Assembly: GCA_903894575.1 (NCBI GenBank)
Contig: CAITQQ010000393.1
Coordinates: 1-38,056, forward strand
From: an uncultured bacterium
GTDB taxonomy: Bacteria > Bacteroidota > Bacteroidia > Chitinophagales > Chitinophagaceae
Length of the DNA stretch: 38,056 nt
Direction: 5' to 3'
Made by a program: the position numbers and the translations under genes. How positions within the stretch are numbered: position 1 is the stretch's first letter; every line of letters begins with the position of its first letter. The notes under the pieces are model-generated. The model searched no databases and was not told where the DNA came from. It worked only from the letters and a program-made list of their open reading frames with translations. Shown one piece after another: positions 1 to 38,056 of the stretch.

Positions 1-2
1 AA

Positions 3-18
3 TGTTCCACGTGGAACA
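3..18. promoter_or_regulatory. parS: parS-like ParB-binding site (perfect 16-bp palindrome)
   Basis: TGTTCCACGTGGAACA matches the conserved chromosomal parS consensus tGTTnCACGTGnAACa. Confidence 0.8.
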
Positions 19-75
19 TGTGGCAAATAATACTACAAATCAAGTGTTTTTCCTTTCAGATGGGATCAGACAACT

Positions 76-95
76 CCCCTCCTGTCCAGGAGGGG
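76..95. repeat. Hairpin within repeat unit 1
   Basis: CCCCTCCT-GTCC-AGGAGGGG, perfect 8-bp stem with 4-nt loop. Confidence 0.8.
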
Positions 96-389
96 TGGCA
101 CTAATTCGGTTGCAACGAAGGTGCAGACGGATTAGTGCCGGGGTGGTGGAATTATAAAGCAAAAATAAAAAATCACTGATTTGTGCAAGGATGAGGGGTT
201 CCCGAATAAATCTACCACCTCGCCGAGCCGACTCACTACGTTCATCGGACTCGGCACCCCTCCTGTCCAGGTTTACCAACCTTTGGTTGGAGGGGAGCTA
301 TAGCTGCTAATATTCAAACAACGTTCATAAAGTGGTTAGTGAAACGGTTGATAACAAAGCTCCGGAAGATTAAAAACAACCAAAACCGG

Positions 390-404
390 TGTTCCACGTG
401 GACA
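390..404. promoter_or_regulatory. Degenerate parS-like site (one base deleted in the right half)
   Basis: TGTTCCACGTGG-ACA at the equivalent position of the second repeat unit. Confidence 0.5.
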
Positions 405-774
405 TGTGGCAAATGATATTACAAATCAAGTGTTTTTGCTTTCAGATGGGATCAAACAACTCCCCTCCTGGACAGGAGGGGTGGCGCGAAGTCGGTTGCA
501 CCGAAGGTGCAGACGGATTCGTGCCGGGGTGGTGGATTACTATAAAAAAAAATGAACGATTAATGTAGCGCTACAGCATTCCCAAAGGAATAAATTCACC
601 ACCCCGCCGAGCCGATTCACTACGTTCATCGGACTCGGCACCCCTCCTGTCCAGGTTAACCAACCAAGGGTTGGAGGGGAGCTATAGCTGATAATATTCA
701 AACAACATTCGTAAAGTGGTTAGTGAAGCAGTTGACAGCAAAGCTCCAGAAGATTACAAAACAACCAAAACCAG

Positions 775-790
775 TGTTCCACGTGGAACA
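775..790. promoter_or_regulatory. parS: parS-like ParB-binding site (perfect 16-bp palindrome)
   Basis: TGTTCCACGTGGAACA, identical to the site at 3-18. Confidence 0.8.
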
Positions 791-862
791 TATGCATTAC
801 ACCACTACACACCCCAAAACGCTTAAACCCTCTAATCCCCTAAACCATCCAACACCTAAACC

Positions 863-1291
863 CTAACCAAAGTATTCCCCCAACAAACGCTCCTCCATTT
901 CACGCATCAAGGCCTGGTCTTTTTTCTGCTTATCCTTATATCCCATCAAATGAAGGAGACCGTGGAAGATGACACGATGAAGCTCCCTGTAAAAAGGCTG
1001 ACCCAGAGAGGCTGCGTTTTCTTTAACCCTATCGACGCTGATGTACAGTTCTGCTTCAAGGGGCGCCTTGCTGGAGGGAGAAAGATCAAAGGTGATGATG
1101 TCTGTATAATAATCATGTTGCAGGAAGTCGCGGTTGATGTCGAGCAAATGATCATCGTCACAAAAAATAATATTCAGCGAACCCAGTGGTCGCTTTGTGG
1201 CATGTGCCGTGCTGGCCAGAAATGATTTCAGGCGGTTTCGCTGTTTTAGTACGTGCACCGGCTTAAGGCAAAAGAGATGTATATCGTTCAT
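863..1291 (-). CDS. ybeY: Endoribonuclease YbeY / rRNA maturation factor
   Basis: C-terminal HRVIFHGLLHLMGYKDKQKKDQALMREMEERLL matches the YbeY metal-binding HGxLHLxGY motif. Start placed at MNDIHLF rather than the longer ORF. Confidence 0.9.
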   Translation of the reverse strand: MNDIHLFCLKPVHVLKQRNRLKSFLASTAHATKRPLGSLNIIFCDDDHLLDINRDFLQHDYYTDIITFDLSPSSKAPLEAELYISVDRVKENAASLGQPFYRELHRVIFHGLLHLMGYKDKQKKDQALMREMEERLLGEYFG

Positions 1292-1357
1292 AGTAAGAGA
1301 ATAAAAATACAAGAAATCCACCGAAGGGAAGTAGCTTTGCAACTCGTAGAATTGAAC

Positions 1358-1585
1358 ATGCAGAAAAAACTTTCAGCACTAGCGGTCGGACAAAAAGCAA
1401 TCATCTGTTCACTCGAAGATGAGGAACTGGTATTGAAATTGATGGAAATGGGCTTTCTTCCTGGAGAAGAAATTACTGTAGAGCAAATAGCGCCATTGGG
1501 CGATCCTATTTCAGTAATGGTGGCAGGATACCAGGTAAGCCTGCGCATCAGCGAGGCAGATGCCATACTGGTAGAGATAAAATAA
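1358..1585 (+). CDS. feoA: FeoA-like ferrous iron transport protein A (SH3-like)
   Basis: MQKKLSALAVGQKAIICSLEDEELVLKLMEMGFLPGEEITVEQIAPLGDPISVMVAGYQVSLRISEADAILVEI is a typical FeoA domain. Internal ATG chosen. Confidence 0.9.
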   Translation: MQKKLSALAVGQKAIICSLEDEELVLKLMEMGFLPGEEITVEQIAPLGDPISVMVAGYQVSLRISEADAILVEIK

Positions 1586-1612
1586 TCATAATTTATTGTC
1601 TTTCAATCACTT

Positions 1613-2182
1613 ATGAAAATTGGACTGTATTTTGGGTCTTTTAATCCGATACACAACGGTCACCTGATCATTGCCACCCATATTTTACAAAATACAGCGC
1701 TCGATCAGATTTGGTTTGTTGTGAGTCCGCAAAATCCATTCAAGCAAAGTGGAAGCTTGTTGAATGAATACCACCGTCTTCATTTGGTACAACAAGCGAT
1801 TGAAGGAGAAACAAAACTGAAAGCATCCGATATAGAGTTCTCACTTCCAAGACCCTCTTATACAATTGATACGTTGACGTATCTTGAAGAGAAATATCCT
1901 GAAAATAGTTTCAGTGTGATCATGGGATCAGACAGCTATCAAAATATTGCAAAATGGAAAAGCGGTGATGTGCTTCAAAAAAGATATCCCATCCTTGTGT
2001 ACAAAAGACCAGGGTTTTCAATAGATGAAGATGCTGCAAAAAAAGCAACCATTCTCCATGCACCTATGCTGGACATTTCATCTACCATCATCAGGAAATT
2101 GATTGCAGCTGGTCACTCCATCAGGTATATGGTACCAGAGTCTGTAAACGAAGAAATCCTGAAGAGTGGATATTATAAATAG
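1613..2182 (+). CDS. nadD: Nicotinate-nucleotide adenylyltransferase
   Basis: GLYFGSFNPIHNGHLIIA nucleotidyltransferase motif and C-terminal ISSTIIRKLI. Confidence 0.95.
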   Translation: MKIGLYFGSFNPIHNGHLIIATHILQNTALDQIWFVVSPQNPFKQSGSLLNEYHRLHLVQQAIEGETKLKASDIEFSLPRPSYTIDTLTYLEEKYPENSFSVIMGSDSYQNIAKWKSGDVLQKRYPILVYKRPGFSIDEDAAKKATILHAPMLDISSTIIRKLIAAGHSIRYMVPESVNEEILKSGYYK

Positions 2183-2188
2183 ATGATT

Positions 2189-3433
2189 TTATAGAAAGCC
2201 CAGTAAAAAACAACCCAAGGCAATCAGCGGAGCAGAAATCCTGGTATGGTAAAGCAGGAAGAACGTTGTGAAAAAAACAGAAAAGAAAAGTACAGTATCA
2301 AGGATGGGCTTATCAACAAAAGGAATTACAGTATCCTTAAAAAGATAAATGATGCTTGCTGTCATGATGCCAACAACTGCTGCATTTACGCCAGACATGA
2401 TATTTTGGACCCTGCTGTATTGTTGGATATTTTCCCAGAACGGATAGAAAAATATCACCAATAAAAATGTGGGGAGGAAGATGCCGGTTGCTGCCAGAAA
2501 ACATCCCAATAACTGATGACCCCAACCCCTATCGCTCATCGCCATTCCACCAATAAAAGCACTGATTGAAAAAGCAGGCCCGGGTATAGCCCGAACCACA
2601 CCAGAGGCTGATAAAAATATATCCCGGTCAATAGTGATGACATCTTTGTTCGTTCTTTTTATTCTTTCGCTTGCTGGCCTGACTACATATTGGTTGTACA
2701 TCACAGGAATGAGTACATCTGCTCCTCCAAATACCATACTGCCAAAACGATACATGTTCTCAAAAACATTATAAGGAGTTCTGTTTTCCCAAGATTGTTT
2801 GCGGGCTGTCTCAGATAAAAATCCTGCCAAAAGAAAAAGAGATGCGAAAAAAATTATGGGGAAAAAACGCAAACGTTTGGTAACAGAACGTGGAACAAAA
2901 GATTCTGATTTGATTGAATAACCCATGATACCACCAAAACACAAAACAATAGGGAAAACCCATGGCGTTTTGAAAAGGAGATAAGTAACAACGGAAGAAA
3001 CAAAAACAATCAACCACTTTAACTTGGTATCTACCATGGCATAGGTTCTGATTGATGCAAAAGCAAGAAAACCCAGTGCCATGGGTTGGATAAAACGAAG
3101 ATGTTGGAGGAGTGCAACATTGTTGGAAGAAAAAACAAAAGACAGACCAGACATGAAAATAACTGCAGGAGTTGTCCAAATCAACAAAGTAAGGAGGGCA
3201 ACAAAAACACCCCCTTGGCGGTAGCCAATTAATGCAATCGTTTGGGTAGCGGTTGCTCCGGGCATCAGCTGGCAAAATGCGTTGATGTTAACCAAGTCCT
3301 TTAGTGAAATATAGGAGTGTTTTTCAACAAAGGATTTGATCATCATTCCGAACTGACCCTGGGGTCCACCAAATGCGGATAAGGTGTACAGCAGTACTGC
3401 ACGAAAAAATGAGAGGTGTTTTGAAAGACGCAA
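2189..3433 (-). CDS. chrA: Chromate transporter (ChrA, CHR family)
   Basis: Two-half membrane protein with FGGPQGQFGMM and FGGADVLIPVM repeats and a PGP(A)FSISAFIG motif. Confidence 0.85.
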   Translation of the reverse strand: MRLSKHLSFFRAVLLYTLSAFGGPQGQFGMMIKSFVEKHSYISLKDLVNINAFCQLMPGATATQTIALIGYRQGGVFVALLTLLIWTTPAVIFMSGLSFVFSSNNVALLQHLRFIQPMALGFLAFASIRTYAMVDTKLKWLIVFVSSVVTYLLFKTPWVFPIVLCFGGIMGYSIKSESFVPRSVTKRLRFFPIIFFASLFLLAGFLSETARKQSWENRTPYNVFENMYRFGSMVFGGADVLIPVMYNQYVVRPASERIKRTNKDVITIDRDIFLSASGVVRAIPGPAFSISAFIGGMAMSDRGWGHQLLGCFLAATGIFLPTFLLVIFFYPFWENIQQYSRVQNIMSGVNAAVVGIMTASIIYLFKDTVIPFVDKPILDTVLFFSVFFTTFFLLYHTRISAPLIALGCFLLGFL

Positions 3434-3436
3434 GCG

Positions 3437-4381
3437 TTATTTTTTTAGACCGATTTCTCTTAGCCTTTCATCAAGATAATAACCTGCGGTATAGTCTTCA
3501 TATAGTTTAGGGTATTTATCTGAAATACAAGAAGGCAAACAAGCAAGAGACATGTTGCTTCGAGGGTGCAAGAAGAATGGAATAGAGAAACGTGAACTGT
3601 TCCACATTTCCCTTGGTGGATTAACAACCCTGTGCGTAGTGCTTTTCAATCTATCGTTGGTCAGTCGTTGAAGCATGTCTCCGACATTAACAACAATCTC
3701 GCCAGGACCAGCCTTGACGGGTAACCAATCACCCTCTTTGCTAAGGATTTCAAGACCGTCAGCAGAAGCTCCCACCAAAAGGGTAATCAAGTTGATGTCT
3801 TCGTGTTGTTCAGCACGGATTGCTGATTTTGGTTCGTGTAGGATGGGTGGATAATGAATGGCGCGAAGAATACTGTTACCAAGATGAATATGTTCATCAA
3901 AATAAGATTCACCCAATTGAAGATGGATGGCTATGGCAGAAAGCAATGCTGCTCCAGAAACTTCAAAAGCCCTGTAGGCCTGATGAAATAAAATATTGAA
4001 GTCTTCAGGAGATGAAACTTTCACGTTATCCGGATAGGCCTCAGGCGAAACAATACCCTCTTCTATGATTTGTCCATATTGGAAAAACTCTTTTAGGTCT
4101 GGGGCATCACTACCCTTAGCATGTTCTTTGCCAAAAGAAGTATAACCGCGCTGTCCAGCAAGGCCCGGAATTTCATAGGATCTTTTATCAGATTCCGGAA
4201 GAGAGAAAAAAGACTTAACTGTTGCGTAAAGATTATTGATGAGGTCTTCGGGAATACCATGGTTTTTAACTGAAACAAATCCCACCTCTTCAAAAGCCTT
4301 GCCCAGGGAAGCAGCAAATTGAACTTTTTCTGTGTTGGTTCCTTTTATAAAATAGTTTAGATCAACAACTGGTATGTTCAT
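3437..4381 (-). CDS. Isopenicillin N synthase-like 2-oxoglutarate/Fe(II) dioxygenase
   Basis: MNIPVVDLNYF start, NHGIPEDLI, HEDINLITLL, and LKSTTHRVVNPP...RFSIPFF metal/2OG site. Confidence 0.88.
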   Translation of the reverse strand: MNIPVVDLNYFIKGTNTEKVQFAASLGKAFEEVGFVSVKNHGIPEDLINNLYATVKSFFSLPESDKRSYEIPGLAGQRGYTSFGKEHAKGSDAPDLKEFFQYGQIIEEGIVSPEAYPDNVKVSSPEDFNILFHQAYRAFEVSGAALLSAIAIHLQLGESYFDEHIHLGNSILRAIHYPPILHEPKSAIRAEQHEDINLITLLVGASADGLEILSKEGDWLPVKAGPGEIVVNVGDMLQRLTNDRLKSTTHRVVNPPREMWNSSRFSIPFFLHPRSNMSLACLPSCISDKYPKLYEDYTAGYYLDERLREIGLKK

Positions 4382-4442
4382 AATAAAAAATATTGTTGGG
4401 TAAAAATAACGAACATAATTTTGATTTATAAATAGAAATTGC

Positions 4443-5468
4443 ATGGTCAGGTTATCAGGGTTCATTTTAGCGGTAATTGTAGTCTCCTCATGTTCACAAA
4501 AAATGCAATCCTATACGGGAGAAGCAGCATTCAAGAGTGAAACCGGCGTACCAGATTATGCAAACATTGTTTACTGGGCAGCACATCCCGACAAAAAGGA
4601 TCCATCAGATACTATTCCTTTGCCACTGAAAAAAACAGAGAAAGAAAAACTGGCGGATGTTTTTTTCCTCCACCCTACGACACTTGTTGGAATAAGAGAG
4701 AATGAAAACAACAATGCCAAGATTGATGATCCCTTCATTAATCACAAAACCGATTATTCTCCAATCATTTATCAAGCATCCGCATTCAATGAAAGTGCCA
4801 GGGTTTTTGCCCCCAGATACAGACAGGCACATATTGGGATGTACAGCGAAAAAGACAGTGCATCAAAATATACAGCATTCAATTTAGCATATGAAGATGT
4901 AAAGAATGCATTTGTCTATTATTTGAAAAACGAAAACAAGGGTAGACCAATTATTATTGCATCACATAGTCAGGGTACCACTCATGCCATCAGGTTAATA
5001 AAAGAATTTTTTGATGGAAAAGAATTATCAAAACAGTTGATCTGTGCTTACCTGGTGGGAATGGGAGTAAAAAAGGATACCTATGAAAAAATTCCCATTT
5101 GCACAGACAGTACAAAAACCGGATGCTTTGTAAGCTGGAGAACATACAGGAAGGATTATGATGGTGAGTGGGCAAATCGACTTGATACAAACATAGTTGT
5201 GGTTAATCCTGTAACCTGGAAAACAACAAATGAAATTGCAGATAAGTCTTTACAACAAGGGGCGGTATTGTACAACCTCAAAAAAGTATACACGAATACA
5301 CAAAGTACCCAAGCAGAGGGAAGTGCATTATGGGTCTCTCATCCAAGATTTCCTGGATCTTTTTTATACACAAGCAAGAACTACCATGCGGGAGATATCA
5401 ATCTGTTCTATGTAGATATAAGAAAAGATGCAAGCAGAAGAATTGGATATTTTCTACAGGCAAAATGA
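4443..5468 (+). CDS. DUF3089 family alpha/beta-hydrolase-like lipoprotein
   Basis: Lipobox-like SSCS near the N-terminus, DVFFLHPTT, FAPRYRQAHI, SHSQGT nucleophile motif. Confidence 0.85.
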   Translation: MVRLSGFILAVIVVSSCSQKMQSYTGEAAFKSETGVPDYANIVYWAAHPDKKDPSDTIPLPLKKTEKEKLADVFFLHPTTLVGIRENENNNAKIDDPFINHKTDYSPIIYQASAFNESARVFAPRYRQAHIGMYSEKDSASKYTAFNLAYEDVKNAFVYYLKNENKGRPIIIASHSQGTTHAIRLIKEFFDGKELSKQLICAYLVGMGVKKDTYEKIPICTDSTKTGCFVSWRTYRKDYDGEWANRLDTNIVVVNPVTWKTTNEIADKSLQQGAVLYNLKKVYTNTQSTQAEGSALWVSHPRFPGSFLYTSKNYHAGDINLFYVDIRKDASRRIGYFLQAK

Positions 5469-5542
5469 TGTAGATCATTAGGAGGAACAAGCGGGGTCAT
5501 TCATTTGAGAACTAGATCAGGATAAGTTTGAAAAAACTTACA

Positions 5543-6406
5543 ATGAAACTAATTCTTGCGCCCACCGACTTTTCTCCAATATCAGACAATGCTATTAAAT
5601 ATGCAACGGACATGGCAATGGCCATGGGAACGAATCTGATGTTGGTAAACGTTTATCAACTTCCCATTAGTTTTTCAGAAGTACCTCTTGTAACCATTTC
5701 GCTTGATGAAATCAGAAAGATCAGTGAAGAGAAACTAGCTGAGTTGAAACATAACATTGAAACTATTACTGCGGGTAAACTAAAAATCTATACAGAAAGC
5801 AAATTGGGTGAAGTCGGTGAAGAAATTACAAAACTTACAGAAACCCTATCACCATTTGCGGTCGTCATGGGAACAAGGGGAACCTCTGGGGCAGGTAGGT
5901 TTTTCATGGGGAGCAATTCAATATCTGTGATCACAAAAGTGGGAGTACCCGTATTTGTAATACCTCCGGGTGTGCGCTTTAAAACATTTAAAAAAATAGG
6001 GTTGGCAACGGATCTCAGAGAAGTTGTTGATCATACCCCCGTATCAAAGATTAGAGAGCTTGTTCAATTTTTCAATGCAGAACTGCATGTCCTGAATGTT
6101 GATTATCACCGCAAACACTTTACACCAAGCACGCCAGAAGAAACACTGAACATGGACAGTCTGCTTGCGGGAATGAATCCAATGTATGATTTTATAGAAA
6201 ACAAAGACATTGACGAAGGGCTGAATGATTTTGCTGAAAAAAACGATCTTGACCTTGTGATAACATTACCCAAAAAACACAGTATGCTTGAGCGGTTTTT
6301 TGAAAAAAGTACAACGCGTGAATTGATACACGAAACACATATACCCATCATGTGCATTCATCGGAAGGTCAAGGAACTAGCAATGGCTAAAACTCAGCAC
6401 TCTTAG
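5543..6406 (+). CDS. Universal stress protein (tandem UspA domains)
   Basis: [21 protein letters not shown]...[34 protein letters not shown] Usp signature, then a second half-domain. Confidence 0.9.
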
Positions 6407-7823
6407 GCGTACGTGGAAAAGCTATAACATCACGGATATTGGTCATTCCAGTAACAAAAAGAACCATTCTTTCAAAACCTAGACCAAAACCTGCGTGAGG
6501 AACCGTACCGAATCTTCTTGTGTCAAGGTACCACCACAATTCTTCTTCAGCAATGTGCATATCCTTCATGCGTTGCGTAAGTAAAGCAAGCCGTTCTTCC
6601 CTTTGGGAACCACCAACAATCTCTCCAATGCCTGGGGCCAAAATATCCATGGCGGCAACAGTTTTGCCGTCATCATTTTGGCGCATGTAAAAGGCTTTGA
6701 TGTCTTTGGGGTAATTGGTAACAATGACCGGTTTTTTGAAATGTTTTTCAACCAGGTACCTTTCGTGTTCACTTTGCATATCGATACCCCATTTCACCTC
6801 ATATTGAAATTTCTTTTTCTTATAGGCTGGGGAATTCAATAAAATATCAATGGCCTCTGTATATGTGATCCGCTCAAAGTCATTGTCTAGTACAAACCTT
6901 AGTTTATCGATCAATCCCATTTCACTGCGCTTGTCAGCAGGGAGTTGTTTTTCCTCTTCTGCAAGGCGCTGATCAAGGAAAACAAGGTCTTCAATGTTGT
7001 GTTGGATCACAAAACCAATGATATACTTGATGAAAGATTCGGCCAGGTTCATGTTGTCTTCCAAATCGGAAAAAGCCATTTCTGGTTCAATCATCCAAAA
7101 TTCTGCCAAGTGTCTGGTAGTATTGGAGTTCTCCGCCCTGAACGTAGGCCCGAAAGTATATATTTCACCAAATGCAGTAGCTCCAAGTTCACCCTCTAGT
7201 TGCCCACTGACAGTGAGGTTGGTACTGCGTCCAAAAAAATCTTCTTTAAAATCAATGGCTCCATTTTCATCGCGTGGCGGATTGTCAAATGGAAGTGTTG
7301 TAACGCGAAACATTTCACCAGCTCCCTCAGCATCACTTGCTGTAACGATGGGAGTATGCATGTACAGGAATCCTTTTTCATGAAAAAACTGATGTATCGC
7401 AAATGCAAGTGCGTGCCTTACCCTAAAAACAGATCCAAATGTATTGGTTCTGAATCTCAGGTGCGCTTTTTCACGCAGGAATTCAAGACTATGCTTTTTG
7501 GGTTGAAGAGGATATTTTTCAGCATCAGAGTCACCAAGCACCTCAATGGCAGTAGCAACAACTTCGACAGATTGGCCCTTACCCTGAGAGGCAACAAGTT
7601 CACCTGTAATCTTGAGAGAGGCGCTCGTCGTGATTCTTTTTAAAAGTTCGTCATCAAATTGACCAAGGGGGGCAACAACCTGTATGTTGGTATTGGTCGA
7701 TCCGTCATTCAAGGCGATGAACTGATTATTTCTAAAAGTGCGGACCCAACCCATTACAATTATGTCTTTCTGACCAGCCGGTTGAAGCAAAAGCTCTTTT
7801 ATCTTGATTCGCTTGTTAAACAT
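6387..7823 (-). CDS. asnS: Asparaginyl-tRNA synthetase
   Basis: Class II aaRS motifs ([53 protein letters not shown]) and N-terminal OB fold ([11 protein letters not shown]). Confidence 0.95.
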
Positions 7824-8038
7824 ATGCTTGTTTTCTTGCGGCAAAGGTAATAAATAGGAAGTAGCGAGGGCCCGGCATCGGGGATAAGATGGGCAAATAT
7901 TTTTTTTAAAATTGAAAAAGCGTTAATATTGCTAACGGAAACAGGGGCATTATCAGGAAAGCATCGCCCCATACATCGTTTTCAATTCACAAACATCATC
8001 ATCATCTCGATTCATTCCCAAAAGGGTCTATTACTCAA

Positions 8039-9727
8039 ATGACATCTATGTACGACATTCTACAGCTGAACGACATGCTTGTTCCAGAACTGCTCGATAT
8101 TGCAGAACAACTCAAAATTACGGGTGTAAAGAAATTGGAAAAACAGGATCTGATCTATAAAATTTTAGACAAACAAGCAATCCTGAACAGTGGTACAAAA
8201 CCGGAGGCTAAAGATGGTGTAATAAAAAAGAAAAGAATTGTAAAAACAACTACATCAAACAGTACAGAAGAGGCTATCGTTGAAAATGAAGACGCCAGTC
8301 CTGAAGCACTCGAGATGTCTGAAGCGCCAAAACTGGAGAAAAAAGTAGCCAAAAGAGGAAGGCCTCCAGCTGTACCTGTGGTGGAAGAAAAGGAAGCCGA
8401 ACCAGGGGTTTCAAAAGAAGTTAAACAACCGATCAAAAAGATAAAACCTATACCAGCAAAAGCAGTTGTGGCCCAAGTGGAACAACAAGAAGCTGTTACT
8501 GCAGAAAATCAAAATGGTGAAGAGCCACAATCACCAGAAAACGTGATTGCGCAGGATGAAGCCCCAACCAAGCAACTCTTCATTAAAAAAGAACCCGTAT
8601 TCAATGTAGAGTTTGATGGAGCCATTGCGGGTGAAGGTGTGTTGGAAATGATGCCAGATGGTTATGGATTTTTGAGGAGCAGCGATTATAACTATCTTTC
8701 TTCACCAGATGATGTTTATGTTTCACCTTCTCAAATAAAACTATTCGGCATAAAAACTGGTGATACCATCAGTGGAAGTGTTAGACCACCCAAAGAAGGA
8801 GAAAAATATTTTGCGCTCTATAAAGTAGATACGGTGAACGGTCGTTTGCCGGATGAAGTTCGCGACAGGGTACCCTTTGATTACCTGACACCCTTGTTTC
8901 CTTTTGAAAAATTCAATCTTTATACAAAACAAGACAATTATTCTACAAGGATGATGGACCTGTTTACCCCGCTGGGTAAAGGTCAAAGAGGATTGATTGT
9001 TGCTCAACCAAAGGTTGGTAAAACAATGTTGCTGAAAGAGGTGGCCAATGCCATTGCAACCAATCACCCGGAGTGTTATTTGATGGTTGTTTTGATTGAT
9101 GAGCGTCCGGAAGAGGTTACAGATATGGAGCGCAGCGTAAGGGCAGAGGTGCTCGCATCAACCTTTGATGAGCCTGCCGAAAAACATGTGAAAGTATCTG
9201 CCATGGCGCTTCAAAAAGCAAAGCGACTGGTTGAGTGTGGTCATGATGTAGTGATTTTACTTGACTCCATCACGAGATTGGCAAGGGCACACAATACCGT
9301 TGCCCCTTCCTCAGGAAAAGTATTGTCTGGTGGTGTGGAAGCCAACGCCATGCAAAAACCGAAACAATTTTTTGGTGCAGCAAGAAAAGTTGAAAATGGT
9401 GGTTCGCTGACCATACTCGCAACTGCATTGATTGACACAGGAAGCAAAATGGATGAAGTCATCTTTGAAGAATTCAAAGGAACCGGTAACATGGAGTTGG
9501 CACTGGATAGGAGACTTGCAAACAAACGAATGTTCCCTGCTATCGACTTGACCGCTTCTTCAACAAGGCGCGAAGACCTGTTGCTTGATAAGGACGTGCT
9601 GCAAAGAATGTGGATCTTGCGCAATCATATTGCAGACATGAACAGTGAAGAAGCCATGAACCTTTTGCTCAAACAAATGAAGGGTACGAGAGACAACCAA
9701 GAGTTTCTTGCAACCATGAACAAGTGA
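8039..9727 (+). CDS. rho: Transcription termination factor Rho with long low-complexity insertion
   Basis: [17 protein letters not shown]-loop, [32 protein letters not shown]. Rho N-terminal SAP-like domain followed by a ~130 aa charged linker. Confidence 0.95.
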
Positions 9728-9742
9728 TTTTCTTAAAAAGAT

Positions 9743-10804
9743 ATGGGAATAGAAAAAATTCCGGTTGAACAATTTGTTCAACTTTCACAAATCCATACTG
9801 TCATTGATGTAAGAAGCAATGCAGAGTATTCCCATGCACATATCCCGGGTGCTTCTTCTATTCCACTTTTTAATGATGAAGAAAGGGCCGTTGTTGGAAC
9901 GATCTATAAGCAAGAATCTAGAGAAGAAGCCATAAAAAAGGGTCTTGATTTGTTTGGGCCCAAGATGAAAGAAATGCTCTTAACGGCAGAGCGTCTGATC
10001 AAAGAAAAAAATCCAGAAGATAAAACCGTGTTGGTGCATTGCTGGAGAGGAGGAATGAGAAGTGCTGCAGTTGCCTGGTTGCTTGATCTATATGGGTTCA
10101 AGGTATACACACTTGTTGGGGGTTACAAAACATTCAGAAATTGGGTACTCAATGAATTGGGTAAAAAGCATGAGTTTCAAATCTTGGGAGGAAATACCGG
10201 ATCGGGCAAAACCATTGTCTTGCATTCCTTGAAATCAATGAATGAGGCTGTAGTAGATCTCGAAGGTCTTGCGGGTCACAAAGGGTCAGCTTTTGGGAAT
10301 ATTGGTTTACCCAAACAACCCAGCCAGGAGATGTTTGAAAACAAACTTGCCATTGCCATTAAAATAGAAAAAGAAAAATATCCAGATACAAAAATTTGGC
10401 TTGAAGATGAAAGCCAGCGTATAGGAACTGTAAACATTCCACAAACCATGTGGACACACATGCGAAAATGCGAAATTGTATTCTTAAATATTCCCTTCGG
10501 TTCAAGATTAAATTATTTGGTAGATACATATGGAATACTTGATTGGGTGGCACTCAAAGATGCTATAGTTCGGATCCAAAAAAGGCTTGGTGGTCTTGAA
10601 ACCAAAACAGCCATTGCTGCGCTTGAAGAAAAGAACATGCATGGATGTTTTGAGGTATTGTTAAAATATTATGACAAGCAGTACAGCAAAGGATTACAAA
10701 ACAGAGAAGAACCTAAACCAGAAATATTTGTCGTTGATACGGAGGTGGTAAACGATATGGATAATGCTTTAAAAATCATACAGCAGAAAAATGGAAGAAA
10801 TTAA
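9743..10804 (+). CDS. mnmH: tRNA 2-selenouridine synthase (rhodanese + P-loop)
   Basis: VLVHCWRGGMRS rhodanese Cys loop, GGNTGSGKT P-loop, LEDESQRIG. Confidence 0.93.
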   Translation: MGIEKIPVEQFVQLSQIHTVIDVRSNAEYSHAHIPGASSIPLFNDEERAVVGTIYKQESREEAIKKGLDLFGPKMKEMLLTAERLIKEKNPEDKTVLVHCWRGGMRSAAVAWLLDLYGFKVYTLVGGYKTFRNWVLNELGKKHEFQILGGNTGSGKTIVLHSLKSMNEAVVDLEGLAGHKGSAFGNIGLPKQPSQEMFENKLAIAIKIEKEKYPDTKIWLEDESQRIGTVNIPQTMWTHMRKCEIVFLNIPFGSRLNYLVDTYGILDWVALKDAIVRIQKRLGGLETKTAIAALEEKNMHGCFEVLLKYYDKQYSKGLQNREEPKPEIFVVDTEVVNDMDNALKIIQQKNGRN

Positions 10805-11843
10805 ACTGACACAATACTCACATGGCGCAGGCTGTGGTTGTAAAATATCGCCCAAAATATTGGATGAAATTTTGTCTTCAAATTTCAGCATGCCAGACAA
10901 TGACCGTTTGATTGTTGGGAACCATAGCAAAGATGATGCTGCTGTATATGATTTACAGAATGGAAAAGCTTTGATTTCAACAACAGACTTTTTCATGCCA
11001 ATTGTTGATGATCCCTATAATTTTGGAAGAATAGCCTCAGCCAATGCGATCAGTGATGTGTATGCGATGGGTGGGGATCCGATCATGGCTATAGCCATCC
11101 TGGGATGGCCAATCAACCTGTTGTCACCCCAGGTGGCTAAAAAAGTTATAGAAGGAAGCAAAAGTATTTGTCTGGAAGCAGGTATTCCCTTGGCAGGAGG
11201 ACACAGCATTGATTCACCTGAACCCATTTTTGGACTGGCTGTCAATGGATTGGTTGATATCAAAAACCTGAAAAAAAACAATACGGCGCAAAAAGGGGAT
11301 TTGTTGTTGTTGACCAAAAAAATCGGTGTTGGGATTTTGACAACTGCAGAAAAAAAGAACTTACTGAAAGAGGGTGATAAAACATTGGCTGCAGACCAAA
11401 TGATGCAGCTGAACAAGATAGGTGCACTCTTGGGAAAAATAGAAGGCGTTCATGCAATGACAGATGTTACGGGTTTTGGACTCTTGGGGCATCTCATTGA
11501 AATGGCTGAAGGAAGCGGCTTATCTGCAAGAATAAATTTCAATACAGTTCCTTTGATATCGGAACGATTGATTGAATATGTTGAATTGGGATCGGTTCCT
11601 GGGGGCACGAATAGAAACTGGGCGAGTTATGGACACAGGGTTCATTTTAATGATGGTCATAACCAAGGCTTACAAAAAAACATATTGGCCGATCCTCAAA
11701 CCAGTGGTGGTTTGTTGATTGCAGTAGATAAAGATGCTGTTCAGGATGTAATTGAACTACTGAAGCAAAATGGTTTATCGGAGAGGACCACACCAATAGG
11801 GGAAATTACAGCATCGGGAGATTTTGCAATAACTGTTTATTGA
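10791..11843 (+). CDS. selD: Selenide, water dikinase (Cys-containing form)
   Basis: HGAGCGCKISP active-site loop, DDAAVYDL, TTDFFMPIVDDPYNFGRIASANAISDVYAMGG, ADPQTSGGLL. Confidence 0.95.
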   Translation: MEEIKLTQYSHGAGCGCKISPKILDEILSSNFSMPDNDRLIVGNHSKDDAAVYDLQNGKALISTTDFFMPIVDDPYNFGRIASANAISDVYAMGGDPIMAIAILGWPINLLSPQVAKKVIEGSKSICLEAGIPLAGGHSIDSPEPIFGLAVNGLVDIKNLKKNNTAQKGDLLLLTKKIGVGILTTAEKKNLLKEGDKTLAADQMMQLNKIGALLGKIEGVHAMTDVTGFGLLGHLIEMAEGSGLSARINFNTVPLISERLIEYVELGSVPGGTNRNWASYGHRVHFNDGHNQGLQKNILADPQTSGGLLIAVDKDAVQDVIELLKQNGLSERTTPIGEITASGDFAITVY

Positions 11844-11859
11844 TAAAAGTATCCTATAA

Positions 11860-12087
11860 TCAAAGTGCATCTATAGATTTAGAAAGCTCGAGGTCTTTGT
11901 TTGTAACAATATTTCCTGCATCGTGTGTTGAAAGCCAGACTTCAACCGTGTTCCATGTATTTATCCAGGTAGGGTGATGGTTGGCCTTTTCTGCAAGAAT
12001 AGCAACCTTGGTCATGAAGGCAAATGCTTCAATAAAATTGTTGAATACAAATTTTCTATAGAGTTGATTGTCTTTTTCTTCCCACAT
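11860..12087 (-). CDS. Pterin-4a-carbinolamine dehydratase
   Basis: EKANHHPTWINTWNTVEVWLSTHDAGNIVTNKDLELSKSID is the classic PCD/PhhB signature. Confidence 0.92.
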   Translation of the reverse strand: MWEEKDNQLYRKFVFNNFIEAFAFMTKVAILAEKANHHPTWINTWNTVEVWLSTHDAGNIVTNKDLELSKSIDAL

Positions 12088-12090
12088 AAA

Positions 12091-12525
12091 TTATCGTTGT
12101 AAATTATCTTTTGATTTTATTTTTTCATGTGCCACTTCTGTTACAAGCTGCACACCAGGTATAGACCTCAATTGTTGTTGTAGTTGCTGAAAATATAATT
12201 CATCTTGGAATGAATCCCTGACCAACCAAATAAAATCAAGATGCTGAAGTTCTGGCAAAAGGAATTCTCCTTCGTGTTTATTGCTATATAGAAAATGTTC
12301 TTTTGCAGAAACAGGATGCAAGAATTCATAAACAGTAAATGAATAAGATCTTCTGTTTTTTTCCATCCCAATCTGCAAATCGGGGGCAGTCTGAAAATCA
12401 ATTTGTAATGCCTTTTCGATGTGCCAACAAAAATGATAGTTTTTCAGGGTACAAACAATGCCAAGTATTCTTGTATCCTCGAAAAAATGATCAGACATTT
12501 TATCGTCATCAAGCCTGAGTTTCAT
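12091..12525 (-). CDS. IPExxxVDY family protein (small Bacteroidota protein of unknown function)
   Basis: Family-like pattern: LGIVCTLKNYHFCWHIEKALQIDF... and FIWLVRD near the C-terminus. Size and order match the family; no database check made. Confidence 0.6.
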   Translation of the reverse strand: MKLRLDDDKMSDHFFEDTRILGIVCTLKNYHFCWHIEKALQIDFQTAPDLQIGMEKNRRSYSFTVYEFLHPVSAKEHFLYSNKHEGEFLLPELQHLDFIWLVRDSFQDELYFQQLQQQLRSIPGVQLVTEVAHEKIKSKDNLQR

Positions 12526-14165
12526 CAGAAAACAATTTCAAAACTGATTTCTTTTTCTCCCCTCATCACAATCGTAGTCGTTTTGTCACCTTTCTTGAAT
12601 TTTGAAAGGGCCTGCATATAAGACTCTACAGAAGATGTTTTGTGTTCACCCAATTGTTTGACAATGTCACCCGTAAGAATTCCTGCTTTTTTTGCAGGAC
12701 GATTATCAGATACACCATCTACGCGAACACCAGAGCCGGTATAAGAATAATCGGGCATGATCCCCATACTTACAGAGAATCGGGCTGATGTAGAAGTTTG
12801 TTGTTCTCTGGTTTTGGTGAAAACAAGTTTTTGTTCCTGTTTGTCAGCTTCAATCATTTGTTGAATAAAACGAATGATTTTTAACATACCAACATAGTTG
12901 ATTTTATCAGCGTCGTCACTTGGTTTGTGGTAATCAGAATGAAGACCGGTGAAAAAGAAAAGAACAGGAATATCTTTTCGATAAAAAGATGTATGATCGC
13001 TTGGCCCAGTTCCACTTGAATCAACCTTGATGGAAAAATCTTTTTTCTTCACAGCGTCCATCATTGGTTTCCAGGATGGAGATGTACCATATCCACCAAC
13101 AGTGATTGTTTTTGTACTGTCATTCATTCTACCAACCATATCCATGTTGATCATGTAATTGACATTGCTCAAAGAGATGGTGGGATTTTCTACAAAATAT
13201 TTAGATCCATTGAGACCCAGTTCTTCTGCCGAAAACGCAATTAATAGATAGTTATACTGTTTTGCTTTGCTGTTTTTCAAAAGAAAAGCAAGTTCAATCA
13301 TAGATGACGTTCCACTGGCATTATCATCAGCACCATTGTGTATGCCAAGATCACCAGTTCTAATCATAGAATTTCCATCTTCACCGTATCCGAGGTGATC
13401 AAAGTGGGCTCCAATTACGATGGTGAGGGGTGCGTTATTATCCAAATAACCAACCACATTTCTTGCTTTTCTTATTTTTGGGCTGATGGATAGCTTGGCT
13501 GAAATCTGAAAAGAGGAGGAAACATCAGACAAATGTGCCTTTTGAGCGTTGGTATTGATGTAGGCAGCAGGAATTGGTGTGGGTTCCGATCTGTCTTTGG
13601 GATCAAACCGGATTTTATCATCCAATGAGGATGAGTTGAAAAATAAAACTGCAGAAGCACCTTTATCCTTTGCTTTTGTTATTTTATCATTCAACAAATT
13701 AGCAACGTCGAAATGGGGATTATCCTTGTTTTCCTGGATAGATTCTGCAATATCAATCATCCATGGTTGCCCTTTTTCATTTAACGAAGGAGAAGTTTCT
13801 GCATTAAAATTGGCTGATGGTGAGTTGGAGAGGGGGAAAAAATCTACTCCTGGCTTGAGTATCTTTCCATTTACTTTTAATTCATTTCCTTCAGATAATT
13901 CTTTACCGTCATTTATGGAAAAATGCTGAAAAAAGGTAGCGTTATCCCCTTTTGGGATAAGGCCAATTTCTTTGAATTTAGCAGCGATAAATTCAGATGC
14001 CAAAATTTCACCAGGATCGCCGGCTCTTCTGCCTTTTAACTCGTCAGAAGAAAGGTAACCAACTTGCTGTTGCAGGTATTGAACAATCTCTTTATCCGCT
14101 TTTTTAAGTTTTTGGGCTGATGCAAACTGAACCAAGAGAAGCAGTGGGATTAAAATCCTGAACAT
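12525..14165 (-). CDS. Secreted M28-family metallopeptidase with PA insertion and C-terminal PDZ domain
   Basis: IVIGAHFDHLGYG, HNGADDNASGTSSMIEL, FSAEELGLNGSKYF, SDHTSFYRKDIPVLFFFTG. C-terminal PDZ-like GVSDNRPAKKAGILTGDIVKQLG. N-terminal signal peptide. Confidence 0.92.
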   Translation of the reverse strand: MFRILIPLLLLVQFASAQKLKKADKEIVQYLQQQVGYLSSDELKGRRAGDPGEILASEFIAAKFKEIGLIPKGDNATFFQHFSINDGKELSEGNELKVNGKILKPGVDFFPLSNSPSANFNAETSPSLNEKGQPWMIDIAESIQENKDNPHFDVANLLNDKITKAKDKGASAVLFFNSSSLDDKIRFDPKDRSEPTPIPAAYINTNAQKAHLSDVSSSFQISAKLSISPKIRKARNVVGYLDNNAPLTIVIGAHFDHLGYGEDGNSMIRTGDLGIHNGADDNASGTSSMIELAFLLKNSKAKQYNYLLIAFSAEELGLNGSKYFVENPTISLSNVNYMINMDMVGRMNDSTKTITVGGYGTSPSWKPMMDAVKKKDFSIKVDSSGTGPSDHTSFYRKDIPVLFFFTGLHSDYHKPSDDADKINYVGMLKIIRFIQQMIEADKQEQKLVFTKTREQQTSTSARFSVSMGIMPDYSYTGSGVRVDGVSDNRPAKKAGILTGDIVKQLGEHKTSSVESYMQALSKFKKGDKTTTIVMRGEKEISFEIVF

Positions 14166-14272
14166 GTGGCGTATTTTATTGCAAATTTAGTGTAGTTGGA
14201 CGGATGATTTCGAATATATGAGTAAAGATGTGCTTTTTACTGTTTTCGTAAAAAGAAGGCTACAATTGGATG

Positions 14273-14280
14273 TACCTTTG
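14273..14280 (+). promoter_or_regulatory. Candidate Bacteroidota -7 element upstream of feoB
   Basis: tacctttg matches TAnnTTTG, 10 nt before the feoB ATG; no convincing -33 element. Confidence 0.35.
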
Positions 14281-14290
14281 GTAACCATAA

Positions 14291-16408
14291 ATGATAGGAA
14301 ACAAGCCTAATATAGCCCTGATCGGTAATCCAAACAGTGGAAAAAGTTCACTATTCAACCTGTTGACAGGGTTGAACCAAAAAGTTGGCAATTTCCCAGG
14401 AGTAACGGTAGAAAAAAAAGAAGGTGGCTTCAAATTACCCAACAAGCAAGAATGCATTGTGCTTGATTTGCCAGGAACCTATAGTTTGTATCCAAGGAGA
14501 AGCGATGAGTGGGTTTCCTATAAGCAGTTGATGACACCCAAAAAGGAGGAATCAATTGATTTAGCAATTGTTGTAGCTGATGCCAGTAACCTGAGAAGAA
14601 ATCTACTCTATGTGTCCCAGGTCATTGATCTTAAAATACCTGTAGTAGTTGCTTTGACAATGGTTGATCTTGCCAAAAAAAGAGGTATTAAAATTGATGT
14701 TGATTGCTTAGCAAGAGAGATGCAGGTACCTGTTGTCTTGGTTAATGCAAGAACTGGCAAAGGACTTGAGCAATTAAAGTCGACGGTTACTCAAATGCTA
14801 AACATAGAAGCTAGCGGACAGGATTTTTTTCCAATTGAAGAATTGGCAAAGGGTGCAATCGGTGAAATGCGGGAATTGATGCCCAATTTGGGGAATTATG
14901 CTGCCATTCATCATCTGATCAACCATGAATCATTTGAATTGAGTTCTTCAATACAAGTGAAAATTGAAGCAATAGAAGAAAAATATAAATTCAATCATAC
15001 CAAAATACAGGCAGAAGATATTCAACTACGGTATCAAAAAATAAGACAGGTAATGCTCAAATCTGTTGAGGAAGAGAGCATTGAAAAAAGAAAAATGTTC
15101 TCTGAAAGGCTTGATCATTTTTTCTTACACAGAACATGGGGTTATCTGATCATGGGGGTGGTTTTATTTATTCTATTTCAGAGTGTATTTTGGGTAGCTG
15201 AATATCCAATGAATTTGATAGAATCTGGAGTTGGAATCTTGGGGGGCTGGTTGGGATCAATTTTACCAGAGGGTTGGATAGCAGACATTGTTGTCAATGG
15301 AATCTTGGCTGGATTGGGAGGAATTCTGGTTTTTGTTCCACAGATCATGATATTGTTTGGTTTGATTACTTTACTGGAAGACACTGGATATATGGCCAGG
15401 ATCAGCTTCCTTTCAGACAGGATCATGAGAAGGGTTGGATTGAATGGTAAAAGTGTGATGCCCATGATTGGCGGATTTGCATGTGCCGTTCCAGCCATCA
15501 TGAGTGCAAGAAATATTGAAAATAAAAAAGAAAGATTGCTTACAATCATGGTCACACCTTTCATGAGTTGTAGTGCAAGGTTACCAGTATTTACTATTTT
15601 AGCTTCTATGGTTGTACCCAATAAAAATATATTGGGTGTGGTGAGTTTACAGGGATTGGTATTGATGGGATTATATGTGTTGGGAATAGTGATAGCCTTG
15701 CTTGTTTCTTATGTGATGAATTTGTTTATCAAGATCAAAGAAAAAAGTTTTTTTATACTTGAATTACCTGTTTACAGACAACCAAGATGGAAAAACATTG
15801 TATACACCATGATTGAAAAGGCCAAAGTATTTGTATTTGATGCTGGTAAGGTAATCATGATTATTTCTTTGGTATTGTGGGCGTTCAGTTCATTTGGCCC
15901 AACAGAAAAAAGAAAAAATATTGAAGAAAAATATGCAGGATTGATCAAGAATGATCCTGAAAATATAAATAAATACCAAACAGAAAAATCATCTGCACTA
16001 TTGGAAAATTCTTATGCAGGTATTATGGGCCGCAGTATAGAACCGATAATCCGTCCATTGGGATATGATTGGAAAATTGGCATTGCTTTGATCACATCAT
16101 TTGCAGCCAGAGAAGTATTTGTTGGTACAATGGCAACATTGTATAGCGTAGGTGATGCTGCTGATGAAAATAGTGAAACCCTGCGGAATAAGATGCATGC
16201 AGCAAAAAGGAGTGATGGAACCTTGGTATATACCACTGCTACTGGTTATTCACTCTTGATTTTTTATCTTTTGGCTATGCAATGCATGAGTACATTGGCG
16301 ATTGTAAAAAAGGAAACAGGTTCCTGGAAATGGCCCATCATACAATTGATTTACATGACAGGATTGGCTTATTTACTGAGTTTTATTGCATATCAGCTCT
16401 TGAGTTGA
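14291..16408 (+). CDS. feoB: Ferrous iron transport protein B
   Basis: GNPNSGKSSLFNLLTG, DLPGTYSLYP, GGFACAVPAIMSARNIENKKERLLTIMVTPFMSCSARLPVF. Confidence 0.97.
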   Translation: MIGNKPNIALIGNPNSGKSSLFNLLTGLNQKVGNFPGVTVEKKEGGFKLPNKQECIVLDLPGTYSLYPRRSDEWVSYKQLMTPKKEESIDLAIVVADASNLRRNLLYVSQVIDLKIPVVVALTMVDLAKKRGIKIDVDCLAREMQVPVVLVNARTGKGLEQLKSTVTQMLNIEASGQDFFPIEELAKGAIGEMRELMPNLGNYAAIHHLINHESFELSSSIQVKIEAIEEKYKFNHTKIQAEDIQLRYQKIRQVMLKSVEEESIEKRKMFSERLDHFFLHRTWGYLIMGVVLFILFQSVFWVAEYPMNLIESGVGILGGWLGSILPEGWIADIVVNGILAGLGGILVFVPQIMILFGLITLLEDTGYMARISFLSDRIMRRVGLNGKSVMPMIGGFACAVPAIMSARNIENKKERLLTIMVTPFMSCSARLPVFTILASMVVPNKNILGVVSLQGLVLMGLYVLGIVIALLVSYVMNLFIKIKEKSFFILELPVYRQPRWKNIVYTMIEKAKVFVFDAGKVIMIISLVLWAFSSFGPTEKRKNIEEKYAGLIKNDPENINKYQTEKSSALLENSYAGIMGRSIEPIIRPLGYDWKIGIALITSFAAREVFVGTMATLYSVGDAADENSETLRNKMHAAKRSDGTLVYTTATGYSLLIFYLLAMQCMSTLAIVKKETGSWKWPIIQLIYMTGLAYLLSFIAYQLLS

Positions 16409-17020
16409 TTAAATCACTTCTAGTTTTTTTAGTTCATTGATCAGGAGATCTGGAGTTTGAAAATGTATAGACTGAATACCACAGGCTTCTGCTGCTTTGA
16501 TGTTTCGAAGGTTATCATCAATAAAAACCGTTTCAGAAGCATCAAGACCAAATCTGGTTAAGGTTAACTCATAAATTTCAGGAAATGGTTTTCGCGTATT
16601 TTCTTCTCCAGAAACAATTCTACCATCAAACCAATGAAGAAAATCAAATAATTCTAAAGCCCGAGGAAAGGTTTCAGCACTCCAGTTGGTGAGAGCGTAT
16701 ATACGGTGTTTATTATTTGATTTAAGCTGCTTTAGAACCTCAACAGTGCCCTCAATGGGTCCATTGAGCATCTCTTCCCACCTTTGATAAAAAGCGAGAA
16801 TATAATCACTCTTATCTGGGTATAATGATAATAGTAAATCATTGGCTTCTTTGATGCTTCTTCCACCATCCTGCTCTTCGTTCCAGGACATCGTACAAAT
16901 GGTTTCTAAGAATTCCTTTCTCTCATTGTCATCTGTAATGATCTTTTTATACATGTACTCAGGATTCCAGTCGATCAATACTCCACCCAGATCAAAAATG
17001 ATATTCTTAATTTGTTTCAT
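16409..17020 (-). CDS. HAD-superfamily hydrolase (HAD-IA)
   Basis: IIFDLGGVLIDWNP, ALTNWS, TRKPFPEIYE, VFIDDNLRNIKAAEACGIQSIHF. Confidence 0.92.
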   Translation of the reverse strand: MKQIKNIIFDLGGVLIDWNPEYMYKKIITDDNERKEFLETICTMSWNEEQDGGRSIKEANDLLLSLYPDKSDYILAFYQRWEEMLNGPIEGTVEVLKQLKSNNKHRIYALTNWSAETFPRALELFDFLHWFDGRIVSGEENTRKPFPEIYELTLTRFGLDASETVFIDDNLRNIKAAEACGIQSIHFQTPDLLINELKKLEVI

Positions 17021-17404
17021 CAGCTGAAAATTACAGAATATTCAATTGCTTTCATCAGGTATTTTTGATTGTTAATATCCCTTGTAGTATTTATAATTAT
17101 CTATTATTTATAAAAGACACTATTACTATTAGGGTTGTGGAAATGTTGGAAACTATTTTTTATCAATTTTTATTCTATCTATAATCACATGAATTAACAT
17201 CAATTCACAATTATACACATGACGAATATCATTACTGATACTGATTCAAATGAATCCTATTAACATTAAAAAAATAATTATTGATAATTTTCAACAGCAA
17301 GAAAAAATTAAAAATCCTGTGGATAAACCAAGGGTAAATTGTTGCAAAAAATCAACCAATCTAGAAATTCAATAAAAACCCCCAACTTGTTAAAAACAAT
17401 CCAC

Positions 17405-17425
17405 AAAATCATTTTTAAAATTGGG
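17405..17425 (+). repeat. 21-bp direct repeat copy 1 in oriC-like region
   Basis: AAAATCATTTTTAAAATTGGG, identical to 17508-17528. Confidence 0.95.
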
Positions 17426-17507
17426 CAGTAATCCACATAAAAACCAGGATATCAACAAGGGTATGTGGAAAACCAAAAATTTTCCCTGAACAGCCAGAAA
17501 ACAGCCG

Positions 17508-17528
17508 AAAATCATTTTTAAAATTGGG
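17508..17528 (+). repeat. 21-bp direct repeat copy 2 in oriC-like region
   Basis: AAAATCATTTTTAAAATTGGG, identical to 17405-17425. Confidence 0.95.
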
Positions 17529-17572
17529 GTTCCGCGTCGTTTTCCACAATTTGTTAATAACCATTTTTACCC

Positions 17573-17580
17573 TATTTTTG
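17573..17580 (+). promoter_or_regulatory. Candidate Bacteroidota -7 element upstream of the SurA/PpiD-like gene
   Basis: tatttttg matches TAnnTTTG, 26 nt before the ATG at 17607. Confidence 0.35.
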
Positions 17581-17606
17581 CCAACTCTTATAATAATATA
17601 TATAGT

Positions 17607-19730
17607 ATGTCAATTATTCAGAAAATTAGGGACAAGGCAGCAGTATTGCTTACCACAATGATCGCGATCAGCTTGATCGGCTTTTTGGTTCAGGATGCGT
17701 TTGTTGGCAAGGGCGGAAGCATGTTTGACGGACAGGCCACCACAGCGGGATCCATCAATGGAAAAGACATTGAATTGGTTGATTTCAGCAAGAAGGTGAA
17801 CATGGTGGAACAAAACTACCGTTCTCAGGGCATGCAAACCAATGAAATGATGACCCAAACAATTGTTGAAAATGTTTGGAACTCATATGTGCAGGAAGAA
17901 ATGATCAATGGAGAAGCCGCGAAACTTGGATTGGCTGTTACGCCTAAAGAGCTCGGAGCTGTATTGTTTTCTGATGATGCTCCCCAGGAGTTCAAGCAAA
18001 TGTTTGCTGATAAAACCACCGGAGCCTATGATGTGAATGCTGCGAGAAACTGGTTTACCAATGTAAAAAAGAGTTCAAAACCCGAAGATGCCTTGAATAT
18101 AGAAGAGCAACTGATCAAGCCGATTGGCATCAACCTGCTCTCTCAGAAATATACCTCTCTGATTACACAAGGTTCTTATGTTCCCAAGTGGATGTTGGAG
18201 AAGATGGCAGCTGACAACGCCTCTTTTGCTTCAATTTCATTTGTAAGTGTTCCTTATACCACTATCGCAGACAGCACCATTAAAGTGAGCGACAGCGAAA
18301 TCAGTGATTACGTATCAAAGCATAAAGATGAATTCAAACAGGAGCATGTAAAAAGCATCGCTTACGTTTCTTTTAGCGCAAACCCAACACCACAGGACTC
18401 TTCAAGGGTTTACAATCAGCTCAATGAGTTGAAAGCCGCATTCTATGCAGCTCCTGATGCAAAAAGCTTTGTTACAAGAAACAATACTTCGCTTCCATTT
18501 TTTGATGGATTTGCCTTGAAGTCTAAGCTGCAGATGGGCGCAAAGGATACCATCATCTCATTGGCTGTTGGTGCTGTGGCTGGCCCATACCTAGACGGAG
18601 GAAGCTATGTGATCGCGAAAAAAATACAAACAAAATCATTGCCTGATTCTGTAAAGTGCAGGCATATCCTCGTAGGAATTGTTGATCCGCAAACCGGTCA
18701 ACAAAGGCGCAGCGACAGCGCAGCCAAAAAGAGTATTGACAGCATTTATGCAGTGATCAAATCTGGCGGAAATTTTGGAGCTTTGGCGGCGGCACTCAGC
18801 GATGACCAGGGAAGCAAGGCCAAAGGTGGTGAATATGATTTCTCTTCTGTTGACATGAACCTGGCAAAAGAATTTGCAGACTTCATCTTCAACAAACCCA
18901 AGGGAAGCATGGAAGTGGTGAAAACAGAGTTTGGTTACCATATCATTGAAGTGTTGAACCAGAAAAATTTCGAAGAGGCATACAAGGTTGCCTATCTCGC
19001 CAAACCCATTGTTGCCAGCGAAGAAACAGACGCCTCAGCATCTTCTGCTGCAACTCAATTTGTAGGAAGCAGCAGGGATCAAAAGTCTTTTGATGAAACC
19101 GTTACAAAGATGAAGATCAACAAGCTGACCGCCGAGAACATCAAGGAGCTTGATTACAGCGCTGGTCCACTTTCTTCAAGGGCCATCGTAAAATGGATAT
19201 TTGAAAACAAAACAGGAACTGTTTCAGAACCATTCGACCTCAAAGACCAATATGTGGTAGCCATGGTTACCAATGAAATCGAGGAGGGTGTTCAACCGGC
19301 TTCAGTTGCAAGGGTATTGGTAGAACCAACCCTCAGGAACAAGAAAAAGGCAGAAATGGTAGCCCAAAAGGCTGGATCCGAGAAAAACCTGGATAAATTG
19401 GCGGCACTGCTTGGTGGAACTACCGGCAAAACAGACACGGTCAGGTTTGCAGATCCTTTTGTTCCCAACCTTGGTTCAGAAACAAAAGTAATTGGTGCAG
19501 CGTTTTACAAAAACAACTTGTCTAATACATCAGACGTGATTGACGGTCAAAATGGTGTATACTATATTAAAGTGAACCAGGTTGGTGCCCTTCCTTCCTC
19601 AGCAATCGATTTTGTTGGTCAAAAGAAGGCGCTTGAGTCACAAATGAAGCAATTCGCAGGATACAGTACGATGGAATCTTTGAAAAAATCAATGAAAATC
19701 GTTGATAAAAGAAGGGACGCAGGATACTGA
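17607..19730 (+). CDS. SurA N-terminal/parvulin peptidyl-prolyl isomerase (PpiD-like periplasmic foldase)
   Basis: N-terminal TM (KAAVLLTTMIAISLIGFLVQDAF), VKCRHILVGI... GGNFGALAAALSDDQGSKAKGGEYDF...EFGYHIIEVL parvulin signature. Confidence 0.93.
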   Translation: MSIIQKIRDKAAVLLTTMIAISLIGFLVQDAFVGKGGSMFDGQATTAGSINGKDIELVDFSKKVNMVEQNYRSQGMQTNEMMTQTIVENVWNSYVQEEMINGEAAKLGLAVTPKELGAVLFSDDAPQEFKQMFADKTTGAYDVNAARNWFTNVKKSSKPEDALNIEEQLIKPIGINLLSQKYTSLITQGSYVPKWMLEKMAADNASFASISFVSVPYTTIADSTIKVSDSEISDYVSKHKDEFKQEHVKSIAYVSFSANPTPQDSSRVYNQLNELKAAFYAAPDAKSFVTRNNTSLPFFDGFALKSKLQMGAKDTIISLAVGAVAGPYLDGGSYVIAKKIQTKSLPDSVKCRHILVGIVDPQTGQQRRSDSAAKKSIDSIYAVIKSGGNFGALAAALSDDQGSKAKGGEYDFSSVDMNLAKEFADFIFNKPKGSMEVVKTEFGYHIIEVLNQKNFEEAYKVAYLAKPIVASEETDASASSAATQFVGSSRDQKSFDETVTKMKINKLTAENIKELDYSAGPLSSRAIVKWIFENKTGTVSEPFDLKDQYVVAMVTNEIEEGVQPASVARVLVEPTLRNKKKAEMVAQKAGSEKNLDKLAALLGGTTGKTDTVRFADPFVPNLGSETKVIGAAFYKNNLSNTSDVIDGQNGVYYIKVNQVGALPSSAIDFVGQKKALESQMKQFAGYSTMESLKKSMKIVDKRRDAGY

Positions 19731-19760
19731 TGACATACTGCTCATGAGAAAACAAACGCA

Positions 19761-19790
19761 CAGCCACCCTCGGGGGTGGCTGTTGCATTT
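19761..19790 (+). terminator. Intrinsic terminator-like hairpin downstream of the PPIase gene
   Basis: CAGCCACCC-TCGG-GGGTGGCTG, perfect 9-bp stem followed by ttgcattttt. Confidence 0.8.
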
Positions 19791-19794
19791 TTGG

Positions 19795-19802
19795 TAACTT
19801 TG
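19795..19802 (+). promoter_or_regulatory. Candidate Bacteroidota -7 element upstream of the DUF2480 gene
   Basis: taactttg matches TAnnTTTG just after the terminator; ATG at 19807. Confidence 0.4.
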
Positions 19803-19806
19803 TATC

Positions 19807-20310
19807 ATGGAAGAAATCAGGAACAAGGTGGCAGAAAGCGGGTTGATCACCATCGACCTTGAAAAGTATTACCCAGTCACAGCGCCAATGCCTTTTGACT
19901 TGAAAAATTTCCTTTTTATGGAAATGCTGCTCAAGGAGAAGGATTTCAGGGAGGCCCTTGACCGGCATGATTGGAACCAATACGAGAACAAGGATGTTTG
20001 TGTGTATTGTTCAACCGACGCCATTGTCCCTATGTGGGCTTATATGCTCGTTGCATCTAAGCTTTCTGGCATCGCAAAATCCATCATCTCTGGAACTCCG
20101 GAGGAAGCCTTTAAACAAATTTTTATCGAAAACATCAGAGGAGTCAATGCAGCAGCATTTGAAGGAAAGCGCGTGGTGGTGAAGGGGTGTGGAGACAAGC
20201 CTATTCCCGAATATGCCTATGCAGCAATCTCCATCCTACTTCTGCCTGTGGTCAAATCGCTTATGTACGGTGAGCCATGCAGCACGGTCCCTGTGTTTAA
20301 AAGAAAATAA
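19807..20310 (+). CDS. DUF2480 family protein
   Basis: MEEIRNKVAESGLITIDLEKYYP...VFIENIRG...VVVKGCGDKPIPEYAY..LLPVVKSLMYGEPCSTVPVFKR resembles DUF2480. Confidence 0.8.
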   Translation: MEEIRNKVAESGLITIDLEKYYPVTAPMPFDLKNFLFMEMLLKEKDFREALDRHDWNQYENKDVCVYCSTDAIVPMWAYMLVASKLSGIAKSIISGTPEEAFKQIFIENIRGVNAAAFEGKRVVVKGCGDKPIPEYAYAAISILLLPVVKSLMYGEPCSTVPVFKRK

Positions 20311-20315
20311 CGGTC

Positions 20316-21053
20316 TTAAAACCCTTTTAATGAAGATTTGTATTCAACCCTTGCTCTTTCAAGATCCTCTGGTGTATCAATGCCAATGCTGCTGGTTTTT
20401 GTTTCCACCATCCTGATGGCAACCCCGTTTTCAAGATACCTCAACTGCTCAAGCATTTCGGTTTGTTCCAGTGCACCCATCGGCCACTGTGTAAAGTTGA
20501 GCAGGGTTTCTTTTCTGTAGGCATATACGCCAACGTGTTTAAAATAAGGGAGGTCTGCGCTGCGGTTGCGTTTGAAAGGAATGGGCGAACGGCTGAAATA
20601 AAGCGCATCGTTATGTCTGTTACAAACCACCTTCACCTGGTTCGGGTTTTCTGGTTCATCCCTCTCCCCAAACCTTTTCATGACGGAGGCAACTGATACA
20701 CCAGGATCCTTGAAACAATTCAGCAGGTCCTGGAGTGGTTCTTTTTCTACAAAGGGTTCATCTCCCTGAATATTGACGACCACATCTACGTCCATTGATT
20801 CAATTGCTTCTGCAATCCTGTCGCTACCGCTCTGGTGATCTTTGGTGCTCTTTTTCACAGATCCACCAATAGAAACAATCTCGTTCATGATTTCGTCGCT
20901 GTCTGTAACAACCAACACTTCGTCAAAGAGATTCATGGCAACAGCGTTTTCATACACCATCCTGATGATGGTTTTTTCACCAATTCTCTGCATCAGTTTT
21001 CCGGGAAAACGACTGGCAGCAAAGCGTGCAGGAATGACAGCAATATTTTTCAA
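20316..21053 (-). CDS. kdsB: 3-deoxy-manno-octulosonate cytidylyltransferase
   Basis: IPARFAASRFPGKLM, QGDEPFVEKEPLQDLL, YFSRSPIPF, KHVGVYAYRKETLLNF, IDTPEDLERAR. Confidence 0.95.
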   Translation of the reverse strand: MKNIAVIPARFAASRFPGKLMQRIGEKTIIRMVYENAVAMNLFDEVLVVTDSDEIMNEIVSIGGSVKKSTKDHQSGSDRIAEAIESMDVDVVVNIQGDEPFVEKEPLQDLLNCFKDPGVSVASVMKRFGERDEPENPNQVKVVCNRHNDALYFSRSPIPFKRNRSADLPYFKHVGVYAYRKETLLNFTQWPMGALEQTEMLEQLRYLENGVAIRMVETKTSSIGIDTPEDLERARVEYKSSLKGF

Positions 21054-21054
21054 G

Positions 21055-21876
21055 CTATTTTAATTTTTGAAATGGTCTTTTCAGGAGCCTTACAAAATCT
21101 TCATCCTTATCGTTTGGATAATATTGATCAAGGCCATAGCGGATCTTGGAAGGATCAAGTTTCATGAATGTACCCAACAACCTGTCCCAGATGGAAAACA
21201 CAGCACCATAGTTGCTGTCGGTATAGGGTTGTTTCCAGTGGTGGTGCACCTTGTGCATGTTGGGGGAAACCAGGAACCAGCTCAATGTCTTATCAAGCCA
21301 TTTGGGAAGGCTGATGTTGGCGTGTGTAAATCCAGTAATGAAAACAAGGGCTGTTTGGTATAACAAAACCGCAAACATGGGTGCCCCGGCCACAAAGATC
21401 CCGATATAGAAAAATATACCGCGCCAAACCGATTCCAGGGGGTGGTGACGAAGACCGGTGGTTACGTCCACGTTGTTGTCTGCATGGTGGATGATGTGAA
21501 AACGCCAGAACAGCGGCACCTGGTGTTCAACAAAATGACAAAGCCAGCCTGCAAAAAAATCCAGGACCAGGCAGGTGATGATGATAATCGCCAAAGGGCT
21601 GAGGCTAAACCAATGCACCAATCCGAATTGATGCTCATTTGTCCATCCGGCGATGAAGACAATCCCCCCTGCAAGCAAGGTGTGAATGATGAAATGAATC
21701 GCTGTGAAAGCGATGTTGGTGGCAGCGTGACGGCCCTTGCTTTTTTTGTAATCGGTTTGAAGCAGCGGTATGGCATTTTCAATGATCCATAAAAAGACCA
21801 TGCCGGCTATAAAAAAACCCGCTCTTTCGAGGGGTCTTTTTTCAAGATCGCTGAAATAGGAGATCAACGCATCCAT
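21055..21876 (-). CDS. Sterol desaturase / fatty acid hydroxylase family membrane protein
   Basis: His-box motifs HFVEH, HIIHHADNNVD, NMHKVHHHW. Confidence 0.92.
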   Translation of the reverse strand: MDALISYFSDLEKRPLERAGFFIAGMVFLWIIENAIPLLQTDYKKSKGRHAATNIAFTAIHFIIHTLLAGGIVFIAGWTNEHQFGLVHWFSLSPLAIIIITCLVLDFFAGWLCHFVEHQVPLFWRFHIIHHADNNVDVTTGLRHHPLESVWRGIFFYIGIFVAGAPMFAVLLYQTALVFITGFTHANISLPKWLDKTLSWFLVSPNMHKVHHHWKQPYTDSNYGAVFSIWDRLLGTFMKLDPSKIRYGLDQYYPNDKDEDFVRLLKRPFQKLK

Positions 21877-21888
21877 ATCAATTGTTTT

Positions 21889-23001
21889 TTAGTTAGACAT
21901 CAAAGGCATCGCAAGCATCAGCAAATCCTCATTATCATCTTGTTCTACGGGCTTGATCAAACCAGCTTTTGTTGGGGTAGACAATTCCACACGAACCTCA
22001 TCGCTATCGGTGCTTCCAAGCATTTCAATCAGGAAGCGGGCATTGAAGGAAATGGTGATGTCTTCTCCATCGTATTGGCAAGACATTCTTTCGTTTCCTT
22101 CGAAGCTGAAGTCGACATCCTGGGCAAGCAATTGGAGTTCGCTGCCAGAAATGCTCAAGGTTACCAGGTTGGTGCTCTTGTTGCTGAATATGCTTACGCG
22201 GCGAAGGGCTGACTGAAAATCCTGGCGAGAAATCGTCATTCTGTAAGGATTGTCTGCAGGAATCACCACTTTGTAATCAGGAAAACGGGCGTCCAACAAG
22301 CGGCAAGAAAGTTCAACCGTGCCATGTGTAACAAACAAGTGGTTGTTGTTGTATGATACGGAAATCTCATCTTCATTGTCGGGCAATGAGCTCTTTAAAA
22401 GATTCAAAGGTTTTTTGGGAACGATGAAGTTGTCTGTTCTTGGACACTGTACGTCTTTCAGTTTGTAGCGCACAAGCCTGTGTGCATCGGTGGCAACAGC
22501 GGTGATGCCGTTTTTCTCCAACTCAAAAAACACACCGGTCATGGCAGGACGAAGGTCATCGTTGCTGACCGCAAAAATTGATTTGTTGATGGCTGTCAAC
22601 AACGCATGGCTGGTCATGGTAAAGGCAGAGGTTTCGTCTGCAGGAGGTTCTTTTGGAAAATTGTCCGGGTTCTCTCCCATGACCTTGTATTTACCGTTGT
22701 CGCTGGTGATTTCGATACCAAAATTCTTGTCGATATCAAAAGTCAGCGGCTGGTTCGGAAGGTTCTTCAGAGAGTCCATCAGGATCTTTGCCGGAATACA
22801 AACGCGGCCACTGTCCTTGGCTTCAATGTCAAGGTGGATTTTCATCACGGTTTCCAGGTCGGTAGCAACAACTGTCAGTTTGTTGGTTTCAATCTCAAAA
22901 AGGAAATCTTCCAGGATCGGCAAAACATTGTTTGAACCGATGACGCCATTGATCTGCTGAAGCTGTTTGAGAAGGGCCGATGAGGAGACGATAAATTTCA
23001 T
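21889..23001 (-). CDS. dnaN: DNA polymerase III beta subunit (sliding clamp)
   Basis: MKFIVSSSALLKQLQQINGVIGSNNVLPILEDFLFEI..., ATDAHRLVRY, DARFPDYKVVIP, C-terminal LMLAMPLM. Confidence 0.97.
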   Translation of the reverse strand: MKFIVSSSALLKQLQQINGVIGSNNVLPILEDFLFEIETNKLTVVATDLETVMKIHLDIEAKDSGRVCIPAKILMDSLKNLPNQPLTFDIDKNFGIEITSDNGKYKVMGENPDNFPKEPPADETSAFTMTSHALLTAINKSIFAVSNDDLRPAMTGVFFELEKNGITAVATDAHRLVRYKLKDVQCPRTDNFIVPKKPLNLLKSSLPDNEDEISVSYNNNHLFVTHGTVELSCRLLDARFPDYKVVIPADNPYRMTISRQDFQSALRRVSIFSNKSTNLVTLSISGSELQLLAQDVDFSFEGNERMSCQYDGEDITISFNARFLIEMLGSTDSDEVRVELSTPTKAGLIKPVEQDDNEDLLMLAMPLMSN

Positions 23002-23024
23002 ATGCTATCCTTGTTTGTATCAGG

Positions 23025-23032
23025 CAAATATA
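23025..23032 (-). promoter_or_regulatory. Candidate Bacteroidota -7 element upstream of dnaN
   Basis: Reverse strand TATATTTG matches TAnnTTTG. Confidence 0.35.
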
Positions 23033-23125
23033 GTCGCAATGGGCATATAAAATGGGCAAAATTTTTTGACATTTTTGGAAAAAAACAACCAATAATGTTG
23101 AAAACCACCCCGCTGACGCTGGTTA

Positions 23126-23668
23126 ATGATTAATTTGCCGACAATGGAGGAATATGGATTTAAGAGAAAGGTGTTGACACCAGAACAGGCCTATGTAAAG
23201 ATTCGCCATTTTTGTGCCTTTCAGGAAAGATCACACCAGGAGGTCAAGATGAAAATTTCGGGCTATGGCATTGCCTGGGTTGATGCCAACCTGCTTTTGT
23301 CCAAGCTGATTGAAGAGGGATTTTTGAATGAGGAGAGATTTGCGGCGGCTTTTGTGGGTGGAAAGTTCAGGATCAAGCAATGGGGCCGAAAAAAGATTGA
23401 GATGGAGCTCAAAAAAAGACAGGTATCTTCCTACAGCATCAGCAAAGCCCTGAGGGAAGAGATTGACCTGCCGGCCTATGAAAAAACATTGATGAAGCTG
23501 ATTGAAAAAAAGTGGACATCTTTGAAGGGCCCTGGAAATACGGTATTTGTCAAACAATCCAAGACCCGGCAATACCTTTTGTTGCGGGGTTTTGAAAACG
23601 ACATTGTTTCAAAAAAAATAAAACTGTTTTTGGATGGACAAGCTGATCATCACAACGATACAGACTGA
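23126..23668 (+). CDS. recX: RecX-family regulatory protein
   Basis: RHFCAFQERSHQEVKMKISGYGI...LIEEGFLNEERFAAAFVGGKFRIKQWGRKKIEMELKKRQVS...YLLLRGFENDIVSKKI. Confidence 0.92.
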   Translation: MINLPTMEEYGFKRKVLTPEQAYVKIRHFCAFQERSHQEVKMKISGYGIAWVDANLLLSKLIEEGFLNEERFAAAFVGGKFRIKQWGRKKIEMELKKRQVSSYSISKALREEIDLPAYEKTLMKLIEKKWTSLKGPGNTVFVKQSKTRQYLLLRGFENDIVSKKIKLFLDGQADHHNDTD

Positions 23669-24437
23669 TTTACACTGGGAAAACAAGGTTGCCAACCTGG
23701 ACATGTTGGGCACCAAAATCATGGGCATCAAGGAAAAGACCAACATCGTGGTTTTGCCTGAAATGTTTTCCACCGGATTCACCATGAAGCCAGAGCTGTT
23801 GGCAGAAAAGATGGACGGGGAAACCATTGCCTGGATGAGGAATATTGCCCGCGAAAAGGGCATCATTCTTGCCGGAAGCCTGAGCATTGAGGAAGAGGGC
23901 GAATACTACAACAGGTTCATTTGGATGCTTCCCAATGGACAATACGGACATTATGACAAGCGACATTGTTTTTCCCTGGGTGGCGAAGACGAGCACTATG
24001 CGCCCGGCAACAAAAGGACCATCGCTTCGGTTGGGGGATGGAAAATCAACCTGCAAATCTGTTATGACCTCCGCTTTCCGGTTTGGGCCAGACAGCAAAC
24101 AAATGCGGATCCCGAAAACGACCCTGCGCCAGAATATGATGTAATGATCAATGTGGCCAATTGGCCCGAGCGAAGGAGCCAGCACTGGAAAACCCTGCTA
24201 CAGGCCCGTGCCATAGAAAACCAGTGTTTTGTAGTTGGCGTTAACCGGGTTGGCAATGATGGCAACGGCCTTTACCATAGCGGTGATAGCATGGTCATCG
24301 ACCCGTTGGGGCAAATCATCTATCACCAATCCAAAGAAGAGGATGTCCATACCACCATTTTGGAAAAAAGCCAATTGGATGAAGTGCGCACCAGGCTTCC
24401 GTTTTGGAAGGATGGGGATCAGTTTTTATTGGTATAA
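23634..24437 (+). CDS. Nitrilase-superfamily amidohydrolase (omega-amidase/YafV-like)
   Basis: VVLPEMFSTGF, YDKRHCFSLGGEDEHY, NLQICYDLRFPVWAR, ARAIENQCFVVGVNRVG: Glu-Lys-Cys catalytic motifs. Confidence 0.92.
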   Translation: MDKLIITTIQTDLHWENKVANLDMLGTKIMGIKEKTNIVVLPEMFSTGFTMKPELLAEKMDGETIAWMRNIAREKGIILAGSLSIEEEGEYYNRFIWMLPNGQYGHYDKRHCFSLGGEDEHYAPGNKRTIASVGGWKINLQICYDLRFPVWARQQTNADPENDPAPEYDVMINVANWPERRSQHWKTLLQARAIENQCFVVGVNRVGNDGNGLYHSGDSMVIDPLGQIIYHQSKEEDVHTTILEKSQLDEVRTRLPFWKDGDQFLLV

Positions 24438-24540
24438 GGATAGTGCTTAGGAAAATTGCATATTAATATTTGGTCATTTTATTCTGCCATGTTTAAGAAT
24501 AAATTTTTTTTAGTAATTTCCAATATCCAAATATCCTTAC

Positions 24541-27500
24541 ATGCGGCTGACCACCTGCTTCATTTTGCTGTTGCAAACATTTTTTTGTTTAGCCCAACCC
24601 CCATCTGATTATAAGTTTCAAAGCATCAGCATAGCCCAAGGGCTTTCCCAAAGTTCTGCCTACTCGGTAATTCAGGACCATTTGGGTTATATCTGGGCAG
24701 GAACACAGGGGGGAATGAATCGGTATGACGGATATGGCGTTAAAAAATTTGAGCCAATCTCTGCAGATAGTGCTTCCATTTCAATTGGCTGGAGAACAGC
24801 ATCAATGGAAGATGATAAGGGAAACATATGGACGGGTTCTAACCTCGGAACAATATCCATGTATGACCGAAGAGAAGATCGTTGGATCAACTACAAACCG
24901 GGCTTTTCAGAAGAATTCAGAAAAAAATTTCCCAATTATCAATCCACCAATCTTGGGCAAGTTGTTCAATTGAACTTGGATACACTCCGACAAAAGATTT
25001 ATATATCCACTTTTCTTACAGGCCTGTATATTTTAGACCTCAAAACCGGCAAGTTCAGTCAACACTGGTTTCCAGAGGCAATAGACAGAAATGGAAGATG
25101 GAAGGACAATACATTTATATCTGCACTTGCAGTTGGCAAGGACAATCTGCTGATCAGTTCTGGAAATGGATTGGTTGTTTTTGATAAAAACACAGAGCGA
25201 TTCACCAAGAGAATTTTTAAGAGCGACGATCAGGAAAAGCAGATGTTCTTTCTTCAGTCAATTAAGTTGAACGATGAGGAATGTATTTTGGCCTCTGACA
25301 GGGGGATTGTTAAATACAATCATGTAACAGGTGATAGTATAATGTACACAAATGACAAGAAAAACCCACATTCAATTTCAGTGGGTCAAGTAAGGTCGGT
25401 TTGCCTGAGCAGGGATAAGAAAACGTTATGGGCAGGAATTGATGGATTGGGAATAGAGATACTAGACATAAAAACCGGAAAGGTTACTCACATAAATGCA
25501 AAAACAGCTCCCAATAGCGGAGTTTCCGGAGATCTTTACTTTAATATTATTGAAGATAAAGAGGGAAACTTTTGGGCGGGATCATCTAATACGGGCATAC
25601 TGAAGTATGATCCATCCATGAAAAAAATGAATTTTGTACTCAAAGACGAGCCATCCGAGATGCCATTGGGCTTTTCAACTGTATGGGGTACATTTATTGA
25701 TAACGAAGATAATTTGTGGGTTGGCAGTTTAGACGCCGGCGGCGGCATAACAATGGTGGATAGAAAAAACAAAAAATCCACCCGTTTTCTTAACGACCCC
25801 CAATCACTTGAGTCAAGAAAATGGGTGTTTGGTCAAGACAATACCGGTGCTATTTATGTGATGGGAACATCAAAGGCAGGAAGGATATTGTACAAAAAAG
25901 CAAAAGGAGAGAAAAGCTTTGCTCAGTTGCTCAATCTGACAAAACAATATCTTGAAGGAAAACTTCCCGCTGCTATTGGACAGTCATTTTTTTATTTAAC
26001 TCAAACCGGAGACTTTATAACAGGTGGGGATACAGCCATTTTGGTTTCAGATAAACAGGGAAAGCTTCAGATGAAAGCCTATACTCCCTTGTTAAAAATA
26101 AAAGATAGAATCAAGTATATTTTTAACAAGGGAAAAGATAAAACATATATTCTCACCAACAAACATTTCTGGAAATGGAATGAGTCAACGGGGACAATAA
26201 CCAACCTTATCCCTTGGACAACACTTGATCCTGTAGGATTATTGCTCATGAGTTATGCAGACATCGATGAAGAAAAAACGGTCTATTTGCCATCCTTTGG
26301 ATACGGACTGGTTACAATCGATCTCAAGGCAAAAAAGCTAACAATATTGAACCAAAAAAATGGCATTCCCAGCCAATATCTTTATGATGTTACCATAGAT
26401 AAAAACGGAATGGTCTGGTCCTCCAGCAATTTTGGAATCATAAGATATGATCCCCAAAGAAAAAAGTTTAAGAGTTTTTTTAAAAATGACGGGGCTCAGG
26501 ATTATGAATACGACGCGCTTAGTTTTTCTAAAAGTAACAATGGAGAAATTGCCTTTGGTGGTTTATTTGGTGCAAATTATTTTATTCCAGAAAACATAAA
26601 AGACAATACCACCCCCCCTAGTGTGATTATTCAATCAATTACCAAGATGGGAAAATTGTTGAATATTGAAGACAATGCTTATGATAAAGAGATACAGATA
26701 AAATACAATGAAAACCAGTTGGGCCTGGAATTCATTGCCTTTAACTATAAAAGCCCCGAGTTTAACCAATACGCATATATGATGGAGGGCTACGACCGTG
26801 ACTGGAACTACTCCGGAGGTCGACACTTTGCAACCTATACCAACCTTCCATCAGGAAAATACAAATTTCGGGTAAAGGCAAGCAACAATGATGGAGTTTG
26901 GAACGAAGAAGGGGCAACGCTGATGATCAGGGTTCATCCAGCTCCTTGGTTTTCGTGGTGGGCGTTTTTGATTTATGTTTCAATACTTGGTTTCTCTGTA
27001 AGGTTATTTGTAAAATACAGAGAGAACATGCAGAAGAGGAAAATGGATAACGAGAGGAAAAACTCTGAACTTCAAGCAGCAAAGGATTTTCAACAGAGCA
27101 TGCTCCCAAAAGTTTTGCCATCGAGAAACGACCTTGAAATATCTACTTTCCTGAGGTCTTCTACAGAAATAGGAGGTGATTATTATGACTTTTTTGAGCA
27201 GCAAAACGGTGATCTTTATGTTGTTTGTGGTGACGCTACGGGCCATGGTATTATTTCTGGTATGATGGTTTCTATCGCAAAAGCCGGACTTAACGGAATC
27301 AGCGCGCTTTCTCCTAGTGAAATTTTAAAACAGTTGAACAAGGTTATCAAAAAAGTTGACCTTGGAACAATGCGAATGAGTCTCAATATTATTCGCATAA
27401 AACAAGAAACTGTTGAGATGAGCTCTGCAGCAATGCCACCAATTTATCATTATGTATCAGCTACGGGGAAGACGGAAGAGATACAAATGAGTGGATTACC

Positions 27501-27771
27501 ACTTGGGGGACTAAAACGTGAGCTGTTTGAAATCGAGGATAGGGATTTTGCTCCAGGGGATGCATTTGTAATGTTATCAGATGGTTTACCAGAAGCTCCT
27601 AACGCTAGTGCAGAATTATTTGATTACAAACGGGTTCAGGAAATAATTACAAAAACTGGATCCCAAGATGCTGAATCTATTAAAAATGAATTGGTTGCGG
27701 CTGTTGATTTGTGGTTATCTGGAGAAAACAATCCTGATGACATTACAATTATCGTAATCAAGAAAAAATAA
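24541..27771 (+). CDS. Beta-propeller (Reg_prop) / Y_Y_Y / TM / SpoIIE-type PP2C phosphatase sensor 1
   Basis: Signal peptide; repeats such as VIQDHLGYIWAGTQGGMNRYDG and IIEDKEGNFWAGSSNTGILKYD; Y_Y_Y region (YAYMMEGYDRDWNYSGGRHFATYTNLPSGKYKFRVKASN); TM WWAFLIYVSILGFSVRLFV; PP2C with GGDYYDF, GDATGHG, LSDGLPEA, NPDDITI. Confidence 0.93.
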   Translation: MRLTTCFILLLQTFFCLAQPPSDYKFQSISIAQGLSQSSAYSVIQDHLGYIWAGTQGGMNRYDGYGVKKFEPISADSASISIGWRTASMEDDKGNIWTGSNLGTISMYDRREDRWINYKPGFSEEFRKKFPNYQSTNLGQVVQLNLDTLRQKIYISTFLTGLYILDLKTGKFSQHWFPEAIDRNGRWKDNTFISALAVGKDNLLISSGNGLVVFDKNTERFTKRIFKSDDQEKQMFFLQSIKLNDEECILASDRGIVKYNHVTGDSIMYTNDKKNPHSISVGQVRSVCLSRDKKTLWAGIDGLGIEILDIKTGKVTHINAKTAPNSGVSGDLYFNIIEDKEGNFWAGSSNTGILKYDPSMKKMNFVLKDEPSEMPLGFSTVWGTFIDNEDNLWVGSLDAGGGITMVDRKNKKSTRFLNDPQSLESRKWVFGQDNTGAIYVMGTSKAGRILYKKAKGEKSFAQLLNLTKQYLEGKLPAAIGQSFFYLTQTGDFITGGDTAILVSDKQGKLQMKAYTPLLKIKDRIKYIFNKGKDKTYILTNKHFWKWNESTGTITNLIPWTTLDPVGLLLMSYADIDEEKTVYLPSFGYGLVTIDLKAKKLTILNQKNGIPSQYLYDVTIDKNGMVWSSSNFGIIRYDPQRKKFKSFFKNDGAQDYEYDALSFSKSNNGEIAFGGLFGANYFIPENIKDNTTPPSVIIQSITKMGKLLNIEDNAYDKEIQIKYNENQLGLEFIAFNYKSPEFNQYAYMMEGYDRDWNYSGGRHFATYTNLPSGKYKFRVKASNNDGVWNEEGATLMIRVHPAPWFSWWAFLIYVSILGFSVRLFVKYRENMQKRKMDNERKNSELQAAKDFQQSMLPKVLPSRNDLEISTFLRSSTEIGGDYYDFFEQQNGDLYVVCGDATGHGIISGMMVSIAKAGLNGISALSPSEILKQLNKVIKKVDLGTMRMSLNIIRIKQETVEMSSAAMPPIYHYVSATGKTEEIQMSGLPLGGLKRELFEIEDRDFAPGDAFVMLSDGLPEAPNASAELFDYKRVQEIITKTGSQDAESIKNELVAAVDLWLSGENNPDDITIIVIKKK

Positions 27772-27780
27772 ATCAATAAG

Positions 27781-30700
27781 ATGAAAAAGGCGCATATCAT
27801 ACTGTTGATCATTTCTATTTGTTGTCGAAATGTTGCTATCGCACAAATCAACCCAATGGAAACTGGAAATTATTTTATAAAAAACTATTCCCGGGATTTT
27901 TTAAATGGTAGGGGCGTCAACTGGACTGTTGCCCAAGACACCAATGGTATTGTGCTGGTAGGCAATCACTTGAATGGAATTGCATTATATGATGGAAAGC
28001 GTGTCAAAAAAATTAATCTAAAGGGTTTACCATACGGAGAAGAGGGCAGAAAAATCCGGACGGATTCAAAAGGAAATATTTACTTGGCTTCAAACTTCAA
28101 TTTTGGATATCTAAAGAAAAATTACGCAGATCAATATGAGTATGTTTCTTTGTCTAATTCATTGGCAGAAAAAGATAAGGTTTCCAGTCGTGTTTGGAGT
28201 TCTGCCATTCTAAAAGACACTATTTTTTTTCAAACAGATAGTGCTGTTTACAAATACCGCGATAATAAACTTCTCAAAGTATGGCATTTTAACCCCAGCA
28301 TACACATCTTGCACAAGGTTGGCAACAGGGTTTTTGTCCGTCAATGGGGAGTCGGCTTGCTTGAGCTGCTTGGCAATGAGTTTAGGTTAATAAACGGTTC
28401 GGCCTTGTGGGCAAACAACAGGGTGGAGTCTATGTATCAACTGGATAACGGAAATATTCTAATGGCATCCAGAAATATAGGTTTCTGGTTGCTCAAAAAA
28501 GATGGGAGTTTTGAAAAAACAAAAACCCCCCAACTTGATAAGTTGATTATTGAGGGAGAGGTATACCTTAGCAATACAGTCTTAAGCAATGGATTAATAG
28601 CGGTTGGTACTTTTAAATATGGTCTCATTTTGATTGACCAAAATCTTGAATTAAAGAGAATTGTAAATACTTCAATTGGATTGGGATCAAACTATGTGGC
28701 AGATATATTTGAAGACAGAACTAATGATATTTGGGTTGCGAGTAATGGCGCATCTGTAATTACCACTGACCCATCACTCACTTACTTCACAACGACAAAT
28801 GGTTTATTTGGGGCTGTTGGTGGAATGTTAAGGATGGGAGGTCGGTTTTTTGTAAAAACGGGTACCGACTTGTATGAGTTGATACCACCCAAGGATAATT
28901 TTGGTTCTGTTGGTTTTAAGCCCCAGGGAGTAGATGAGTCTGGATCTGATTTGTCATTATTTGATGATATGTTGATAACAACAAATAATTACAACATAAA
29001 ATACACAAAAGCCAGCAAGACTTCTATTATCAAGACTCAATATTATACAAGCGCATCACGACAAAGTAAACTGAACAAAAAACTCCTTTTTTCATCAGGC
29101 AAAGGTTTGACATTGCATGAATATGATAAAGGGCGCTGGAACGAAAAGACAATCCCCAATAACATACAAACCTATATCAGTGGTTTTGCTGAACCAGAGC
29201 CGGGATTTCTCATTTTAAATACAACGAATGGTCCTGTTTCATACAAGTATAGCGTTGATGGAACAGGAAGCTTTGATGAAATGGTTGTAGATAAAAGATT
29301 TGGAAAAAACAAAGCCATTCGATTTTTTCAAGCTGGTACAAGCAAATATTACGGCTATGATTCTTCATATCATTTTTATGCCGTGAATTTTAAAAGCAAC
29401 AGGTTAACATATGCGGGCTGGTCTTTAGACAGTCTTGTAAAAGATGGGGTATTTTCAATTACCTATAACAGTGAGTCAGGAGCCAACTGGTTTTATACAC
29501 TCAACGGATTGTACACCCTTAATATTGGAGAAAAAAACCAGCCCAGTATAACAAAATTTCCATTTGAGAAGGTTAACATGTCTGAGTTATCTGCAAGAAT
29601 ATTTGCAGAAGGAAAGGGAGACAACGAGGTTGTGTGGTTGGGGTCTCAGGATGAAAAATTATTCAGATACATTCCATCCTTGGCGTTGAAAAAGAAAAAT
29701 TCAACCTTTAGGGCCTTGATAACTGCAGTTTATTTCCAGGATTCGGCAATTGCTTTAAGAAACCAAGAAATTCCATTTCGTCAAAATCAACTAACTTTTG
29801 AAGTTGCATATCCCGTCTTTGGAAATGAAGAGAAAATTCTTTTTAGCTATTGGCTGGAGGGTCAAGACCAGGGGTGGGGAGCTTTTACAAGCGATTCAAA
29901 AAAAGAATACACCAATCTCAGGGAAGGGGATTATACATTACACGTAAGGGCAATGGATGCGAGCGGTCTAATCGCTCAGCAAAACACCATGTCTTTTACA
30001 ATCTTACCTCCATGGTATAGAACTTGGTACGCCTATTTGGCCTATATTATGCTATTGGGTTATGGAGTATATTTATTTGGTAAATATCAGTCTCGTAAAA
30101 CAAGATTGAAGGCTGAAAATGAAAGAAGGTCTGATGAGTTGAGGGCAGCCCGAGATTTTCAGCAAAGCATGCTTCCTAAAAATATCCCAACAAGATCAGA
30201 TCTCGACATTTCTACATTTTTACGTTCTTCTACTGAGATTGGCGGTGATTATTATGATTTTTTCGAGGAAGATAATGGAGATATTTATGTTGTTTGTGGT
30301 GATGCTACGGGTCATGGTATTATATCTGGTATGATGGTCTCAATTGCCAAAGCAGGCTTGAATGGCATTAGTGTAGATTTCCCCAACAAAATATTGGGTC
30401 AATTGAATCGGGTTGTAAAAAAAGTTGATCTCGGTACAATGCGCATGAGCTTGAATATTCTTCAAGTTTCTTCTGATAAAGTATTGATGAGTTCTGCAGC
30501 AATGCCCCCAATTTATCACTATGCAGCTGCAACTGGTAAAGTTGAGGAAATACAAATGGTTGGATTACCATTAGGAGGCCTTAGAAAGGAAGAGTTTGAG
30601 TTACAAGAAAGAGTATTTGCAATCGGCGATGCATTTGTTTTATTGTCTGATGGTCTACCCGAAGCACCCAATAAACAAGGTGATCTATTCAATTATGATA

Positions 30701-30840
30701 AAATACTTGAACTATTATCTGTTCATGGTCATAAAACATCGGAGCAAATCAAAGATGAGCTGATCAAGGCTGTTGATGAATGGTTGGGTGGTGCGAACAA
30801 TCCTGATGACATTACAATAGTAGTAATAAAACGCAAATAA
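27781..30840 (+). CDS. Beta-propeller-like / Y_Y_Y / TM / SpoIIE-type PP2C phosphatase sensor 2 (paralogue)
   Basis: Signal peptide; propeller-like repeats; FSYWLEGQDQGWGAFTSDSKKEYTNLREGDYTLHVRAMD; TM YAYLAYIMLLGYGVYLF; PP2C with GGDYYDF, GDATGHG, LSDGLPEA, NPDDITI. C-terminus nearly collinear with sensor 1. Confidence 0.93.
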   Translation: MKKAHIILLIISICCRNVAIAQINPMETGNYFIKNYSRDFLNGRGVNWTVAQDTNGIVLVGNHLNGIALYDGKRVKKINLKGLPYGEEGRKIRTDSKGNIYLASNFNFGYLKKNYADQYEYVSLSNSLAEKDKVSSRVWSSAILKDTIFFQTDSAVYKYRDNKLLKVWHFNPSIHILHKVGNRVFVRQWGVGLLELLGNEFRLINGSALWANNRVESMYQLDNGNILMASRNIGFWLLKKDGSFEKTKTPQLDKLIIEGEVYLSNTVLSNGLIAVGTFKYGLILIDQNLELKRIVNTSIGLGSNYVADIFEDRTNDIWVASNGASVITTDPSLTYFTTTNGLFGAVGGMLRMGGRFFVKTGTDLYELIPPKDNFGSVGFKPQGVDESGSDLSLFDDMLITTNNYNIKYTKASKTSIIKTQYYTSASRQSKLNKKLLFSSGKGLTLHEYDKGRWNEKTIPNNIQTYISGFAEPEPGFLILNTTNGPVSYKYSVDGTGSFDEMVVDKRFGKNKAIRFFQAGTSKYYGYDSSYHFYAVNFKSNRLTYAGWSLDSLVKDGVFSITYNSESGANWFYTLNGLYTLNIGEKNQPSITKFPFEKVNMSELSARIFAEGKGDNEVVWLGSQDEKLFRYIPSLALKKKNSTFRALITAVYFQDSAIALRNQEIPFRQNQLTFEVAYPVFGNEEKILFSYWLEGQDQGWGAFTSDSKKEYTNLREGDYTLHVRAMDASGLIAQQNTMSFTILPPWYRTWYAYLAYIMLLGYGVYLFGKYQSRKTRLKAENERRSDELRAARDFQQSMLPKNIPTRSDLDISTFLRSSTEIGGDYYDFFEEDNGDIYVVCGDATGHGIISGMMVSIAKAGLNGISVDFPNKILGQLNRVVKKVDLGTMRMSLNILQVSSDKVLMSSAAMPPIYHYAAATGKVEEIQMVGLPLGGLRKEEFELQERVFAIGDAFVLLSDGLPEAPNKQGDLFNYDKILELLSVHGHKTSEQIKDELIKAVDEWLGGANNPDDITIVVIKRK

Positions 30841-30857
30841 AAATTAAACAATAAAAA

Positions 30858-31274
30858 ATGAAAAAGCCCTCCGTTGAACTTAGGTTGCCCATTCTTCCGA
30901 ACATGGAATTGATTGCAACCCAAACAGCCGAAGTAATTTCAAGGCACATGAATCTTACCGAAGATCAAGGTGCAGAGATTAGTATGGCACTGATAGAAGC
31001 TTGCATTAATGCATTCGAACACTCAAGAGCCGAGAACAATGTTTTTATTAACTTTTTAATTGAAGATGATTCTTTGGTTATTAAGGTAATTGATCAGGGC
31101 GTTGGTTTCGACAAAACAAAAGTTGAGATTCCTAAAATTGAAAATAAAATTGGGAAGAATGAAAGAAAAAGAGGATGGGGCCTACAGCTTATCCAGGAGT
31201 TAATGGATTCTGTTGAATTTGAGTCTAATGAAGAAGGCACAACGGTTACAATGAAAAAAAATATAAAAAACTAA
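30858..31274 (+). CDS. RsbW/SpoIIAB-like serine kinase (anti-sigma-factor-type HATPase)
   Basis: N-box EACINAFEHS, G1 VIDQGVGFD, G2 RGWGLQLIQELMD: GHKL ATPase of RsbW type. Confidence 0.92.
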   Translation: MKKPSVELRLPILPNMELIATQTAEVISRHMNLTEDQGAEISMALIEACINAFEHSRAENNVFINFLIEDDSLVIKVIDQGVGFDKTKVEIPKIENKIGKNERKRGWGLQLIQELMDSVEFESNEEGTTVTMKKNIKN

Positions 31275-31283
31275 AATAAATTT

Positions 31284-31625
31284 ATGAGCGACTTTATCAC
31301 GAATGTAAAAGAGAGTAATTCTATTGTAATCATTGAGACCAATGGCTATTTAAACAATGTAGGCGGAGAAGCCGTATCAACATTGGTTTATGAGAAAATG
31401 GCGCAAGGCCATACCAAGTTCTTAATTAATATGGCTGGTACTAAAATTGTAAATAGTATAGGCGTTTCAATATTGATTGAGATTATTGAAAAGCTGCAAG
31501 AAGTTAATGGTAAAATAGGGTATTATAATTTAGCTCCAATTGTTGCTAAAACATTTAATATAATGGGATTGACTAAATATTCAACTGTTCATGAAACAGA
31601 AGAAGCAGCAGTAAATGAATTGTAA
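31284..31625 (+). CDS. STAS-domain anti-sigma-factor-antagonist-like protein (RsbV/SpoIIAA-like)
   Basis: KFLINMAGTKIVNSIGVSILIEIIEKLQEVNGKIGYYNLAPIVAKTFNIMGLTKYSTVHETEEAAV. Ser58 aligns with the phospho-acceptor Ser of SpoIIAA/RsbV. Confidence 0.92.
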   Translation: MSDFITNVKESNSIVIIETNGYLNNVGGEAVSTLVYEKMAQGHTKFLINMAGTKIVNSIGVSILIEIIEKLQEVNGKIGYYNLAPIVAKTFNIMGLTKYSTVHETEEAAVNEL

Positions 31626-33742
31626 TGGCTTCTGATTTCAAGATCAACGATCTTCAATTAAAGTATCTTGAATTAGAGACCTTATTGGATATAACCCATG
31701 AGCTAAACTCATTTGATCAAATTCCCGTTTTACTACAAGAAGTTTTGATAAAATCATGTGGGGTGTTGAATGCAAGCTCTGGTTTAATTCTGATTGAAGA
31801 TGATAATTCAGATATCTTGCATATTGGCGCTCATTTCAACATTGATATTTCTGTTTTAAAAGGCTTGATTTTTAACAAACGGAAGGGTATGATTAGTGAA
31901 ATCAACCAATCCAGAACGGCCCTTAATATTATAATTGAGGATGATTCATTTTTATCTAAAACACATTGCAAACATGGATTAATTGCACCGTTTTTAGATA
32001 AGAAGAATTTGGTTGGCGCGATCATTTTATTTGATAAAGAATCAAGAAAAGGCCTTTCCTCTTTTCTTGATTCTGATGCTAATATGTTATCTGCAATTGC
32101 AACACAGGCTAGCGTTGCATATAATAATATTAAATTGATTGAAAATATCAAAGAAGCTAAAACCTTCAATGATAATGTCATGCAATCTATTGTTACTGGT
32201 GTGTTTACTACTAATTTGATGGGTGAGATCAATCAAATTAATAGGGCTGCAAGCGCAATAATTAATCTTGATAAAGAAAGTGTTTTAGGAAACCACTTTG
32301 AATATGTTTTAGGCTCTAACCAACTTATAACCCAATTAATTGCCAAATGTGAGTTAGAGTCAGTTACGATTGCAGAAAGTCAAATTTTATTAGTCTGCAA
32401 CGGGAAGTCTACTATGGTTAATATTTCTGTTTCGCCATTGATCAACGATTTGAATCAACCCATTGGTTCGGTCGTTGCAATGGAGGATTTATCTAATTTA
32501 GATAAGCTGAAATCCACATTTAAGAAATACGTATCTAAGCAAATTGTTGATCAGATATTAGAAAATGAAGACCATCTCAATTTGGGAGGACAGGAACTTG
32601 AGGTAACTACACTTTTTAGTGATATAAGGGGCTTTACCTCAATGAGTGAAAAAATGAGCCCCAAGGACGTGGTTGATTCCCTGAATGAATATTTTGATAA
32701 GATGATTGAGGTTGTTTTCAAGTATAATGGGACACTTGACAAGATCATCGGAGATGCCTTAATGGTAATTTATGGAGCGCCAATTGGTTCTGACGATGAT
32801 GCAGAAAGAGCATTGTTGACGGCAATAGAAATGCAGCAAAAACTCGAAGAACTTAATATGGTTCGAATGACCAGGGGCCAGTCTCCAATTGAAATTGGAA
32901 TTGGTCTTAATACGGGAAAAGTGATTTCTGGAAATATCGGATCTAAAGTTCAGATGAACTATACTGTTATTGGTGATGCAGTAAATCTTTCATCAAGATT
33001 ATGCTCTTTTGCAAAAGCGGGACAAATAATTGTTTCAGAGTCTGTATTTTCTGCTGTCAAAAATAAGTCAAGTTTTGCTTTTCGCAAATTGACTCCTATT
33101 CGGGTAAAGGGAAAAGAGGAGTCTGTCAATGTATTTGATGTAACCTATTTTAAGAATGACTTTTTCGGTTCTATAGATGAAAAATACACCAAAATAGAAG
33201 CGTTTCTGATCAGCAATCTTCCTGCCCATTTGGTTTACCATAGCATTGATCATGTGCGTGATGTTGTTGAAAAAAGCGAATTGTATGGGCAACAAGAAAA
33301 TTTGTCTGAACACAAAATGCATTTGTTAAAAACAGCAGCCTGGTTGCATGACATTGGATATATATGGGATGAAAAATCTCATGAAGAAAGGGGCTGTCAA
33401 TTTGCAAAAGAGTTTCTGCCAACTTGGGGATTTGCTCCAGACGAAATTGATGCTATCTGTGAAATGATTATGGCAACTCGAATTCCACAGTCGCCGAGCA
33501 ATCTTATGCAGGAAATTTTATGTGATGCTGATCTTGACTATTTGGGAAGAGATGATTACTTTATTATAAGCCAAAGACTTTTAGATGAATTAAAAAACTC
33601 AAGAGATCTGACGCCAACAGAGTGGAAAAAAATCCAATTGGATTTTTTCAATAAGCATCAATATTTTACCGATTCCGCTAAATCGATGAGATCAAAAGGA
33701 AAACAAATAAACGCAGAAAAAATAACCAATAAAACTAAATAA
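31625..33742 (+). CDS. GAF-PAS-class III adenylate/guanylate cyclase-HD domain protein
   Basis: GAF-like N-terminus, PAS-like FNDNVMQSIVTGVFTTNLMGEINQINRAA, cyclase TTLFSDIRGFTSMSEKMSP...GTLDKIIGDALMVIYGAP...NYTVIGDAVNLSSRL, HD domain YHSIDHVRDV...AAWLHDIGY...CDADLDYLG. Confidence 0.93.
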   Translation: MASDFKINDLQLKYLELETLLDITHELNSFDQIPVLLQEVLIKSCGVLNASSGLILIEDDNSDILHIGAHFNIDISVLKGLIFNKRKGMISEINQSRTALNIIIEDDSFLSKTHCKHGLIAPFLDKKNLVGAIILFDKESRKGLSSFLDSDANMLSAIATQASVAYNNIKLIENIKEAKTFNDNVMQSIVTGVFTTNLMGEINQINRAASAIINLDKESVLGNHFEYVLGSNQLITQLIAKCELESVTIAESQILLVCNGKSTMVNISVSPLINDLNQPIGSVVAMEDLSNLDKLKSTFKKYVSKQIVDQILENEDHLNLGGQELEVTTLFSDIRGFTSMSEKMSPKDVVDSLNEYFDKMIEVVFKYNGTLDKIIGDALMVIYGAPIGSDDDAERALLTAIEMQQKLEELNMVRMTRGQSPIEIGIGLNTGKVISGNIGSKVQMNYTVIGDAVNLSSRLCSFAKAGQIIVSESVFSAVKNKSSFAFRKLTPIRVKGKEESVNVFDVTYFKNDFFGSIDEKYTKIEAFLISNLPAHLVYHSIDHVRDVVEKSELYGQQENLSEHKMHLLKTAAWLHDIGYIWDEKSHEERGCQFAKEFLPTWGFAPDEIDAICEMIMATRIPQSPSNLMQEILCDADLDYLGRDDYFIISQRLLDELKNSRDLTPTEWKKIQLDFFNKHQYFTDSAKSMRSKGKQINAEKITNKTK

Positions 33743-33743
33743 C

Positions 33744-34406
33744 ATGGGAGAAGCAAGGCACGACAAATCAAAGATGCATTATCAGTTAGACAGAATATCT
33801 TTTTTTAGTGACGGCGTTTTTGCCATCGCCATCACATTGCTTGTTATAGAATTTAAGGTACCTGTAATTCAGCATGCTACCGATGGTTTACTTTGGGATT
33901 CACTTGCACACATGGGATGGAAACTACTCGGTTTTGTAATCAGCTTTTTTATTGTGGGCTATTATTGGTCGGTTCACCATAGAATTTTTGGTTATGTGAA
34001 CGACTATACTTCAAGATTAATCTGGCTTAATTTGCTTTTTTTATTTTCAGTAGTATTGCTGCCTTTTAGTTCTGGCTTGTTGGGTGAATATTCGTCAGAA
34101 TTAGAACTACATATTCCATATGGCATCTATGTGATGAATATTGTTTTGACTGCCATCATGAATGTTGTTTTATGGCTCTACATTAGCAACCCTAGCAAGA
34201 AATTATTGACACATGAAATTTCACCAGAAAGAATCCGGCTTGGTTTGTATTTTACTTTTATTGTGCCATCCATGTTTTTACTATCATTTTTGATGTCATT
34301 GAAATTCCCAATTGTCGGAAGATTGATACCTGCATTTATTCCTTTGATATTGAAATATGGACTGAATGGCTTGGCCAAACGTGCTTTAGAAAAAGAGAAT
34401 AAATAG
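33744..34406 (+). CDS. TMEM175-like (DUF1211) membrane protein / putative potassium channel
   Basis: RISFFSDGVFAIAITLLVIEFKVP matches the FSDGVFAIA(I/M)TLL TM1 signature; six hydrophobic segments. Confidence 0.88.
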   Translation: MGEARHDKSKMHYQLDRISFFSDGVFAIAITLLVIEFKVPVIQHATDGLLWDSLAHMGWKLLGFVISFFIVGYYWSVHHRIFGYVNDYTSRLIWLNLLFLFSVVLLPFSSGLLGEYSSELELHIPYGIYVMNIVLTAIMNVVLWLYISNPSKKLLTHEISPERIRLGLYFTFIVPSMFLLSFLMSLKFPIVGRLIPAFIPLILKYGLNGLAKRALEKENK

Positions 34407-34445
34407 TTTTCTTTTCAAATTGAATTGCGTTTGGCGGGGTTGAAT

Positions 34446-34477
34446 AAGCATTGTATCAAGCGGTAAATACAATGCTT
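34446..34477. terminator. Inverted repeat between convergent genes, overlapping the GH95 stop
   Basis: AAGCATTGTAT-caagcggtaa-ATACAATGCTT, perfect 11-bp stem with 10-nt loop; no clear T-tract. Confidence 0.4.
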
Positions 34478-36735
34478 GTTCCTGCTCCCATTTGAATGGT
34501 GGTATAGCCTTTGTCTTGGCGTAGTATCTTGGCTGCACCGCTCGTTTTATGTTTAAACCCTCTGGTATCTAATTTTAGTTTCACTGTTCCACCTTTCTCC
34601 GAGGTTATCGTAACGGTTTTGGTCAAACCATTTTGCCTTACCGCGCTTACAAGACACGCGCCTTCGGCGCGGAGCGTCTGAAACGAAACATCTTTCCAAC
34701 CATCCGGCAAGGCAGGAAATATCTCAATGTATCCTGAGTGTGATTGCATCAACATTTCCTGCACGCCCGCGGCAAATGCGAAATTCCCTTCCAGGGTAAA
34801 TGGTCGATAGGTCATGCTGGAATATCCTGATATGGTCTGATCGCCATTGACGTGGAAACCATTGACCGAACAAAAAGCCTTCGCAAAAATTTGTAAAGCT
34901 TTTGCTGCCCCATCGCCATCTTTGGCCCTGGCTTTGAGATTGGAAAGCCAGGCATAAGAATATCCACACCATCCAGCGGGCCCAATGCTATCGAGTTGAC
35001 GAAGTGATTGGTTAATGATGTCTTTTTCTTTCTCCCCGTTTTCGGGTTTGATGAGCCCCAATGGATGAATGGACATGAGGTGTGAAAAATGCCTGTGAGA
35101 TGCTGTATAGCCCAGTCCTGGAGCGATGTTCAGCCCATTGGTTTCCGAAACTGAAAGGGCCGAAAACTGGCGCATGATGGAATCCCAATGGGCAGCCATT
35201 TTTTTCAAACCCAGTACAAGGGCAAGCTCTTTAGCTGCCTTGAAGTTGAAGATCATCAGTGAAAGGTCGTAGTTGGTGTTTTGGGGGAACCAAGCAGAAA
35301 GGCTGTTGTTGTTGATTTCCGGGCTGGAGCTAATCGGCAGTTTTCTGAAACCATTCTTGTCGATGACTGTCAGCTTTTCAAGGTAAGTGGCGGCCGCAGC
35401 AATCCAGGGGTATGCGCGTTCTTTTAAAAAAGCTCTGTCCATGCTGTACCGCCATTGCAGGTAATAATGGTGCGATAACCAGGACGAAACCGTTGGCGAA
35501 AGTGCATATTGAATCCAGCCCCCCATTTCGGTACCTTCCAGTGTAGTGACTCCGGGAACATTCAAACCATCCACGCCAAAATACAATTGGGTATATCGCT
35601 TGTAGTTTTCCTTGTTTTGGTCCAGGTGGTCAAGGTATCCGATGCCTTCTTCCAAATGATTTCCACTGTATGAAGGCCAATAGCTCAATTGGGTATTCAG
35701 GTCGTGGTGGTAATCTCCTTTCCATGGTGGAATCCTTCCGTTGTCTGCCGTCCAGATGGCCTGAAGGGAAATGGGGGGAGCATCTTTTCGCGCAGTGGAT
35801 CCAAACTTGTATTGCTCCCAGTACCATTGTTTTTCGATCAGCGGATCCGGCACCCGAATGGCGGATTTGCTCCAATAATTTGCCCACCAAAGCATATGCG
35901 TTGAATGGTCTTTGCCAAATCCGGAGGAAAGGTGATTTTTCAACAGGATGCTGTCTGGCTGAGGAAGCTTGAATTTTTCATTTGAGCTTGAAATGGTCCA
36001 GACGCCTTCGATGGTTTTTGCATCCAACTGCTTCCATTCAAGGCGAACGGTGTAGCGAAAGCCACCCCAACCTTCTTGTTGATAGACGATGGAATTGATG
36101 GTTTTTTTGATAACGCCTTGTTTGTATCCCAACCTCGACAAATCATCACCCTTGACCGGATCACCAGCATTTTTCACAGCACCACTGTATTGGGGTGCAA
36201 CAAGGTTGATATCAAACCCTTGTGGTGTGTTTTCAAACCTGAACCAACCAATGGGTGATGTTGCGTGAACAAAGCTCTTGAGCGTGGTTCCATTTTTCCA
36301 GGTCACAACGGAAGTAGCAGTCTTGAGGTCGACGGTTGCAGCGGATTGTGGTCCCCAGGTATTGATGGGAACCTCGATGGCCGCTCCTGGAATTTTTGAA
36401 GGGGCGGGCTCCCTGTCGTAGGGATGATCAAACAGTTTTTGAACCGTATCATATTGTTTTTTGGCGACTTGTTCCTGCACCCACTTGAAGCTGAATTCAT
36501 CGCGGTGCAGGCCTTTCATCGGCCTCTCGTCCCAAAGGTCTGCCCTGTCAAGCGAAATGCGCAGGTTTCCGTTTTTTTCCCAAATCAATGCGCCCAGCAT
36601 GCCATTGCCGATGGGGAGTGCTTCGTCCCATCGCTTTGCCAGTGTGTCAAATTGCAGGTTGTGTTTTTTTTCCTGGGCCGTTGTTTGAAGGGTTAAGCCG
36701 CAGATGAACAGCAGCACCCAAATGGTTCTTGTCAT
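34456..36735 (-). CDS. Secreted glycoside hydrolase, GH95-like (alpha-L-fucosidase family fold)
   Basis: Signal peptide MTRTIWVLLFICGLTLQTTAQ; LQFDTLAKRWDEALPIGNGMLGALIWE; LQAIWTADNGRIPPWKGDYHHDLNTQLSYWPSYSGNHLEEG; SSPEIN; HRHFSHLMSIHPLGLI. Confidence 0.85.
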   Translation of the reverse strand: MTRTIWVLLFICGLTLQTTAQEKKHNLQFDTLAKRWDEALPIGNGMLGALIWEKNGNLRISLDRADLWDERPMKGLHRDEFSFKWVQEQVAKKQYDTVQKLFDHPYDREPAPSKIPGAAIEVPINTWGPQSAATVDLKTATSVVTWKNGTTLKSFVHATSPIGWFRFENTPQGFDINLVAPQYSGAVKNAGDPVKGDDLSRLGYKQGVIKKTINSIVYQQEGWGGFRYTVRLEWKQLDAKTIEGVWTISSSNEKFKLPQPDSILLKNHLSSGFGKDHSTHMLWWANYWSKSAIRVPDPLIEKQWYWEQYKFGSTARKDAPPISLQAIWTADNGRIPPWKGDYHHDLNTQLSYWPSYSGNHLEEGIGYLDHLDQNKENYKRYTQLYFGVDGLNVPGVTTLEGTEMGGWIQYALSPTVSSWLSHHYYLQWRYSMDRAFLKERAYPWIAAAATYLEKLTVIDKNGFRKLPISSSPEINNNSLSAWFPQNTNYDLSLMIFNFKAAKELALVLGLKKMAAHWDSIMRQFSALSVSETNGLNIAPGLGYTASHRHFSHLMSIHPLGLIKPENGEKEKDIINQSLRQLDSIGPAGWCGYSYAWLSNLKARAKDGDGAAKALQIFAKAFCSVNGFHVNGDQTISGYSSMTYRPFTLEGNFAFAAGVQEMLMQSHSGYIEIFPALPDGWKDVSFQTLRAEGACLVSAVRQNGLTKTVTITSEKGGTVKLKLDTRGFKHKTSGAAKILRQDKGYTTIQMGAGTSIVFTA

Positions 36736-36816
36736 GTAGGTTAAGGTAAGAAAAAGCCTTTGATCTGCCATTGGCGTCTACTTATAGAAAACAAAAAAGT
36801 TATTTCATTCATTGAA

Positions 36817-37125
36817 CTACATTTCAATGGGCAACTTATTGATGGTTACATTAAAGTGAATATCAGCTTTCAGTGCTTGAAAAATTCTCATGATGGTTCC
36901 TATTGTTGCACTGTTAGCGCTGTTTTCAAGTTTTGAAATCCTGCTCTTTTGTATACCCGCTAGTGTTGCAAGCTGCTCTTGCGTAAGCTTTCGCTTTTTC
37001 CTGGCTGATTTGATCATGGAACCCAATAGATCCATTTCAAGTTTGTAGTCAAAACGTTGTCTTTCTCTGGTACCTTTTTTCCCTACAAAATCATCAATCA
37101 TTTCATTCAGACTATACGTTTTCAT
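36817..37125 (-). CDS. higA: HigA-like XRE-family antitoxin
   Basis: HTH KKRKLTQEQLATLAGIQKSRISKLENSANSATIGTIMRIFQAL; directly downstream of a RelE-like toxin. Confidence 0.85.
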   Translation of the reverse strand: MKTYSLNEMIDDFVGKKGTRERQRFDYKLEMDLLGSMIKSARKKRKLTQEQLATLAGIQKSRISKLENSANSATIGTIMRIFQALKADIHFNVTINKLPIEM

Positions 37126-37126
37126 C

Positions 37127-37432
37127 TCAGAATCTTTTTTCTTCGAAATACTTTTTCCGGATATTTTCTGCTTTGATGAATTCATCTTTTGGTATTTTAT
37201 CAGTCTTTTTAATAAAGCCTATGGCAACGACTACAAGTGATTCTTTTGTATTAACATTGTCCCAAAACGACAATAATCGAATCTGGGCTCCCAAGTATCT
37301 GATTCTGAACTCCCATATATCACCATTTAATTTTTTGAATAATTTAGGATCATGTTTCAATTCTGCTTTTGCAATAACGAACAGAATTTTATTTGCTGTT
37401 CGTCGATCCAGTTGATGCATAAACCGTTTCAC
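37127..37432 (-). CDS. higB: HigB/RelE-family toxin
   Basis: KLNGDIWEFRIRYLGAQIRLLSFWDN...VVVAIGFIKKTDKIPKDEFIKAENIRKKYF is typical of phage-derived Gp49-like/HigB toxins. Confidence 0.88.
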   Translation of the reverse strand: MKRFMHQLDRRTANKILFVIAKAELKHDPKLFKKLNGDIWEFRIRYLGAQIRLLSFWDNVNTKESLVVVAIGFIKKTDKIPKDEFIKAENIRKKYFEEKRF

Positions 37433-37489
37433 ACCCTCAAGAAATAGTACATTGTAATATTTCAGCCCTCAAGTTTAAAGTTAAATAAA

Positions 37490-37507
37490 GTTTCAATATA
37501 TTGAAAC
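37490..37507. promoter_or_regulatory. Palindromic operator candidate upstream of higBA
   Basis: GTTTCAATATATTGAAAC, perfect 18-bp palindrome, followed by a further half-site (ATTTCAATATAAA). Confidence 0.6.
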
Positions 37508-37697
37508 AACAATTTCAATATAAATTATTCACCAAACTTCAATTAACCTGATGATTGTTTAAAGTGAAAACAACCAAAATCTCATGGTATTTTACTGCAA
37601 AAATGCCGTGTTTTAAACGTGCTTAAAATGAATTTCACTTATTACCCATTATCACTAACAGCATAATTCAGGAAGAAGCAACTATTCGTCTAGAACA

Positions 37698-38056
37698 CTA
37701 ACCCTTAAACGCTTTCCACCCCTGTGCAGTAACATCGTAAGTGTTACCACCCTTGCTTTTGAATTTGGCACCTTCTTCTGCATCGGTGATGTAACCGATT
37801 ACACTGATCTGCTCGTTCAGGGTCAGCTTTTCGTAATCGTCCTGCTTGATGGTGAAGACCAGTTCATAATCTTCGCCTCCGCTGAGGGCACAGGCGGTAG
37901 GGTCTATTTCAAATATGTAGGCCGCCATTCTTGCATCTTCTGCAATTGGAAGTTTTTCTTCATAAATAACACAGCCAACCCCACTTTTTTCACAGATATG
38001 GAGCAGTTCAGAACTGAGTCCATCGCTGATGTCCATCATGGATGTCGGAAGAATAT
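37698..38056 (-). CDS. thiL: Thiamine-monophosphate kinase, C-terminal part (truncated by window end)
   Basis: MMDISDGLSSELLHICEKSGVGCVIYEEKLPI...ALSGGEDYELVFTI is characteristic of ThiL. Confidence 0.92.
   Translation of the reverse strand, partial: ILPTSMMDISDGLSSELLHICEKSGVGCVIYEEKLPIAEDARMAAYIFEIDPTACALSGGEDYELVFTIKQDDYEKLTLNEQISVIGYITDAEEGAKFKSKGGNTYDVTAQGWKAFKG

Follow-up and report, generated by a model that had tools for sequence, protein, structure and literature searches.

Does the 586-bp intergenic region that separates a HAD hydrolase gene from a ppiD-like PPIase gene hold the origin of chromosome replication (oriC) of an uncultured member of the Chitinophagaceae? Here, we address this question for a 3.18-Mb draft genome assembled into 432 contigs, of which contig C393 forms the window, i.e., the whole stretch of 38,056 nucleotides that was analysed. 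A first-pass annotation had proposed this gap as oriC from its DnaA boxes, its AT richness, dnaN about 4.3 kb to the right and parS-like sites about 16.5 kb to the left. All the features it named are present at the coordinates it gave (Table 1): the gap is non-coding and AT-rich, both perfect boxes and the 8/9 boxes at 17429, 17464 and 17540 exist, dnaN lies at the distance claimed, and the parS-like sites are two perfect palindromes 16.2 to 17 kb to the left. We conclude, with a probability of about 0.85, that the gap is oriC. The element that is decisive for this conclusion is a basal origin unwinding system (BUS), which lies at 17090–17153 on the minus strand and was absent from the annotation's list.

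Table 1. Positions of the origin-related features and neighbouring genes in the window.
Feature	Position	Strand	Remark
parS TGTTCCACGTGGAACA, perfect palindrome	3–18		
parS TGTTCCACGTGGAACA, perfect palindrome	775–790		
HAD hydrolase gene, left neighbour of gap	16409–17020	−	
Intergenic region, proposed oriC	17021–17606		586 bp, 27% GC
AT-rich tract after trios, probable unwinding element	17087–17119	−	A/T content conserved in family alignment
Four DnaA-trios TAA TAG TAA TAG (TAATAGTAATAG)	17120–17131	−	Also the family consensus
GC-rich spacer ACCC	17132–17135	−	4 bp
BUS-proximal DnaA box ATTTCCACA	17136–17144	−	2 mismatches
Upstream box of BUS tandem, GTTTCCAAC	17145–17153	−	Degenerate, 4 mismatches to TTATCCACA
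DnaA box TTATACACA	17211–17219	+	TTATACACA or TTATGCACA at equal offset in closest relatives
DnaA box TTATCCACA	17318–17326	−	Equal BUS offset in L041, L042, L044, L045, L046
DnaA box TAATCCACA, 8/9	17429–17437	+	
DnaA box TTTTCCACA, 8/9	17464–17472	−	Equal offset in L041, L042, L044, L045
DnaA box TTTTCCACA, 8/9, just upstream of ppiD promoter	17540–17548	+	Travels with ppiD
Box-like TTATTAACA, 8/9, inverted partner of 17540 box	17552–17560	−	Conserved
ppiD promoter, Bacteroidota type	17550–17580	+	TTTG 17550–17553, TAnnTTTG 17573–17580
ppiD-like PPIase gene (SurA_N + PpiC), right neighbour of gap	17607–19730	+	
dnaN (sliding clamp)	21889–23001	−	4.3 kb right of gap

Two other parts of the window drew our attention by eye. 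Tandem large proteins with SpoIIE-like phosphatase ends are encoded at 24541–33742 and are followed by anti-sigma-kinase-like, STAS-like and adenylate-cyclase/HD-like proteins; this region looks like a partner-switching signalling cluster. At 36817–37432, the minus strand carries two small, overlapping genes that resemble a HigBA/RelE-type toxin–antitoxin pair; one of them has a helix-turn-helix-like sequence.

The DnaA boxes in the gap are more numerous than expected by chance. Perfect TTATNCACA boxes start at 17211 (+) and 17318 (−), and a fourth 8/9 box at 17552 (−) adds to the three previously named. In 1000 dinucleotide shuffles of the gap itself, 0.05 perfect boxes were expected, and none of the shuffles reached the observed two (0/1000). 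Likewise, six boxes with at most one mismatch were observed versus 1.31 expected (3/1000 shuffles), and TTWTNCACA occurs four times versus 0.17 expected (0/1000). The gap is also the window's densest 586-bp stretch for boxes. Over the whole window, boxes with at most one mismatch are not enriched (45 observed versus 51 expected) and, therefore, only the cluster in the gap is informative. This lack of enrichment speaks for AT-rich boxes having clustered by chance in a long intergenic region; however, shuffles of the gap rarely reach its box counts, and the conservation of both the BUS and the BUS position across the family already contradicts chance. We, therefore, regard a chance cluster as extremely improbable.

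Alignment of the gap with 13 related gaps revealed a conserved block at its left end, which corresponds to the BUS. On the minus strand, its elements follow each other in the order GTTTCCAAC-ATTTCCACA-ACCC-TAATAGTAATAG-TGTCTTTTATAAATAATAGATAATTATAAA, and the BUS is strongly kept among near relatives while the remainder of the gap has diverged. A BUS has been defined as a box with at most two mismatches, a spacer of at most 16 bp and at least three.A. trios, and 85% of 2070 bacterial origins were predicted to contain one (PMC8287927). In the gap, ATTTCCACA with its two mismatches is followed by the spacer ACCC, four trios with a middle A and, beside these, the AT-rich tract. Among 57 sequences collected with a trio–box pattern, conservation extends outside this pattern to the A/T-only tract and to the upstream tandem box, which is TTWTCCAC-like in most relatives. 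The degeneracy of the window's own BUS boxes, with two and four mismatches, counts against the oriC reading.

How widely is this arrangement distributed? The exact BUS pattern has one match in the source genome and one each in 55 other genomes among the 150 family genomes searched, and its reversed control gave very few matches. The resulting count of 56/150 understates the distribution and was superseded by a search with a sequence-only BUS model, R1. Because 50 sequences of the searched set were used in building R1, matches among these are expected, while the remaining matches are independent. R1 has a single match in the source genome (E=1.2e-12) and finds a site at E≤0.05 in 142 of the 150 family genomes. 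At E≤1e-3, there are 129 sites, 96 of which lie within 1.2 kb upstream of ppiD (318–1012 bp, median about 500 bp), all on the strand opposite to ppiD, and about a dozen more lie 1.5–3.5 kb upstream; ppiD is the neighbour of the BUS in most Chitinophagaceae genomes. Eleven genomes in which this distance is ∼2.7–2.9 kb rather than 0.5 kb (G052, G140, G004, G049, G093, G121, G084, G022, G028, G050 and G088) suggest an extra gene between the BUS and ppiD. In a class-wide draw, R1 matched in 20 of 149 genomes, four of which are family members, and the other matches were mostly weak. Thus, the BUS module as modelled is largely particular to Chitinophagaceae. In one genome of another family (L261), a BUS site adjoins ybeY-nadD with parS, and ybeY-nadD is also present at the left end of the window.

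The linkage to parS is persistent. A perfect TGTTYCACGTGRAACA was found in eight complete relatives; none of them has this parS more than 17 kb from the BUS, and the spacing in the window is 16–17 kb. Outside the window, the source genome has just two more parS palindromes, both located where mnmG begins on contig C145. We also observed that parS palindromes overlap coding ends: where the mnmG frame begins (G000:C145; L281 about 1501–1601), TGTTCCACGTGGAACA encodes the peptide MFHVEH, and in L261 a parS (161–176) is at the end of ybeY. In four genomes, ppiD has been displaced from the BUS, by 28 kb in G023, 74 kb in G119, 105 kb in G019 and 528 kb in G068, and in all four a perfect parS is still found 3.8–8.8 kb from the BUS. 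In these genomes, it is parS rather than ppiD that the BUS accompanies.

The same displacements clarify the role of the box nearest to ppiD. A conserved block, TTWTCCACAnTTTGTTAATAA, lies 46 bp upstream of the ppiD start and overlaps the sequence at 17550–17580, which we assign to the ppiD promoter on the basis of TTTG/TAnnTTTG, the established Bacteroidota-type promoter consensus. In G023, box and promoter are both still at ppiD; in G119 and G068, a promoter-like sequence is kept at ppiD, without the box. As it has remained at ppiD in G023 despite the 28 kb that separate this gene from the BUS, the 17540 box is at least partly a ppiD-promoter element and by itself no evidence for an origin; as a candidate for the conserved core of the origin, it was ruled out. 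This box may let DnaA affect ppiD transcription, in that way coupling ppiD expression to DnaA. Its position beside the promoter and its behaviour in G023 are also compatible with the entire cluster being a DnaA regulatory or titration site, e.g., for controlling ppiD, instead of an origin. However, DnaA-trios that adjoin a box are recognised as elements of origin unwinding (PMC6669920, PMC8287927), the BUS follows parS rather than ppiD, and it is the sole such site in every genome with an exact match. A purely regulatory function of the cluster is, therefore, very unlikely.

A denser box cluster beside dnaA, which the first-pass annotation had named as an observation that would speak against its proposal, was looked for on contig C120, where dnaA of the source genome is located; dnaA has no such cluster. 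With the single R1 match and a dnaA region lacking a cluster, the draft assembly contains no better origin candidate, the genome-wide box search having covered TTATCCACA only. In complete relatives, dnaA is 0.4–3.0 Mb from the BUS. According to the part of a Prevotella genome paper that cites DoriC, oriC is commonly far from dnaA in Bacteroidetes (PMC4755523), and a location away from dnaA is, therefore, not surprising.

GC skew, sampled in 20-kb stretches in complete relatives, gives a mixed picture. In G023, the change from negative to positive skew falls at the BUS (within 10 kb), and half a chromosome away the skew changes back. The same switch occurs within about 10–20 kb of the BUS in G116, G119 and G109, and near the BUS at coarser resolution in G068 and G056. 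Around the BUS of G005 and G144, the skew is too weak to count for or against an origin. In G087, which has an 8.4-Mb chromosome with irregular skew, it runs from positive to negative around the BUS (C1 about 6042251), opposite to what an origin gives, and this genome was dropped as support. The window itself has positive skew both left (+0.071) and right (+0.078) of the gap, with no switch there. Left of the gap (1–17020), third codon positions are positive for genes on both strands, and seven related loci that share the gene order of the window (L041, L045, L047, L049, L050, L052 and L054) also have a positive left flank. This counts against an origin at the gap, which predicts a negative left flank, and for this reason our confidence in the oriC reading is held at the value given above. 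The positive left flank could result either from rearrangement of the left block or from a start that lies further left.

We considered the second of these possibilities in two forms. In the first, replication in this genus begins left of the window, near mnmG and parS or beyond, and the BUS is auxiliary or was formerly used. The positive skew on both coding strands, shared by the seven related loci, agrees with rightward movement of a fork through the left block, and the additional parS sites on the mnmG contig are probably to the left. On the other hand, R1 detects no second BUS in the source genome, near relatives have kept the BUS in a gap that otherwise diverged, other genera switch skew at or near it, and the positive sign could also stem from an earlier inversion or translocation of the left block. 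Altogether, we find a start left of the window unlikely. In the second form, the effective start, as strand composition records it, lies 17 kb or more away from the BUS, so that the unwinding site and the bidirectional start differ, e.g., through asymmetric origin use or a second start near mnmG/parS; to this we give a low probability. We retain the gap as the most likely oriC, an inference that is supported by a BUS that is unique in the genome, widespread in the family and persistently linked to parS, by the switch of skew close to this BUS in most of the complete relatives examined, and by a dnaA gene without a cluster.

The elements, their order, their conservation and the parS linkage are apparent from the sequences compared; for DnaA binding, unwinding and initiation, we draw on published work in Bacillus subtilis and Helicobacter pylori. 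By analogy, we suggest that DnaA-ATP would bind the tandem boxes at 17136–17153 and further boxes at 17211–17472. A DnaA filament would then grow from the tandem boxes over the spacer, continue along a single strand of the DnaA-trios and open the adjoining AT-rich tract, where the helicase would be loaded. Subsequently, ParB at the parS sites 16–17 kb away would segregate the new origins.

The proposed origin resembles the BUS of B. subtilis oriC/incC (PMC6669920, PMC8287927) in having tandem boxes, a short GC-rich spacer, TAG/TAA trios and an AT-rich tract in equal order; however, it lies away from dnaA, upstream of ppiD on the opposite strand, and its boxes are more degenerate. As in predicted Bacteroidetes origins (DoriC; Prevotella intermedia OMA14, PMC4755523), a box cluster lies far from dnaA, with a skew switch nearby in most complete relatives, but the neighbourhood mnmG-parS-ybeY-nadD, ppiD and dnaN is specific to Chitinophagaceae, and genomes of other families rarely match the Chitinophagaceae BUS model. 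Cyanobacterial origins beside dnaN (DoriC 10.0, PMC6323995) share TTTTCCACA-type boxes and a nearby dnaN, which in the window is 4.3 kb off rather than the immediate neighbour. A partial literature search found no published Chitinophaga or Chitinophagaceae origin of this kind. Our analysis adds the exact site, the family-wide BUS consensus and its usual address upstream of ppiD, as well as evidence that the origin remains with parS when ppiD moves.

Chromosomes in Bacteroidota are often numbered from dnaA. Knowledge of the true origin is needed for growth-rate estimates from metagenome coverage, for skew analyses and for setting genome start positions. The natural cases in which the origin has been separated from its neighbour gene ppiD show the BUS remaining with parS. 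In Chitinophagaceae, many of whose genomes come from uncultured members, the BUS provides an origin marker that is both precise and searchable.
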